From Nitrosospira sp. (GTDB taxonomy: Bacteria > Pseudomonadota > Gammaproteobacteria > Burkholderiales > Nitrosomonadaceae): 64,000 bases of DNA. Below are positions 1 to 64,000 of this stretch, piece by piece (position 1 is the first letter of the stretch; the number at the start of each line of letters is the position of its first letter). Where the stretch lies: positions 1-64,000 of the forward strand of contig JACDGV010000001.1 in the NCBI GenBank assembly GCA_013821425.1, in the 5' to 3' direction. A program made the position numbers and the translations under genes. The notes under the pieces were generated by a model. It worked only from the letters and a program-made list of their open reading frames with translations, ran no database searches and was not told the origin of the DNA.

Positions 1-3000
1 GCACCCTGAGGCGTTTACTGGTGCACTCGGGGGTGTATCCGGGCAGATATCCTGAGCATCTATGATACCGTCACTATCCGAATCGACAAGGGTAATGTCG
101 AGAGTGTATGCTATGCGAGAACCATATGCGGCAATCTCTATTGGCCAGGTGATCGGGGCGCCCGTGAGGAAATCGACATAACGCCCGCACAGCTCAGGCC
201 TGGTTGCCTCATCCGGACAGTTCTCGGAGGAGATGTCGTAACTGGGGTTTGAGAATAGCCTGGTTTCAAGTCCGGCTTCAGCCGGGCTGACTGGTACGAT
301 TTCAACATTCGCAAGATATACTTTTTGCCCTGGGAGGAGCCCTTTAAAGTATAGCCGGGCGCCGATATCACCTGTATTAGGATCGGCTGCGTGAATTGTC
401 TTTGAAGACTGCGTTACAAAACTGACACGCCTGAGATTTTGATCAGACGTGATCGGCTGGTATGCGCTTAGCGCATCGTAGCCATTGCCACCCCCCCCGC
501 CTCTTTGCAGCATTGCGTACATGGCCTGACCGTTCCAGCCTGCCTTAATGTCGAACGTTACCCGATACCACCCGTTCGCGACGACGGAAAACGGTGGGGT
601 GGCAATTTCACTAGTCGAGCCACCTGCGGTCAGTTCGATGCACGAAGTTGACCCGCACGTAGTCAACTGCCTGGTTGCCAGCGGCGCCTGCGCGTTCCAG
701 GCCACCCAGCCTAGGGTGCCGTTCGAGAAAGAGCCATTAGGCACGATATTATTACCGAGTGCCTTATAAGATGCGTAGCCTGCCGGGCTGACCACGCTTC
801 CGTTAGCATCTTGATTCCTGGCTTGCCATTCTTGAAAACGGAACGAAGCGCTACCGGTGGGCCATAATTCGCCAGTTATGCGCGACGAAACGAGGCTCGA
901 ATAGCGATTTCGATAATAAGTCGCAAATCGCGAGGTGTCCAGGATGGTGCTATAGTGTCCTATTGGCGTGCTTGGGACGAGAGGGAATATCAGATTATCG
1001 GCAATCCTGTTTCCATATAAATCCCCCTGATAATCGAGCAGCTTGCTGTCCTCTTTGAGCCAAATCTGGTTTCCGCGATTCCCATAGAGGATATTTCCGT
1101 CTATATGGTTGTTAAAGGCATTGTGCAGAAATATGCCGTGGACTGCTTCAGTGACGGTGTTTAGCATTACGGAGTTGGCGTTTGAAAGCTCGTCCAAATA
1201 AATACCCTCCGCCAGACTCGTCCGTCCAATTGGCATTCCCTCTAGTCCTCCCCAGACTCGCCGGATTATGTTGCCTGTAATATTGCTGCCTGCGGATTTA
1301 TACGTATATATCGCTCCGCAGTCATCCAGGGTAACGCAGGAATCTTCGATCAGATTATTCTCGATAAGGCTATTTTTTCTGACTACAATTCCGTTGAAAC
1401 CTGACCCGCTGATCACGTTTCGACTCACCTTCGCATCGTTGCCGCTGATTACGGCACCCACCGTTGGCGACGGCAGGGAAACGATATTTCCATTAATGCG
1501 AGTGACCCCCGCATCGGTAATCGTACTGTCTGCGAGCACCAATGATGTTGCGACTCCCACATCAGGGACGATTCCAAGCACCGCTTCTGCACCCACGCGC
1601 TCGATTGTGGCCCTGGTCAGGCTGGCGCTGGCTGCTCCAGGCGCGTAGACACCCACTTCGCTAATATCGCGGATGCGCATGTCGTGCAATTCCACGGCAC
1701 TGCTGTTTTCCATTCGAACACCCGTTACGCATCCCTGGGCCGTAATGTTCTCAATGCGGACGTACTTTCTTCCTGAAAAGTCGATGCAGGTATCGAGGGC
1801 TGTAATATAGACGATTTCGTTTGGAGCGCTATCCGAAGTCGTTCCTATGTAAACAGCTTTGTCCGAGGCATCAAAATACCATTCATTAGGTGAATCGACC
1901 ATCCAGAGAGCGCCGGTGAGGAAGTAGCCCCAGCTTTTGGCTACAGGATATGAAGTTGGCTTGTCCAAAACAATCGCTGTGCCTGATACTGATGCAATCT
2001 TACGATTGTCGATCGTCCATGCATTGGTGCGTACGGAGATACCGAGTCCGGCTTGAAGAGCAACACCGCCAGGCAGCTGCAAGTCGGATCCCGAAGTAAT
2101 GTAAGAGCTTCCGCGACCTCCGTTGGAGGTCGCGACGTTATTTGAATCAGCTGCATTTCTCAGGTACATGGAGGCCGGTTCATGAGGATTGAAGCCACGA
2201 TTCGGGTGATGCGCAAGGGTCAGTGGCGTGTTGCTGAGCCGTGCTGCTTTTGGGGTCGGATACTGAGGTTCAATGCGAACGTCGTCTAAGTGAGTGATAT
2301 AACCGCCTGGGGCCATATCGAAGTCGAGCCGGGCATTGTCGATCTGGGCGGTTGCCTTGAAGGGGAAGGAAATCTCCTGCCACTCTCCGTTTCCCACAAC
2401 GGTTTTCCTGATACCTACCGTATCATGGGGTTCGGCGTTCCGGCGGAGGATGGTACTGACCCGGGTGCCGGAGTTCGCTTTGAACTTGAATCTCAGGTGA
2501 TAATTGGCTCCTCCAAGGATACTGAAGGAATGGCTGTACACAGAACTATTGCCCGAGCCCGTGCCGCTGACGAACTTCATGCAACGGGTCGAATCCGTTT
2601 CGCACGAGCTTGCCAGGGAGACCTCGGCATCGGACCTGGGCGACCAGATGCGCCAACCAGTCAAGCCCGTCTCGAACCCGGGATTCTGGAGGAGGTTAAC
2701 TCTTGAGAGATCAGCCTTGTAAGTGTTCGAGGCATGTTTCGACCACAGATGTGCGGGAATGGGGTGAGCCCCTTCGATTGTGGGCGGCGCTGCCTTGCAA
2801 TCACCCGGGTAGCTGGTGATGTTGATAGCCGCGCTGGCGGTGCCGGATGCGGGTATTTTCAATGTTTCTGTCCACTTCCGGCCACAACGCAGCGCGACAA
2901 TGTCACCGGGTTGAAGCGGGGCTTCGGACAGTTTCCGCAGGCTCGCCCAAGGTCCGTTTACGGCTGGCGTTCCCGTTGGTTCCGGAAAAGCTCCTGACCA

Positions 3001-3105
3001 GGCATCGTTTCCTTGAGCGGAGTCAATGTAATAGGTTGCTGCATAAGCAGCGTGCTGTACGATAGTCAGCACGACCATAACTAGCGTTTTTTTTACGGTG
3101 ATCAT
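1..3105 (-). CDS. Secreted right-handed beta-helix protein, C-terminus cut by window edge
   Basis: This minus-strand frame stays open for 1,035 codons from an ATG at 3105 to the first base of the window, so the C-terminus is missing. An ACGAGA-like ribosome site lies just upstream of the start. The N-terminus is a signal peptide (KK, hydrophobic core, likely cleavage after AYA near residue 23), followed by YYIDSAQGNDAWSG, an opening typical of secreted beta-helix proteins. Around residues 140-270 there is a carbohydrate-binding-like module (NLLQNPGFETGLTGW). The middle has repeated short strands such as ISGNDAKVSRNVISG and IENNLIEDS, as in parallel beta-helix (NosD/pectate-lyase-like) folds. 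A second such module (NIVPNGSFSNGTLGW) follows. The last residues carry a thrombospondin type-3-like calcium repeat (DSDSDGIIDAQDICPDTP). It is probably exported and may bind or cleave polysaccharide; no catalytic residues can be assigned. No PEP-CTERM tail is visible because the end is outside the window. Confidence 0.85.
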   Translation of the reverse strand, partial: MITVKKTLVMVVLTIVQHAAYAATYYIDSAQGNDAWSGAFPEPTGTPAVNGPWASLRKLSEAPLQPGDIVALRCGRKWTETLKIPASGTASAAINITSYPGDCKAAPPTIEGAHPIPAHLWSKHASNTYKADLSRVNLLQNPGFETGLTGWRIWSPRSDAEVSLASSCETDSTRCMKFVSGTGSGNSSVYSHSFSILGGANYHLRFKFKANSGTRVSTILRRNAEPHDTVGIRKTVVGNGEWQEISFPFKATAQIDNARLDFDMAPGGYITHLDDVRIEPQYPTPKAARLSNTPLTLAHHPNRGFNPHEPASMYLRNAADSNNVATSNGGRGSSYITSGSDLQLPGGVALQAGLGISVRTNAWTIDNRKIASVSGTAIVLDKPTSYPVAKSWGYFLTGALWMVDSPNEWYFDASDKAVYIGTTSDSAPNEIVYITALDTCIDFSGRKYVRIENITAQGCVTGVRMENSSAVELHDMRIRDISEVGVYAPGAASASLTRATIERVGAEAVLGIVPDVGVATSLVLADSTITDAGVTRINGNIVSLPSPTVGAVISGNDAKVSRNVISGSGFNGIVVRKNSLIENNLIEDSCVTLDDCGAIYTYKSAGSNITGNIIRRVWGGLEGMPIGRTSLAEGIYLDELSNANSVMLNTVTEAVHGIFLHNAFNNHIDGNILYGNRGNQIWLKEDSKLLDYQGDLYGNRIADNLIFPLVPSTPIGHYSTILDTSRFATYYRNRYSSLVSSRITGELWPTGSASFRFQEWQARNQDANGSVVSPAGYASYKALGNNIVPNGSFSNGTLGWVAWNAQAPLATRQLTTCGSTSCIELTAGGSTSEIATPPFSVVANGWYRVTFDIKAGWNGQAMYAMLQRGGGGGNGYDALSAYQPITSDQNLRRVSFVTQSSKTIHAADPNTGDIGARLYFKGLLPGQKVYLANVEIVPVSPAEAGLETRLFSNPSYDISSENCPDEATRPELCGRYVDFLTGAPITWPIEIAAYGSRIAYTLDITLVDSDSDGIIDAQDICPDTPPSAPVNASGC

Positions 3106-4368
3106 AGCGTCTCGTTTAAATTAATGGTGGGAATGCAGACATAACCTGAACGGTGGCAATTCCATTTCGCAGGGCGCGCACCTCCACCTGCTTTTGTCAT
3201 GGGCGAACATATTCTGGCGCCAGCCAAAACGACAGGAGATGAGCCCTGGCAAGCGATGCCTCGAAAACCGGTGGGATTACACTGATGCGACAGCGGATGA
3301 GAGTGCACCCTTTCCGTGTCGGTATTTTTGGATTCCACGCTTCGTTCCTCTTCGTCGAAGGCGGAACTGCGTAGATAGGCCTCTCCAACTGCCTCTTGGG
3401 GTCAGGAAGACCCGGCGAGAGTCTGCTTACTCAAAACGCACGGAGATGAGTAAGACGAGTGGCATTTCTGGCAGTCCTGCCGTCGTGGGGCTATGTCCGT
3501 AGAGCGATGACTTTGCCTCCCCCGTTTTCACCGGGTTTGTCCTTTACAGATCAGGTCACTTACTGCCTGAATTCGAGAAGATTTAATTTATCATGAGTTC
3601 TATGCCATTTTTTTGCAGGGATTCACGTTTGAAGCGCAACTTATGAACTTAAGTTAGCGCGCGAGTCGGGTCGGCGTGGGATCATTTTGAGCAACAGAGC
3701 AAAAGGAGGTAATGAGGCGATACGCGTAAGTCATCGCGAGCAAAGATACCATATTTCTTGTTTGAACAAAACGGGAGTTAAGCAGTTATGCTAGAGCTGA
3801 ATTGGCTATTTGAATTGCGCGGTTGCTGTCATTTGTCACTATTTATAATTTAGAAGTATTAAGCAAGCCCTGAGTCGTTCCGTAAAAAACAGGCGATAGC
3901 GCCGTGGACCAGCAAATTCCCCGTGTTGTAGGATGGCAGCTGATTAAGATATTATCCATCAGGTGTTCTGCGAGTTTATACAGCACTTCTGATGGTATAT
4001 TCCAAATGTGGGGTGCCGCAAAAGGCACACTGATTGCTCCATGGCGGAATTCAACCAGTTTTCTAAACGTCGTGGCTGCTTACGATAGCGCGTAGGTTTC
4101 CATAGAGATGCTTTGTAGGAGGATTCCCCCGAGCGCAAGAGGCAAAGCTGTTCTCCGGAATGAGTACCAGATTAGTTCCTCTCTGTCATTCGAGATCCCA
4201 TAATCAGGAAAGATTACCTATTCTGACAACCTACATTCATTCTTATCCGGTGCGTACAATGGTAAAGGTGAGCGGACGCGTTTCAGTTCCCGGCTCTGAG
4301 TTCAATGCGTATTTATGATGTTGTAGGGTTTTGTCATCCCAATAAAGAATTTGAAGCAAGAGATAAGA
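3106..4368. other. Long intergenic region between divergent genes, no gene recognised
   Basis: These 1.26 kb separate the beta-helix gene (minus) from wecB (plus). Short open frames on both strands have no recognisable protein content or good ribosome sites. The minus strand carries a possible structured leader near 3509-3541 and an 8-bp hairpin at 3426-3454, both reported separately. The region must contain the promoters of the two divergent genes, but I could not place a convincing -35/-10 pair. Confidence 0.6.
3440..3550 (-). promoter_or_regulatory. Possible c-di-GMP-I (GEMM-I)-like riboswitch aptamer, tentative
   Basis: Read on the minus strand, this leader lies about 340-440 nt upstream of the beta-helix gene. 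It has the order GUAAAGGAC-AAA-CCCG, a GUGAAAA loop, CGGGGGAG-GCAAA-GUC. This resembles the first half of the c-di-GMP-I aptamer, where GGC-AAACC, a GAAA-capped stem and GCAAA-GCC occur in that order. The closing pairs here are GAC/GUC (3539-3541 with 3509-3511), which keep pairing with different bases. The second half (CUGCC, then UGCC) is only loosely like the family, and the expected GGGUUGCC element is not clear. Downstream there is a perfect 8-bp hairpin (3447-3454 with 3426-3433) without a U-tract. The call is an inference from manual comparison. Confidence 0.33.
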
Positions 4369-5496
4369 TTGAAACATAAAAAAATATATCTGGTTGGCGG
4401 AGCACGACCAAATTTTATGAAGATTGCTCCGGTTGTGCGGGCCTTGCAGGCGCGCGACGGTTTATCCTTCAGTATCATCCATACTGGGCAGCATTATGAT
4501 CGGGAAATGAACGACGTGTTTTTTGAGGAATTGGGCATTCCCGAGCCAGATGTCTTCATGGGGGCGGGGGGTGGCAGTCATTCGCAGCAAACGGCCAAGA
4601 TCATGATTGCTTTCGAGGAATTGTGCTTGGCCGATCGCCCTGATGCTGTGCTGGTGGTGGGCGATGTGAATTCCACACTAGCCTGCTCAATTGTTGCCAA
4701 GAAGCTGAATATCGCAGTGGCTCACGTCGAAGCCGGATTGCGTAGCGGGGATATGACCATGCCGGAGGAGATCAACCGCCTAGTGACAGATAGTATTTCC
4801 GATTTTTTTTTCGTAACGGAGCCGAGTGGGGTCGCGCATTTGAAGCGCGAGGGAAAGAATGATTCTGCTATATACCATGTCGGGCACGTTATGGTGGATA
4901 ACCTCCTATTTCAGGTGGAAAAATTGACTAGCATGGACACGTCAGTATTTGAAACAAGTACTTTCAAGACAATGAACAGGGTCAATGACGGCCGCTATGG
5001 AGTAGTTACCCTGCACCGACCCAGCAATGTGGATATTGCCGAAGTTTTATCACGGATATGCACTGGGCTAAAGGAGGTCGCAACCGAGTTGCCCCTAATC
5101 TTTCCAGTGCATCCCCGTACCCGAAATAATCTTGAGCAGTTCGGCATTGATTTGGGACCGAACATTATGCAGGTAGGGCCCCAGTCTTATATGGCTTTTC
5201 TCAATCTTTGGAAGGACGCCGCTGTGGTGTTAACTGACAGCGGCGGTCTACAAGAAGAAACAACTGCATTAGGCGTACCTTGCATCACAATCCGCAATAA
5301 CACTGAGCGGCCCATCACGGTAGAGGAGGGTTCGAATGTGCTGGCCGGCACGGACCCCGGCCGAATAGTTGCAGAGGTAAGCAAGGTGCTGCGGGGTGAA
5401 GGCAAGCGGGGGCGTCGGCCACACTTATGGGATGGTAAGGCAGCCGAGCGGATAGTTGAAGTGCTTACGCGGGAACTTGCGGTCTCTGACTCATGA
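4369..5496 (+). CDS. wecB: UDP-N-acetylglucosamine 2-epimerase (non-hydrolysing)
   Basis: The enzyme interconverts UDP-GlcNAc and UDP-ManNAc in the cytosol, supplying ManNAc-type residues for surface polysaccharide. The protein begins KHKKIYLVGGARPNFMKIAPV, the hallmark of the family. It keeps the expected active-site features: the Arg and Lys of GARPNFMK, the Asp of GDVNSTLA, the Glu of HVEAGLRSG, the Glu of MPEEINR and the His of LHRPSNVD. TDSGGLQEE and the NTERP sugar-nucleotide region are also present. At 375 aa the length is normal. Both possible starts are TTG (4351 or 4369). I prefer 4369 because AAGAG lies six bases upstream and the product then begins as family members do. It stands alone, 150 bp before galE, with which it may be co-transcribed. 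Confidence 0.93.
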   Translation: MKHKKIYLVGGARPNFMKIAPVVRALQARDGLSFSIIHTGQHYDREMNDVFFEELGIPEPDVFMGAGGGSHSQQTAKIMIAFEELCLADRPDAVLVVGDVNSTLACSIVAKKLNIAVAHVEAGLRSGDMTMPEEINRLVTDSISDFFFVTEPSGVAHLKREGKNDSAIYHVGHVMVDNLLFQVEKLTSMDTSVFETSTFKTMNRVNDGRYGVVTLHRPSNVDIAEVLSRICTGLKEVATELPLIFPVHPRTRNNLEQFGIDLGPNIMQVGPQSYMAFLNLWKDAAVVLTDSGGLQEETTALGVPCITIRNNTERPITVEEGSNVLAGTDPGRIVAEVSKVLRGEGKRGRRPHLWDGKAAERIVEVLTRELAVSDS

Positions 5497-5646
5497 AGTT
5501 CAGGGCTTCCTTAGCCGCTATGTGCCTTCTTAAAATGAATGATTACGTGATCTATGCAATTCAGGGGGGTGATTTCGATTGCCTGAATTCCAATTAGCCA
5601 GATTTATCGCATAATTTCTCTGATCTCTGACGCAAAATAGGTAATC

Positions 5647-6696
5647 ATGATTCTTGTTACAGGCGGAGCTGGGTATATAGGGTCCCACACATGCGTGGAA
5701 CTACTTAACGCGGGCTTTGGGGTAACTGTTTTCGACAATTTTTGCAACAGCCATCAAGAGGCATTGGCCAGGGTGGAGCGCATTACCGGTAAAAAGCTCC
5801 ACCTGGTGCACGGCGATACCCGGGATCGCGCCGCACTGGTAGCAGCACTACGTGATAGTGGCGCAAGTTCTGTCATTCATTTCGCGGGGCTCAAGGCCGT
5901 GGGAGAGTCCGTGAAACAGCCTCTGTCTTACTATGATAATAATGTCGTGGGTACGCTTCGCCTGCTAGAGGCAATGGGGGAGTGTGGAGCGCAAAACCTG
6001 GTATTCAGTTCCTCCGCCACCGTTTACGGCGATCCGAAGAGACTGCCTTTGACTGAGGACCACCCGCTCTCCGCCACAAATCCCTATGGCCGAAGCAAGC
6101 TTATGGTTGAGGAAATTTTGCGCGACGTGCATCGCAGCGATTCGTCCTGGCGCTTCGCAATTTTGCGTTATTTCAATCCGGTCGGCGCCCATCCCAGTGG
6201 CTTGATTGGCGAAGATCCGCTAGGCATTCCCGATAACTTGATGCCTTTTGTAGCCCAGGTCGCAGTGGGAAAGCGGGATACTCTCAACGTATGGGGTAAC
6301 GATTACCCAACTCCCGATGGCACTGGAGTGCGAGATTATATTCATGTGGTCGACTTGGCCTTAGGGCATGTTAAAGCGCTGGAAGCAATGGATGACCCAC
6401 GGGACCAAGGGCAGACCAGCTGTCTGACAGTAAACCTCGGGACGGGCAGGGGTTATAGCGTACTGGACATGGTGCGGGCTTTCGAACAGGCCAGCGGCCG
6501 GCACGTCCCTTACACAATTGCCCCCCGGCGCCCTGGCGACATAGCGTCCTGCTACGCTGATCCACAACGGGCGGACGAGTTGCTGGGCTGGCGTGCAGAG
6601 CGGGGATTGGAAGAGATGTGTGCGGACGCCTGGCGCTGGCAAAGCGCCAACCCCGAAGGATACGGAGGCCAACATTCGAAGCATGAAGCGAGTTGA
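5647..6696 (+). CDS. galE: UDP-glucose 4-epimerase
   Basis: This extended short-chain dehydrogenase/reductase interconverts UDP-Glc and UDP-Gal, and in some homologues the N-acetyl forms, using bound NAD. The first residues carry the Rossmann motif TGGAGYIGSH. The catalytic Ser is in FSSSATVYG and the Tyr/Lys pair in NPYGRSKLMVEE. The C-terminal substrate region includes FNPVGAHPSGLIGEDP and GTGVRDYIHVVDLA. The length (349 aa) is slightly longer than the usual 338. It starts with ATG-ATT directly before the Rossmann strand, so the start is well fixed. It lies between wecB and the GDP-mannose gene in a set of sugar-nucleotide genes at the edge of the polysaccharide locus. Confidence 0.95.
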   Translation: MILVTGGAGYIGSHTCVELLNAGFGVTVFDNFCNSHQEALARVERITGKKLHLVHGDTRDRAALVAALRDSGASSVIHFAGLKAVGESVKQPLSYYDNNVVGTLRLLEAMGECGAQNLVFSSSATVYGDPKRLPLTEDHPLSATNPYGRSKLMVEEILRDVHRSDSSWRFAILRYFNPVGAHPSGLIGEDPLGIPDNLMPFVAQVAVGKRDTLNVWGNDYPTPDGTGVRDYIHVVDLALGHVKALEAMDDPRDQGQTSCLTVNLGTGRGYSVLDMVRAFEQASGRHVPYTIAPRRPGDIASCYADPQRADELLGWRAERGLEEMCADAWRWQSANPEGYGGQHSKHEAS

Positions 6697-6807
6697 TGTC
6701 CCAGGTTTCTCCTCGGTTGCTGGTTGGACCTGAGGTAGTTGCTGTGTCTGTGGCTACGCCGGGTTAGCAGTTCTTAACAAATCTAATTACATTCATTGGT
6801 AAACTTG

Positions 6808-8256
6808 ATGCCATCATTAGTCCCTGTTGTGCTATCAGGCGGGTCCGGCACGCGTCTATGGCCGCTTTCTCGCGAGAAATACCCTAAACAACTTCTGCCC
6901 CTGATTGGGGATGACTCGCTGTTGCAGGCCACCGTACGACGAATGGAGGGGCTTGAGGAAGTGCAACTTGAGGCCCCGCTGGTGGTTTGTAACGAGGAAT
7001 ACCGTTTCGTAATTGCCGAGCAGCTTCGACTAATGGGAACAAAAGGCACGGTCCTGCTTGAGCCTATCGGCCGCAATACTGCCCCCGCTCTAACCCTCGC
7101 TGCTCTGGCTACTATGCGCGAGCAGCGCGATACTGTTCTGCTGGTGATGCCGGCTGACCATATCATACTAGACATACCAACTTTTCAGGCCATGGTACGC
7201 AAAGGTATGTCGCTTGCCGCTCAAGGCGCGATCGTCACCTTTGGTGTCACGCCGGATTCACCGGAAACGGGCTATGGTTACATCCAGGCTGGTGGGCCAT
7301 ACGGCACGGAAGGTGCCAGCCGCATCAGGCGGTTTGTGGAGAAGCCAGATCTCGGGACCGCGCAAGCTTATCTCGATGCAGGCTCTTACTTCTGGAACAG
7401 CGGCCTGTTCATGATGCGCGCCTCAGTGTGGCTTTCAGCCATTGGTTTCTGCCGCCCTGATATTTTGGAAGCTTGCCGCGCAGCCTGGGATCAGGGTACG
7501 GTGGACGGTGATTTTTTACGTGTAAACAAAGATGAGTTCATGCGATGTCCAAGCGATTCAATCGATTATGCAGTCATGGAGCGCATTGCTGCCGATGATA
7601 CTTCATTGCCAGAGGGTGCGCTAATTCCGTTATCGGCGGGTTGGTCCGACGTCGGTGCTTGGGATTCGTTGTGGCAGGTATTGCCAAAGGACCAACAGGG
7701 TAATGTTTCCGAAGGCGATGTGATGTTGCACGACTGTCAAAACATGCTGGTAATGTCGGGACATAGGCTGGTGGCGTGCGTGGGAGTCGAGGACATGGTG
7801 GTAGTTGAAACGTCGGATGCGGTTCTGGTTGCCCATATGAACAGTACCCAGCATGTGAAGAAGATTGTTGACGCTCTCAAGCGCCAGGGCCGGCCCGAGG
7901 GCGAGTTGCATCGCAAGATATTTCGTCCTTGGGGATGGTACGATGGCGTGGATTCCGGCGAGCGCTTCCAGGTCAAGCGCATCGTCGTCAAGCCTGGTGC
8001 CGCGCTTTCGCTGCAGATGCATCATCACCGCGCGGAACACTGGATTGTAGTTCGCGGCACGGCACAGGTTACACGCGCAGATGCAACTTATCTGGTCTCG
8101 GAAAATGAGTCAACCTTTATACCGCTGGGTACCCGCCACCGGTTAGCCAATCCTGGTTGCGTACCCCTTGAGATGATCGAAGTTCAATCGGGATCTTATT
8201 TGGGCGAAGACGACATTGTGCGTTTCGAGGACGTCTATGGACGTAATGCGGGATAA
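6808..8256 (+). CDS. Mannose-1-phosphate guanylyltransferase / mannose-6-phosphate isomerase
   Basis: This is a bifunctional enzyme of the ManC/XanB/AlgA type that makes GDP-mannose. The N-terminal nucleotidyltransferase domain (about residues 5-285) has LSGGSGTRLWPLSREKYPKQ, which binds GTP, and RFVEKPD, which binds the sugar phosphate. A linker leads to the C-terminal cupin (about 350-475), with FRPWGWYD and the metal-binding MHHHRAEHW of type II phosphomannose isomerases. A longer reading from a TTG at 6796 is possible. The ATG at 6808 is preferred because homologues begin right before the nucleotide-binding loop, although neither start has a strong ribosome site. GDP-mannose probably feeds the glycosyltransferases between 21621 and 33713. 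Confidence 0.93.
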   Translation: MPSLVPVVLSGGSGTRLWPLSREKYPKQLLPLIGDDSLLQATVRRMEGLEEVQLEAPLVVCNEEYRFVIAEQLRLMGTKGTVLLEPIGRNTAPALTLAALATMREQRDTVLLVMPADHIILDIPTFQAMVRKGMSLAAQGAIVTFGVTPDSPETGYGYIQAGGPYGTEGASRIRRFVEKPDLGTAQAYLDAGSYFWNSGLFMMRASVWLSAIGFCRPDILEACRAAWDQGTVDGDFLRVNKDEFMRCPSDSIDYAVMERIAADDTSLPEGALIPLSAGWSDVGAWDSLWQVLPKDQQGNVSEGDVMLHDCQNMLVMSGHRLVACVGVEDMVVVETSDAVLVAHMNSTQHVKKIVDALKRQGRPEGELHRKIFRPWGWYDGVDSGERFQVKRIVVKPGAALSLQMHHHRAEHWIVVRGTAQVTRADATYLVSENESTFIPLGTRHRLANPGCVPLEMIEVQSGSYLGEDDIVRFEDVYGRNAG

Positions 8257-8364
8257 TATTTTATTGTAGGCCAAACGGTCTATTGACCCTCTGGTTGTAT
8301 AGCGTACTCTGTTAGAACGTCGGGTTCTTCCGAAATTCCGGAACCGATGTTACAAAATACCTGC

Positions 8365-8391
8365 TTGATAAGGACATGTTTTCTCTATTAT
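8365..8391 (+). promoter_or_regulatory. Possible sigma-70 promoter for the small PEP-CTERM gene
   Basis: TTGATA at 8365-8370 and TATTAT at 8386-8391 each match the -35 and -10 consensus at five of six bases. The spacer is 15 bp, shorter than ideal. The pair lies about 78 bp upstream of the start codon at 8469. The call rests only on these hexamers, and other sigma factors could be used instead. Confidence 0.3.
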
Positions 8392-8468
8392 CAGGTCCAG
8401 TTTCAACAAGCAGGTGGGATATACAAAGAGTGTCTTGCAGTGTTTTGAAAATATAAAGGAGGTAAAAA

Positions 8469-9032
8469 ATGATTAAGACTACTATGAAGCGAGCCGTTGC
8501 GGTTGCGATGCTGGCGGGTGCGAGTGTTGCGGCAAACGCCGCGACAACCGATCTCGGCACAATATCGTTTGACCAGCCCACAACTTTTAACGGTATTATT
8601 CAAGGATCCGGTACAAGCATTAACGATATCTTCACGTTTAATTTGGCGGAATCCAATGTTAGCTCGGGTTACAGTGTAGTCAATCTCCCACTCAGTTTTT
8701 CAGGTGGAGAATGGAACGTTGCTCTGGCCACGCTGACATTGATGTCAAACGCGGACGGGATCGTGGGCAATGCGGATGATCAAATGCTGGCGACGGCTAT
8801 GTGGAACCAAGGAAGTAACAGCAACGATACACTCTCGTTGGCATGGGATCAACCGCTGAACGGTCCGGCTTATATCAACATTACTGGTATAACGGATGGC
8901 GCTCAGGGCGGTATTTATGCCGGCGCGATCGCTGCTGCGGTTCCCGAACCCGAAACTTATGCCATGCTGCTGGCTGGGCTGGGGCTGATGGGTGCGGTGG
9001 TTCGCCGCCGGAGCAACCGCAAGAATTCGTAA
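8469..9032 (+). CDS. Small PEP-CTERM sorting-domain protein
   Basis: This is a predicted exported substrate of an exosortase. It has a signal peptide (residues 1-25, cut after ANA), a beta-rich, Thr/Ser/Asn-rich body of about 130 residues, and a typical C-terminal tail: VPEPETYAMLLAGLGLMG, then the basic RRRSNRK. The body contains SINDIFTF, like the FxDxF-type motif of a known group of PEP-CTERM proteins. Translation is set by a very strong AAAGGAGG eight bases before the ATG, and a terminator follows the stop, so it is a single-gene unit. After sorting it is expected at the cell envelope or in the extracellular matrix. Its specific function is unknown. Confidence 0.92.
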   Translation: MIKTTMKRAVAVAMLAGASVAANAATTDLGTISFDQPTTFNGIIQGSGTSINDIFTFNLAESNVSSGYSVVNLPLSFSGGEWNVALATLTLMSNADGIVGNADDQMLATAMWNQGSNSNDTLSLAWDQPLNGPAYINITGITDGAQGGIYAGAIAAAVPEPETYAMLLAGLGLMGAVVRRRSNRKNS

Positions 9033-9068
9033 ATTCGGTAGGTCTGGATTTACGTATCATGCTTCTGG

Positions 9069-9094
9069 ACGGCCTCCTTCGGGAGGCCGTTTCC
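9069..9094 (+). terminator. Rho-independent terminator after the PEP-CTERM gene
   Basis: A nine-base-pair stem, ACGGCCTCC with GGAGGCCGT, closed by a TTCG loop, is followed by TTCC. It lies 37 bp after the stop codon at 9032. The U-tract is short, but the stem is strong and GC-rich. Confidence 0.75.
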
Positions 9095-9317
9095 TATTAC
9101 ACTGCCTTCCACAAAGCCTGCCTGCACTTCGTCTCGTGAAAAGCCTGTGACGTTTTGAATATGGCCGCCGGTTTTTCTGCCAATCTTATTTCCAACTCGC
9201 GGTATTCCCTGCTCGACTATCACGGGGTCTTCCTGGATACCCCAAAAGGGAATATCAGGCTGTTTGGGGGAAAAGCGCAGAGGCTTGGGACGAGCACATG
9301 AATTTGTGCTTTCTTTT

Positions 9318-9394
9318 TGGTAGGCGCGATTGGACTCGAACCAACGACCCCCACCATGTCAAGGTGGTGCTCTAACCAGCTGAGCTACGCGCCT
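9318..9394 (-). tRNA. tRNA-Val, anticodon GAC
   Basis: On the minus strand the sequence folds as a complete tRNA. The acceptor AGGCGCG pairs with CGCGCCT, the D arm is GCTC-AGCTGGTTA-GAGC, and the anticodon stem CCACC/GGTGG holds the loop TTGACAT with anticodon GAC. The T arm contains GGTTCGAGTCC. The discriminator is A and the CCA end is encoded. The 77-nt length is normal. A TATAAT hexamer on the same strand (9445-9450) lies about 50 bp upstream and could be the -10 element. Confidence 0.97.
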
Positions 9395-9543
9395 AAATAA
9401 GATCAACGAGGCCAAAGTTTATCTGAAACCGGATAAGGGTTCAAATTATAATGTGGGGTTCTGCCGATAGCAGGGGTTGGTACTCGTATCCCGATAGGTA
9501 ACACAAGGGAAGTAGGAAGTATTACAGAGGCTGCCAGTAACTC

Positions 9544-10275
9544 ATGGATAAAATCCGCCTTTCCAGACTGATGTCCCAACAAGGGCTTTGCTCCCGCCGG
9601 GAAGCGGATAGTTTTATCGAACATGGATGGGTGTTCGTGGATGGTGAGCGCATCAGTGAACTGGGTACAAAGATACATCCCTCGCAAAAAATAGTGCTCG
9701 ATCATGCGGCGCGAGTGCGACAGCTTGAACAGGTAACGATTTTGCTCAACAAGCCGGTCGGGTACGTGTCGGGGCAGCCTGAACCGGGCTATCGTCCCGC
9801 GGTTAGCCTGATTAATAAGGAATCCCGCTTTTATCGCGATTCAGCATCGCAAGTTTTCCATCCTGCGCATTTAAAAGGTCTTGCGCCGGCGGGCCGGCTG
9901 GACATTGATTCGTGGGGACTCCTGGTACTCACGCAGGATGGCCGCATTGCCCGGCGATTGATTGGCGTCGGCGGTGGCGTCGAGAAGGAATACCTGGTGC
10001 GGGTGGAGGGAGCACTATCAGATCAGGGCTTAGCTCTCCTGAACCACGGTCTGAGCCTTGATGGTGAAGTATTAAAACGCGCGCAGGTAGTATGGCAGAA
10101 TAAAGACCAGCTTCGCTTTATCTTGCGTGAAGGCAAGAAACGGCAAATTCGCCGCATGTGCGAGCGTGTGGGGTTGAGAGTCACCGGGCTAAAGCGCGTC
10201 CGGATTGGCAACGTTAGACTGGGAGAACTGCCGCTGGGCAAATGGCGTTACTTGAAACAGGGTGAAGCGTTTTAA
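9544..10275 (+). CDS. rluF: 23S rRNA pseudouridine synthase, RluF-like
   Basis: This enzyme of the RsuA/RluB/RluE/RluF family converts specific uridines in rRNA to pseudouridine. An N-terminal S4 RNA-binding domain (about residues 3-60: [21 protein letters not shown]) precedes the catalytic domain. That domain contains [17 protein letters not shown], where the Asp of GRLD is the nucleophile, KEYLVRVEG, and [20 protein letters not shown]. The family is certain. Assignment to RluF rather than another member rests on overall resemblance ([20 protein letters not shown]) and is less certain. It is divergent from tRNA-Val and 38 bp before rfbB, so it may share transcription with the rhamnose genes without sharing their function. 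Confidence 0.88.
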
Positions 10276-10313
10276 CCACGATAAATGGTTTTTCATAATT
10301 TCAAGGATAATGG

Positions 10314-11378
10314 ATGATCCTGGTGACGGGCGGGGCTGGATTCATCGGCGCAAATTTTGTGTTGGACTGGGTGACTCACTCCAGGGAAGCGCTAATCAAT
10401 CTCGATATCCTGAGTTATGCGGGAAACCTGGAAAGCCTGGCCCCACTGGGCGAAAATGAGCAGCATATCTTTGTCAGAGGCGACATAGGCGACCTCGCCC
10501 TTGTAAGTGAGTTACTTCAGCGTTACCAGCCTCGCGCCATTATAAATTTCGCTGCTGAAAGCCATGTCGACCGGTCCATTCACGCTCCGGAAGCATTTAT
10601 CCAAACGAATATCGTGGGTGCCTTCCGGTTACTTGAAGCGGCGCGGTCCTACTGGCACAGTTTGGATAGTCATGGGAAGCGGGGTTTCCGTTTTCTTCAC
10701 ATATCGACCGATGAGGTTTATGGCTCACTGTTGAAGGGCGATCCCCCCTTCACGGAAACCCATCGGTACCAGCCTAGCAGCCCCTACTCGGCGAGCAAGG
10801 CCTCTAGCGACCATCTGGTGCGTGCTTACCACCATACTTTTGGCTTGCCGGTGCTCACTACGAATTGTTCGAACAACTATGGACCATATCAGTTCCCCGA
10901 GAAACTCATCCCGCTCATCATCGTCAATGCCCTTGCTGGCAAGCCCTTGCCAGTGTATGGAGATGGACAGCAGATCCGCGACTGGCTATACGTAGGAGAC
11001 CATTGCAGCGCGATTACCCGGGCACTGGAAGCGGGCAGACCCGGGGAAACTTATAACATAGGCGGTTGGAACGAGAAACCCAACATCGATATCGTGTATT
11101 CCGTTTGCGACCTGCTTGATAAGCTAAGACCATTACCCGGCGGATCCTCGTACCGGAGTCTCATCACTTTCGTCACCGACCGCCCCGGCCACGACCGCCG
11201 CTACGCGATGGATGCGAGTAAAATTGAGCGGGAGCTTGGATGGAGACCCGCTGAGACCTTTGAGACAGGCATTTGCAAAACCGTTCAGTGGTACCTGGAT
11301 AATAGTGACTGGGTCGGCAATGTTCAATCGGGAGCCTATCTCACCTGGCTTGAGAAGAATTATCAAGGAAGAGCTTGA
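10314..11378 (+). CDS. rfbB: dTDP-glucose 4,6-dehydratase
   Basis: This is the second step of dTDP-L-rhamnose synthesis: it oxidises and dehydrates dTDP-glucose to dTDP-4-keto-6-deoxyglucose with bound NAD. It opens with the Rossmann motif [12 protein letters not shown] at residue 4. The catalytic Asp-Glu pair is in [10 protein letters not shown] and the Tyr/Lys pair in [28 protein letters not shown] and [13 protein letters not shown] are further family signatures. At 354 aa the length is normal. It is the first gene of an rfbBDAC operon, and its stop codon overlaps the start of rfbD by one base (TGATG). Confidence 0.97.
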
Positions 11379-12289
11379 TGAGGATCTTGCTGTTCGGCCG
11401 AAGCGGACAGGTAGGATGGGAGTTACAGCGCAGTCTCGCGCCCCTGGGGGAGCTTGTGGCACTGGGCTCTGATAGCCGCAACGGATTTTGGGGCGATTTC
11501 GAGGATCCGGAACGTGTTGCTGAAACGGTTCGAGCGGTCCGTCCGGATGTGATTGTGAACGCTGCCGCTCATACAGCCGTGGACAAGGCGGAAAGCGAGC
11601 CGGACCGTGTCCGCATCATCAATACGCTTGTCCCCACTGTGCTGGCACGGGAGGCCCGAGCTCTTGGCGCCTGGCTGATTCATTATTCTACTGACTACGT
11701 ATTTGACGGGAGTGGAAGTAAACCATGGCGAGAAACTGATCCAACCGGGCCTTTAAACGTTTATGGCTTGACCAAGCTGGAAGCGGAGAAAGCGATTCTT
11801 GAGTCCGGTTGCCGTTGTCTCATCTTTCGAACCAGCTGGGTGTACGGCTCGCGCGGCGGAAATTTTGCAAAAACGATGCTGCGGCTTGGCAAGGAACGTG
11901 AGCACCTTACAGTCATCGACGATCAGATTGGCGCGCCCACGGGCGCCGATTTGATCGCGGACGTGACGGGCCACGCCATCCGCAAGGTAATGCGGCAGCA
12001 GACAGATGCGCTATCAGGTCTCTATCATCTCGTTGCTGTGGGAGAAACCTCATGGTACGGTTACGCGCATTTTGTGCTGAATTTCGCGCGTAACGCGGGA
12101 GTCAGACTTAAGGTCGTGCCCGAGGGCATTATTCCCGTATCAACCAGTGCATTTCCCTCGCCCGCCACACGGCCGAAAAACTCTCGCCTGGATACGCAAA
12201 AATTTAAAAGCACCTTCGATTTGAATTTGCCGCCATGGCAAACCGGCGTGGCTCGCATGCTCACTGAAATTATCGGGAAACCTTTATGA
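11378..12289 (+). CDS. rfbD: dTDP-4-dehydrorhamnose reductase
   Basis: This is the last step of dTDP-L-rhamnose synthesis, the NAD(P)H reduction of dTDP-4-dehydrorhamnose. Its motifs are [13 protein letters not shown] (nucleotide binding), [24 protein letters not shown] and the catalytic YGLTKLEAE. At 303 aa the length is normal. The ATG at 11378 overlaps the rfbB stop. A TTG one codon earlier would add a single residue and is less likely. It overlaps rfbA by four bases (ATGA), which points to translational coupling. Confidence 0.96.
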
Positions 12290-13173
12290 CCCAGCGCAAA
12301 GGCATTATTCTTGCCGGCGGTTCCGGCACCCGGCTCTATCCGGTGACAAAAGCAGTTTCGAAGCAATTGCTGCCTATTTACGACAAGCCCATGATTTACT
12401 ACCCGTTAAGCACACTCATGCTGGCGGATATCCGGGATATTCTCATCATCTCCACGCCGCAGGACACGCCGCGTTTTGAGCAGCTGTTGGGTAATGGAAG
12501 CGATTGGGGCCTAAACCTCCAATACGCCGTGCAACCTAGTCCTGATGGACTGGCTCACGCGTTTACGATTGGCAAGAATTTCATCGGGCAGGATTCAAGC
12601 GCCCTGGTGCTCGGCGATAACATTTTTTATGGACACGATCTGCATCTGCAGCTCCAGCGTGCCATGGTAAAGCGCGACGGCGCCACCATATTCGCCTATC
12701 ACGTACAAGACCCCCAGCGTTACGGCGTTGTCACTTTCCACTCCGATAATAGAGTCGCGACGCTGGAAGAAAAGCCTTCCCACCCAAAGAGCAACTATGC
12801 TGTCACTGGTTTGTACTTCTATGATAATCAGGTCATAGATATCGTCAGTGAACTCAAGCCCTCCGCCCGGGGCGAACTGGAAATTACCGATGTGAACCGC
12901 ATTTACCTGAAACAGGGCCAGCTCAATGTAGAAATACTGGGACGTGGTTATGCATGGCTGGATACGGGTACGCATGAAAGCTTGATGGAGGCCAGCAATT
13001 TTATTGAAACCATCGAACACCGCCAGGGTCTGAAAGTAGCATGCCCGGAAGAGATTGCGTATCGCCAGGGGTTTATCAGCATTGAGCAACTTGAGAAACT
13101 GGCCGCACCCCTGGATAAAAATGGCTACGGTCAATACCTGTTGCGCTTGATGAATGAGAAAATAACGGCATGA
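12286..13173 (+). CDS. rfbA: Glucose-1-phosphate thymidylyltransferase
   Basis: This is the first and usually feedback-controlled step of dTDP-L-rhamnose synthesis: glucose-1-phosphate and dTTP give dTDP-glucose. The signature [20 protein letters not shown] near residue 8 and [14 protein letters not shown] are those of RmlA. LGDNIFYG supplies a metal-binding Asp, and [20 protein letters not shown] and [11 protein letters not shown] follow. At 295 aa the length is normal. It overlaps both neighbouring rfb genes by four bases, consistent with one operon. Confidence 0.97.
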
Positions 13174-13721
13174 AGGCGCTCTCCACGCCTGTTCCAGACG
13201 TCCTTATCATCGAGCCCAAGGTCTTTGGCGATAGCCGGGGTTTTTTCTTCGAAAGTTTCAACCAGAAAAATTTTGCCCGTGCCACGGGCCTTGACGTACA
13301 CTTTGTGCAGGACAATCATAGCCGTTCCGCCCACGGAGTTTTGCGCGGCCTTCACTATCAGATCCGGCAACCTCAAGGCAAGCTGGTCCGTGTCGTGCGC
13401 GGAGCGGTATTTGATGTGGCGGTGGATATCCGCAAATCGTCGTCCACGTTTGGGCGCTGGGTCGGGGTGGAGCTAACTGAGGACAATTTCCGTCAGTTAT
13501 GGGTACCGCCAGGATTTGCTCATGGTTTCTACGTGCTGAGCGATAGCGCCGATTTTCTGTACAAGACGACAGATTATTATGTTCCCGAGTTTGAGCGCAG
13601 CATCCGATGGAATGATCGTGCTATCTCCATTTCGTGGCCAATTGGCGCTGACGTACCCCCCATCGTCTCGTCAAAAGATGCCAACGCGGGGAATTTGGCT
13701 GATGCCGAGCTGTTTGAATAA
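13170..13721 (+). CDS. rfbC: dTDP-4-dehydrorhamnose 3,5-epimerase
   Basis: This cupin-fold enzyme epimerises dTDP-4-keto-6-deoxyglucose at C3 and C5. It has the conserved [17 protein letters not shown], with the catalytic His near residue 62, and the substrate-binding [13 protein letters not shown] and [16 protein letters not shown]. At 183 aa the length is typical. It starts within the last codons of rfbA (ATGA overlap) and closes the rfbBDAC operon. The 150 bp downstream hold no clear terminator, so read-through into the desaturase gene is possible. Confidence 0.96.
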
Positions 13722-13873
13722 TAAGCACCCAGCCTTTCGATCACAAAGCGATCGTAAAGCCTGCATAGGCAACAATCCAAACATCGCTCAGGTGTGATAC
13801 GTGACCGGGAGGAAGAATTGACCAGTTGTAAAAGCATGATAAAGCTGTCATTCAATCGAGGTTCACCCAGAAA

Positions 13874-14998
13874 ATGAATGGTCCGATAATTACCGAAAAA
13901 ATGATGGCGCCCGCTTCTTGGCGGGAGTTTCCCCTGCGTGAGGCACATCACCTTGTCCGCGACCTCCTTACGCCTAACCCCTGGATATACTGGTGTGACT
14001 TTCTCTTTCACATATCCCTGGGCTGGGCCGCTTTTCTGGCCATCTTGTCCATGCAGCCGTTTTCTGTCTGGCAACTTCCTGCCACTATCGTTGCCACGTT
14101 GGCCTTTTATCGCGCGGCCACTTTCATTCACGAACTGGCGCATCTGAAAAGGGGCACATTCAAGTTTTTCCGGCTGTTTTGGAACGTCATTTGCGGCATT
14201 CCGCTACTGATTCCTTCTTTTACTTATGACGGCGTTCACAGTGATCATCATAAACCGGACGTGTACGGTACCGCCGAGGATGGAGAATATATCCCCTTTG
14301 CAACCCTGAAACCTGCGGTGATGATCGGCTATGTGATTCTGTCATTTGTTTTACCCTTTTTCTTCATTATCCGTTTCCTGATTCTCACGCCACTATCTTA
14401 CCTCATTCCCCCGTTGCGTAAATTAGTCTGGGAGCGTGCCTCCTCCCTCACTATCGACATGAGTTATAAGCGTGCCGAGAACGCGATTCGTAACGATAAG
14501 CATTGGAGATTGCAGGAGTTCGCTGCTTTCGTATTCGTGACGGCGGTGGTTACATGCATTGCGCTGGGTGTTCTAACCTATAAGGCGCTTGTTCTCTGGT
14601 ATGTGATCGCCATGTTCATATTTTTTATAAACTCATTGCGTACGCTGAGCGCACATGCTTATCGGAACCCCGGGGACCGGCCAATGGAGTTTGCCGAGCA
14701 GTACCTCGACTCAATCAATGTTCCCGGCAACCTGTTTCTCACCGCTTTATGGGCCCCGGTCGGCTTGCGCTATCATGCCACGCACCACCTTTTCATGAGC
14801 TTGCCTTACCATAATCTCGGGGAGGCTCAACGCCGCCTGGTGAGTGGCTTGAGCGATAACACCCTTTATCTGAGCACCGTCCGCACCAGTATGTGGGATG
14901 CACTAAAACGCATCTGGGGTGAGGCTTCTGCGCGCCACAGGCACGCTGCTGTGCCCGCACCCAACGCTACTAAGGTTGCATCGGCTGGCCCAGATTAA
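13874..14998 (+). CDS. Membrane fatty acid desaturase family protein
   Basis: This predicted integral-membrane di-iron enzyme has the three histidine boxes of the family: FIHELAHLKRG near residue 88, YDGVHSDHHK near residue 120 and RYHATHHLF near residue 300. Hydrophobic segments lie between them (for example about 40-80 and 155-185). The family inserts double bonds into, or hydroxylates, acyl chains. The substrate cannot be told from sequence. Its position between the rhamnose operon and prsT suggests a link to envelope or lipid remodelling around the polysaccharide system, but it could simply be a neighbour. Confidence 0.85.
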   Translation: MNGPIITEKMMAPASWREFPLREAHHLVRDLLTPNPWIYWCDFLFHISLGWAAFLAILSMQPFSVWQLPATIVATLAFYRAATFIHELAHLKRGTFKFFRLFWNVICGIPLLIPSFTYDGVHSDHHKPDVYGTAEDGEYIPFATLKPAVMIGYVILSFVLPFFFIIRFLILTPLSYLIPPLRKLVWERASSLTIDMSYKRAENAIRNDKHWRLQEFAAFVFVTAVVTCIALGVLTYKALVLWYVIAMFIFFINSLRTLSAHAYRNPGDRPMEFAEQYLDSINVPGNLFLTALWAPVGLRYHATHHLFMSLPYHNLGEAQRRLVSGLSDNTLYLSTVRTSMWDALKRIWGEASARHRHAAVPAPNATKVASAGPD

Positions 14999-15149
14999 CC
15001 TGGAAGAAACGGCGGGCAGGCAACGAAACGCCTGATGAGACTATTTCCGTAATCCTTGAATGCCTGCATAGGCGCTTCCCGGATTTAAGGGAAAAACTGG
15101 CTGCTACGTCGCATTGCCGGCATTGGGCAGTTCCTTGTTCTGGCCAGGC

Positions 15150-17948
15150 TTACTGGATTTGTTTCAGTAATGCTTTTGCCTCATTGATTGTGGTGAAATT
15201 CCTTCCGCTGCTCAGCGATTTTTCAAGTTCTTTGCGCCCTCGAGCCTTATCCCCTGATTTGACCAGCCCGACGGCGAAGTGATAGCGGATTTCCTCCACC
15301 TCAGGCGCCAGGGAAACCGCCTTTTGTAGAAGCGGGAGACCGCGCCCGGTATTGCCTTGTTCTACCAATATCCATCCCAGCGTGTCCATTATCGCGGGGT
15401 TGTCCGGCGCCAGTTGATAGGCCTTTTCAGCGTATTCCTGGGCGAGGGGGTTTTTTTCCTGTTGGTAAGCAGTTGCAAGATTGTTTATCGCCGGTATATA
15501 GTTAGGGTCCTGTTGAAGGATAGACTGATATTGTTCTATGGCTGATTTCGTCTGCCCATCCGCTAGATAGACTTGAGCAAGATACATTCGGAGGGGTATG
15601 TTGGAGGGGGTCTCCTTTAGCCACTGAAGCAAGCGGGAGTTCGCTTCCTTACTTTTTCCCGCTTGACTGAGCGCTGCGTGCAGCTTCAACATTACCGGTT
15701 GAGTCTTGCTTGCGGCGAGTGCCTGTTCGTAAGCTTTTGTTGCAAGGGCGGGGTTACCTTGCTTCATTAGCAGATCACCTTCCGCTATGTGTCCCGCAGG
15801 TGATTTTGGATGCTGCTTCTGAATCTGGCGCGACATGGCGATGGCTTTTTCATCGTTGTCCTGGCGCGACTCAAGTGCTACCTGCGCCATCTGCGCCTCA
15901 AGGTAATCCGGTTTTATGGTCAGCGCTCTTCTCAACGCATCAGCCGCCGCTGAGAAGTTCTGTGCTGCAGCGTGAATAGACGCGATCCGGAAGTGAACAA
16001 CAGGAGAGTCTGGCCTGAGGGCGGCCAGCCTATTGTAGCTATCCAGCGCGGCGGACCTGTTGTTGTTGGCTAGTTGCGCCTGTGCGAGCAAATCCAGAAC
16101 CTCAGGGTTTCCGGGGTTCGCTCCCTGCAGCTTGTGGACAAGGGTAAGCGATTTCTGTGTTTCTCCTAAACGGAGGTAATGAGCTCCCAGAAGCATGGAA
16201 GCCTCAAGCACATCCGGGTTATTCTGTACGGCTCGCTCCAGCCATGCGGTCGCCTCTTTTGGCTGCCCCTGCCTCAAAGCGAGAGTCGATAGCGCGGCCA
16301 TGGCCTGGATATTTTTCTTGTCCCTTGCCAGAATGGCTTCGAAACGGTCCTTCGCAGCATCCGGCTTGTTTTCCCTCAAATCGATCTGTGCAAGGTTTGC
16401 CGCAGCGGGGAAGTACGTGGGCTGGATTGATAGTGCTTTTTCAAAACTCGATCGTGCATTGGGCACGTCATTTTTGCTAAGATAGATACCACCTTTGATA
16501 TTATGCACAACAGGGTTGTCCGGATGTTCCTTCTCAAGGACTTTCGCCGCCGAGAGCGCCTTTTCGGGTTCCTTGAGGCGGAGGTGGGTCATGACCAGCA
16601 GGATTCCTGCCTGGGTGGATGTGGGGTCCAATTTTGTCGCCAGTTCCAGCTCGGTCACTGCACGGGCGTTATCTCCCTGGCCCATCTTGCTCATGCTCAA
16701 GGCGGTGTGTAGCAGCGCGCTTTTAGGCACGATTTTGCTGGCCTTCTCAAAATATTCCGTAGCTTTGGCAAAATCCTTTGCCAGCATATAAGCTTCACCT
16801 GCCAGCGCATACAGCTGAGGATCTTCATTAGCAGGGTGCCTGAGGGCAGGACCAAGGACGTTGAGAACCTGCTGGGTATCACGGTTTTTCAGCAATACCG
16901 ACGCCAACAGCTTGCGTGCGTACAGATTCTGCGGGTCCTTCTCCAAATAGCTTTTCAAATGCTGTTCAGCTTGCGGCAAGGAACCCAGCCGAAGTTGCAC
17001 TGCTCCGGCGAGCAATAAACTGGGCATGTGCCCCGGAGATTTACTGAGCACCTGCTGCAGAGAGTCCCGCGCGGCCGCGTTATTATCCTGACTGAAATCG
17101 AGCAGGGCCTGGGAGTAAAAGACCATCAGATTACCAGGCGCAACTTTTCGGGCAGACTCAATATCCGCCTTGGCGGCCTCGATTTTACCCGTACTGATTT
17201 CGATGAAAGCCTTGTTGATATAAGCCTGGGTACTGTTCGGCCTTAATTTCCCGACCCGGTCATAGGCCTCTAGAGCCGCGTCAACTTTACCCTGAGCGCG
17301 TAGCAAGTCTCCTTTGAAGAGCCAAACGTCTGCATTCTCGGGGTTTGCCGTCACAGCTTGTTCCGTGTAATCCACTGCGGTGTCGAAATCCTGCCGGTAG
17401 AGCGAATACTGCGCTAGCCCGATCAACGCATCGGCGAAATCCGGCTTTTCCTCAAGCGCCTCCGTGAATAGCTCCTTCGCCTCCTCGACCTTGCCCAGCG
17501 CCAGTAAGGCGCGTCCCCTCAATGTTGAAATTTCCGCAGAACGCTTGTCTTCAGAAAGGCGTTTTGTTTCATCCAGCACTTGCTGAAATTGGCCCAGGCT
17601 AAGCAGCGTTTTCCCCAGATCGGGCAATACCTTGTCAGGGCTCATTCCCAGGGCCAGGGCTCTGCTGAGTTCCTTCTCGGCCGACTGCAGATCACCGGTT
17701 CTGTTATATATCGTACCTAGGAGGTAGCGGGTCTCAGGGTCATCCGGGTTCTTCTGCAAAGCGTTTTTAAGTTGGATGATGGCAGCATTATTATCCCCTT
17801 TTTCCTGATAGCGTTTCGCATCCGCCACCAGGGCTGCGGGGTCCTCCGGTTTACCGCAGCCGGATATTAAAACGCTGCCCAGTACGGAACAGACCACGAC
17901 AGCCGCGAGGTTTTTTTTGGTTGCAGTCGTTTTGCTCAAGTTATGCAT
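15150..17948 (-). CDS. prsT: PEP-CTERM system TPR-repeat lipoprotein PrsT
   Basis: This 932-residue protein begins with a lipoprotein signal peptide, with lipobox LISGC and the lipidated Cys at residue 31. The rest is almost wholly tetratricopeptide repeats, recognisable as repeated A-x4-A/G-x7-P units such as AIIQLKNALQKNPDDPETRY and AKELFTEALEEKPDFADALI. Its size, lipobox and repeat content match PrsT, a conserved partner of exosortase-A polysaccharide loci. It probably anchors in a membrane facing the periplasm and acts as a scaffold for export or assembly. An AGAGGA ribosome site precedes the ATG. It is divergent from tviB across a 556-bp region and has no visible co-transcribed partner. 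Confidence 0.92.
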   Translation of the reverse strand: MHNLSKTTATKKNLAAVVVCSVLGSVLISGCGKPEDPAALVADAKRYQEKGDNNAAIIQLKNALQKNPDDPETRYLLGTIYNRTGDLQSAEKELSRALALGMSPDKVLPDLGKTLLSLGQFQQVLDETKRLSEDKRSAEISTLRGRALLALGKVEEAKELFTEALEEKPDFADALIGLAQYSLYRQDFDTAVDYTEQAVTANPENADVWLFKGDLLRAQGKVDAALEAYDRVGKLRPNSTQAYINKAFIEISTGKIEAAKADIESARKVAPGNLMVFYSQALLDFSQDNNAAARDSLQQVLSKSPGHMPSLLLAGAVQLRLGSLPQAEQHLKSYLEKDPQNLYARKLLASVLLKNRDTQQVLNVLGPALRHPANEDPQLYALAGEAYMLAKDFAKATEYFEKASKIVPKSALLHTALSMSKMGQGDNARAVTELELATKLDPTSTQAGILLVMTHLRLKEPEKALSAAKVLEKEHPDNPVVHNIKGGIYLSKNDVPNARSSFEKALSIQPTYFPAAANLAQIDLRENKPDAAKDRFEAILARDKKNIQAMAALSTLALRQGQPKEATAWLERAVQNNPDVLEASMLLGAHYLRLGETQKSLTLVHKLQGANPGNPEVLDLLAQAQLANNNRSAALDSYNRLAALRPDSPVVHFRIASIHAAAQNFSAAADALRRALTIKPDYLEAQMAQVALESRQDNDEKAIAMSRQIQKQHPKSPAGHIAEGDLLMKQGNPALATKAYEQALAASKTQPVMLKLHAALSQAGKSKEANSRLLQWLKETPSNIPLRMYLAQVYLADGQTKSAIEQYQSILQQDPNYIPAINNLATAYQQEKNPLAQEYAEKAYQLAPDNPAIMDTLGWILVEQGNTGRGLPLLQKAVSLAPEVEEIRYHFAVGLVKSGDKARGRKELEKSLSSGRNFTTINEAKALLKQIQ

Positions 17949-18504
17949 GTGAATCCTCTTGTTTGCAGTAGCGGTTGCATTTATCTTTATTGCTTTTCAT
18001 GCGGTGATCGGGCCTCGATCCTCCATCAGAGTGCTCGCAGGATGCGGGTAAAAGCGCGCGAGCCCGGAAGATGAGAAAAACCTGGAGGCCCCATCATCCG
18101 CAATGTAGAAATATGGTCTATGAAGGGCAACCGCGTGCCCCGAATAATGTTCAACGTCGTCCTGACGTCCGCAGAGGTGGGAGGGGGCAGTAGCTGGGAT
18201 TGGATGGTACACTTTACTATAGCCATGACTCATCAGGATATCAAAAAGTTGCCGAGTATAAAAACAATCCTGCCGCCCGATTTGCTATTGTTCGCGGGTT
18301 CGCCGTTTCCATGTCCGCCCATAGCAGCGTTACCATCAACTCCTTGTTTTCGACCGCTCCTTGGGTCGGCTATTTCCCGGTATGATATGCTGGCGCGAAC
18401 CGTACCGGAACTGTCCTTTGGTACAGTGGTTTTTTTGGGAATCCAGGCCCATGATGCGGCTGCGCCGGATCAAGCGGCACGAATTCTAAATAGAGAGGAA
18501 AAGT
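17949..18504. other. Divergent promoter region between prsT and tviB, no gene
   Basis: The 556 bp between the two divergent start codons hold no credible coding frame. The region should carry both promoters. A short hairpin (ACTGT/ACAGT, near 18408-18425) is followed by a run of T at about 18430-18436 on the plus strand. It could be a weak attenuator before tviB, but its 5-bp stem is short. A GAGAGGAAAA ribosome site sits just before tviB. Confidence 0.5.
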
Positions 18505-19785
18505 ATGAGTGTAGTCGCCGTAGTTGGCTTAGGATATGTCGGGTTACCGCTCGCGGTTGAGTTCGGCAAGAAACGGCAGACCATAGGTTACGATCTTTCA
18601 AGGAGCAAGATCGAGAGCTATCAACAATGTACCGACCCGACTGGCGAAGTATCGCGTGAAGATCTGCAGGCCGCCAGCCAGCTCTTCGTGACCGACGATC
18701 CAGCGCAGTTGTTCCGCGCCGACTATATCGTAATTGCCGTCCCGACCCCGGTCGATCTCGCTCATCAGCCCGACTTCTCCCCCCTCATTGGCGCCAGCGA
18801 GGCGGTCGGAAAAAACATGAAGCCAGGGGCAACCGTTATTTATGAATCCACGGTTTATCCTGGCGCAACGGAGGAAATCTGCATCCCGGTACTTGAGAAA
18901 CATTCGGGCATGAAGTGGAAAGATGAATTCCACGTGGGCTTTTCTCCCGAACGGATTAACCCGGGGGATAAGCAGCATACACTTACTCGTATCCTGAAAG
19001 TTGTGTCGGGTGATGATCCGGAGACGTTGGAGAATATTGCCGCGCTTTACGAAAGCATAATTACCGCTGGCGTTCACCGTGCGACGAGCATCAAGGTCGC
19101 GGAAGCGGCCAAGGTGATCGAGAACACCCAGCGTGACCTGAATATCGCGCTGATGAACGAGTTGGCGATCATTTTCGACAAGTTGGGGATTGACACGCTT
19201 GAGGTTCTCCAAGCGGCCGGCACGAAGTGGAATTTTCTGCCATTTCGCCCAGGCCTGGTGGGGGGGCACTGTATTGGTGTCGACCCCTATTACCTTACAC
19301 ACAAGGCAGAGATGATCGGCTACATTCCCCAGGTTATCCTGGCTGGCCGCCGCATCAATGACAGCATGGCGAAGTTTATTGCGGAACAAACGATAAAACA
19401 CATCATCAACGCCAACATTAATGTCAGGGGCGCGCGAGTAAATGTTCTCGGGTTGGCGTTCAAGGAAAATTGCTCTGACCTGAGAAATTCAAAAGTCGCT
19501 GACCTGATCAGCGAGCTGAAGTCATACGGAATTGAGATTCATGTTCATGATCCGGTGGCCGATGCTGAAGAAGCTCGTCATGAATATGGTCTGGAACTCA
19601 AGTCGTGGGAAGACCTTCCCCGGGCAGATGCGATAATAGTCGCTGTCGCGCACCAGCAATTCACGGAAAGGCCTCTGAGCCACTTCCAGTCTAAAATGAC
19701 AGACGCGGGATGTTTTATCGACGTTAAATCTCAATTCGACGCAAAAGCCCTTCGCGAGGCGGGTTTGAACGTCTGGAGGCTTTGA
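18505..19785 (+). CDS. tviB: UDP-GlcNAc 6-dehydrogenase type nucleotide-sugar dehydrogenase (TviB/WbpA-like)
   Basis: The enzyme oxidises UDP-N-acetylhexosamine at C6 to the uronic acid in two NAD-dependent steps. The N-terminal Rossmann domain has VVGLGYVGLPLAVEFG at residues 4-19. The central region has YESTVYPGATEE and HVGFSPERINPGD. The catalytic Cys is in GGHCIGVDPYYLTHKAE near residue 256. The C-terminal UDP-binding domain includes NVLGLAFKENCSDLRNSK. The length of 426 aa and the pairing with a TviC-like epimerase favour UDP-GlcNAc as substrate, as in Vi antigen and WbpA/WbpO systems. A good GAGAGGA ribosome site precedes the ATG. tviC follows 18 bp later, so the two form an operon. Confidence 0.92.
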   Translation: MSVVAVVGLGYVGLPLAVEFGKKRQTIGYDLSRSKIESYQQCTDPTGEVSREDLQAASQLFVTDDPAQLFRADYIVIAVPTPVDLAHQPDFSPLIGASEAVGKNMKPGATVIYESTVYPGATEEICIPVLEKHSGMKWKDEFHVGFSPERINPGDKQHTLTRILKVVSGDDPETLENIAALYESIITAGVHRATSIKVAEAAKVIENTQRDLNIALMNELAIIFDKLGIDTLEVLQAAGTKWNFLPFRPGLVGGHCIGVDPYYLTHKAEMIGYIPQVILAGRRINDSMAKFIAEQTIKHIINANINVRGARVNVLGLAFKENCSDLRNSKVADLISELKSYGIEIHVHDPVADAEEARHEYGLELKSWEDLPRADAIIVAVAHQQFTERPLSHFQSKMTDAGCFIDVKSQFDAKALREAGLNVWRL

Positions 19786-19803
19786 CAAAAAGTTGGCCTA
19801 TAT

Positions 19804-20859
19804 ATGATGACCCGGTATCAGCACGTGCTGGAACAACTGCAAACCCGACAGTACCAATGGCTGGTCACGGGGGTTGCGGGCTTCATCGGCTCCAGTTTGC
19901 TGGAAGCGTTGCTCAAGCTAGACCAGAAGGTCACTGGCTTTGACAATTTTTCCACCGGCTATCGGCATAATCTTGAGCAGACCAGGGAAACGGTGGGGGA
20001 AAAGGCCTGGCTCAATTTCCGCTTTATCGAAGGTGATATCCGCGAACTGGAATCCTGCCAGGCTGCCTGCCAGAACGTGGACTATGTGTTGCACCAGGCC
20101 GCGCTTGGTTCCGTGCCCCGCTCCATACAGGACCCCATTCGCACCAACGAGAGCAACATCACCGGTTTCCTCAATATGCTGGTAGCATCGCGTAACGCCC
20201 ATGTGCGGCGTTTCATCTACGCAGCCTCCAGTTCCACTTATGGCGACCATCCGGGTCTACCCAAGGTGGAATCGGTGATTGGGAGACCGCTTTCGCCATA
20301 CGCTGTTACCAAGTATGTGAACGAATTATACGCAGACGTATTCGCCCGTTGCTACGGCCTCGAATCCGTCGGTTTGCGTTACTTCAATGTCTTTGGACCT
20401 AGGCAGGATCCGAATGGCGCTTACGCCGCGGTCATCCCCCTGTGGGTTGCGGCGCTCATCCGCAATAAACCGGTGTATATCAATGGCGATGGCGAAACCA
20501 GCCGGGATTTCTGTTTTATCGAGAACGTCATTCAAGCCAATTTTCTCGCAGCTCTGGCAGAAACTCCCCAAGCGGTCAATCAGATCTACAATGTGGCGGT
20601 GAATGAACGCACCAGCCTCAATCAGCTCTATGGCATGATGCGGGCGCTGCTCCTGGAAAAATTCCCCCACCTACAGAATCACAAACCGGACCATGTGGAT
20701 TTTCGTGCGGGGGACGTGCGTCATTCACAGGCGGATATTTCCAAAGCCGCCCTGATGCTGGGCTTCGAGCCCACACATCGAATCGATGAAGGGCTCCGGC
20801 AGGCCATGGACTGGTATATCGCCCACTTGCACGTCGAAAAAACCGCCGAACGGGCCTAA
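19804..20859 (+). CDS. tviC: UDP-N-acetylglucosaminuronate 4-epimerase (TviC/WbpP-like)
   Basis: This SDR epimerase is expected to convert UDP-GlcNAcA to UDP-GalNAcA, or UDP-GlcNAc to UDP-GalNAc. It has the Rossmann motif [16 protein letters not shown] near residue 22, [16 protein letters not shown], the Ser in [11 protein letters not shown] and the Tyr/Lys pair in [32 protein letters not shown] and [16 protein letters not shown] are strong TviC/WbpP signatures. At 351 aa the length is normal. Two ATG codons stand in tandem at the start (19804 and 19807) without a strong ribosome site. Its operon partner tviB makes the probable substrate, pointing to an N-acetylated uronic acid in the polysaccharide. 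Confidence 0.92.
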
Positions 20860-20921
20860 TGGCACCGAAGCAAGCTGAAGGGCTCACTCCACATGCGCGT
20901 TGACGTGACTGATTGCAGGGA

Positions 20922-21557
20922 CTAGTCTTCCCATTTTCCTGCCCGCATCAATTGATTCTTGAGGCCAGGCAGGGGAAAACCCAGGTCATAGGCTTTCTTC
21001 GCATAAGCCCTTGCCTGTTCGTAATCTTTCTTCTGCATATACAGCAGGCCGAGATTATAGTTAATGTTAGGGTTTTCTGGCTCGAGGGCGGCTGCTATCC
21101 GGAGTTGCTCGGCAGCGTCATTTGGTTGGCCGGATTTCAGCAGATAATCGCCATAAAGCATTCTTGCCATGCCATCGTCAGGCTTAAACCGTATAGCGCG
21201 GTCAAAAAAACACAGGACAGAACGACTGGACCCTTCTGGTTTCAGGGTCTTGTCTCTCAGCGCAAGTTTGGACATCGCCGAAAGGGCGCGGTGATGATTG
21301 GGAAATGCGTGCAGCGTATACGCCAATTCCGCCCCCAGCGGGCCGCTATTCCCATGGCGCAGCTTTTCGATATTCGGAGTGAAGTGATGCGCTTCGACCA
21401 CTGGCAGCTTATCCAGCTTGTGTTCGGCGTTGGTATAATCAAAGGGACCATACCCGCCCGCAATTTTCAACTCTCCACAATGGGGGGCCGCATGTAAATT
21501 CATCGATCCTATCGATAGAATTGAAACGATAAACGCTAAAAAATATCTGCTTTGCAT
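20922..21557 (-). CDS. Exported TPR-repeat protein of unknown role
   Basis: This 211-residue protein has an N-terminal signal peptide (hydrophobic residues 6-22, likely cut after LHA) and a Cys in the early mature part (APHCGELKIAGGYGPFDY). The C-terminal half has two or three tetratricopeptide units (RAIRFKPDDGMARMLYGDYL, QLRIAAALEPENPNINYNLG). A strong GGGAGGTGAT site precedes the ATG. It is the last gene of the minus-strand run that starts with the acetyltransferase-like gene, 63 bp after the glycosyltransferase. It is much smaller than PrsT and probably acts in the periplasm; no specific function can be given. Confidence 0.8.
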   Translation of the reverse strand: MQSRYFLAFIVSILSIGSMNLHAAPHCGELKIAGGYGPFDYTNAEHKLDKLPVVEAHHFTPNIEKLRHGNSGPLGAELAYTLHAFPNHHRALSAMSKLALRDKTLKPEGSSRSVLCFFDRAIRFKPDDGMARMLYGDYLLKSGQPNDAAEQLRIAAALEPENPNINYNLGLLYMQKKDYEQARAYAKKAYDLGFPLPGLKNQLMRAGKWED

Positions 21558-21620
21558 ATCACCTCCCCGTGCATTAAACGTCTCCTGCGGGCCGCCTCTG
21601 AGGAAACTGGTTGGGAGCGG

Positions 21621-22871
21621 TTACGATTCCAGGGTAACCGAATCAAGCAGGGTGGCTAGTTCCCGGGTTCGTGACCGGCGGGAACTAGCCAATATCTTCT
21701 CCATCAAGGCAATCGGCGCTTCGTCTCTCTGCGCCAACCCGACAAAACGTAGCAGTTCCCGAATGATAACATCCCTGGAATCCAGGGGAGCAATTGTATC
21801 AATACCTGCCTCCCGCAGCGCACAGGCGGTATTGCCGGCTGGATCGGTCAGTGCCAAAATGGGTCGGCGCGCTCGCAAGTACTCGTAAAGTTTTGCCGGA
21901 ATCTGATTATTGCAATTGGATGCCTGAAGAATCAATAGGCCGTCTGCGGCCAGCATCTCGGATAATGCTTCCTTGTAAGGTATAGGAGGCGCCAGAGAAA
22001 CGACATCGCCTATTGCATATCGATCCACCATACGGCGGAGATAGTCATCATGGCCCGTAGCCCGTAGGGTAACGTTGAGGCTGGTGGCCGAAATGGCGCC
22101 CTCTCTGGACAGCACCGCCAGAGCTTCGAAGAACTGTGATGGATCGCGCTCGGAAGGGTAGATAACTCCGCTATGCACAAGAACGAAAGGTCTGCTTGTT
22201 TTTTGCTTTTTAACCATTCTGATTCCAGCCTCCGCGAAACTCTCTTCATCGTAACCGTTCTCGATGAGGTGGAACCGCGAAGGTGAGACTCTCGGGAATC
22301 TCGTCTTATAGTCGTCTATTGCCCCTGGAGTAGTGAGCACGGCCCGCTTGCAATAGTTGACTGTTTTTTCTTCAATCCATTGATGCGCACGGCGGATTCG
22401 GGGGTCGGGTGGATAATCCAAATCGGTCATGGGGTCACGAAGATCGGCTACCCATGGGAGGCCGGTCAGGCGACATAAACTGAGCCCGATTAGATGAGTT
22501 GTCGCTATCGGGTACGTGGACCATATGACATCAGGCCGGTATTTCCGGATCAGATACAAGCCCATTGGAACGGCGCCGAGCCACCACGAAATCCACCGGT
22601 CTGGAAGAGCGAGCCATCCTGGATAATATCTCCTGAACGATAAATGCCGTGACGCATCCAGGGCAAAGGCGCGATGGATAGCCACCTGGTCTGAACTGCC
22701 ATCGAGTTGATCATTGCTGGTATGGGAATATGCCCTTGGGTGGGCCGTCAGCACTATCGGGTCCCAGCCAAATTCCGGTAGATACTGAGAGAATTTCAAC
22801 GTTCGCTGGATGCCACTGCTTCCACGCATGGGTGGATACTGAAACGCAATCATCAGAACGCGCTTTACCAT
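21621..22871 (-). CDS. Glycosyltransferase family 4 (GT-B fold)
   Basis: The N-terminal VKRVLMIAFQYPPMRGSSGIQRTLKFS is the usual opening of GT4 enzymes, with the Gly-rich acceptor loop near residue 18. The C-terminal donor domain has FVLVHSGVIYPSERDP and, further on, SEMLAADGLLILQASN followed by IPAKLYEYLRARRPILALTD, where the nucleotide-sugar Glu normally lies. The sugar specificity is unknown. Two starts are possible. ATG 22871 is preferred because AAAGGA lies 12 bases ahead of it, whereas the same element almost abuts ATG 22883. Either way it overlaps the end of the hydrolase gene, so translation is coupled. Confidence 0.87.
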   Translation of the reverse strand: MVKRVLMIAFQYPPMRGSSGIQRTLKFSQYLPEFGWDPIVLTAHPRAYSHTSNDQLDGSSDQVAIHRAFALDASRHLSFRRYYPGWLALPDRWISWWLGAVPMGLYLIRKYRPDVIWSTYPIATTHLIGLSLCRLTGLPWVADLRDPMTDLDYPPDPRIRRAHQWIEEKTVNYCKRAVLTTPGAIDDYKTRFPRVSPSRFHLIENGYDEESFAEAGIRMVKKQKTSRPFVLVHSGVIYPSERDPSQFFEALAVLSREGAISATSLNVTLRATGHDDYLRRMVDRYAIGDVVSLAPPIPYKEALSEMLAADGLLILQASNCNNQIPAKLYEYLRARRPILALTDPAGNTACALREAGIDTIAPLDSRDVIIRELLRFVGLAQRDEAPIALMEKILASSRRSRTRELATLLDSVTLES

Positions 22872-23734
22872 GTCCGAATCCATTCCTTTGTCCAGACCGC
22901 GACCTGATCACGCCACTCCCGCCGGGAGAAGGTATGGGTCGCCCCGGGCAAATCGCGCCGTGACACTCGCGGTGAGGCCAGTAGCTTTTTCCAATCGCGA
23001 GAACCGTTGACTACATTTGAAAACTCCTGAGCCGTAAGATCATTGCCACTCATGATCAGCAGTGTTTGTCCCTCAAAGCGGCTTAGCCCGTCAAGCATCC
23101 GCTCAGGCAGCGGAGCGAGATTGTAAGTAGTATCGCTTTGTTCCAGGGGAGCAACGGCTTTTGTCTTCCCCCGGATGGCTGTCCCAATCGTATTTAAAAA
23201 TGACCGGATTGCTTCCGAAAAATCAAAATTTCCACGCGATATCTTCCTCCATAGCTGCGGCTCGAAGAGCCGGGAGAGGTAATAATGTTTGAGATAGGTT
23301 CTGGCGGCTCCTTCATCCGTCCGTACCCACGGATTCAGCAGTACCAGCCCCGTGATACGGCGATCCTGATAAGCATAGAAAAGCGCAGCCGCCGCAGCAT
23401 CGCACAATCCCCAGATGACCAGTTCGGAAAGAGAAGGCACTTCCTCGAAAAATCGGTTTATCGTGCAGCGCAAATCATCTTGCAGATCTTCAAACGTTCT
23501 AACATTTCCTTCGCTGTCCCCCATGCCACGGTAGTCGAAACGCACAACAGCAATGCCATTTGCAGCAAGATCGCGAGCAAGTAGAGTGAACTGTCTGTGG
23601 CTTCCCACCCGATACTGCGGGCCGCCCACGACAATCAATACACCTCTGGACGTAACCGGCTCGGGTAAACTCAAAATTCCGTATAACCAGCTGTCGTTGC
23701 ATGGAAAGATCAGCGCGCGTTCCTCGAACTTCAT
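22865..23734 (-). CDS. Exosortase-A-associated alpha/beta hydrolase 1
   Basis: This 289-residue alpha/beta-hydrolase fold protein matches the hydrolase that accompanies exosortase-A loci. VVGGPQYRVGSHRQF provides the oxyanion-side loop, and VRFDYRGMGDSEG is typical of the fold. The nucleophile elbow reads WGLCDAAAA, so the central residue is Cys rather than Ser. A C-terminal GATHTFSRREW supplies the candidate catalytic His. Its substrate is unknown; neighbouring genes suggest acyl or ester chemistry on lipid-linked or surface products. It overlaps hydrolase 2 by four bases and the following glycosyltransferase by seven. Confidence 0.88.
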   Translation of the reverse strand: MKFEERALIFPCNDSWLYGILSLPEPVTSRGVLIVVGGPQYRVGSHRQFTLLARDLAANGIAVVRFDYRGMGDSEGNVRTFEDLQDDLRCTINRFFEEVPSLSELVIWGLCDAAAAALFYAYQDRRITGLVLLNPWVRTDEGAARTYLKHYYLSRLFEPQLWRKISRGNFDFSEAIRSFLNTIGTAIRGKTKAVAPLEQSDTTYNLAPLPERMLDGLSRFEGQTLLIMSGNDLTAQEFSNVVNGSRDWKKLLASPRVSRRDLPGATHTFSRREWRDQVAVWTKEWIRTW

Positions 23735-24588
23735 TGAGATTCTTCAGCAGAGATGTGTATCGTAGCGGCCACCAGTTCGGCACATTCCGCAATTTCCTGG
23801 GTTGCCCAAAATGGCACGCAAGGTATCAGGTGCACATGCACGTCGACTTTATGCTGCTCCCAGATGCTTATCACACTTGCTCCAGCCGGGGCCATGGGGC
23901 GTCCTCGCTCGGCTATGATCTCGAACCAATGAATGACAGGCATTTTCAAGGCTAAGTCAGCGGCTTTCAGGTTATCAATGGCGGCAGCCAGTTCCGGTGC
24001 AAGTTCGTAACCAGCCACTTCAAGTGTTTCTCCACTCGCCAGAAGGTTGCGCATCTCTTTTGTGCCAGAGGCCTTCTTAGCAACCTCGTCAGGGGATAGC
24101 ATTTCGTTAGCTAGCCGAAGGCGTAAAAACTGGGTTAGGAAAGATGCTCCGCTAATCACCGGTTGCCAAAGAATGATTTTGTCTATCGGATTTTCCGAAC
24201 TTTTCGCGAAATCCAGCGCAAGCAGAGCCCCCAGGCGCAAGCCCCAAAGGCCGACTGGAGCAGCCACCTTGTTCTCCAGCCAGCTTCTTGCGATAACGAG
24301 ATCATGTTTCCAGATATTCCAGCGCGCTGCCGCAAATTCACCGCTGCTATCCCCGCAGCCAAAAAGATCGATCTGCAGGACGGCAAATCCCATGTTAGCA
24401 AAGGCTCTAGCCTGTAACGCAGCCATTCGCCTGGATTTATTCATCTCATCGGCGAAGGGATGCACATAGATGAACGCCCCCAAACAATGCCTGCCAGGGC
24501 GGGGGGCATGATAGAGACAAAAGCGCTCTCCCGGATCTGCTTTCAGAAAAAAAGGTTTGGCAGGGGAGTGCGCCCCGACTTCCTTCAT
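23731..24588 (-). CDS. Exosortase-A-associated alpha/beta hydrolase 2
   Basis: This 285-residue alpha/beta-fold protein belongs to the second hydrolase family found with exosortase A. IYVHPFADEMNKSRRMAALQ and VLQIDLFGCGDSSGEF match the N-terminal half of the fold. At the position of the nucleophile elbow the sequence reads LWGLRLGALLALD, that is G-L-R-L-G, with no Ser, Cys or Asp in the centre. It may therefore be non-catalytic or use another residue. It starts inside the ACP stop region (ATGA overlap) and overlaps hydrolase 1 by four bases, so ACP and both hydrolases are translationally coupled. Confidence 0.87.
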   Translation of the reverse strand: MKEVGAHSPAKPFFLKADPGERFCLYHAPRPGRHCLGAFIYVHPFADEMNKSRRMAALQARAFANMGFAVLQIDLFGCGDSSGEFAAARWNIWKHDLVIARSWLENKVAAPVGLWGLRLGALLALDFAKSSENPIDKIILWQPVISGASFLTQFLRLRLANEMLSPDEVAKKASGTKEMRNLLASGETLEVAGYELAPELAAAIDNLKAADLALKMPVIHWFEIIAERGRPMAPAGASVISIWEQHKVDVHVHLIPCVPFWATQEIAECAELVAATIHISAEESQ

Positions 24589-24836
24589 TCGTCCAATTTC
24601 TGCTCGATGAAGCGGGTCAGGCTGCCTAATGTTTCGAAAGTCCTTGCGCTGATCTCGTCATCGTCTACGGTAACTCCGAAGTGCTCTTCCAAAGCGGTAA
24701 TTACGTTAACAACAGCCATTGAGTCCAATTCGGGGATGGCACCAAGCAAGGCCGAGTCCTCCCTGAGCGAGCTCTTCCGTTCCCCCAGGCTCAATACATC
24801 GGATACAATATTTTTAACTTCTTCAAGGTGCTGCAT
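24585..24836 (-). CDS. Acyl carrier protein
   Basis: This 83-residue carrier protein of the phosphopantetheine-binding family has IPELDSMAVVNVITALEEHFG, where the Ser after Asp (near residue 38) is the attachment site for the 4'-phosphopantetheine arm. It is followed by the helix-2/3 region with DDDEISARTFETLGSLTRFIE. The sequence differs from a fatty-acid AcpP and resembles the carrier proteins in exosortase-A loci. It lies 13 bp after the acetyltransferase-like gene and overlaps hydrolase 2, so it likely carries the acyl or aminoacyl group they handle. Confidence 0.92.
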   Translation of the reverse strand: MQHLEEVKNIVSDVLSLGERKSSLREDSALLGAIPELDSMAVVNVITALEEHFGVTVDDDEISARTFETLGSLTRFIEQKLDE

Positions 24837-24849
24837 GTTGACTCCGTGG

Positions 24850-25575
24850 TTAGATTCTCTTTGACGATGATTGAGTATTGCTTAGTCCGTCGGTTCTGAG
24901 ATGAAACTCTGGAAACGAGCCGGCGTGGGAAGACAGATGGAAATAAGGCGGTATTGACGCCAATGTAACTTGCCAGCGGCCGGCGCAAAAAAAGATCGTA
25001 CTGCCCAGAGATAAGGCTCCAAGACGTGCGTGGGCACCCAGCGAGCCGATATTGTATGCGGATATACGGCTGCAAGACCATAAAATGTTGTTCTCGGTCA
25101 GGACCTGATTTGCCGTGTCCCATAAACGCGGAAAAGTTAACCCCACACGGAATTGTGGAGCCACGTACACGTCAAAATCCCATGCAGCCTTCCCTGCAGG
25201 AAGCGGAGTATATCGGGCACGAATCTCATCTTCCTGGTAGCTGCCCAGCAATAGCCAAATGAACCCGATAAAGCGCTCTTCCTTGAGGGCAACCAGGCAT
25301 TGTGCGCCTTGCTTGAACCGTTCGTGAATAACCGTCGCGGGCCTGGGAAATTGCCCGATAATTTCGTCATGCTCATAGATTGGAAGGACTCTTACGGCTT
25401 TACCTCTTCCCGGGGGAAGCAGGGATGTCGTTGCCACTGGCTGTGCGATAAAGTAATACCTGTATAAACGGATACGCCCTCTTGAAATCTTGACCAGAAC
25501 CTTATCCAGGGCAAAAAGACAGAAATTGAAACCGCCCCAATCCCGCAACATCGCACCAACACGTGTTTTCATCAT
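24850..25575 (-). CDS. GNAT-like acyltransferase of the exosortase-A gene set
   Basis: A 241-residue protein with the outline of a GNAT N-acetyltransferase: CLVALKEERFIGFIWLLLG resembles the strand-turn-strand core, WDFDVYVAPQFRVGLTFPRLWD the region before the acyl-CoA loop, and ISAYNIGSLGAHARLGALSLG the C-terminal helix in which N-x2-S-x3-H is common. The canonical pyrophosphate-binding loop is not clear. It is the first gene of the minus-strand set leading to ACP and the two hydrolases, so an acyl transfer role, possibly from ACP, is plausible. The start has no strong ribosome site, and a second ATG follows directly. Confidence 0.68.
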   Translation of the reverse strand: MMKTRVGAMLRDWGGFNFCLFALDKVLVKISRGRIRLYRYYFIAQPVATTSLLPPGRGKAVRVLPIYEHDEIIGQFPRPATVIHERFKQGAQCLVALKEERFIGFIWLLLGSYQEDEIRARYTPLPAGKAAWDFDVYVAPQFRVGLTFPRLWDTANQVLTENNILWSCSRISAYNIGSLGAHARLGALSLGSTIFFCAGRWQVTLASIPPYFHLSSHAGSFPEFHLRTDGLSNTQSSSKRI

Positions 25576-26005
25576 GCTATCGTTACTAATTTATGCTCCG
25601 ATGGAACTCTTTGTCATCTCTGCGTTAGCGAATTCACCCACAGGTGGAGACGCCCCTTTGAAGCGATATGGTACGGCTGATGTGGTTGCGGATGAGTGTC
25701 CTGGTCAATTTATCTCCATCTTTTTTCGAGGGCGCCATTCACTTCATTCCTCGAGCTATCGTTCAAGCTGTGCCGGCAGCATTTTTGCACCCGGAGCTCG
25801 AGCCCCGCGGCAGCAGCATCCAATCCCAATCACCACCCAATACGTACTATGCGAGCCACTTGCAGTCGCCTATCTTAAGTGCATTTGCAGCTCGACTGAA
25901 CTGGTAGCTATTTCGCCATAATAGTACTATGGATAAATCAGATAAAGTGGTTGAGCAAAAGCGGAAAAACGCTTTACTTCGAGGCATCTTTCCTTGTAAT
26001 CTTAG

Positions 26006-26074
26006 GCTACAGCTACAGCTACAGCTACAGCTACAGCTACAGCTACAGCTACAGCTACAGCTACAGCTACAGCT
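26006..26074. repeat. Hexanucleotide tandem repeat (GCTACA), about 11.5 copies
   Basis: A perfect run of the six-base unit GCTACA covers 69 bp without interruption. The unit length is a multiple of three, so gain or loss of copies would not change frame in any gene across it (Leu-Gln on plus, Cys-Ser on minus). It lies 150 bp upstream of the large PEP-CTERM start codon, in a position where copy number could alter promoter spacing. Such perfect microsatellites are usually prone to slippage. Confidence 0.97.
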
Positions 26075-26108
26075 GGCTACGCTTGGCTTGAAGACCACTT
26101 GCGGCAGC

Positions 26109-26138
26109 GTTAGCAAGTTAAGCAACAACGTTGCTAAC
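26109..26138. promoter_or_regulatory. Nested inverted repeats, candidate operator
   Basis: GTTAGCAA at 26109-26116 is the exact reverse complement of TTGCTAAC at 26131-26138. Inside it, AGCAAC at 26121-26126 pairs with GTTGCT at 26130-26135. Two overlapping palindromes thus share the right-hand arm, about 90 bp before the PEP-CTERM start and just after the tandem repeat. No T-run follows, so this looks more like a protein-binding site than a terminator. Confidence 0.45.
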
Positions 26139-26223
26139 GAAGCTCCAGGGCTGAATCGCCCGCGGGACATGTTGCATGTTCGAAAAGAAAAACAATCTGT
26201 TCTTTTATAAAGGAGGACTTGGC

Positions 26224-27756
26224 ATGTATAAGTTGGATGTTCTAAAAATAAACGCCGCCCCGTCAATCGCTTTCCGCAAGAACAAACGTCGCCCGCTGCA
26301 TCTGGCGCTTGCTACTCTCCTGATCGCGAATTCGTTTCCAGGGCTAATGGCACAAGCAGATGCAACCTCCTTTGAACGCTTATCCTCGTTGCTGGCGGCG
26401 ACACCGGAAGGTGGTTGGGTCAAGGCAAGCACCAATTTTTATTCCGAAGCATGGCCCACCGGTGCCGACGCGGTACAGTTATCCAGCGTCAAATTCCCCG
26501 GCGCGGTTGTGCGTGCGTGGAGTTCTTTTGCATGGGATCCGGCAGGCGGAAAGCTGATGCTCTGGGGTGGGGGGCACGCAAATTACGCTGGTAACGAAAT
26601 GTACGTGTGGGATGGAGCTACAGGCGAATGGGGGCGTGGTTCTCTTCCGAGCAGACTGGACGCGAATCTGCTTGTCGTTGATGCCCTGGCACCCCAATCC
26701 GCACATACTTACGATAACAACATATATCTGCCCGTGAACGATATGTTCCTGACCTTCGGAGGTGCTGCAACCCCAAGTGGTGGGAATTTCCAGAAGACGG
26801 ATGGGGTTAACGTGAGTCGCGCAGGACCTTTTTTGTGGGACCCTCGCCAGGCGGACCCCAGCAAAGTCGGGGGTAGCACTGGTTCGGGCTGGAATACGAC
26901 CAATGTTGCCGAAGGCGGAAACATGTGGATCGACCGGCAGGGCCACTGGACCGGCACGGAGCCCGCTTATTATGTCAATGGTACAACTGCCTACCGCACG
27001 GAGAATGGCCAGGATGTGGTCTACGTAACGGCAGACCAAAATGCTTCGGGATTTCCCTCACTTTATCGATACACTATAGGAGATGTGAGAAACGGCGGCG
27101 AAGACCAATGGGAGAAAATCGGCGTGTCGTGGAATTCTGTGGGCGGACAAAGCGCCGGGACGATTGATGACACGCACAACCTCTACATTAAAACAGCTCG
27201 TGTAACAGGGAGCTACCAATCCGATCTGACGATATGGGATCTGGACAATGCTAATGCGGCTAACCCTGACAGCAACCGCGATATCGGAATTAACCTAATC
27301 AGGGAAGACGGCAGCGACTTCGTGATGACAAGTTCTTTTGGCATTGACTACGATAAAGCAACTAACCAGATTTTCCTGTGGGATGGTAAAGGCGGTGAGG
27401 GGGCTGTCTGGGCAGCGACCGTTATCACGGATGAAGCCGGAAATGTCGGCTCCAACAGGACCTGGACCGTGTATGAGATTGACAGCTCGACCCTGGATCA
27501 TCCCCACGGCAACTTTGCGACGGGCGTACTCGGCAAGTGGCACTATGACGAAACACTTGGTGCTTTCATCGCTTTGGACGAACTTTCGAATGAAGGAGGG
27601 GGAGCCTGGGACGCTGCGGTATGGCTGTATAAGCCAATCGTTGCCGCAGTCATTCCAGAACCGGAAACGTATGCGTTGTTCCTCGCGGGGCTCGGTCTTA
27701 TTGGATGGGTTGCGCGCAGACGGGCGTATATCGTGGCATCCAGGCAAGGGCGCTGA
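26224..27756 (+). CDS. Large PEP-CTERM sorting-domain protein with propeller-like body
   Basis: This is a 510-residue exported protein. The ATG at 26224 follows AAAGGAGG by eight bases; a longer frame from 26176 lacks such a site. After a long N-terminal stretch with a hydrophobic core (LHLALATLLIANSFPGLMAQA, residues about 25-45) comes a Gly/Trp/Asn-rich domain. Its repeats, such as FAWDPAGGKLMLWGGGHANY and YVWDGATGEWGRGSL, recall kelch or galactose-oxidase beta-propellers. The C-terminus has IPEPETYALFLAGLGLIGW and then ARRR, the exosortase sorting signal. It is probably a surface or matrix protein; an enzymatic role cannot be shown. It appears to be a single-gene unit divergent from the acyltransferase operon. 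Confidence 0.92.
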   Translation: MYKLDVLKINAAPSIAFRKNKRRPLHLALATLLIANSFPGLMAQADATSFERLSSLLAATPEGGWVKASTNFYSEAWPTGADAVQLSSVKFPGAVVRAWSSFAWDPAGGKLMLWGGGHANYAGNEMYVWDGATGEWGRGSLPSRLDANLLVVDALAPQSAHTYDNNIYLPVNDMFLTFGGAATPSGGNFQKTDGVNVSRAGPFLWDPRQADPSKVGGSTGSGWNTTNVAEGGNMWIDRQGHWTGTEPAYYVNGTTAYRTENGQDVVYVTADQNASGFPSLYRYTIGDVRNGGEDQWEKIGVSWNSVGGQSAGTIDDTHNLYIKTARVTGSYQSDLTIWDLDNANAANPDSNRDIGINLIREDGSDFVMTSSFGIDYDKATNQIFLWDGKGGEGAVWAATVITDEAGNVGSNRTWTVYEIDSSTLDHPHGNFATGVLGKWHYDETLGAFIALDELSNEGGGAWDAAVWLYKPIVAAVIPEPETYALFLAGLGLIGWVARRRAYIVASRQGR

Positions 27757-28635
27757 AGGAATCGGCCAACGGGCACAGGAACGGGTAGGGTAGTTTGCAG
27801 CGCAGTTCCGGTGCTCGGACGCAGTTCGCATGGAGTAAGTGGTTCAGAAGGCCCGTGGTGCACGCGGCCCAGCGCCTGCGGTGTCCCGGCGAAGCTGTCC
27901 TGAGCTTCAGAATAACCCAGGTGATCTGTCTCGATCTCCGCAAGGATCACTTCGTCGTTCCGCTTCTTCTTCAAAGGGCGCACACTCGCGCTTCAGTCAG
28001 AATAACCCGACCCCTACAGAAAAGTGTTGCTCAGCCGCTCTCCCTGCCAGCTATAAAAGGTGTCGCGGTAGCGTCCAACCTCTTGCAGGTACGCGCCAGA
28101 TTGTCCAGCTCAACTGAGGCGATGTTAACGTTTTGGTGAACACCGGCCTGGGGCGTTCCTTGCGCTTGCGCGCTCTTCCTGTCAGGCAGAAAAACCCACC
28201 CCCCTCAGTTTCGACGGCCGAATTCTCCGGGTTATTCCCCAGCCCGTTCCGGACTCAATAATCCAGAAATATTCACGTAAGCTTCCCAACTTTCGGGCAG
28301 TAGGAAAACTGCCCAGGCGGAGGTGGAAGCGTGGGCACCGTTTTTTAGAGCTGATTTGGAAGTTTCGGGGATAACGCCGGATGGGCCAAGGCGGGACAAC
28401 TGCAACATCCTGCTATGTTATATTAAGAAACTCTTCCATGATTACGACGTTATTCTCCGGATCGAATCTATCAACTGCCTGTACTATTTGGTAAGTCTGC
28501 GTTCTATTGAATGACGGCATATTTTGATTGCTAAACTAGGTCCAGGTCCCATGGAGGGGTCCCACGGAGAGACGGCAGAGTGGTGCGTTGTCATAAGCGC
28601 CTGCTCACTTCCCAGGGCTCAACTCTGCGTCAAGC
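27757..28635. other. Intergenic region, no gene; short repeated motifs
   Basis: These 879 bp between the PEP-CTERM gene and the GT2-GtrA gene show no believable coding frame. CAGAATAACCC occurs exactly at 27908-27918 and 27998-28008, and with one change at 28187-28197. GTGATC at 27920-27925 and GATCAC at 27944-27949 form a 6-bp inverted repeat. No clear terminator or sigma-70 promoter was found. Confidence 0.55.
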
Positions 28636-29847
28636 ATGAAAACCAACTTCCTACGCCAAGCCCCTGAACTGTCGCACCTTAAACCCGAGCAAGGTGAAAT
28701 AATTGACTTTACGGTTCAAACTCCTATGGCTGCCTTGAAGATTGTAATGATTATCCCGACGTATAACGAGCGGGATAACATCAGCAGCATGATCGATGCG
28801 CTGCAAGCTCAGGCGAAAAAGCTTCTCCATGATATGCACATACTTGTGGTGGACGATAATTCGCCCGACGGCACGGCTGATGTGGTGCGGACGAAACAGG
28901 CTGCTTATCCGAACGTCCATTTGCTGATGGGGGAGAAGGCTGGGCTCGGCGCTGCGTATATTCGCGGAATGGTGCACGCGATGGACAAACTCCATGCTGA
29001 CGTCGTGTTCGAAATGGATGCCGATTTCTCCCACAAGCCGGAGGATGTGCCTCGGCTTATGGCTGCCATCGATCAGGGGGCCGATTTTGTGATTGGGAGC
29101 CGCTATGTGAAGGGGGGTTCGATTCCCAAGGAATGGGGGCTGCTACGCCGCATGAACTCCCTGGGGGGTAATATCGTTGGGCGTTACGTGGCCGGGCTCT
29201 ACAAGATTCGCGACTGCACGGCAGGGTTCAGGGCGATAAAAACGTCATTACTTGGAAAAGTCGTATTTGATGACCTACGTGTCCAGGGTTATGCGTTTCA
29301 GGTGGCGCTGCTACATAAGGCGGTATCCCTCGGCGCGAGCATAAAGGAAGTTCCGGTAGATTTCGTGGATCGTACCGCAGGGGAATCCAAGCTCGGGATT
29401 TCGGACATTATCGAGTTCATCCTCAACGCCTGGTGGATTCGATTGCACAGTTCAAAGACCTTTATCAAGTTTGCCATAGTGGGATTGTCTGGCGTAATTG
29501 TGAACCTCGGCGTTTTCACGCTACTTCTTCAGGCGGACGTAAACAAGTATCTCGCTTCGCCTATTTCAATCGAGGTATCGATCATCACCAATTTCCTGCT
29601 GAACAACTACTGGACCTTTCGCTGGCGGAAATCGCAAGATCGCGTACGCATAAAGGGTCTGAAATTCAACGTGGTGTCTTTGGTCTCCCTGGGGGTCAGC
29701 TACTCCACGTTCATAGCGCTATCCGTCTTGTTCCCCGAGACACATCCTGTAATTCACCAGCTTATCGGCATAGCGCCAGCGATGTTCATTAACTACTTTC
29801 TGAACTCTTACTGGACATTCAAGCATGCCCCTGAATCCGGGAATTGA
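28636..29847 (+). CDS. Polyprenyl-phosphate glycosyltransferase fused to a GtrA domain
   Basis: This 403-residue fusion has an N-terminal GT2 domain (about residues 35-265) like dolichyl/polyprenyl-phosphate mannose synthase: IVMIIPTYNERDNI, VVDDNSPDGTADVV, EMDADFSHKPED with the metal-binding DAD, GSRYVKGG and DRTAGESKLG. The C-terminal part (about 275-395) is a four-helix GtrA-like membrane domain (KFAIVGLSGVIVNLGVFTLL, NYFLNSYWTF). It should move a hexose from its nucleotide onto undecaprenyl phosphate at the inner membrane, and the GtrA part may help flip it. The first 30 residues have no match to the fold, so a start near the ATG at 28726 is possible. It overlaps the next gene, a likely user of the lipid-linked sugar, by 23 bp. 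Confidence 0.9.
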   Translation: MKTNFLRQAPELSHLKPEQGEIIDFTVQTPMAALKIVMIIPTYNERDNISSMIDALQAQAKKLLHDMHILVVDDNSPDGTADVVRTKQAAYPNVHLLMGEKAGLGAAYIRGMVHAMDKLHADVVFEMDADFSHKPEDVPRLMAAIDQGADFVIGSRYVKGGSIPKEWGLLRRMNSLGGNIVGRYVAGLYKIRDCTAGFRAIKTSLLGKVVFDDLRVQGYAFQVALLHKAVSLGASIKEVPVDFVDRTAGESKLGISDIIEFILNAWWIRLHSSKTFIKFAIVGLSGVIVNLGVFTLLLQADVNKYLASPISIEVSIITNFLLNNYWTFRWRKSQDRVRIKGLKFNVVSLVSLGVSYSTFIALSVLFPETHPVIHQLIGIAPAMFINYFLNSYWTFKHAPESGN

Positions 29848-31204
29848 AACCACTGGCAGCCGTGGCGGGACGCCCAAGCTGCGTGCGGGTTCCGCTTTCT
29901 TTTTTCAAGTGCTGGACGCGCGCGTTTTCATACCCGCTTGTTTCGGACTTTTCCTGACGTTACGCGCCGCCCTGATTTTTTTTGTTCCCGTTGAAATGAG
30001 TTCCGACGGGAGTTGGTACGTTGATAGAGCATTGGGTATTGCGAGTGGCGAGGGGTATTCGGAAGGGGGATACCCAACAGCGTATTGGCCCGTGGGCTAC
30101 CCTGGTTTCCTGGGCGTCATTTTCTATTTGTTTGGTGCAGAGCAATTTGTCGGGCAGATAGCCAACTTGCTGATGGCAGGGGCAAGTTTTTTTCTGCAAC
30201 TGGAGTTGACCCGACGAATTTTCCGCAGCGAGGCCGCAGCGCGCTTTGGAGTGCTCTTGCTTACGATATATCCGAATCATATCGGATATATCCCTTTCAC
30301 ATTAACGGAAATCTACTTCACGTTTTTACTGCTTCTCGGCACATACATCTACATCGCCCGGCAGGGATGGGTCTGGGTTCTCGTAGCGGGCCTCGTCTTC
30401 GGTTTGGCAGCATTGACCAAGCCCCAAGTCGTGTTCTTGCCCAGTTTTTTAGTGCTTTTCCAGATGGCAAGCCACCGGGAAAAGGCGAAGCTTCGCGAGT
30501 GCTTTATCAAGGCCGTTGTCATTTACCTGATGATGGCAGCTGTATTGGTTCCCTGGGCGTTGCGGAACACTCAGGTTTTTGGCGAAGTGGTTCTTATTTC
30601 CACCAACGGGGGCGCGACGCTTCTTACGGGAAACAACCCTAGCGCAGACGGGGGCTATGGGGAAAATGATCCTCTTATAGCCCAGCGCGAATTTACTGTT
30701 GAGGATCAAGTGGAATCGGACCGGCGCGCCAGGAAGCTTGCGGTTACCTGGATCAAGGAGAACCCCGGTAGATTCATTGAATTGATTCCCTTGAAAATAT
30801 GGCATCTTTGGGCCAGGGACGGAGAAGCCGAATGGGGTTATCAGGCGGGGTACGAACGCTATCAGCAATACTGGTACATATTTCGATCTGTCAGATGGGT
30901 AAATCAGATTTTTTATGGGCTGCTACTCGCTGGCTCGCTTGTCGCCATCGGTTTACTGGTAAAAAATAGCCGCGAAGTGACTTGGCCATGGGTACTTATC
31001 GGATACTGCCTCATGATTTATCTGACCATGATATCGATAGTATTCTCCGGGCAGGCGAGATTCCATTTTCCCGCGATGCCGTGGATTATCATGTATGCGG
31101 CCTGGGCCGCTGTCATGTTACTGAGGAAATATCTCCCAAATCCTTATTACGAGTCCGCCCCGTGCGATCCAGCGCCCGAAGCCGTGGCTTCACTAAGGCA
31201 GTGA
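29825..31204 (+). CDS. GT-C membrane glycosyltransferase (GT39/ArnT-like)
   Basis: This 459-residue polytopic membrane protein has about ten hydrophobic segments. The first periplasmic loop has MSSDGSWYVDRALGIASGEGY, with the acidic residue typical of GT-C enzymes that use polyprenyl-phosphate sugars, followed by YPTAYWPVGYPGFLG. It should transfer a sugar from a lipid carrier to a polysaccharide, lipid or protein on the outer side of the inner membrane. The overlap with the gene for a polyprenyl-phosphate-sugar synthase strongly suggests donor supply by that partner. The acceptor is unknown. The first 30 residues are polar, so a slightly later start is possible. Confidence 0.85.
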   Translation: MPLNPGIETTGSRGGTPKLRAGSAFFFQVLDARVFIPACFGLFLTLRAALIFFVPVEMSSDGSWYVDRALGIASGEGYSEGGYPTAYWPVGYPGFLGVIFYLFGAEQFVGQIANLLMAGASFFLQLELTRRIFRSEAAARFGVLLLTIYPNHIGYIPFTLTEIYFTFLLLLGTYIYIARQGWVWVLVAGLVFGLAALTKPQVVFLPSFLVLFQMASHREKAKLRECFIKAVVIYLMMAAVLVPWALRNTQVFGEVVLISTNGGATLLTGNNPSADGGYGENDPLIAQREFTVEDQVESDRRARKLAVTWIKENPGRFIELIPLKIWHLWARDGEAEWGYQAGYERYQQYWYIFRSVRWVNQIFYGLLLAGSLVAIGLLVKNSREVTWPWVLIGYCLMIYLTMISIVFSGQARFHFPAMPWIIMYAAWAAVMLLRKYLPNPYYESAPCDPAPEAVASLRQ

Positions 31205-31383
31205 ACCGTCGACCTCCGGTGGATCAGTTTCATTTAACGCATATCGTGCCGGTACCTTGCGGCACAGCGTTATCCGTGCCCGAAATAGAATCAATTATGT
31301 GCTTACAAAGCCGTAACTGGGGTGGGCCAGGGAGGCCGCTGAGTTCCAGGCTGTCGTCACCATAATTTCATCGAAAACAAACA

Positions 31384-32598
31384 ATGCGCATTCTTCACAT
31401 CCTTGATCACTCCATTCCCTTGCACAGCGGCTACACCTTCCGAACGCTGTCCATTCTCAAGGAGCAGCGAGTCCTGGGATGGCAGACATTTCACCTGACG
31501 AGCCCGAAACAGGAAAATTGCGACGTGCTGCAGGAGGATGTCGATGGGTGGCATTTTTATCGTACGCCGGCCGCGACCGGCATGATGTCGACATTGCCCG
31601 TGTTGAACCAGGCTGCCGTCATCGATCGCCTGGCCCACCGATTGGATGAGGTGGCGAGAGACGTCAAGCCGGATGTCCTGCACGCGCATTCCCCGGTCCT
31701 GAATGCCTTGCCCGCGTTGCGCGTGGGGCGTCGAATGGGGATCCCGGTTGTTTATGAGATCAGGGCATTCTGGGAAGACGCCGCAGTGGACCATGGGACA
31801 AGCAGCGAATGGGGATTGCGGTATCGTCTTACACGGGCGTTGGAAACTTATGCGCTGAAAAATGTAGACGCCATAACCACCATCTGCGAGGGATTGCGGA
31901 GCGACATTGTCGGGCGCGGCATCGCGCAGGAAAAGGTTACGGTTATCCCCAATGCCGTAAATATTGAAAATTTCAGCGTGAACGGCACGCCCGATTTTAA
32001 ACTTGCGAAAGATCTCGGCCTTGAGGGCAAGGTGGTTCTCGGTTTCATCGGCTCTTTTTATGCTTACGAAGGATTGAGGGTTTTGCTTGCGGCTCTACCG
32101 AAAATGCTGATTGGGAATCCGGGGATCCGCGTTCTATTAGTTGGCGGTGGACCGCAGGAGCAAGAGCTAAAAGCCCTCGCAGTCCAACTGGGGCTGGAGG
32201 ACAACGTACTCTTTATCGGGAGGGTGCCTCATGAACAGGTGCAGCGCTTTTACAACCTGATCGATATTCTGGTCTACCCGCGGCTCCGTATGCGGCTCAC
32301 TGACCTGGTCACGCCCCTCAAGCCTCTCGAAGCCATGGCCCAAGGGCGGCTTGTGGTGGCTTCCGACGTGGGCGGGCACAGGGAATTAATCCAGGACGGA
32401 AAAACAGGCGTCCTGTTCAAAGCCGGGGACCCCGTTGCCCTGGCCTCCAAAGTCCTTTGGCTGCTTTCCAATCCTGACCTGTGGCTGGCCCTGCGCGCCC
32501 AAGCCAGGAATTTTGTAGACACTGAACGCAACTGGCCGGTCAGCGTAGCGCGATACAAGGCAGTCTATGATGCGCTCCTGTCTAGAAACCCGCAGTGA
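31384..32598 (+). CDS. Exosortase-A-associated GT4 glycosyltransferase
   Basis: The opening MRILHILDHSIPLHSGYTFR is the signature of a GT4 subfamily found almost only in exosortase-A polysaccharide loci. The donor-binding half includes VTVIPNAVNIENFSV, VLGFIGSFYAYEGLRVLL, VLLVGGGPQEQELKAL and RLRMRLTDLVTPLKPLEAMA, where the conserved Glu contacts the nucleotide. At 404 aa the length is normal. The sugar is not predictable. It shares a GTGA overlap with the next glycosyltransferase, so the two are translationally coupled. Confidence 0.92.
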   Translation: MRILHILDHSIPLHSGYTFRTLSILKEQRVLGWQTFHLTSPKQENCDVLQEDVDGWHFYRTPAATGMMSTLPVLNQAAVIDRLAHRLDEVARDVKPDVLHAHSPVLNALPALRVGRRMGIPVVYEIRAFWEDAAVDHGTSSEWGLRYRLTRALETYALKNVDAITTICEGLRSDIVGRGIAQEKVTVIPNAVNIENFSVNGTPDFKLAKDLGLEGKVVLGFIGSFYAYEGLRVLLAALPKMLIGNPGIRVLLVGGGPQEQELKALAVQLGLEDNVLFIGRVPHEQVQRFYNLIDILVYPRLRMRLTDLVTPLKPLEAMAQGRLVVASDVGGHRELIQDGKTGVLFKAGDPVALASKVLWLLSNPDLWLALRAQARNFVDTERNWPVSVARYKAVYDALLSRNPQ

Positions 32599-33713
32599 AA
32601 ACATCTGGTTTGTGCATCGGGCTGGTGGGACCTTTGCCGCCTCCTTCCGGCGGAATGGCCAACCAGACGCTGCAACTGGCGCGATTACTGCGGGAGGAAG
32701 GCGTTATGGTGGAGCTGATTCAGGTGAATCGTCCCTATCGTCCCCATTGGAGCGGAAGACTCAGGGGGGTCAGGGCGGCTTTCCGGTTGCTTCCCTATCT
32801 TGCGCACCTCTGGCGTTCTACGCACAAGGTTCAATTATTTCACGTGATGGCAAACTCGGGCTGGTCATGGCATCTGTTCGCCGCCCCCGCTATCTGGATT
32901 GCCTGGCTGAGAGGAATACCAGTCATTGTCAACTACCGGGGTGGAGAGGCGCATGCTTTCTTTGAGAAAGCTTTTTTCTGGATGAAGCCTAGCCTGCGCC
33001 GGATAGACGCCATCATCGTTCCGTCGGGCTTTCTTGAAGCTGTATTTGAAAAGCACGGTTTCTCCACCAGCTTAGTACCCAATATCATCGATCTCAGCCG
33101 TTTTTCGCCCAAGTCCGGTGGGGAAGCCCCGTCGAGAACAAATTTCCCGCAAATAATTGTCACCCGCAATCTGGAAGCAATTTACGACAATGCTACCGCC
33201 TTGCGCGCCTTCGGTATTGTCAGGCATGCATTTCCCGCGGCCACTCTCATCGTTGCCGGCTCGGGGCCCGAGCGACAGACCCTGGAGGAACTTGCAGCCG
33301 GGCTCGGGATAGCGAACGCGGTTACTTTTACCGGTCGAGTGGACAACGAGCGGATGGCAGCGCTCTATCGTAGCGCCGATATCATGGTCAATCCCAGTCT
33401 GGCCGACAATATGCCCATCTCGGTATTGGAAGCATTGGCAAGCGGCATTCCGGTGGTAAGTACCGATGTGGGCGGAGTCCCGTACCTGGTCGAACACGAG
33501 AAAACGGCCTTGCTGGTGCCGGCACGAAATCCGGAAGCCATGGCCCACGCTATCCTGGTGTTGCTTAACAATCCGGACAAGGCCACGGAAATAAGGAAGG
33601 CAGGGGTCGAGTCCGTGCAGCGCTACACATGGTCCAACGTTCGCATGAGCCTGCTAAGCGTGTACGAGCAGGCACTGGCGAACGCGGACCGGTCCAGGGC
33701 TGGCGTAAAATGA
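32595..33713 (+). CDS. GT4 glycosyltransferase
   Basis: This 372-residue GT-B enzyme begins with a GTG that overlaps the stop of the preceding gene. The acceptor domain has LVGPLPPPSGGMANQTLQLA, and the donor domain has TLIVAGSGPERQTLEELA, VTFTGRVDNERMAALY and NPSLADNMPISVLEALASG, with the conserved Glu pair region of GT4. Its position among polysaccharide genes supports a role in assembling the lipid-linked repeat unit. Donor and acceptor are not predictable. The last codons overlap the start of the adenylate-forming enzyme gene (ATGA). Confidence 0.92.
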   Translation: MKTSGLCIGLVGPLPPPSGGMANQTLQLARLLREEGVMVELIQVNRPYRPHWSGRLRGVRAAFRLLPYLAHLWRSTHKVQLFHVMANSGWSWHLFAAPAIWIAWLRGIPVIVNYRGGEAHAFFEKAFFWMKPSLRRIDAIIVPSGFLEAVFEKHGFSTSLVPNIIDLSRFSPKSGGEAPSRTNFPQIIVTRNLEAIYDNATALRAFGIVRHAFPAATLIVAGSGPERQTLEELAAGLGIANAVTFTGRVDNERMAALYRSADIMVNPSLADNMPISVLEALASGIPVVSTDVGGVPYLVEHEKTALLVPARNPEAMAHAILVLLNNPDKATEIRKAGVESVQRYTWSNVRMSLLSVYEQALANADRSRAGVK

Positions 33714-35089
33714 ACCCCGGTGCGCCAAAAAACTGCGATGTGTATACCAGACTGGTGTCAGGCATTCTCTTCCCGCTTCACGAACGCATCAAAAAACACG
33801 CAAGCGTTTCGATCCGCAAGGAGATGGAAGTTTCGCAATGGTGGGACCAGCAGCAACTGGAACAATTTCAGCTTTGCAAACTGCAACGCCTCCTCGCCCG
33901 CGTCCAGGAACGGGTTCCCTATTACCGCAGACTCTTCGCGGAGACAGGTGTCAGGGCAGAAGATATCCGCTCCCTTGCCGATCTCGCTCGCTTGCCATTT
34001 CTCGATAAAGCGGCGATACGCGGGAACCTGGAAGCGCTGAAATCGGATAATGGCGAGAGCCTTGCCCGATTCAATACTGGCGGGTCGAGCGGGGAACCAC
34101 TGATCTTTTACATCAGCAAGGAGCGCATCAGCCATGATGTCGCAGCAAAGTGGCGCGCCACGCGCTGGTGGAACGTGGACATTGGCGACCAGGAGATCGT
34201 GGTATGGGGCTCACCCATCGAACTCGGAGCACAGGATAACCTGCGTGCTTTTCGTGATCGCATGCTCCGGACGCGGCTGCTCCCCGCCTTTGAAATGTCG
34301 GATAATAAGCTCGATAGGTTCCTGGAAGAGATAAGCGCGGTACGTCCAAAAATGCTCTTCGGCTATCCTTCCGCTCTGTCGCATATTGCGCGGCATGCAG
34401 AGGCAAGTGGACGGAACATGGATCGCCTGGGTATTCGGGTGGCCTTTGTCACCTCTGAGCGGCTATATGACGAGCAGCGCCGGCAGATCAGCAATACATT
34501 CGGGTGCCCCGTCGCAAACGGCTATGGTGGGCGGGACGCCGGATTCATCGCCCACGAATGCCCGCACGGGGGTATGCACATAACCGCCGAGGATATCATT
34601 GTCGAGATTGTAGATCAGCAAGGCGCGCCCCTGCCTGCGGGACGGGCTGGCGAAATCGTCGTGACCCACCTTGCGACTGGCGATTTCCCTTTCATCCGCT
34701 ATCGTACCGGCGACATCGGCGTACTGGAAAGCAACCCCTGCGCGTGCGGGCGCGGACTTCCCCTGCTCAAGGAAATCCAGGGCCGCAGTACCGATTTTGT
34801 AGTTGCGCGGAATGGTGCGGTCATGCACGGCCTGGCTCTGATTTATGTATTGCGGGACCTTCCGGGCATACGATCGTTCAAGATAGTGCAGGAGAGTCTG
34901 GACCTTACGCGGGTGCTCGTAGTTTCAGAGAATGGATTAAGTCCTGAGTTTGTCGGGAAAATAGAGTCGGGGTTCAAGGCCAGGCTCGGGCAGGAGGTAA
35001 AGATAGCGGTCAAGGAGGTGCCCGAGATCCCCGTGGAAAAATCAGGAAAGTTCCGCTATGTCGTGAGCAAGATTGCCGCACGCGCATGA
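33710..35089 (+). CDS. PaaK/CapK-like adenylate-forming enzyme
   Basis: This 459-residue member of the AMP-forming acyl-CoA synthetase group is of the phenylacetate-CoA ligase/CapK branch. Visible motifs are FNTGGSSGEPLIFYISKER (ATP-binding loop), ANGYGGRDAGFIAHECPHGG, FPFIRYRTGDIG with the ribose-contacting Asp, and a Cys-rich SNPCACGRGLPL typical of the PaaK branch. The ATG at 33710 overlaps the glycosyltransferase stop and gives a protein starting MNPGAPKNCDVY; a longer frame from 33629 would lie inside the upstream gene. CapK-like members accompany capsule genes and probably activate an acid for transfer. Candidate partners are the ACP at 24585 or the AsnB-like proteins next door, by inference only. 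Confidence 0.87.
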   Translation: MNPGAPKNCDVYTRLVSGILFPLHERIKKHASVSIRKEMEVSQWWDQQQLEQFQLCKLQRLLARVQERVPYYRRLFAETGVRAEDIRSLADLARLPFLDKAAIRGNLEALKSDNGESLARFNTGGSSGEPLIFYISKERISHDVAAKWRATRWWNVDIGDQEIVVWGSPIELGAQDNLRAFRDRMLRTRLLPAFEMSDNKLDRFLEEISAVRPKMLFGYPSALSHIARHAEASGRNMDRLGIRVAFVTSERLYDEQRRQISNTFGCPVANGYGGRDAGFIAHECPHGGMHITAEDIIVEIVDQQGAPLPAGRAGEIVVTHLATGDFPFIRYRTGDIGVLESNPCACGRGLPLLKEIQGRSTDFVVARNGAVMHGLALIYVLRDLPGIRSFKIVQESLDLTRVLVVSENGLSPEFVGKIESGFKARLGQEVKIAVKEVPEIPVEKSGKFRYVVSKIAARA

Positions 35090-35103
35090 ATGAAAAGTGA
35101 TAC

Positions 35104-36609
35104 CTAAAAATCCGGAGGCAGACCAGCGCGGTCATCAATTTGCCGCAGGTAGCGGCGGCTGACTGCGCCCGCTGCCCAGGCAAAGGCATAACGCCGCAGC
35201 CGGCTTGGCCGGTCAAGCGAGTTTTGTGGCGCGAGACGCCACAGCAAGGGAATTTTATGCAGAGCGGACTCGATCATGGCGAGTATTCCGCTGGCGAGTC
35301 GCTCATAGCCTTCGTTTGTTGGCGGCGGCAGTTTGCCCCGCTTTAGCCATTCGCTGCGGTTTTGGGTGAGCCAGGCACGGTACGTCTCCAGCGAAGACGG
35401 GCTCAGGAATTCGGTGAATGCCACAGCGCTGGCTCTTTTCACCATGCCAAAGGCCTCCCGCGGTACACCGGCCGACTCGACGATGCGCCGGGGAATGGGA
35501 CGGCTATAATCGCCCGGTATATCCCAGGGCAGCATTTCTTTCGAGTTGCTAAGGCGGTTGATGTCCCTGATTTGGCGTATTCCCCAAAACGTGATCGGGC
35601 AGTGGATAAAGCCTGCCCATAGCCGATACTCGGTCAGCGAAAGCCCGGACGAGTCTCCCCGCACCACATCTTCGCTCAGGTCTTTTGCATATTTTGCCCA
35701 AACCTTGTCACCATGATAACCGGTGAGCAATACGGAGCCCGCCAGATTTGCCCCGGCACTGGCAAGTGACACCGCCTCCGCTGTGCCGTCAGCAGCAATA
35801 AAAGAAAGTTCCGCATCATCGAGCTTTCGCCATGCTTCACGCGCGACGTGTATGGGCCGCAAACCGAGATGCGCAGCGACCCGGTCTCCATTCTCCATTT
35901 CCCCGAACCGGTCCTTGTCGATGCACAACGCTTCTTCGCATCCTGCCTTGCGGGCAAGGACAGAAATCGCAGGCGAGTCGTAGCCGGAGGAAGCGGTAGC
36001 GAGCAAGCGATAGCGCTGCCTTCTTGCGGGATCGGCGATGTTTTGCGCGAGAGCCGTGAGGTTGTCCTGGAGGAACCGTTCGTAGCGGGTAAAACTGCTG
36101 AAATCACGGCGAACAATCTCGTGGGTTCGCTCTGTAGCCTCGCGGCCGTCCCACGTAAGCAATCCAAACATCGTAATACGAATATCGCCCAGCGAGGTGG
36201 CCAGCGTCCGCTTGTAGGCCGATAGCCCGTGAATAATGGTGGTAAAGTCCTCATAATAACGAGGAAAGGTCGGATCAATCGCTGCCCCGGATACAGCCAG
36301 TAGGCATGACAGCGAATTCGAGACGAGCAGCCCCTCGGCCGTTCTCAGTGACAAGATACGATCGACTGTATTGCCGGGCGCGACAAAAGTTAAAACGTTA
36401 TCCCGGCAATGGCCGCCTGTGCCGGCCATCAGGTCGGTCTGATCAAAACCTCCGGTGCTGAATGTGCCGGGCCAAGCGGCTTCGCAGAACCACTCGTCGC
36501 GAGTCTCCACCTGGCGGCCATGCCAAACTGAAACTGCTTTTTCGTTAATGGAACAGCGGGCCACCCACGCAAGGGGTGCCCATTGCAGGCAATTATATTT
36601 GATTAGCAT
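35104..36609 (-). CDS. Asparagine-synthetase-like ATP pyrophosphatase, paralogue A
   Basis: This 501-residue protein has the AsnB-type PP-loop ATPase domain. The N-terminal 150 residues resemble a degenerate class-II glutaminase fold (EWFCEAAWPGTFSTGGFD, LLVSNSLSCLLAVSG) but lack a Cys at position 2. The PP-loop reads LATASSGYDSPAISVLA, with SSGYDS instead of the usual SGGLDS. LLTGYHGDKVWA replaces the SGxGGDE region, and GDYSRPIPRRIVESAGVPRE matches the C-terminal AsnB segment. Such domains adenylate a carboxylate and form an amide. It is clearly paralogous to the gene 15 bp upstream. It converges with the adenylate-forming enzyme gene at 33710. Confidence 0.83.
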   Translation of the reverse strand: MLIKYNCLQWAPLAWVARCSINEKAVSVWHGRQVETRDEWFCEAAWPGTFSTGGFDQTDLMAGTGGHCRDNVLTFVAPGNTVDRILSLRTAEGLLVSNSLSCLLAVSGAAIDPTFPRYYEDFTTIIHGLSAYKRTLATSLGDIRITMFGLLTWDGREATERTHEIVRRDFSSFTRYERFLQDNLTALAQNIADPARRQRYRLLATASSGYDSPAISVLARKAGCEEALCIDKDRFGEMENGDRVAAHLGLRPIHVAREAWRKLDDAELSFIAADGTAEAVSLASAGANLAGSVLLTGYHGDKVWAKYAKDLSEDVVRGDSSGLSLTEYRLWAGFIHCPITFWGIRQIRDINRLSNSKEMLPWDIPGDYSRPIPRRIVESAGVPREAFGMVKRASAVAFTEFLSPSSLETYRAWLTQNRSEWLKRGKLPPPTNEGYERLASGILAMIESALHKIPLLWRLAPQNSLDRPSRLRRYAFAWAAGAVSRRYLRQIDDRAGLPPDF

Positions 36610-36624
36610 GGATAGTACGGGCCA

Positions 36625-38169
36625 TTATTCTGTTGTCATATACCTGCGCTTCGCAACATCAATTGCCCAAGGGAAGAGGAAACGCCGAAGTGGCAGGACC
36701 CAGGGAGGCTCGGGCTGATTAGCCCAGTCAAGAGTTGCGAACCTCTGTAGGGGCCGACGCAATGGGTCCAGGGCCTTGATTGAGTAACCTTTGGCCGCCA
36801 CTGCGCCAACAGCATCTTGAGCAAATTTAAAGATTTTGAAGAATATGCGGTCTAGGACCCGGTTTGCCAGAATCGTCGCGAACGGGCTGGGACCCAAGCG
36901 TGAGCGGTTCCGCCGGAGCCATCCGAGGTAGTCTCTCATGGACTGAGGCGTTAGAAATTGATCCATACTATTAGGCCAACTCGAGGCCGCCTTTTTCTTC
37001 CTGCCGAAGAGCTCCCGTGGCACACCGGCGCTCTCCACAATCCGCCGGCAAATTGGTCGGCTGTAATCGCCGCCAACATCCCATTTGGTCATAGATTCAT
37101 GGTTTGATAGCCGGATGATGTCCAATGATTGGCGGGCTCCCCAGAACGGGATTGGGCAGTGAAGGAAGTTTGCCCAGAGCCGATACTCGGTAAGAGAAAG
37201 GCCAGATGGATCGCCACGCACAATCTGTTCCGAAGCTCCTTCGGCGTCCTGGCCCCACACGACATCACCATGAAACCCTGTCAAAAGAACTCGTCCGCTT
37301 AATATTGATGCGGCAGCAGTGTATTGGACTTCCTCGCCCAGGCAATCCGCGGCAATATGAGGCACCTCGGGATGCATACCGCGCTTCCACAAGTCAATAT
37401 CAACCGTGTAAAGCTTGATACCTAGGTAGCACGCGATTTCATTGCCCGAATCCGTTGTCGGACCGGACTCCCTGCCGAAGGTAAATCCCTCCACGTCGGG
37501 CTGAACAGTTTTTGCTAACGCGCTTACGGTGGTTGAATCATAGCCTGAAGAAACGGTTGTAAGGAGGTTGAACGGGTGCCGGCGATTCCCGTCTGCACCG
37601 TTTAGTTGGATGCGCCTTAGCGTTCCGGCAAGGAAATCATGGTAGTGTTCAAAACTGGAAAAATCTCGAGTCATCCGCGGCTTGTCGATCCGACTGAGAG
37701 CCTGCCCATTCCACAGGAGATTATGGTAGTAGGTCAGGACTACATTACCCCCTGAACTTGGAACCTCGGCCTGATATCGATCGATCCCTTTCACGACGCT
37801 GTGAAAAGCAGCATGCCAGTTATGGTCAAGCAGAAAATCCAGTCTGGCAACAGCCGCGAGACAGGCCAGAGAATTCGAGACGAATACAGTTCCTGCCACC
37901 TCCAATGAGATCAGGCGATCTACGGTATTTCCGGCCGAAACAAAACAAATGTTTTTGTCTCGCTTCCGCCCCCCGCTACCCGCCACGATATCGGTACGAT
38001 CAAATCCACCATCGCTGAATTCCCCATCCCATGCTGCTTCACAAAACCAGTCCCCCGCAACCTCAACATTCGCCCCATGAGTTACGACAACTGCCTGTGT
38101 GCGGAGCTCGCATCGTGCCAGCCATGCTAACGGGGGCCAGGTCGGATTCGAGACAAATGATAGATTCAT
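36625..38169 (-). CDS. Asparagine-synthetase-like ATP pyrophosphatase, paralogue B
   Basis: This 514-residue paralogue of the downstream gene has the same layout. The N-terminal degenerate glutaminase-like part has DWFCEAAWDGEFSDGGFDRT and SNSLACLAAV, the PP-loop LTTVSSGYDSTTVSALA, the HGD element LLTGFHGDVVWG, and the shared block SGLSLTEYRLWANFLHCPIP. No N-terminal Cys is present, so glutamine hydrolysis is unlikely. A longer start at 38208 exists. The ATG at 38169 is chosen because MNLSFVSNPTWPPLAWLARC then aligns end to end with the N-terminus of the paralogue. It lies 56 bp after the ATP-grasp gene in the same direction. The substrate is unknown; a carboxylate such as a uronic acid is a guess from context. 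Confidence 0.82.
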   Translation of the reverse strand: MNLSFVSNPTWPPLAWLARCELRTQAVVVTHGANVEVAGDWFCEAAWDGEFSDGGFDRTDIVAGSGGRKRDKNICFVSAGNTVDRLISLEVAGTVFVSNSLACLAAVARLDFLLDHNWHAAFHSVVKGIDRYQAEVPSSGGNVVLTYYHNLLWNGQALSRIDKPRMTRDFSSFEHYHDFLAGTLRRIQLNGADGNRRHPFNLLTTVSSGYDSTTVSALAKTVQPDVEGFTFGRESGPTTDSGNEIACYLGIKLYTVDIDLWKRGMHPEVPHIAADCLGEEVQYTAAASILSGRVLLTGFHGDVVWGQDAEGASEQIVRGDPSGLSLTEYRLWANFLHCPIPFWGARQSLDIIRLSNHESMTKWDVGGDYSRPICRRIVESAGVPRELFGRKKKAASSWPNSMDQFLTPQSMRDYLGWLRRNRSRLGPSPFATILANRVLDRIFFKIFKFAQDAVGAVAAKGYSIKALDPLRRPLQRFATLDWANQPEPPWVLPLRRFLFPWAIDVAKRRYMTTE

Positions 38170-38225
38170 GGAATGGGTCCCGTCATAAGAAAGCTGTTCA
38201 CCAAACATATGTAAGAAAAATCGCC

Positions 38226-39275
38226 TTAATCGCCAGCCCTGAGAATACCAAGGCGTGTAACAAAATCCGCCCAGATCGCATCTTCAGGTCGCATTTGGCC
38301 TGCAACCCAAACAAGCTGTTTAGAGACACTATTCAGTTCCCAGTGTCCTGGGCATGCCGCAATGGCCCATCCTTCATAGTAATAACTGATTTCCGCAATC
38401 ACGGGCTCGTCATTCCGGCGGAGCACGTCGACAGCCAGTGATTGAGTCTGGAGTACCCTTGCTGTTTCAAAAGCAAGCAGGATCGCATCTTCGGCGATTT
38501 GCGAAGGATCCCAATCGATCCTACCGCTACCGCTTGCACGGAAATCGTTGGGTCGATTATGTCGGCGGAAGGCGAAAGCCCGATTGCCAATTATGGTGAT
38601 CCGGATATCAAAATTATTCCCTGGTAAAAACTCTTGAAACAGTAAACTGCCTTTATGAAATTCATCATTATTTTTTTTGCAAGTAACTATACGAAATGCT
38701 TCCAGAAAACGGCCCGCCAGCCAGCGGAAAGGAAGGTTGGGAGGCGGCAGAGTATGCATTCCGGAGTCAAGAAGCTCTTTAACGCATCGCCGCGCGTCCC
38801 GCGGATTGCGCACCAGTTCCACATTCCGTGAGGTTATTCCGGAAGCAAGTTTCAGCACCAACGGATATGTAGCTGAAGATAAAAATTCTTCCGCAGGACG
38901 TCGCCACCAAAGTACCCAAGTTTTAGGAATCGGAATACGCGTTGCGCTCAACAAATAATACTGAGCTACCTTGTCGTCGAAATGCCAGATGGTATTAAGA
39001 TTGGGAAATGTTGGCATTTTACTTATGTGTGCAAGGGACGCAATAATCCGGCGTCCGGGTCTGCTTACGGGTATGGGTTGGCCAAACCACCACATGAGCG
39101 CACTGCAACCGTTAAGCTGTTCAAAGTAGTTTTCCGAACTCGAATTAATATCAACTTTCCGTGTCGCAATGCCCTGCTGGTAGGCCAGCTCATGCCAGCG
39201 CGCCGAGAAGGATTGGTAACGGCCGCTAGAGAGCTGTAAATTATCTTCATGAATTGCAATGGTTGGTTTGTTCAT
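38226..39275 (-). CDS. ATP-grasp-like ligase
   Basis: This 349-residue protein has the ATP-grasp outline. A pre-grasp part (KPTIAIHEDNLQLSS to FEQLNGCSALMWWFGQP) is followed by WHFDDKVAQYYLLSATRIPIP, typical of the linker before the ATP lid. Then come TYPLVLKLASGITSRNVELV (a Lys for ATP), FQEFLPGNNFDIRITIIGNRA with the Asp-Arg pair, and LAVDVLRRNDEPVIAEISYY, where an acidic residue for metal lies. ATP-grasp enzymes join a carboxylate to an amine or thiol through an acyl phosphate. The ATG at 39275 is preferred over 39374, since a GAGG site precedes it. It is 56-100 bp ahead of the AsnB-like pair on the same strand, suggesting joint action. Confidence 0.82.
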   Translation of the reverse strand: MNKPTIAIHEDNLQLSSGRYQSFSARWHELAYQQGIATRKVDINSSSENYFEQLNGCSALMWWFGQPIPVSRPGRRIIASLAHISKMPTFPNLNTIWHFDDKVAQYYLLSATRIPIPKTWVLWWRRPAEEFLSSATYPLVLKLASGITSRNVELVRNPRDARRCVKELLDSGMHTLPPPNLPFRWLAGRFLEAFRIVTCKKNNDEFHKGSLLFQEFLPGNNFDIRITIIGNRAFAFRRHNRPNDFRASGSGRIDWDPSQIAEDAILLAFETARVLQTQSLAVDVLRRNDEPVIAEISYYYEGWAIAACPGHWELNSVSKQLVWVAGQMRPEDAIWADFVTRLGILRAGD

Positions 39276-39523
39276 GTAAACCTCATTGTATCGATGCTCA
39301 AAAGCGGCAAAGCATCCATCCAGTTTTTGGATAAACCCATCTTCCCAGCTACAGGAACTCGTTGAGAGCAGCAATGCGCTGATTGACGACCGTACTCATG
39401 GATGCCATCCTCCGCAAACTCAGATACTCGTACTGACTGAGTCGATACTGCCTTTCCGCTTCACGCAACTGCTTCTGTTAATGTCCAGAAGCCCTTTTCC
39501 TTGCCGCCACCCAAAGGAACGCT

Positions 39524-40993
39524 TCACCCCGCTGCCGATTTCGCCCGCTTGAGTACTAGAATACTTCGTAGCATCTCGAGCACTTCATTTGTCCCTTTGC
39601 GATTTAACCCGAATGACGTGCCGCAGTAGGCCAGCGCGCCTACCGCAATAAGAACGCATAGGCGCAGCACCCCGCCCTGCCCCTCCATAAAAAAGTAGCG
39701 CGTTGCGGTTACGGCAATGTACATGAAGAAACCAGCGCTTAGCGCGGGCATCATCGCCTTTAGAAGCTGACGCAGGGTCAGGCCAAGCACGGGCAGGCTC
39801 CTCAGCATGGCTTGCGTAAACAGCAGGGGCGAGGCAATGAGCCACGTCAGGCTTATGCCAAGCAACCCCCACTTGACGCCGATAAGAAATGCGACAGGTA
39901 AAATCACTGCTGCGTAGATCGAGTTTATTAGCATGATATCGGACCGGCCCATTCCCTGAATGGCGGATGGCAAAAAATTGGCGATCATCCGCAGGGGCAT
40001 TATCAGGCCCAGTACCTGTAGCGGGATAACGGAAGGCATCCACTTGGGGCCAAGGATCACCTCGACGATTTCGGGAGCGATGCTGGACATGCCCCACATT
40101 AGTGGAAAGGCGAAGAAACTCAGGATCCGGGTGCCGAGCAGCACGTTCTCGCCCACCTTGGCGACATCGTACTGCATGCGTGAGAAGGTCGGAAACGCAA
40201 CCTGGTTGATGATGCCCAGCACCCGTTGATGGGGCATCGAGGCCAGATGCATGGCTACCGCGTAGAAACCGGTGGCTTCCTTGCCCAGCATTCTTCCACA
40301 GATGATCATATCGATCTGCGTATAAAACAGCCACAACAACTGCGAAGCCGTGACCTGGCCGCCGAAGCGCAGCAGTGCGCGCATCCCCCGCACGGAAAAT
40401 TCCGGCCACCGCAGGAAAGGCGAAATCCAGTTGAGCCCAATGGTTTTCCACGCCTGGCTGACTAGCGTTCCGGCAACCAGAGCCCAGACCCCCACCCCTG
40501 CAAAAGCCAGGGCCAGCGTGGTGACGCTGGCAGTAACGGTTGCCGACAGGTCCAGCAGCGAGCGTTTGCGGAATTCCATCCGGCGTTGCAACTGAGCGTT
40601 CGGGATGACAGCAAACGCAGCCAGTACGAATTGCAGGGTAAGAACGCGGATTACGTCAGTTACTCGCGTCTCACCATAAAAATCGGCGATGAACGGCGCG
40701 GCAAGCACCAGGACGCCGGCCAGCGCAAAGTGAATGACAAGCGTCGCGCCGAAAACTCGGGGGAGGAGCGATTCGTCGTCGTCCGCCTGCTGGATGACCG
40801 CGGCACCAAGACCGAACTCGGAGAACGCCGCGAAAAACATGACGAACACCGTGGACATCGCAAGGAGCCCATAATCCTCCGGCGTCAGAAGCCGGATCAC
40901 GACAAGGGTGATGGCCCAGGTGATCACCTGGCTTGCCAGCCTCGCGCTGGCGTTCCAGCGAAAGCCCGAGAAGGCTTGCTCGCGTAATGTCAT
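39524..40993 (-). CDS. Wzx/WzxC-type polysaccharide flippase (MOP superfamily)
   Basis: This 489-residue integral membrane protein has 12-14 hydrophobic segments and the family N-terminus: SGFRWNASARLASQVITWAI, then VVIRLLTPEDYGLLAMSTVF and GLGAAVIQQAD. GVWALVAGTLVSQAWKTIGL and the WMPSVIPLQVLGLIMPLRMI region are also typical of WzxC/RfbX-like flippases. It should translocate the undecaprenyl-linked repeat unit across the inner membrane. It is probably the first gene of the minus-strand run with the ATP-grasp and AsnB-like genes, though a 248-bp gap without genes separates it from them. Confidence 0.9.
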   Translation of the reverse strand: MTLREQAFSGFRWNASARLASQVITWAITLVVIRLLTPEDYGLLAMSTVFVMFFAAFSEFGLGAAVIQQADDDESLLPRVFGATLVIHFALAGVLVLAAPFIADFYGETRVTDVIRVLTLQFVLAAFAVIPNAQLQRRMEFRKRSLLDLSATVTASVTTLALAFAGVGVWALVAGTLVSQAWKTIGLNWISPFLRWPEFSVRGMRALLRFGGQVTASQLLWLFYTQIDMIICGRMLGKEATGFYAVAMHLASMPHQRVLGIINQVAFPTFSRMQYDVAKVGENVLLGTRILSFFAFPLMWGMSSIAPEIVEVILGPKWMPSVIPLQVLGLIMPLRMIANFLPSAIQGMGRSDIMLINSIYAAVILPVAFLIGVKWGLLGISLTWLIASPLLFTQAMLRSLPVLGLTLRQLLKAMMPALSAGFFMYIAVTATRYFFMEGQGGVLRLCVLIAVGALAYCGTSFGLNRKGTNEVLEMLRSILVLKRAKSAAG

Positions 40994-41543
40994 GGGTGGT
41001 GCAAAAGAAACAACTTCTTGTCCCCGAGGGGATGGTCAATGTAACCCGCAATTGTGTCATGTTCTCGCTTCTTCTCGCGAACAGTTTTAACAATCCTGAC
41101 CTGCATCGTGCGCTGACCTGGATCGTGCGGGCTAAGGGGTGTCATAAACTCTGTTTCCGATAATCCCTACTCATGTCAGCGACAATGTTTTTTACCCGTT
41201 TTCGGCTACTGCCCGATGGTTTCGGTTCGGGCATCATGGGATCGGTAACGGCCGAGCGCTTGCGCGCCCGACCTAGCCCATAATAGGGATAAAAACCCGG
41301 ACGCCACGGTGGTGTATGACTCTCTGTTCGTGCACTGTCCTGTTAACGGAGATAATCGGGATAATCTTAGTATAATTCCGTCCGGAGCTATAGAATTTGG
41401 TGTGTATGCCGTTATATGGCCACATGAACATGCATGCATGCGGTTAGACGTGCCGATAGATCTACGGAACGTCAAAGGTGTTCTGGTTCTGGTCATATTA
41501 ATTTCCAACTTGCCAATCTTGTTCTAATTCATCAGCAACTGTC
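40994..41543. other. Divergent intergenic region between flippase and third AsnB-like gene
   Basis: These 550 bp hold no credible gene. They must supply promoters in both directions. A TATAAT hexamer lies at about 41371-41376 on the plus strand, behind the short repeated words GATAATCGGGATAATC, but without a matching -35. ATGCATGCATGC near 41431-41442 is a self-complementary run of unknown meaning. Confidence 0.5.
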
Positions 41544-43307
41544 ATGTCAATTTTCGCGGGAGCTTTTGCGCTCCAGCCCAATCGAGCGATACCGGCAACT
41601 CTCATTGATGAGCTTCGTGCCGCGCTATCGCGCCATCCTGGAGACGTAGATGTCGGGTCCGAGTTCATCAACGACGGAATTTTCATTGCCAAGATAGACG
41701 TAGGTGCGCTGTGCGAGCCAGGGGAATATTCAGATGATGTGGTGACAGCCTATGTGGCCGGTGACCCCATCCTGCAGTCCGGCCCGGGTGCGTCGCCGGT
41801 ATCACGAGCTGATAGCCTACAGGTTTTGGCTCAGGATGTTGCGGCCGGGCAAGACGACGCGTTGCGCTCCTGCCGTGGAACTTATTGCGCAGTCATCTAC
41901 GAGCGATCTCCCCGCAGGCTGCATCTTGTGACAGACAAGCTCGGCGTCCGGCCGCTTTATATGTGGATATTGCCAGATTACATTATATTCGCTACGGCAT
42001 TGCGGATACTGGAGGCTGTGACCTTCTCCAGGAAGTCCATAAATCGTCAGGGTGTGGCTGAGATCGCCTGCTTCGGCTACCCACTGGCGGATCGCACGCC
42101 CTACAGCAACATATTCTCGCTCCATGCAGGGGAATGGGTTAGTAGCGGCAACGGGAATCTGCTACGGAGGCGGTACTGGCGTCTGGACAGGGCGCAGCCG
42201 CCTGCGGCTTCTGGCATGGCGCCGCCCCAGCGGCTTTATCGACTGTTTGTTGACTCCGTAAAGGTTCGGCTGCGCCGGCAGACGACAGTCGCCGCATTTT
42301 TAAGCGGAGGACTGGATTCGCGGGCGATTGTTTCAGCTCTTAAGAGCGCCGGGGCAGATATTTTCACGGCCAATTTTGCTCCGCCTGGCAGCCAGGACCA
42401 GGTGTTTGGCCAGCTTGCTGCAGATCGGTTGGGAACGCACCATACGTATTTACAGCGAAGTTCCCTTGGGGAGGGAGATCCGTACAGCAAGGCGACGGTA
42501 GGGCTCTGGCTAGGCTCCGCAGACTATCTTGCCTGTAATCCACAGCGCCCAAGGGTGGTCTGGTCGGGCGATGGTGGTAGCGCCGGATTGGGCCATATAT
42601 ACCTTAATTCTGACATCGTTGCCGCGGCGCGGAGGGGAGACCTGTGGAGAGCAGCGAGGAAATTCCTGGCTTATAACCATTGGGGGCTCCAAGCAAAGCT
42701 CCTCAAGCCCCGAATCGCCGCCGAGCTTACCAGCATGGTAGACGACGGGATTCGTGCGGAGCTCGAATCGATCAAACCCGCTGACCCTGGCCGTATCTTA
42801 TACCTGTTCCTCATGCTGAACGACCAGCGGCGGCATATGTTTAATCATTTTGAGAACCTGGATTTGGCACGTATCGAATTCGAGATGCCATTCTTTGACG
42901 CCGATTTCGTGACAAGTATCATGCAGGAACCCATCGATTCCTTTCTTCGCCATAATTTTTATCTCGAATGGCTCAAATGCTTTCCAGCGGGCGTGTTGGA
43001 AACCCCATGGCAGGCGTATCCCAACCATATACCCTGCCCGCTTCCTCAACCAGAGGGATTGAGTTACCAATGGGGGGATCAGTATTCCGCCAACGACGTG
43101 AAGAGCCGCCGCCGGATAATGATCGAGACTGCCCGAACCCTGCTGCGCGAACCGCACTTTTCGCATGAGTATCTGGATTACAGGCGGATGAGACTTTCGA
43201 TGCTGCTCATGCGGTGGGGAAAAGCAGACCGTTCCTACCTCATGCATGTGCCGACCGTGCTATACCGTTACTGGTCCCGCACCGCCACTTCTGTCATCAG
43301 CAGCTGA
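41544..43307 (+). CDS. Asparagine-synthetase-like protein without glutaminase Cys
   Basis: This 587-residue AsnB-family protein is closer to standard AsnB than the tandem pair at 35104-38169. Its N-terminal domain has the class-II amidotransferase shape (RGTYCAVIYERSPRRLHLV, TDKLGVRPLYMW, FATALRILEAV) but starts MSIFAG, with Ser where the catalytic Cys would be. The synthetase domain has the canonical PP-loop AAFLSGGLDSRAIVSAL (near residue 250) and VWSGDGGSAGLGH in place of SGxGGDE. It may use free ammonia or another amine, or close an amide within one substrate as beta-lactam synthetases do. It heads the run of plus-strand genes that continues to the deacetylase. Confidence 0.85.
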   Translation: MSIFAGAFALQPNRAIPATLIDELRAALSRHPGDVDVGSEFINDGIFIAKIDVGALCEPGEYSDDVVTAYVAGDPILQSGPGASPVSRADSLQVLAQDVAAGQDDALRSCRGTYCAVIYERSPRRLHLVTDKLGVRPLYMWILPDYIIFATALRILEAVTFSRKSINRQGVAEIACFGYPLADRTPYSNIFSLHAGEWVSSGNGNLLRRRYWRLDRAQPPAASGMAPPQRLYRLFVDSVKVRLRRQTTVAAFLSGGLDSRAIVSALKSAGADIFTANFAPPGSQDQVFGQLAADRLGTHHTYLQRSSLGEGDPYSKATVGLWLGSADYLACNPQRPRVVWSGDGGSAGLGHIYLNSDIVAAARRGDLWRAARKFLAYNHWGLQAKLLKPRIAAELTSMVDDGIRAELESIKPADPGRILYLFLMLNDQRRHMFNHFENLDLARIEFEMPFFDADFVTSIMQEPIDSFLRHNFYLEWLKCFPAGVLETPWQAYPNHIPCPLPQPEGLSYQWGDQYSANDVKSRRRIMIETARTLLREPHFSHEYLDYRRMRLSMLLMRWGKADRSYLMHVPTVLYRYWSRTATSVISS

Positions 43308-43423
43308 CCCCATGGGTTATACTCGAATATTCATGATGCAGCCTCCGCCGCAACTCTCCATGAGCGCATTCCACTCCAAACTGCTATTGATGCAACCCAG
43401 CACATCATGCTGAGGGCCTGCCG

Positions 43424-44158
43424 ATGATTGAACAAGAGTTAAGAAATCTCGGCCTGAGTGACCGCGAATGTTTTCGGTTAAGCAGCACTTTTGAACTCAT
43501 TCCCCCGGATGCAAGAACTGCGCTGGAAATCGGTTTTTACGACCTGCGCGTAACCCGATTGTTGCGCAAGCGTCTTTCCGTGGTGAGTGTTGATCTTCCG
43601 AGGCCGGTAAGCGCGGAAGATAAATCGGGGCTGGTCTTTGCGGATATTCAGGCATTACCGTTTCCGTCGAAGACATTCGATGTCGTCTTTTGTACGGAAG
43701 TTCTTGAGCATCTTCCAGAAGGGGTATTAGAGCACGGAGTGCGCGAACTTGTACGTGTGGCTCGCAAGAGCTTGATCGTGTCGGTGCCGTTCCAGCAGCG
43801 CGTCTGGAATGAAATGTTCAAATGCGAGGATTGCGGTTTTACCGGTCACTCGATGGGCCATTTGCATTACTTTACCGAGGAAGACATTACCCGCCTGTTT
43901 CCTCAATACAACGTCGTCGAGCGGAGATTTATCGGCACGAGCAAAGGTTACGCGCCAGACTGGCTTTACGGTATTGCCCGCAAATATGGCAACGTGTGGG
44001 GTAATTACCAGTTCGGCAATTGTCCGCAATGCGGAAGAACCGACCGTGCGGTTCCACCAAACTGGTTTGGCCGAATTATCGAGAGAGTAATCTGGCGTGC
44101 GCACAAGCACGCGCCAACCCAGCCTTCATGGCTGCTAATGTCACTGGCTGCGGCCTGA
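43424..44158 (+). CDS. SAM-dependent methyltransferase with Cys-pair insertion
   Basis: This 244-residue class I methyltransferase has motif I as ALEIGFYDLRVTRLL, the acidic SVDLPRP, and FDVVFCTEVLEHLPEG as the core strand 4 region. Between the core and the C-terminus are the Cys pairs FKCEDCGFTGHS and FGNCPQCGRTDR, about 75 residues apart, which could bind a zinc ion. The target is unknown; its context suggests a sugar or lipid intermediate of the polysaccharide. It follows the AsnB-like gene after 116 bp and precedes the Gfo/Idh gene by 91 bp. Confidence 0.83.
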   Translation: MIEQELRNLGLSDRECFRLSSTFELIPPDARTALEIGFYDLRVTRLLRKRLSVVSVDLPRPVSAEDKSGLVFADIQALPFPSKTFDVVFCTEVLEHLPEGVLEHGVRELVRVARKSLIVSVPFQQRVWNEMFKCEDCGFTGHSMGHLHYFTEEDITRLFPQYNVVERRFIGTSKGYAPDWLYGIARKYGNVWGNYQFGNCPQCGRTDRAVPPNWFGRIIERVIWRAHKHAPTQPSWLLMSLAAA

Positions 44159-44249
44159 ACATCACTATGACAACGCAACAGCATACGCCCGGCAGGGCGA
44201 TGGCAGCAGATAATCCAGGTTTAGCTGAAGGAGCGGGGGAACCGCAAGC

Positions 44250-45290
44250 ATGACCGGTTCGTTTCGTCTTGCTATTATCGGGTCGGGCCTTATTACCCAG
44301 GCGTCCCATCTCCCCGCGGCCCTTGCGCTCCCGAAGGTTCAGGTCACGGCGATTATAGACCCAGCGCCGGCGCGGGCAGCGCAAGTTGCGGCGAGCTATG
44401 GCATTAGCCCGTTGATTTTTGGCAGTATCGACGATATGCAGAACGCGAAGGCATGTCAGATTGATGGAGCTGTCATTGCAACGCCCAACCACACTCACAA
44501 GGACCTTGCCATTCGCTGCCTGGAGGCCGGCATCTCCGTATTGATCGAAAAACCCCTCGCGAACAGCGTGGCTGACGGCCTGGCTATTGCAGAGGCGGCG
44601 GAACAAGCAGGACGGGTTGCCGCCGTTGGCTATTGGAGGCATTTTTCCGGGATAACGCCGCTATTGAAAGAGGTGGTTGATCAACAGTACTTCGGTACCG
44701 TAAAGCGATTTGTTCACCAGTTCGGCACGGAAGGCGGGTGGGCACCCTTGTCCGCATACAATCTCGATAGGCGTACAGCGGGCGGCGGCGTCCTGGTGGT
44801 TTCGGGATCTCATTTTATAGACCAACTCCTGTATTTGTGGGGGTATCCAGACACCGTTGAGTTTCGGGACGATTCCGCAGGTGGTCCGGAAGGGCACTGC
44901 GAAGCAGTATTTAACTTTGGCGGGGAATCGGGGCCGATCACCGGTATCGCCCGCTACTCAAAGACAACGCGGATTCCGGGAGGGTTAGTGCTGGAGACGG
45001 ATCGGGGTATTCTAACCGTAACGGAAAGCGGAGAAGGCAGCATAGAGTTCCGCGCGGCAGCCAGCCCGGGTATTGTGCAAACGATTAGCCGTGGCACGCG
45101 GACCGGAGCAGCGACCGATGAGTTTGTTCTCCAGTTACAGGATTTTGTGGACGCTTGCCTGGAAAGAAGACCTCCCAGGGTGACTGCCCGCCAGGGCATC
45201 GAATCTCTCCGGCTCATCGAGCTGCTCTACAGCCAGCGGAAGCCGATGGCGCAGGACTGGTATTCGGGCAGAGGGCACAAGGATGAGTAA
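44250..45290 (+). CDS. Gfo/Idh/MocA family oxidoreductase
   Basis: This 346-residue NAD(P)-dependent sugar oxidoreductase has a Rossmann N-terminus, AIIGSGLITQASHLPAAL, the loop GAVIATPNHTHKDLA, the catalytic Lys in ISVLIEKPLANSV, and a C-terminal beta-sheet domain with SGSHFIDQLLYLWGYP. Members oxidise or reduce a sugar or sugar nucleotide; the WlbA/WbpB branch acts on UDP-GlcNAcA, which TviB would provide here, but this is only a possibility. An ATG with an upstream GGAGCGGGGG is used. It overlaps the next gene (epimerase) by eight bases, suggesting consecutive steps in one pathway. Confidence 0.9.
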   Translation: MTGSFRLAIIGSGLITQASHLPAALALPKVQVTAIIDPAPARAAQVAASYGISPLIFGSIDDMQNAKACQIDGAVIATPNHTHKDLAIRCLEAGISVLIEKPLANSVADGLAIAEAAEQAGRVAAVGYWRHFSGITPLLKEVVDQQYFGTVKRFVHQFGTEGGWAPLSAYNLDRRTAGGGVLVVSGSHFIDQLLYLWGYPDTVEFRDDSAGGPEGHCEAVFNFGGESGPITGIARYSKTTRIPGGLVLETDRGILTVTESGEGSIEFRAAASPGIVQTISRGTRTGAATDEFVLQLQDFVDACLERRPPRVTARQGIESLRLIELLYSQRKPMAQDWYSGRGHKDE

Positions 45291-46473
45291 GCGCGTGGCC
45301 GTTATCGGCGCATCCGGATTCGTCGGAGCCACGCTGGTTGAGCGCGCTTTACAGAGTGGACTCGATGTTGTCCCTATTATTCATTCAAGCGGAAATGCGT
45401 GGCGCTTGACGCGCCACGGAATTCCTTTGCGTGCCGCCTCTCTTCTGGATAAACAACAGCTGACTAGCGCCCTGAAAGGTTGCACCCACGTTGTCAACTG
45501 CTCGCGCGGGGGAGATGATGTGATGTATGAAGGTTTGGCAAACCTTCTTCAGGTAAGCAGCTCTCTCGGGATCAGCGGACTGGTTCATCTGAGCAGCGTA
45601 GCGGTTTACGGCGATCCGCCATTGCCGGATAGTAATGTGGAGGGCGGAACCACGGCAGCGCAGCCCGGCACCTATGGCTGGATCAAGTTGCGACAGGATC
45701 AGATGGTTGAAAAAGCGGCCGCGCAAGGATTGCCTTGCGCCATTCTTTGCCCGCCAAATATTGGCGGGCCTTATTCGGGATACCTCACCTCGTTGATCGA
45801 AGCGTTACGTTCACGCTCGCTGTTGCTGATGGACGATGGAAATGCAGTGATGAACATTGTAGATGTGCATAATCTTTGCCATGCTATCGAGCTTTCACTC
45901 GATCGCTGTTCCAAAGAGGCGCGTCGAATGTTTGTCACCGACGACGAAGAAATTACGTGGAAGCAGGTAATCGATGGGCTTATTCCAGTCTGCGGCACTG
46001 CTATTGACGTTCCCGTCGTTTCAATGGAAGCCCTCTCTAGATTCGGTAGCCAGTCCGTGAATGTTCCCCGAAGTTCGATAACGCGCAGCCTGAAGCACCT
46101 GGTTTCGGATGAAGTCCGTGCCGCGATCCGCAAAGATCCTCTGCTTGCCAAAGCCGAAATTATGATGCGCCGATCGGTAACATTTCTCGGAACTGGCGTT
46201 GAACAACGACTGAAATTATCTGTGGGAGGTCCACCTCCCCTGCCCAAAATAGCGGAAAAAATCAAACCTAATATCCGTCTCTCCGCTCAGCAGTTGCGCG
46301 GCGTGCGCCACTCATGCGAACTGGCAAAACGCGAAATCGGCTATGTGCCCCAATACTCGTTTCATCAGAGTATGAAAGCGTTTCGTGCCTGGTACAGCGC
46401 TCATACCGGGGTAAATGATCCCTCATGGGAGCTATCGCGTTATCTGTGGTTGAAGCCGGAGTTTCTCGTATGA
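45283..46473 (+). CDS. NAD-dependent epimerase/dehydratase family protein
   Basis: This 396-residue extended SDR protein has the Rossmann motif AVIGASGFVGATLVERAL, the Ser in HLSSVAVYGDPP and Tyr/Lys in YGWIKLRQDQMVEKA. It is about 60 residues longer than ordinary epimerases, with a C-terminal part (from about residue 300) containing RQLKLSV-like and CELAKREIGYVPQYSFHQSM segments; the latter is the usual end of such enzymes. It overlaps the Gfo/Idh gene by eight bases and is likely to act on the same sugar nucleotide. The exact reaction is unknown. Confidence 0.88.
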   Translation: MSKRVAVIGASGFVGATLVERALQSGLDVVPIIHSSGNAWRLTRHGIPLRAASLLDKQQLTSALKGCTHVVNCSRGGDDVMYEGLANLLQVSSSLGISGLVHLSSVAVYGDPPLPDSNVEGGTTAAQPGTYGWIKLRQDQMVEKAAAQGLPCAILCPPNIGGPYSGYLTSLIEALRSRSLLLMDDGNAVMNIVDVHNLCHAIELSLDRCSKEARRMFVTDDEEITWKQVIDGLIPVCGTAIDVPVVSMEALSRFGSQSVNVPRSSITRSLKHLVSDEVRAAIRKDPLLAKAEIMMRRSVTFLGTGVEQRLKLSVGGPPPLPKIAEKIKPNIRLSAQQLRGVRHSCELAKREIGYVPQYSFHQSMKAFRAWYSAHTGVNDPSWELSRYLWLKPEFLV

Positions 46474-46640
46474 AATTCAGAGTGTCCTCGGCCTCCCGTA
46501 GGTCTCGCAGATGTATGCCATGCACGATATATCAATCGTCTCCCGAGCAGCGGTTTGTCATACCTGTAACAAGGATCGAGGTGACATTTCTCGGCAACCG
46601 GGCTGGAAGCATTAACGGGCAAGATGGCCGATAGATTCCC

Positions 46641-47978
46641 ATGAGAGATATCCTTGTCACCCTGATTGTTGCCGGTTCACTGCCGTTCATTTTGAAAAGG
46701 CCATACATTGGCGTATTGATGTGGGTGTGGATCAGCGTAATGAACCTCCATACCCAGGGGTGGGGGTTTGCCCGGACACTTCCGTTTGCCGCAGTTATTG
46801 CGGGAGTGACAATGCTAAGCCTTCTTTTTACCAAGGATTCCAAGAATTTGCCGTTGACCCCTATCACGATGGTTTTGGCCGCTTTCGTGATCTGGATGAA
46901 TGTATCCACCGTCTTCGCCTTTTATCCGGAGGACATATACGACCAGTGGAACAAGGTAATGAAGATCATGCTCATGACTTTTGTTACCTTCATGCTCATA
47001 AAGACAAAGCAGCACATTCAACTTCTCATCTGGGTTACAGTCATTTCGCTGGGTTTTTACGGTGTCAAGGGCGGTCTCTTCACGGTAAAAGGCGGAGGAG
47101 AGAATATGGTCTGGGGGCCTGTGGGCACGTTTATTGAAGGAAACAACGAGCTTGCCCTCGCGCTCATCATGACGATTCCCCTGATGCATTATCTTCAGAT
47201 CATATCCCGAAAAATATGGGTGCGCCACGCTTTAAGCGTTGCCATGCTGCTCTGCGCGGCTTCCGCCTTCGGCAGCCACTCACGGGGTGCATTGGTGGCA
47301 ATCGTTTGCATGGGCGCCTTTCTATGGCTCAAAAGCCGGCAAAGGTTCCGCCTTGGGCTGCTAATGATTCTAACTGTCCCTGTGCTGGTCTTGTCCATGC
47401 CCGAGAAATGGGCGGAGAGAATGGATACCATCAATAGCTATGAGGAGGATGGTTCCGTTCGGGGGCGCTTCAATGCCTGGGGCATGGCGTATAACCTGGC
47501 GCTCGACCGCCCGCTGACGGGTGGCGGTTTTGAGGTTGCCACGCCCGATCTTTTCCTCCGCTATGCTCCCGATATTACGGATGTGCCGCGCGCCGCCCAC
47601 AGCATTTATTTCCAGGCGCTGGGTGAGCATGGCTTTGTCGGTCTCGGCCTGTACTTGTTGCTTGGCCTGGTGACCTGGCAGACAGGGACATGGATTACCC
47701 GCAGGACCAAACATCTCGAGGACTACAAGTGGGCATACAATCTCGCAACAATGGTCCAGGTAAGCCTGATCGGTTTTGCAACCGGGGGCGCTTTCCTTAG
47801 CCTGCTCTACTTCGACGTTCCGTACTATCTGATGGCGGCCATGGTAGCCACGCGAGTTCTCGTGGAAAGGGAACTGAAGGAAAAAAAGCTATCCGACGTC
47901 CCTGGAAAAGGGCGGGGAACGTCACAACAGTTCGGGCAGTTTAGCCCGGCACAACCTATTCGCCGCGACTCGGGCTAG
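46641..47978 (+). CDS. Exosortase-A-associated O-glycosylation ligase (Wzy/WaaL-like)
   Basis: This 445-residue membrane protein opens MRDILVTLIVAGSLPFILKR with IGVLMWVWISVMNLHTQGWG close behind, a signature of the putative O-glycosylation ligase family specific to exosortase-A loci. About ten membrane segments are visible. The large periplasmic loop contains SYEEDGSVRGRFNAWGMAYNLALDRPLTGGGF and AHSIYFQALGEHGFVGL, corresponding to the Wzy_C/O-antigen ligase core. It likely polymerises or attaches the lipid-linked glycan to an acceptor in the periplasm. It lies within the long plus-strand run, 167 bp after the epimerase. Confidence 0.93.
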   Translation: MRDILVTLIVAGSLPFILKRPYIGVLMWVWISVMNLHTQGWGFARTLPFAAVIAGVTMLSLLFTKDSKNLPLTPITMVLAAFVIWMNVSTVFAFYPEDIYDQWNKVMKIMLMTFVTFMLIKTKQHIQLLIWVTVISLGFYGVKGGLFTVKGGGENMVWGPVGTFIEGNNELALALIMTIPLMHYLQIISRKIWVRHALSVAMLLCAASAFGSHSRGALVAIVCMGAFLWLKSRQRFRLGLLMILTVPVLVLSMPEKWAERMDTINSYEEDGSVRGRFNAWGMAYNLALDRPLTGGGFEVATPDLFLRYAPDITDVPRAAHSIYFQALGEHGFVGLGLYLLLGLVTWQTGTWITRRTKHLEDYKWAYNLATMVQVSLIGFATGGAFLSLLYFDVPYYLMAAMVATRVLVERELKEKKLSDVPGKGRGTSQQFGQFSPAQPIRRDSG

Positions 47979-48156
47979 CGCAACCCACTCTTCTATATGA
48001 TTCTGACTGAGGTTCCTACCGTCGCTGTCGCGTTGTTTTTTGGCCGTGCAGCGAAAGAACGCTGGCCATGAGGGTTTGGGACATGCTCAGGGTGAGCAAA
48101 GGCTTTCCGCCGGCCGAGTTTACGATACTGCATGCACATAATGAAAGGATTCGCCA

Positions 48157-48822
48157 ATGAATAAATTACAGAGCCATAAGTGGGACCCCGCCCAGCACTA
48201 TAAAGATAGCGCGGTGGCCAAAGAATACGACAAGGTGCGCTTCTCAAGTCTTGCTGGCCGGGTGTTCAATAACCAGGAGAAACGCATCATCCAGGAGTGT
48301 TTCCAGGATTTGCCGCGAGATACCGTCGTCCTGGATATGCCATGCGGTACAGGGCGCCTGGCTGAAACGCTTCTTGAGTCCGGCCTGAAGGTACATGGAA
48401 CGGATATTTCAGGAGAAATGCTTGACGTTGCGAGCGAGCGACTCGCCGGTTATGGGAACCGCTTTACTGCCGAGGTGATGGATGCGTTCAAGCTCACCGG
48501 AGGCGAGCGGCAATTTGAAGCCACCCTCTGCGCTCGTGTATTGATGCACTTCCCGCTGGAAACACAGATAAAATTCCTGCGAGGGGTAGGGTCGCTGACG
48601 CGCAAAAGAATTGTAATCAACCACTCCCTGAGTTCCCCATATCAGCGCTTCAGACGGGGGATCAAAAAACTGCTGGGCCATCAGCAATCGGCTGGTTACC
48701 CTATTACCAATGCTGAAATGCAGCGATTGCTCGCGGAAGCAGGGTTTGCCGAGGTCGAGCGCAGGCGTATCAATTCTTTGATTAGCGAGGCTATCTATAT
48801 TGTCGCAGAGAAAATCCGCTGA
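48157..48822 (+). CDS. SAM-dependent methyltransferase
   Basis: This 221-residue class I methyltransferase has motif I as VVLDMPCGTGRLAETLL, the acidic end of strand 2 in VHGTDISGEMLDVA, and FEATLCARVLMHFP as the motif before strand 4. YPITNAEMQRLLAEAGF is typical of the C-terminal end of small-molecule methyltransferases. AAGGA precedes the ATG. It is followed after 12 bp by the kinase-like gene, so the two are probably co-translated and may act on the same product. The substrate is unknown. Confidence 0.87.
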   Translation: MNKLQSHKWDPAQHYKDSAVAKEYDKVRFSSLAGRVFNNQEKRIIQECFQDLPRDTVVLDMPCGTGRLAETLLESGLKVHGTDISGEMLDVASERLAGYGNRFTAEVMDAFKLTGGERQFEATLCARVLMHFPLETQIKFLRGVGSLTRKRIVINHSLSSPYQRFRRGIKKLLGHQQSAGYPITNAEMQRLLAEAGFAEVERRRINSLISEAIYIVAEKIR

Positions 48823-48834
48823 TCAGGGGACGCC

Positions 48835-49809
48835 ATGCTGCGGTGGATCTATGAGCGTCATTCGTTCTGGGGTTTGCCCTGCTATGCGTGCGGCGGTTCC
48901 GATGGCTGGCACACGCTCTTCTGCGGCTGGCGCAGCAACTCGTACATAGCTGTTGCGTGCTGCCGCAAATGCGGGGCGGAACAATTTCTCAAGCGATACC
49001 GCCGGCCCGTTAGCGACGATGGGACCTGCCTGGCCCAATGGGAATACGATGTGCTATGCCACTTGAGCAGGGCTGGGTATGCCCCGTCATTTTTGCTGCC
49101 CACGGTCTTCCGTTTCGCCGCTGCGACCTGCGCCCTATCGATGCAGTACCTGAGGGGAGAAACCATGGATGAGAGGATGCGGCGAGCAGTTGACAGAAGA
49201 GATCTGGATGACTGCTTGCGCGTTTCCGCTATGTGGCTGCGGGGACTACATGCAACGCCACCCCTGCGCGACAAGACCGGAAACGGCCCGGCAACCATGT
49301 TGCTGCGGCTGGAGTCGGATTGCGGGTTATTGGCAGGCCGGAATGCAGTGGCGGCGCGAGCGTTGCTTTATATGCGATCCTGCTTGCACAGGGTCAGCAG
49401 CCTGCCAGTGGAACTCGTGCCGCTGCATGGAGACTTCAAAGCATCCAACCTGATATGGACAGAGGACGGAATTTACGGTGTCGACATCGGCATGCGTTTC
49501 AAGAACGCGGGCGTTATGGATGCCGCGCAATTTATCGCGGACGTGCTTCTCAATCGGTGCAGCATGAAAGCTATTGCAAGTGAGTACGACACAGCTGCTG
49601 TTTTGGGGGTATTTCTGGAGGCCTATGACGACAATAGCAAGCACAAATGGCAGATCACAGCCTGGTGGCTCCTGTATTTTTTGCTTTCGCGGTGGGAAGA
49701 GGACCGTGATGGTTGGAAACCCTCAATAATTGTCGATCGAGCGTACGTTTCAGCCGTTGCCGAGGTCATGGCATTTTGTGGCAGGAACGGTTTTGCTGAA
49801 GCGGCGTAA
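48835..49809 (+). CDS. APH-fold kinase-like protein with N-terminal Cys pairs
   Basis: This 324-residue protein has the aminoglycoside-phosphotransferase/choline-kinase fold signature LVPLHGDFKASNLIW near residue 200, where Asp is the catalytic base and Asn binds metal, and YGVDIGMRFKNAG, whose Asp corresponds to the metal-binding DFG. The first 60 residues carry CYACGGSDGW and CCRKCGAEQFLKRY, Cys pairs 30-40 residues apart that could form a zinc ribbon before the kinase lobe. Such kinases phosphorylate small molecules such as sugars or lipids; the substrate is unknown. AGGGGA precedes the ATG. It lies between the methyltransferase (12 bp) and the deacetylase (23 bp) in one operon. Confidence 0.85.
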   Translation: MLRWIYERHSFWGLPCYACGGSDGWHTLFCGWRSNSYIAVACCRKCGAEQFLKRYRRPVSDDGTCLAQWEYDVLCHLSRAGYAPSFLLPTVFRFAAATCALSMQYLRGETMDERMRRAVDRRDLDDCLRVSAMWLRGLHATPPLRDKTGNGPATMLLRLESDCGLLAGRNAVAARALLYMRSCLHRVSSLPVELVPLHGDFKASNLIWTEDGIYGVDIGMRFKNAGVMDAAQFIADVLLNRCSMKAIASEYDTAAVLGVFLEAYDDNSKHKWQITAWWLLYFLLSRWEEDRDGWKPSIIVDRAYVSAVAEVMAFCGRNGFAEAA

Positions 49810-49832
49810 CAGTCTGCTCTGAGGTTTTCTGA

Positions 49833-50861
49833 ATGCAACGTTACTTGACGCATCCTACGAAGCGCCCGGGAAGCCCCGTAAACCGTGAACCGCGGTTCTC
49901 CCTGCCAAGCAGGGCGCTTCTAAACCTGTTTTCTCCCGGCGGCGCGCGCAGCCGCTTATCGATCCTGATCTATCATCGCGTATTGCCTCAATCGGACCCG
50001 CTGTTTCCGGCAGAGTGCGACGCGCAACGCTTTGACGCGGAGATGGGGTGGCTTAAAGCCTGCTTTAGCGTGATCCCGCTTTCCGATGCAGTGCGCGGCC
50101 TGCGTAAAGGCAAATTGCCGCCGCGTGCGGCCTGTGTCACTTTCGACGACGGTTATGCTGACAACGCAGAAGTTGCGTTGCCTATCCTCCAGAAATACGG
50201 CATCCCGGTTACCGTTTTTGTCGCGGCGAATTTCCTTGATGGCGGACGGATGTGGAACGATACGGTAATAGAGCTGATCCGCGGCGCACCCGGAGATTCG
50301 CTTGATCTCGCCGGCATTGATTTCGGGAAATTCGAAATTGGCACGATTCCCCAACGCCGGCACGCAATTTCGAGACTGTTAAACAAGCTCAAGTATCTAT
50401 CCATGGAATCGAGGCAAGCCATGGTAGATGCGATGAGCGCCATCATCCCCGTTGTGCCTTCGCGCGCTCTCATGATGACTTCCGGTCAGGTCAGAACATT
50501 GCACAATGCGGGGATGGAGATCGGCGGCCATACGGTGAATCATCCTATTCTCGCGCGGATGGAAAAAGATGCAGCCTACGCCGAGATTGGCAACGGAAAG
50601 GAAATCCTGGAAGGAATAATACGTGCTCCGGTACGGCTTTTCGCTTATCCGAACGGGAAGCCAGGACGTGACTATCTGGCGGATCACGTGGAGATGGTCA
50701 AAAATCTGGGGTTCGATGCGGCTGTTTCAACGGCCGGCGGTGCAGCCACTACGGGTAGCGATTTATACCAGTTGCCACGTTTCACGCCCTGGGATCGCGG
50801 ACAGGTCCGTTTTACTCTACGGATGGTCCAGAACATGTTGAGGACCGTGGAGAGGGTTTAG
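49833..50861 (+). CDS. Polysaccharide deacetylase (NodB/CE4 type)
   Basis: This 342-residue carbohydrate esterase 4 has ILIYHRVLP at residue 45 and CVTFDDGYADNAEVALPIL, where the Asp-Asp pair gives the catalytic base and a metal ligand. GGHTVNHPIL supplies the H-x3-H metal ligands, and RLFAYPNGKPGRDY the later motif. No clear signal peptide is seen; the N-terminus is basic and polar, so it may act in the cytosol or be membrane-associated. It could remove N-acetyl groups from the glycan or its precursor. It is the last gene of the long plus-strand run, followed by a weak terminator at 50927. Confidence 0.92.
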   Translation: MQRYLTHPTKRPGSPVNREPRFSLPSRALLNLFSPGGARSRLSILIYHRVLPQSDPLFPAECDAQRFDAEMGWLKACFSVIPLSDAVRGLRKGKLPPRAACVTFDDGYADNAEVALPILQKYGIPVTVFVAANFLDGGRMWNDTVIELIRGAPGDSLDLAGIDFGKFEIGTIPQRRHAISRLLNKLKYLSMESRQAMVDAMSAIIPVVPSRALMMTSGQVRTLHNAGMEIGGHTVNHPILARMEKDAAYAEIGNGKEILEGIIRAPVRLFAYPNGKPGRDYLADHVEMVKNLGFDAAVSTAGGAATTGSDLYQLPRFTPWDRGQVRFTLRMVQNMLRTVERV

Positions 50862-50926
50862 CCGTTCCCCCGGGTAATCCCCGGCAGCGTGATGCGTGAA
50901 ATGCCAGGACAAGTCGGCTAAAGTGG

Positions 50927-50944
50927 GGAGATTATTCTCCTTTT
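50927..50944 (+). terminator. Weak rho-independent terminator
   Basis: GGAGA (50927-50931), a TTAT loop and TCTCC (50936-50940) form a 5-bp stem followed by TTTT. It lies 66 bp after the deacetylase stop and would end the polysaccharide operon. The stem is short and the T-run brief. Confidence 0.42.
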
Positions 50945-51057
50945 ATGGAATGAGATAGAATAGAGCCACACCTTTTTCATTCGTTGTCCGACGCGATATA
51001 CGTTGTGCCGTGTTTCTCATAGCACATCCATTTTTTCTATTATCTGTTACTCACCTC

Positions 51058-51531
51058 ATGGAACGACCTATTACAGGCTTTGGGCTTGACAGCGAAGGCG
51101 ACCCGATAGCGATTCTCAGTTGCGGGCACTCGCAGCATGTACGGCATAATCCGCCATTTATCAACCGGCAGTGGGTCACCACTGAGGAGGGACGTAACAG
51201 CATGATGGGACAGATGCTGAACTGCGTCCGGTGTGATAAATTTGAACTCCCGGCAGAGTTCATTCCGTACAAGCGGACCCCTGTTTTTACCGAGGAAACG
51301 TTGCCAGCTGCCCTGAGAAAGGATCATTCGACAAAAAGGGGTGTGTGGGCGAAGATTCGGGTCGAAGAAGGAAAACTTCGGTATCGTGTTGCCTCCCTGG
51401 GAGCGGACATGGAGTTGTCAGAGGACAGGATTGGAATTGTTGTGCCGGAAGTCCTGCATAACGTGGAGGCTATAGGCCCCATCCGTTTTTTCGTCGAATT
51501 TTACAGGGCGCCGGATCAGGATGGTCAATGA
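51058..51531 (+). CDS. DUF3565 plus DUF1971-type two-domain protein
   Basis: A 157-residue protein with two small domains of known but poorly characterised families. The first (about residues 1-60) resembles DUF3565: ITGFGLDSEGDPIAILSCGH, HVRHNPPFINRQWVTTEEGR and CVRCDKFELP, with three Cys and several His. The second (about 65-150) resembles DUF1971, a cupin-like domain: PAALRKDHSTKRGVWAKIRV and VVPEVLHNVEAIGPIRFFVE. The ATG at 51058 is chosen since DUF3565 begins right after it; a frame from 51010 would add a hydrophobic stretch. The role may be in metal or tellurite-type stress, but this is not shown. It is outside the polysaccharide set. Confidence 0.8.
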   Translation: MERPITGFGLDSEGDPIAILSCGHSQHVRHNPPFINRQWVTTEEGRNSMMGQMLNCVRCDKFELPAEFIPYKRTPVFTEETLPAALRKDHSTKRGVWAKIRVEEGKLRYRVASLGADMELSEDRIGIVVPEVLHNVEAIGPIRFFVEFYRAPDQDGQ

Positions 51532-51632
51532 AAGGGCGCCGATATCACGCTGGCGGTTGTAGCCGGGTTTTGATGGTTTGATGGGGCGGGCGAGCGCGGC
51601 GGTCGGAGCCGGGATCCTTGCGGAGGCACTCA

Positions 51633-52550
51633 TCATGGCGAAAACAGCCACCACCAGGGCGCAGACCACGGGTCCGCGTTCAAGTGCGGGGATGGCAGCT
51701 GGCGTGATTGCGCGATAGCAACGGCTGAGCCCGGCCTCAGGCTTGAGTCGATGATCGGCGTGTAGCCTTCTACGGGAAGAAAAGTGGCATGGAATGAATT
51801 ATTCCAGTTGGAAAGTCCCCGGGAAGTAAGTCCGGAGTTGAGGGGATGGGTGGCCTGTTGGGCATTAATAATGGGGTTTTGCTCTGAGCCATCGTAATCC
51901 ACGTGCCCGCTGAGCTCGTTACGAAGGAACGAATCTTCATGCGCCCACCAGAAAGATCCTGGGTGCTCTCCATCGAGGAAAGAGACAATTCCTAGCCTGC
52001 TTCCGCTTCCCGCCCAGTTGATTGCATTCGCCGCGTGCCCCAGGGCGCCGTCCCAGCAGTGCGGCGAGGTTAGCGCCGGAACGCATTTTCCGCCGCCATT
52101 CGCGCCCGCCGGGTCATCTGTCATGTTTCCGGTATCGCCGCGTATGGCGTGGAAATCAGCATCGGACGAGGTGATGAAAGTTCGATCCCCGCGTGCCGCT
52201 TCTATCTCCGTTTTGTTTTTAAGAATGCCGGTGTAGTCCGGTGTAGCGTTTGGCTCGCCGGGCACTCCGGTTAAAAAAGCTTCTCCACTTTGTATCACCA
52301 GCACGTCAAACGCGGCAAGGTCTGGCGGCGGGTTGGCAGCCTCCCAGTAAGTCAGGTTCCAGCGTACCCCATCGTTTTGCGGAAGGGTATGCGCCAGGCT
52401 GGACAGGTGCGAAACTTTCAGGCGATATTCGGAGGCGGCATCGGCATAGGTGTACCATAAAACCGCTAGTGGTTCGGCTCGCGTTAGCGGACTCAAGCCG
52501 AGTCCTGCCGCCAGCATCGCCAGCAAAACCAAACGGCAAATGTTGTTCAT
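51633..52550 (-). CDS. Predicted exported protein of unknown function
   Basis: This 305-residue protein begins at ATG 52550 with a clear signal peptide (ICRLVLLAMLAAGLGLSPLTRA, cut near residue 25). The open frame extends far upstream, but that part has low-quality protein sequence and is not counted. The mature part has EPLAVLWYTYADAASEYR, LAAFDVLVIQSGEAFLTG and FITSSDADFHAIRGDTGNM, suggesting a Rossmann-like or ThuA-like glutamine amidotransferase fold without a visible catalytic triad. NWNNSFHATFLPVEGYTPII and SAVAIAQSRQ follow. It ends DPWSAPWWWLFSP, an unusual Trp-rich end that may mark a frameshift at the C-terminus. It converges with the DUF3565 gene and is divergent from atpI. Confidence 0.68.
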   Translation of the reverse strand: MNNICRLVLLAMLAAGLGLSPLTRAEPLAVLWYTYADAASEYRLKVSHLSSLAHTLPQNDGVRWNLTYWEAANPPPDLAAFDVLVIQSGEAFLTGVPGEPNATPDYTGILKNKTEIEAARGDRTFITSSDADFHAIRGDTGNMTDDPAGANGGGKCVPALTSPHCWDGALGHAANAINWAGSGSRLGIVSFLDGEHPGSFWWAHEDSFLRNELSGHVDYDGSEQNPIINAQQATHPLNSGLTSRGLSNWNNSFHATFLPVEGYTPIIDSSLRPGSAVAIAQSRQLPSPHLNADPWSAPWWWLFSP

Positions 52551-53075
52551 CGTCCCGATCCCATAGCTGATGTGCAGAGAAGTAATCCGGCGGCCTTTTA
52601 TTTGCACCCGGTTCCACCAGGTAAAAACAGACAATTCGCGAGTCCTGAGTTTAATCGAGCCTCGAGAAAGAGGGCAACCAGAAATAACGCTTGAAACCTG
52701 TTTTGCCCATAGATCCGGGAGGCGCGCCGCCCCGCTTGCCACATAAGGCGTCGAGCTGTGGGGGCCAGCTGTTTTCCCGCAAGTCCTTGAACCGTGCGTC
52801 CCGGTTCCCGCAACCCTGGTGGTCTGGCCGATTTTTCCAGGCTTATTCCAGGGTCGGAGGGGTGCTTTCCATTGACTGGCGTGCTCAAGCAGATTAAAAT
52901 CCGCGTGTTTTTGAAATACGGCCATGCCGGTTAATTCACCAGCGGCCCGAAAGAAGAACCCGAAGAGCGGCGTCGGTTGAAGAATGAAAATCACGTCATC
53001 CAAGAACAGACGTTCATGAGCCCGGTGTCACGTTAAGCAACTGCTTCGCGGACGCTTTCCGGTAGACGCCAACAA
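52551..53075. other. Divergent intergenic region upstream of the atp operon
   Basis: These 525 bp carry no credible gene. They contain the upstream extension of the minus-strand frame of the secreted protein, which I treat as non-coding. The promoter of the atp operon must lie here or inside; I could not place it. Confidence 0.5.
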
Positions 53076-53474
53076 ATGCCCTGGATACGAAACAAGCCCG
53101 TACGCATCGTCATGCGTTGGCAGTTGATCGTCACTCTGGCGATGGTGCTGGCCTCCGGACTCGTGTGGGGGATCCACGGAGCTGCATCCGCCTTGCTGGG
53201 CGGGGTAATCAGTATTATTTCCGCGGCGGCGTTCTCGGCGATTATCTCGCGGTATGCGGGCGCTACCGCTGGCGGCGTGCTGATAACGGCGATCAAAGCT
53301 GAAGCAGTGAAGATTGTCGTCATGGTTATCCTGCTCTGGCTAGTCCTGACGTTGTACACAAACGTTGTTGCGGTGGGATTCATCGGAACGTTCGCCCTCA
53401 CGGTTCTGGTTTTTGGCATGGCTTTATTCGTAGCGGATGACACAAAGGCTGATCGCGTTAAACAGTTTGAATAG
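53076..53474 (+). CDS. atpI: ATP synthase subunit I
   Basis: This 132-residue membrane protein of the AtpI family has four hydrophobic segments (about residues 16-35, 38-58, 65-90 and 95-122): MRWQLIVTLAMVLASGLVWG, GVISIISAAAFSAIISRY and VILLWLVLTLYTNVVAVGFI. AtpI helps c-ring assembly and is usually the first gene of atp operons. It is 7 bp before atpB, in the expected place. The ATG at 53076 has no good ribosome site; an ATG at 53112 (MRWQ) is possible. Confidence 0.87.
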   Translation: MPWIRNKPVRIVMRWQLIVTLAMVLASGLVWGIHGAASALLGGVISIISAAAFSAIISRYAGATAGGVLITAIKAEAVKIVVMVILLWLVLTLYTNVVAVGFIGTFALTVLVFGMALFVADDTKADRVKQFE

Positions 53475-53478
53475 GTAA

Positions 53479-54288
<810 letters not shown>

Positions 54289-54308
54289 TTCGAGCTTCCG
54301 TTTACTAA

Positions 54309-54617
<309 letters not shown>

Positions 54618-54651
54618 TACGCGTTCTCAGGTACGTTATCGAAGGCTAGCC

Positions 54652-55122
54652 ATGAATATTAACTTTACGCTTTTTGCCCAGGCAATGGCGTTCGCCATAT
54701 TTATATGGTTTACGGTCAGGTTTGTCTGGCCACCGTTGCTGCGCGCCATTGAAGACCGGCAGAAAACCATCGCCGACGGGTTGGCCGCCGGTGAACGGGG
54801 CAAGCATGAAATGGAGCTTGCCAGCCATCGGTCAGCCGATCTGGTAAGGGAAGCGAAACAACGGGCGGCTGATATCATTGCCCAGGCAGAAAAACGCGCC
54901 ACCGAGATTGTTGACGAAGCAAAGGCGGCGGCGAGAGATGAAGGTGATCGTATTCTCGTCGGCGCAAAGGCAGAGGTTGAGCAGGAAGTGTTCCGCGCCA
55001 GGGAAACCTTGCGACAGAATGTAGCCGACCTGGCGGTGGCAGGCGCCTCAAAAATTCTTCGCCGCGAGGTGGATGCCAAGGCGCACGCCGATTTGCTTGC
55101 GTCCATCAAGGCAGAGCTCTGA
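54652..55122 (+). CDS. atpF: ATP synthase Fo subunit b
   Basis: This 156-residue peripheral stalk subunit has one N-terminal membrane helix ([20 protein letters not shown]) followed by a long charged helix that dimerises: [20 protein letters not shown] through [20 protein letters not shown]. The ATG at 54652 gives the standard MNIN start; an open frame from 54559 overlaps atpE and is not used. It is 3 bp before atpH. Confidence 0.96.
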
Positions 55123-55125
55123 GCA

Positions 55126-55662
55126 ATGGCCGAAACCCGCACCGTCGCCCGGCCCTACGCCGAGGCCGTTTTTAAACTGGCAAAGGACAAAAACGAGCTT
55201 GCCGCCTGGTCCGGCATGCTGCAATTCGCAGCTGCCGTAGCCGCCGATGAGCGTATCCGCGTGCTCATCGGTAACCCGAAGGTTCCCGCCAGGCGGCTGG
55301 GCGAGTTGCTTCTCGGCATTTGTGGCGACAACCTTAGCGCTGAAGGTCGCAACTTCATTTTGCTGTTGGTGGAAAACGGCAGGGTTGAAATACTGCCAGA
55401 GGTGAGCGAAATGTTCGAGCAGCTCAAGACGCGCCACGAAGGCGTGTTGGACGCGAAAATTATCTCCGCATTTGCGATGAATGAGACCCAGTTGCGCGAT
55501 CTTGTGACGGATCTCGAGGCGAAATTCAAACGCAAGATAAATGCCAATGTCACCGTCGATGCGGGATTGATCGGCGGGGTGAAAGTCGAAATCGGCGATG
55601 AAGTACTCGATGCCTCCGTGCGAGGTCAACTGGAAGCCATGGCTGTTGCACTTAAAAGCTAG
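55126..55662 (+). CDS. atpH: ATP synthase F1 subunit delta
   Basis: The 178-residue delta subunit links the F1 head to the b stalk. TVARPYAEAVFKLAKDKNEL is the standard N-terminus and LIGGVKVEIGDEVLDASVRG the family C-terminal signature, with a variable helical middle. It starts 3 bp after atpF and is 12 bp before atpA. Confidence 0.96.
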   Translation: MAETRTVARPYAEAVFKLAKDKNELAAWSGMLQFAAAVAADERIRVLIGNPKVPARRLGELLLGICGDNLSAEGRNFILLLVENGRVEILPEVSEMFEQLKTRHEGVLDAKIISAFAMNETQLRDLVTDLEAKFKRKINANVTVDAGLIGGVKVEIGDEVLDASVRGQLEAMAVALKS

Positions 55663-55674
55663 GAGTTATTTGAA

Positions 55675-57216
55675 ATGCATTTAAATCCATCCGAAATCAG
55701 CGAGCTGATCAAAAGCAGAATTTCCGGGCTCGACACCTCCGCGGAAGTCCGAACGCAAGGCTCCATTGTTTCAGTGACCGACGGTATCGTGCGTATCCAT
55801 GGCCTTTCCGACGTCATGCAGGGCGAGATGCTGGAATTTCCTGGCAATACATTCGGCCTTGCACTCAATCTCGAACGCGACTCGGTCGGTGCGGTGATCA
55901 TGGGTGCCTACGAACACCTTACCGAGGGCGATACCGTCAAGTGCACCGGCCGTATTCTCGAGGTACCGGTGGGGGAGGAGCTGAGAGGCCGCGTGGTCAA
56001 CGCGCTGGGGCAGCCAATCGATGGCAAGGGCCCGATATCTACGCAGCATTCCGAGCCGATTGAAAAAATAGCACCCGGTGTGATCTGGCGCCAGTCTGTG
56101 AATCAGCCCGTGCAGACCGGGCTGAAAGCTATTGATGCGATGGTTCCGATTGGTCGTGGGCAGCGTGAATTGATTATTGGCGACCGGCAGACTGGCAAAA
56201 CGGCGGTTGCGGTGGACGCGATCATCAATCAGAAGGGCGAGGACATGACTTGCATCTACGTTGCGATCGGGCAGAAAGCCTCGTCCATCAGCAACGTGGT
56301 TCGCAAGCTGGAAGAACATGGAGCGATGGAATACACGATTGTCGTCGCTGCCACCGCATCCGAGTCTGCAGCCATGCAATTCATCGCGCCGTACTCCGGC
56401 TGTACCATGGGCGAATACTTTCGCGACAGCGGCCGCGACGCCCTGATTATTTATGACGATTTGACCAAACAGGCATGGGCTTACCGGCAGATTTCACTGT
56501 TGCTGCGGCGCCCTCCAGGCCGCGAAGCATACCCCGGAGACGTATTTTATCTGCACTCGCGCCTGCTGGAACGCGCGGCGCGGGTCAGCGCTGCTTACGT
56601 GGAAAAAGCCACCAATGGTGCAGTGAAAGGCAAGACGGGCTCGCTTACCGCTCTTCCGGTAATCGAGACCCAGGCGGGTGACGTGACCGCTTTCGTTCCC
56701 ACCAATGTGATTTCTATCACCGACGGCCAGATCTTCCTGGAAACCGATTTGTTCAACGCGGGTGTCCGCCCGGCTATCAACGCCGGTGTATCCGTGTCCC
56801 GTGTTGGCGGCGCGGCGCAGACAAAGGTTATTAAAAAGCTGGGCGGCGGCGTGCGTCTTGCACTCGCACAATACCGCGAGCTTGCCGCGTTTGCGCAGTT
56901 CGCTTCTGATCTCGACGAGGCGACCCGCAAGCAGTTGGAACGCGGCAAAATGGTGACGGAATTGATGAAGCAGCCACAGTATGCGACGCTGAGCGTATCC
57001 GAGATGGCTGTCACCCTGTTTGCAGTCAACAAGGGGTATCTGGATGATGTGGAAGTGAAGCGCGCCTTGGCTTTTGAATCGGCGTTGAAAGGCTTCATCC
57101 GGAGTAAATACGCCGCCATCATGGAAAAAATAGAAACCACGAAAGATCTCGACGCGGCAGGCGAGAAGGAACTAGAGGCTGCGATTCAGGACTTCAAAAA
57201 GAACGGAACGTACTGA
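55675..57216 (+). CDS. atpA: ATP synthase F1 subunit alpha
   Basis: The 513-residue non-catalytic nucleotide-binding subunit has Walker [14 protein letters not shown] near residue 170 and [20 protein letters not shown], which carries the arginine region that reaches the catalytic site of beta. [20 protein letters not shown] is another family signature. AGGAGTTATTTGAA precedes the ATG. It keeps the usual operon position between atpH and atpG. Confidence 0.98.
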
Positions 57217-57219
57217 CCG

Positions 57220-58101
57220 ATGGCTGGCAGCAGGGAAATACGCACCAAGATCAAGAGCGTAAAAAATACGCAGAAGATTACGCGCGCCATGGAAATGGTC
57301 GCGGCTTCAAAAATGCGCAAGGCGCAGGAGCGCATGAAAAAGGCGCGGCCGTATGGGGAAAAAATTCGAAACGTGGCGGCGCACATGAGCCGGGCTTATA
57401 CCGAATATCGCCATCCATTCCTGATTGAGCGCGATTCGGTGAAACGGATCGGCATTGTCGTAGTCACGTCCGACAAGGGTCTGTGCGGCGGTCTCAACAC
57501 AAACGTGTTGCGCATGGCCGTGAGCAAGATGAAAGCCTGGGAAGGCGAGGGCGAACAGCTAGAGGCCTGCTGCATCGGCAACAAGGGTTTTGGCTTCATG
57601 AACCGTATTGGTGCCAACGTCATTTCGCACGTCGTCGGGCTGGGTGATGCGCCGGATCTTGAGAAACTGATCGGGGCGGTGAAAATCCTGCTGGACGGGT
57701 ATACGCAGGATCGATTCGATCGCGTGTATATTTTTTATACTCGCTTTATCAATACCATGAAACAGGAGCCGGTGATGGAGCAGTTGCTCCCGCTCTCCGA
57801 CGAACGGCTTAGAGCGGGCGACGGTCCTACCGGGCAGCGCGGCGTGTGGGACTATATCTACGAACCTGAAGCCCAGCCCGTGATTGACGACGTCATGGTG
57901 CGCTACGTCGAGGCGCTGATTTACCAGGCCCTGACTGAAAATATGGCATCCGAGCAATCGGCGCGGATGGTTGCCATGAAGGCTGCTTCCGATAATGCCG
58001 GAAGCGTTATCGACGAATTGACGCTCATCTACAATAAATCACGCCAGGCGGCTATTACCAAGGAGTTGTCGGAAATCGTCGGCGGTGCGGCAGCAGTATA
58101 A
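57220..58101 (+). CDS. atpG: ATP synthase F1 subunit gamma
   Basis: The 293-residue central rotor shaft has the N-terminal coiled-coil helix [20 protein letters not shown] followed by [15 protein letters not shown], the middle [18 protein letters not shown], and the C-terminal helix [20 protein letters not shown] with [17 protein letters not shown]. Length and layout are normal. It starts 3 bp after atpA. Confidence 0.98.
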
Positions 58102-58110
58102 ATATTTTGA

Positions 58111-59511
<1,401 letters not shown>

Positions 59512-59575
59512 AATATGTGCAAAAGCCAGGAGCGCCGGACGCAGGCGATCGGCTCGATAATGAATGGGAATTAAA

Positions 59576-59995
59576 ATGGGCGTGTTTCATGTGGATATCG
59601 TTAGCGCGGAGGAATCCATCTACTCCGGCCCTGCCGAATTTCTGGTGGCGCCAGCGGAAGGGGGGGAGGTGGGAATTTATCCGCAGCATACCCCGATGTT
59701 GACGCGAATTAAGCCGGGGTCGGTGAGGATCAAAGCACCGTTGCAGGAAGAAGAGCTGGTCTACGTATCTGGAGGCATGCTGGAAATTCAGCCGGACGTG
59801 GTAACTATCCTGGCTGATACCGCCGTGCGCGGCGCCAATCTCGACGAAGCGAAAGCGAATGAAGCCAAGAAACGGGCGGAAGAAGCCATGAGAGACCGGT
59901 CCTCCGCGATGGACTATGCCCGGGCCCAGGCTGAACTCAGCGAGGCGATCGCGCAATTGGCCGCGATCCAGAAACTGCGGAAGCGCGGGCATTGA
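59576..59995 (+). CDS. atpC: ATP synthase F1 subunit epsilon
   Basis: This 139-residue subunit has the N-terminal beta-sandwich ([37 protein letters not shown]) and a C-terminal pair of helices ([20 protein letters not shown]) that can inhibit ATP hydrolysis. Two ATG codons, 59564 and 59576, are in frame. The second is chosen because GGGAA stands six bases ahead of it and MGVFHVDIV is the normal beginning. It is the last gene of the atp operon; a strong terminator follows 17 bp later. Confidence 0.95.
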
Positions 59996-60012
59996 TCCCT
60001 TGCACTCCGGCA

Positions 60013-60039
60013 AAGGGCGGCAATGACCGCCCTTTTTTT
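60013..60039 (+). terminator. Rho-independent terminator of the atp operon
   Basis: AAGGGCGG (60013-60020), loop CAATGA and CCGCCCTT (60027-60034) form a perfect 8-bp, GC-rich stem followed by a run of seven T's that begins inside the stem. It is 17 bp after the atpC stop. Confidence 0.95.
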
Positions 60040-60277
60040 AATGGGATCAAACCAGAAATGACTGGAATCTCCAACCGCATCAGCCGGCGTGCCGTGCTTG
60101 GATTTACTGCGAGCTATGTGATAAATTAGCCCTACCCCGCTAACCCATTAGGCCAATTGTCGGCTTTGAAGCGGTTGCCTTAAAATGCACTTCCTGGGCT
60201 GAGTTGCCGCGTTCCCCGGCGCAAGCCAGAAATACACACCCTGAAAAAGCCGAAGCCACTTACTATCCCTCATTGAT

Positions 60278-61663
60278 GTGTCTAAACTGAATATCGTCAT
60301 TCTCGCGGCCGGGCTCGGCAAGCGCATGCACTCCGCGCTGCCCAAGGTTCTGCATCCGCTGGCAGGTAGACCGCTTCTGGCGCATGTCCTCGATACTGCG
60401 CACGCATTGTCGCCGCAGGGAATCTGTGTTGTTTACGGGCATGGCGGCGCCGCTGTGCCAGAGGCAATTAAGGATAAAACCCTGACCTGGGTGCAACAGG
60501 TGCCTCAACTGGGCACCGGCCACGCATTGATGCAGGCATTGCCGCATCTGGACGAAGAAGGCGTCACGCTCGTCTTGTACGGGGATGTTCCGCTTACCAG
60601 TGGCGAAACACTGCAAAGGCTGATCTCAACGGCAAGCGAAAGCGCTTTTGCCCTGCTGACCGTGGACATGGCGGATCCGGCTGGCTACGGCAGGATTGTG
60701 CGCAATGAAAAGGGTGAAATCGCCGCTATCGTCGAAGAAAAAGATGCCAGCGAAGCGCAGCGTCAAATACAGGAGGTGAATACAGGCATCATGGTGATTC
60801 CGAGCCGGCATCTCCATGGCTGGCTGCATAAACTGGAAAACAACAACGTCCAGAAGGAATATTATCTCACCGACATTGTTGCAATGGCCGTCAAGGATGG
60901 CATCAAGGTGGAGGCCGCGAGGCCGGATCACCCGTGGGAAACGACAGGAGTCAATAGCAAGACCCACCTGGCTGAGCTTGAGCGTACCTACCAGAATGAG
61001 TATGCAAAAAAATTACTCGAACAGGGCGTTACCCTGGCAGATCCGTTCCGCATCGATATCAGGGGTCAACTTTCCTGCGGCAAAGACGTAATAATAGACA
61101 TCAATTGCATTTTTGAGGGCCACGTGCAGCTGGACGAAGGCGTAAAAGTAGGTGCTCACACCGTGTTGAAAGACGTCAAGGTCGCTGCCAGGTCGGTTAT
61201 TGCGCCTTTCAGCCTCATCGAATCCTCCGAAATAGGCAAAGACTGCCGTATCGGTCCTTATGCCCGTATTCGTCCGGGAACGCGGCTCGATGACGACGTT
61301 CATATCGGCAATTTCGTAGAGGTCAAGAATAGCGCAATTGCGAGTGGCAGCAAGGCGAACCACCTGAGTTACATCGGTGATGCCGTGATTGGCAGGAGTG
61401 TAAACATCGGTGCCGGGACTATTACGTGCAACTACGATGGCGCGAACAAGCACCAGACCATCATCGAAGATAATGTTTTTGTCGGCTCGGATACCCAACT
61501 GGTTGCCCCGGTGACGGTAACGCAAGGCTCGACGATTGGCGCCGGTTCCACAATAACCAGGGATACGCCGCCTGAAACGCTGACCTTGTCACGCACCAGG
61601 CAGATGAGTGTTGGCGGATGGAAGCGGCCGGTAAAGAAACCGAAAGGCGCAGATGAAGCATAG
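60278..61663 (+). CDS. glmU: Bifunctional GlcNAc-1-P uridyltransferase / GlcN-1-P acetyltransferase
   Basis: This 461-residue enzyme makes UDP-GlcNAc, the precursor of peptidoglycan, LPS and the wecB/tviB branches of this window. The N-terminal uridyltransferase has LAAGLGKRMHSALPKVLHPL and VLYGDVPLTS, with EVNTGIMV later. The C-terminal half is a left-handed beta-helix with hexapeptide repeats (IGPYARIRPGTRL, IGAGTITCNYDGANKHQT), which carries the acetyltransferase. The start is GTG at 60278, which gives MSKLNIVILAAG; no strong ribosome site is seen. glmS follows 60 bp later in the common betaproteobacterial arrangement after atpC. Confidence 0.97.
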   Translation: MSKLNIVILAAGLGKRMHSALPKVLHPLAGRPLLAHVLDTAHALSPQGICVVYGHGGAAVPEAIKDKTLTWVQQVPQLGTGHALMQALPHLDEEGVTLVLYGDVPLTSGETLQRLISTASESAFALLTVDMADPAGYGRIVRNEKGEIAAIVEEKDASEAQRQIQEVNTGIMVIPSRHLHGWLHKLENNNVQKEYYLTDIVAMAVKDGIKVEAARPDHPWETTGVNSKTHLAELERTYQNEYAKKLLEQGVTLADPFRIDIRGQLSCGKDVIIDINCIFEGHVQLDEGVKVGAHTVLKDVKVAARSVIAPFSLIESSEIGKDCRIGPYARIRPGTRLDDDVHIGNFVEVKNSAIASGSKANHLSYIGDAVIGRSVNIGAGTITCNYDGANKHQTIIEDNVFVGSDTQLVAPVTVTQGSTIGAGSTITRDTPPETLTLSRTRQMSVGGWKRPVKKPKGADEA

Positions 61664-61723
61664 AACCGATGAGTTAAGGGAATTTTCCCGTACCGGGGTC
61701 AGCCGAAGGGGAGGAGCTATTTA

Positions 61724-63568
61724 ATGTGCGGAATAGTTGGCGCGGTTGCAAGAACCGATGTTGTTCCTACCCTGCTCGAAGGTCTGCGCCGTCTTGAATA
61801 CCGCGGGTACGACTCCGCCGGGATCGCCCTCAACAATGGCGGCCTGCATCGCCTGCGCACTACCGGGCGGGTGGCGGAATTGAACAAGCTTGCGGTTGAG
61901 CAGAGCTTTAGCGGAGAGACCGGGATCGCCCACACCCGCTGGGCTACCCACGGCGCTCCTTCCGAGCGCAACGCTCATCCGCATTTTTCGGGCGAGGCGC
62001 CACAAGTGGCGGTGGTGCACAACGGCATCATCGAGAATCACGAGGGACTGCGCCAGCGTTTACAACAGGCCGGGTTCGCTTTCGTCTCCGATACCGATAC
62101 CGAAGTTATCGCTCACCTTATTTCTTTTCACCTCAAGCAAAACCCCGATTTATTCGAGGCGGTGTGTCGTTCCATAGCGGAATTACAGGGCGCGTATGCC
62201 ATTGCAGTCATGGAAGAGGCGCGGCCGGAACGCATTATCGTCTGCCGCAATGGCGCGCCATTGCTGCTGGGATTGGGAGAGGCGGGCAATTATGCAGCTT
62301 CGGATGCTTCCGCCCTGCTGCAGGTAACGCGGCGCATGATTTATCTGGAAGAAGGCGATGTGGCCGAACTGCACTACGACGGATACCGCATCGTCAATTG
62401 CCTTCATGGTGGGCGCGCGGAAGTATCGCGCATGGTGCAGCAAAGCGAATTGACCAACGAAGCGGTGGAAATGGGGCCGTATGCCCATTTCATGCAGAAG
62501 GAGATATTCGAGCAACCGGGGGTGGTGGCGAACACCCTGGAAATGGTTGTAAACGCCCAATCCATTTCGCCGCGGCTGTTTGGCAGCGAGGCCGAGGAGA
62601 TTTTCAACAAAACCTCCAGCATACTGATAATCGCCTGTGGGACCAGCTACCATGCCGGTCTGGTTGCGCGCTACTGGCTGGAAACGGTGGCGGGAATACC
62701 GTGCAACGTCGAAATTGCCAGCGAGTATCGCTACCGTAACCCTGCGGTCGGTCCCCGCACACTGGTGGTGGGAATCTCCCAGTCGGGAGAAACAGCGGAT
62801 ACCCTCGCCGCTCTCAGCTTCGCAAAATCGCTGGGCCACAGCCACAGCCTTGCTATCTGCAATGCGGCCGAAAGTGCTTTGGTGCGTCAGACAAACCTGC
62901 GCTTTCTTACACGCGCCGGACCGGAAATTGGCGTGGCCTCCACCAAGGCGTTTACTACCCAGCTCGCGGCGCTGATGTTGCTTACCATGACCCTGGCGAA
63001 AATGCGCGGCAAATTATCCGGAGAGGGCGAGCGCCTGATGATCGCCGCGCTGCGTCACCTTCCCGTTGCCCTCAAGCACGCATTGGAAGTGGAGCCCGAA
63101 GTCAAAGCCTGGGCGGAAGGATTTGCGGAAAAACGCCATGCTCTCTTTCTGGGCCGAGGCATGCACTATCCCATCGCCATGGAAGGGGCACTCAAGCTCA
63201 AGGAAATCTCATACATTCACGCCGAAGCCTACGCTGCGGGGGAACTCAAGCACGGTCCGCTGGCGCTGGTGGACAAGGACATGCCGGTAGTTGCCATCGC
63301 ACCCAACGACGCGCTGCTGGAAAAGCTCAAATCCAACCTGCAGGAAGTGCGTGCGCGTGGCGGTGAGCTCTATGTTTTCGCCGATGCCGATTCCCAAATT
63401 ACCGAAAGCGAAGGCGTGCACATTATTCGCCTGGCGGAACATGCCGGACTGCTGAGTCCTATCCTCCATACTATTCCCCTGCAATTGCTGGCTTATCACG
63501 TTGCATTGCAAAAAGGTACTGACGTCGACAAGCCGAGAAACCTGGCGAAGTCGGTGACAGTGGAGTAG
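61724..63568 (+). CDS. glmS: Glutamine-fructose-6-phosphate aminotransferase (isomerizing)
   Basis: This 614-residue enzyme makes glucosamine-6-phosphate from fructose-6-phosphate and glutamine. The N-terminal class-II glutaminase begins [20 protein letters not shown], with the nucleophile Cys2, and [11 protein letters not shown]. Two SIS domains follow ([54 protein letters not shown]), and the C-terminus is [23 protein letters not shown] site precedes the ATG. No glmS ribozyme is expected or seen in this kind of organism. It is paired with glmU and supplies amino sugars for the exopolysaccharide. Confidence 0.98.
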
Positions 63569-63827
63569 TTACTCATTACCGAATTGCAGGGCCTTGGGGA
63601 AAAACCGTGGCCCGCCCCTTGTTATTGATGCCCGACCAGCAGCGATACCGAAGCAAGGGCCGAATATCAAGGATATGATCGTAGCTGCCGGGGCGGCCAT
63701 AGCAGCTAGCGCCCTGAGCACGGCGAAAACCGTTTTCTATGCCTTCCGCCACGACGGGAGATATTCCAGCAAGCTCTTCATTCAAATGTTCTTTGACGCA
63801 CTCGCGGAGACTGTCCGTATTTGTGGT

Positions 63828-64000
63828 TTAGATTTGTGAACGCGGTGGGTTCCCAGGCTTCGCGTGAAAGGGTGATACCTTTATATCTCCCTCACGCTTA
63901 CGGGCTTGAGCAATTGCAAAGCTGCTCTGCATTCGCATGAGCGTGTCCATCGAAGCACCAAAGGCCTTCTCGATGCGAAGCGCCATTTCTGGCGATAGCG
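63828..64000 (-). CDS. HigA-like antitoxin, N-terminus cut by window edge
   Basis: The minus strand is open from the window edge to a stop at 63828. The 57 readable codons give LSPEMALRIEKAFGASMDTL, then MRMQSSFAIAQARKREGDIK and a polar tail. This is the C-terminal half of the XRE-type DNA-binding domain of HigA family antitoxins (helices 4-5 and the IAQARKRE end). Such proteins neutralise the HigB ribonuclease and repress their own operon. The toxin gene would lie upstream, beyond the window. It converges with glmS across 259 bp that hold no gene I can support. Confidence 0.8.
   Translation of the reverse strand, partial: LSPEMALRIEKAFGASMDTLMRMQSSFAIAQARKREGDIKVSPFHAKPGNPPRSQI

Follow-up and report, generated by a model that had tools for sequence, protein, structure and literature searches.

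Asparagine synthetase-like proteins without the glutaminase cysteine in an exosortase-A exopolysaccharide locus of Nitrosospira: candidate amide synthetases

Genes A and B and the surrounding cassette

The analyzed window is a stretch of 64,000 nucleotides from Nitrosospira sp. (contig JACDGV010000001.1, positions 1 to 64,000). It includes two adjacent genes, designated here A and B, which the first-pass annotation described as a tandem of AsnB-like ORFs; both are present on the minus strand and have the lengths that were claimed (Table 1). The reading frame of B is open up to 38208 (a 527-aa ORF, 36625-38208). ATG 38169 was taken as its start, as the alignment with the orthologue from Nitrosospira Nl5 begins at MNLSF. 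Likewise, the ORF of the ATP-grasp protein is open up to 39374, and its start at ATG 39275 is inferred from the start of the Nl5 orthologue (MNKP).

Table 1. Genes and motifs of the locus (positions in the window; motif positions in protein A)
Feature	Coordinates	Strand	Remarks
TIGR04063 XrtA glycosyltransferase, second GT4, PaaK-like adenylate-forming protein	31384..35089	+	conserved left flank
A: AsnB/beta-lactam-synthetase-fold protein without glutaminase Cys	35104..36609	-	501 aa
Motifs of A			SSGYDS PP-loop 207-212; GYHGDKVW 297-304; YSRPIPRRIVE 368-378; Lys391
B: diverged paralogue of A	36625..38169	-	514 aa; SSGYDS, GFHGDVVW
RimK-like ATP-grasp protein	38226..39275	-	upstream of B, same strand
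Wzx-type flippase	39524..40993	-	upstream of ATP-grasp gene, same strand
Third AsnB-like protein (GATase_7 + Asn_synthase)	41544..43307	+	divergent from A/B run
Methyltransferase	43424..44158	+	variable cassette
Gfo/Idh/MocA oxidoreductase	44250..45290	+	variable cassette
NAD-dependent epimerase/dehydratase	45283..46473	+	variable cassette
Exosortase-A O-glycosylation ligase (TIGR03097)	46641..47978	+	conserved right flank

Alignment of A with B over 506 columns gives 42% identity (E 2e-129). The features quoted earlier for the pair were all found in both proteins: the common blocks SGLSLTEYRLWA, GDYSRP, and RRIVESAGVPRE, the SSGYDS PP-loop, a second motif of the form HGD-x-x-W, and the lack of Cys at position 2. 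Neither protein has a Met-Cys start or an N-terminal Cys. In structural alignments, whose ranges state the first and last aligned residues only, residue 1 of AsnB corresponds to residue 13 of A and to residue 27 of the 527-aa ORF of B (Leu in each case), i.e., it is preceded by an extension of 12 residues in A and of 13 residues in B counted from ATG 38169. SSGYDS is a mild departure from SGGxDS: both Ser, the second Gly, and the Asp are retained. HGD-x-x-W is a real motif change: the acidic residue that follows GGD in the AsnB motif GxGGDE is gone from both A and B.

A and B sit in a swappable cassette of a conserved exosortase-A exopolysaccharide locus. The left flank is 74-83% identical in four of the five other loci of the genus that were read. 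Of 23 genomes of the genus, all have a match to the exosortase-A O-ligase and two encode members of the A/B family. The window genes that were scanned are glycan genes, and the exosortase-A flanks bear out the earlier placement of the pair in a polysaccharide locus. No glycosyltransferase was recognized among the eight cassette genes (A, B, ATP-grasp, flippase, AsnB-like, methyltransferase, oxidoreductase, and epimerase); glycosyltransferases are present in two of three other sampled cassettes of the genus. The third AsnB-like protein has SGGLDS, starts with MSIFAG, and also lacks Cys2; the first-pass annotation had not linked it to A and B. A paper on a Sphingomonas exopolysaccharide locus (PMC11340318) includes an exosortase-associated amidotransferase in a table of colony-morphology genes with the number 12, apparently of insertions. 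This entry bears on the third AsnB-like protein and not on A or B.

Fold and kinship of A and B

The AlphaFold models of A and B (pLDDT 93.8 and 90.2) have a predicted full AsnB/beta-lactam-synthetase fold, in agreement with the fold initially proposed. They match AsnB, human ASNS, beta-lactam synthetase, and carbapenam synthetase across both domains with Z 16.6-19.1, followed by single-domain PP-loop enzymes with Z of at most 11.0.

AsnB itself (PDB 1ct9, PF00733) matches the model of A with Z 19.1 over 366 residues and that of B with Z 18.1, including the PP-loop region, but A and B differ from it in the missing N-terminal Cys, the 12-13-residue extension, SxGYDS instead of SGGxDS, and the lost acidic residue of GxGGDE. 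Beta-lactam synthetase (PDB 1jgt, 1m1z), which gives the lowest Foldseek E-values for A, shares the two-domain fold (Z 18.3-18.9 for A over 344-366 residues) and the PP-loop. However, it is only 10-14% identical, its dyad Tyr is unconserved in the A/B family, and it belongs to an antibiotic cluster rather than a polysaccharide cassette. Carbapenam synthetase CarA (PDB 1q15) matches A with Z 17.3, whereas the identity is 11-16% depending on the chain and program and a carbapenam context is not seen around A and B. We take beta-lactam and carbapenam synthetases to lack the glutaminase Cys, as A and B do. The hydroxyamidotransferase TsnB9 (PDB 7ylz) is similar in fold (Z 18.7 for A; 17.9 for B, residues 27-397), but has 8-14% identity and acts in another pathway.

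Sequence models hardly recognize the pair. PF00733 matches B with 22.3 bits (gathering cut-off 21), does not match A at E 1, and matches none of six other family members scanned at E 0.1. For TIGR01536 (glutamine-hydrolysing asparagine synthase), B obtained 14.3 bits against a cut-off of 267.1 and A gave no match. The XrtA/PEP-CTERM amidotransferase model TIGR03108 describes AsnB-like proteins that also occur in exosortase-A loci and that we take to be glutaminase-type, but neither A nor B matches it at E 1. A was recognized by neither Pfam nor NCBIfam; queried singly against PDB sequences, A and B gave no match. Profile A1 (14 sequences) gave three weak PDB matches with CarA at the top (E 0.67); the wider profile A2 gave five weak matches with QueC at the top (E 0.023) and without CarA or beta-lactam synthetase. 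PADLOC defense models (E 0.01) had no matches among A, B, the third AsnB-like protein, the ATP-grasp protein, and one Mur/Pth fusion. Among the matches listed in a search of open-licence papers, judged by the title and the beginning of the abstract, no description of the family was found. The idea of an undescribed family thus holds for Pfam, NCBIfam, and PDB sequence searches, and we rate A and B as a new subfamily within a known superfamily.

The pair had been supposed to be a tandem duplication that split a function or formed a heterodimer. This supposition fared poorly. In a FastTree tree with midpoint rooting, A clusters with Nitrosomonas proteins that occur as single copies, and the branch of B splits off earlier; by this phylogeny, the pair does not stem from a recent duplication. 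A single family gene, always of the A type, is seen in each of three Nitrosomonas genomes (G016, G030, and G049; 89-100% complete), and therefore an obligate A/B heterodimer seems unlikely. Two full-length copies that adjoin or lie one gene apart were found in seven of 78 loci.

Conservation and neighborhoods across the family

A scan of the collection revealed 77-78 family loci in many phyla. Members occur in ammonia oxidisers and further bacteria of the nitrogen cycle (Nitrosospira, Nitrosomonas, Nitrospira, and Brocadia) as well as in Marinobacter, mycobacteria, gut and rumen Firmicutes, and Muribaculaceae. The 93 pattern matches in viral contigs included no relative, and plasmids gave no match.

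Seven residues (S207, G209, D211, P371, R374, R375, and F387 in A numbering) are invariant in all 76 aligned proteins. Y210 is present in 75 (Phe in one), Y368 in 75, and E327 in 74; K391 is present in 75, with a lone gap in a protein cut by a contig end. S-x-G-[Y/F]-D is found in 76 of 76 proteins and the final Ser of the PP-loop in 70. This is not produced by the search pattern: among 37 proteins outside it, 36 have S-x-G-Y-D and one has STGFDS, and all 12 proteins from a whole-protein search carry S-x-G-Y-D-S. Met-Cys before W15 occurs in none of 73 family proteins. The conservation and sequence position of E327, Y368, and K391 make them candidates for catalytic roles. D301 is retained in 57 of the 76 proteins only and the acidic position of AsnB GxGGDE is variable (Glu in three), which leaves no residue to be assigned as the general base. 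Position 298 precedes the GD of the second motif by two residues and is Tyr in 21, Phe in 19, His in six, and Ser in six of the 76; such a spread would be expected if acceptor substrates differ. A Tyr of the beta-lactam-synthetase type was considered as a family trait and dropped in view of this variability.

In comparison with Nl5, dN/dS is 0.126 for both A and B and 0.075-0.124 for six neighbor genes; A and B are thus the highest of the eight genes compared, by a margin of 0.002. Judged from these ratios, A and B are under purifying selection and not in decay. Together with the S-x-G-[Y/F]-D counts, this upholds the earlier argument that the altered motifs are conserved for function. Random loss of active-site residues, which had been named as evidence to the contrary, is not seen in the core, including R374, R375, and K391.

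Within the stretches examined, a homologue of the exosortase-A O-ligase was found in eight of 78 family loci; the association with exosortase-A that the first-pass annotation suggested surveying therefore exists for the present subgroup and does not extend to the whole family. By raw counts in the same stretches, at least one of five polysaccharide gene types is present in 41 of the 78 loci and none in the other 37. Some of the latter are long contigs with unrelated neighbors (sulfatase, Mrp-type antiporter); others are short contigs. A glycan role may therefore not apply to every member of the family.

Close homologues of the third, companion AsnB-like protein are encoded in nine of 125 Nitrosomonadaceae genomes. 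Five of these nine have a close A/B-family member and four have Mur-ligase-type proteins, while none has both or neither; the chance of an exact complement is 1/126 with phylogeny ignored. Amide bond formation is established for Mur ligases and ATP-grasps of these classes, and the Mur-ligase type joins amino acids. The mutual exclusion speaks for a common role as amide ligases. For a displacement argument, nine related genomes are a small sample. In G018 and G021 the Mur genes are on another contig than the companion gene, and a swap within a single locus was seen in G032 and G015 only. Predicted operons for peptide synthesis that are mentioned in PMC2922099 include an AsnB-related PP-loop protein, an ATP-grasp, and Mur ligases.

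Proposed function and its alternatives

We hold with moderate confidence that A and B are probably active amide synthetases that belong to the AsnB/beta-lactam-synthetase superfamily, do not depend on glutamine, and would form amide bonds on a surface sugar polymer. This reading builds on the predicted fold, the loss of the nucleophile, the kept PP-loop and late Lys, purifying selection, and the position in the cassette. Each protein would use ATP to adenylate a carboxylate, which may be that of a uronic acid or of an amino acid. The adenylate would then be attacked by the amine of a directly bound second substrate rather than by ammonia from glutamine. Amino acids or amines might thereby be joined to sugars of the repeat unit ahead of Wzx export, alongside the RimK-like ATP-grasp protein, with A and B acting as separate enzymes on different substrates. 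As described in the preprint PMC13060819, ATP-dependent carboxylate activation is performed by other AsnB-like enzymes, namely the nitrile synthetase PesC and the peptide amidases TsrC, ScdTA, and AsnO; these keep a Glu-Tyr dyad, and the nitrogen source of PesC is glutamine. If this dyad is mapped by motif spacing to positions 302 and 307 of A, the family has Glu in three and Tyr in two of 76 proteins.

The family is a widespread unnamed branch of the asparagine synthetase superfamily that would have given up glutamine use and retained the ATP chemistry, with one subgroup tied to serotype-like switching of the surface polymer in ammonia oxidisers. If sugar amides are indeed made, its members would be candidate catalysts for the coupling of carbohydrates with amines or amino acids. 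The either-or relation with Mur-ligase fusions offers a direct functional test through comparison of the polymers of the strains.

It is conceivable, though not likely, that A and B are instead ammonia-dependent amidotransferases that adenylate a uronic acid and convert it with free NH3 to a primary carboxamide, the glutaminase having been dropped where ammonia is abundant. The AsnB superfamily is able to use ammonia, and the nitrogen-cycle hosts fit this idea, but the remaining hosts do not, the acidic position of GxGGDE is rarely Glu, and the substitutes in four related genomes are of the amino-acid-joining Mur-ligase type. A rather doubtful proposal concerns the product: a glycan-peptide hybrid with a partly amide-linked repeat unit. 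The two proteins would, together with the ATP-grasp and the third AsnB-like protein, act as serial amide synthetases that replace chain-building steps, in keeping with the lack of a recognized glycosyltransferase gene in the cassette. The conserved left flank, which provides at least two glycosyltransferases, counts against an amide-linked backbone.

Formation of intramolecular amides (lactams) with a sugar amino acid or a small molecule as the substrate, by analogy with beta-lactam and carbapenam synthetases, is unlikely. Both enzymes are among the nearest by Foldseek E-value, CarA leads the profile A1 matches in spite of its poor E-value, and in a weak alignment the Tyr of CarA GYGSD, presumably Tyr345 of its Tyr-Glu dyad, falls on Y298 of A. 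However, this position is Phe in B and mostly not Tyr in the family, profile A2 found neither enzyme, AsnB is an equally good match by Z, and the scanned genes of the window are glycan genes. Somewhat less likely still is that A and B have no catalytic activity and serve as scaffolds or regulators of the neighboring AsnB-like protein: the glutaminase Cys and the AsnB Glu are both lost, but the PP-loop and the Lys are near-invariant across phyla and the companion AsnB-like gene is absent from 51 of 78 loci (in the stretch examined, some contigs being short). We regard as quite improbable a role in ribosomal-peptide modification, as a lasso-type cyclase or peptide amidase. Lasso cyclases are AsnB-like proteins without Cys, and a lasso cyclase model gives the third AsnB-like protein 65.6 bits, far under the model's cut-off of 525; against this, the host genome has no match to PqqD (PF05402) at E 0.01 (three of 14 genomes were matched in the control search) and A and B are flanked by exosortase-A glycan genes. 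Lastly, decaying pseudo-enzymes can be practically dismissed: nothing in A or B speaks for decay, fragments of one extra family copy being confined to another locus (L028), and the dN/dS values, intact frames, and residue conservation all speak for maintenance.

Predicted fold and conserved residues

The AsnB-like genes A and B are intact neighbours with 15 bases between the stop of B and the start of A, and their products are 42% identical. A is recognized by neither Pfam nor NCBIfam, B scores 22.3 bits with PF00733 (Pfam cut-off 21), and a PDB search with the single sequences of A and B returned no match to either. AlphaFold models of A (pLDDT 93.8, pTM 0.93) and B (pLDDT 90.2, pTM 0.91) matched AsnB, human ASNS, beta-lactam synthetase, carbapenam synthetase and TsnB9 at Z 16.6–19.1; the next group, single-domain PP-loop enzymes, was well below these AsnB-type matches (Z ≤ 11.0). 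Both domains are spanned by every AsnB-type match except that of TsnB9 with B (residues 27–397). Residue 1 of AsnB aligns structurally to Leu13 of A, thus the AsnB nucleophile site corresponds to an internal residue behind an extension.

Relatives of A and B, hereafter the family, were found by whole-protein search in 8 of 125 genomes of Nitrosomonadaceae and in 4 of 369 genomes of the class, the host being counted in both. A pattern scan in which each species was represented by a single genome yielded 77 loci; hosts include Pseudomonadota, Gemmatimonadetes, Nitrospira, Planctomycetota and Acidobacteriota, as well as mycobacteria, Firmicutes and Bacteroidia. The nearest named relative is Nitrosospira sp. 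Nl5 (73% to A, 71–72% to B).

Among 76 aligned family proteins (numbering of A), W15, G31, W46, G128, Y176, N190, R196, S207, G209, Y210, D211, G297, E327, Y368, P371, R374, R375, F387 and K391 are near-invariant, each in 73–76 proteins. The PP-loop motif is partly selected for, being one of the two scan patterns. Of 37 proteins not matching this pattern, 36 have S-x-G-Y-D and one has STGFDS; all 12 proteins retrieved independently of the patterns carry S-x-G-Y-D-S. The residue following the first PP-loop Ser varies (S 34, T 14, R 12, K 7, A 4, N 3). The HGD motif is looser (H 35, G 72, D 57, W 71), and the position of the acidic residue of AsnB GxGGDE is occupied by K in 24 proteins, T in 8, V in 7 and E in 3.

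Compared with Nl5, dN/dS is 0.126 for both A and B and 0.075–0.124 for six neighbour genes, these values being rough because synonymous sites are near saturation (dS 1.1–2.2). The values of A and B top the eight by a very small margin, and all eight are far under 1. The best reading of A and B is as active amide synthetases, which would take an amine directly and tailor the variable region of an exopolysaccharide. The analysis shows the predicted fold, the conserved motifs, the selection and the place in the cassette; that the enzymes are active, what they act on and in which direction the amide is formed are inferred. Elsewhere in the host genome, two strong PF00733 matches (349.1 and 271.5 bits) are candidate enzymes of ordinary asparagine synthesis; three weaker matches also lie outside the window.

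The variable cassette and the history of the pair

The exosortase-A O-ligase gene was matched in all 23 genomes of the genus Nitrosospira and the family in two. Both flanks of the cassette match the window at 67–83% in four of the five other loci of the genus that were read: two glycosyltransferases and a PaaK-like protein on the left, and a run of genes on the right. Between the flanks, these four loci have no window match apart from a flippase (25–36%). In the fifth locus, L127, the right flank alone was reached. Seven cassette genes scanned from three of these loci include WbsX, two GT2 glycosyltransferases, a methyltransferase and an MBOAT acyltransferase; two of the seven had no match. 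None of the eight genes of the window cassette matches a glycosyltransferase family. A RimK-like ATP-grasp and a Wzx flippase are encoded upstream of A and B on the same strand, and a companion AsnB-like protein (SGGLDS, without Cys2) is divergent from them. The PaaK-like protein, which is adenylate-forming, belongs to the conserved left flank in the same four of five loci.

Of 78 loci, seven carry a pair of full-length copies that are adjacent or separated by one gene: the window, L025, L026, L042, L045, L080 and L097. In the tree, A groups with single copies of Nitrosomonas, and B branches earlier together with its Nl5 orthologue. The two copies are sisters in L042, L080 and L097 but not in L026, in L045 or in the window with L025. 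A locus with several specificities is a better fit than a single enzyme that has been split. In L028, three family-gene fragments immediately precede an intact copy; they stem either from decay of a duplicate or from faulty assembly.

Coordinates of the features in the window and in loci (L) of other genomes
Stretch	Position	Strand	Feature
Window	33629-35089		PaaK-like protein
Window	35104-36609	-	A, 501 aa
Window	36625-38169	-	B, 514 aa
Window	41544-43307	+	Companion
Window	35104-46473		Cassette
Window	46641 to 51531		Right-flank genes
L028	574-2092		Family-gene fragments
L060	9929-14364		Mycobacterial neighbours
L074	4233-5207		Gut or rumen Firmicutes
L086	9045-10001		Gut or rumen Firmicutes
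L089	1824-3023		Gut or rumen Firmicutes
L116	11605-13476		Mur ligase–peptidyl-tRNA hydrolase fusion, Nitrosomonadaceae relative
L118	9803-13615		As L116
L120	489-6344		As L116

Mur-ligase-type proteins in companion genomes

Close companion homologues (>675 bits) are present in 9 of the 125 Nitrosomonadaceae genomes; a tenth, G101, has one at 367 bits. Five of the nine (G000, G016, G030, G049, G109) have a close family member (>370 bits), and the remaining four (G015, G018, G021, G032) have Mur-ligase-type proteins. The latter gave ten matches in five of the 125 genomes at E 1e-80; seven are full-length, peptidyl-tRNA hydrolase domain included, and Pfam confirmed the fusion in six. In this comparison no genome has the family and Mur-ligase-type proteins together. 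The Mur genes share a locus with the companion in G015 and G032 and lie on contigs other than the companion's in G018 and G021. The companion is absent from G042, G073 and G116, which have more distant family members.

One to three fusion copies per stretch (L116, L118, L120) adjoin ATP-grasp genes of the sugar-transfer class, accompanied by the RimK-like class in two of the three. Close RimK-like ATP-grasp proteins (>500 bits) occur in six of the 125 genomes; the family is present in three of these and absent from the other three, so the ATP-grasp is not tied to it, and any link of A and B to the ATP-grasp is putative. A literature search with combined terms found no title on a Mur ligase–peptidyl-tRNA hydrolase fusion beside ATP-grasp.

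Neighbours across the wider family

Among 124 co-directional close neighbours run through Pfam, the commonest are Asn_synthase (14), GATase_7 (14), flippases (10) and glycosyltransferases, whose largest family counts 9. Of the 78 loci, 41 have one or more of five types of polysaccharide gene and 37 have none. Met-Cys-Gly lies within the first 60 residues in 2 of 31 companion AsnB-like proteins (20 loci); one of the other 29 is truncated at the edge of its locus, and not all starts are certain. Judging from these sequences, glutaminase loss looks common in loci with such companions.

In two mycobacteria (L060, L093), an AMP-binding enzyme and a decarboxylase of ornithine/arginine/DAP type, assigned by cluster with Pfam run on one representative each, are found near the family gene and could supply an amine. 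In the three Firmicutes loci combined, the types found near the family gene are a PylC-like ATP-grasp, a PALP-family PLP enzyme, a DegT aminotransferase and sugar transferases.
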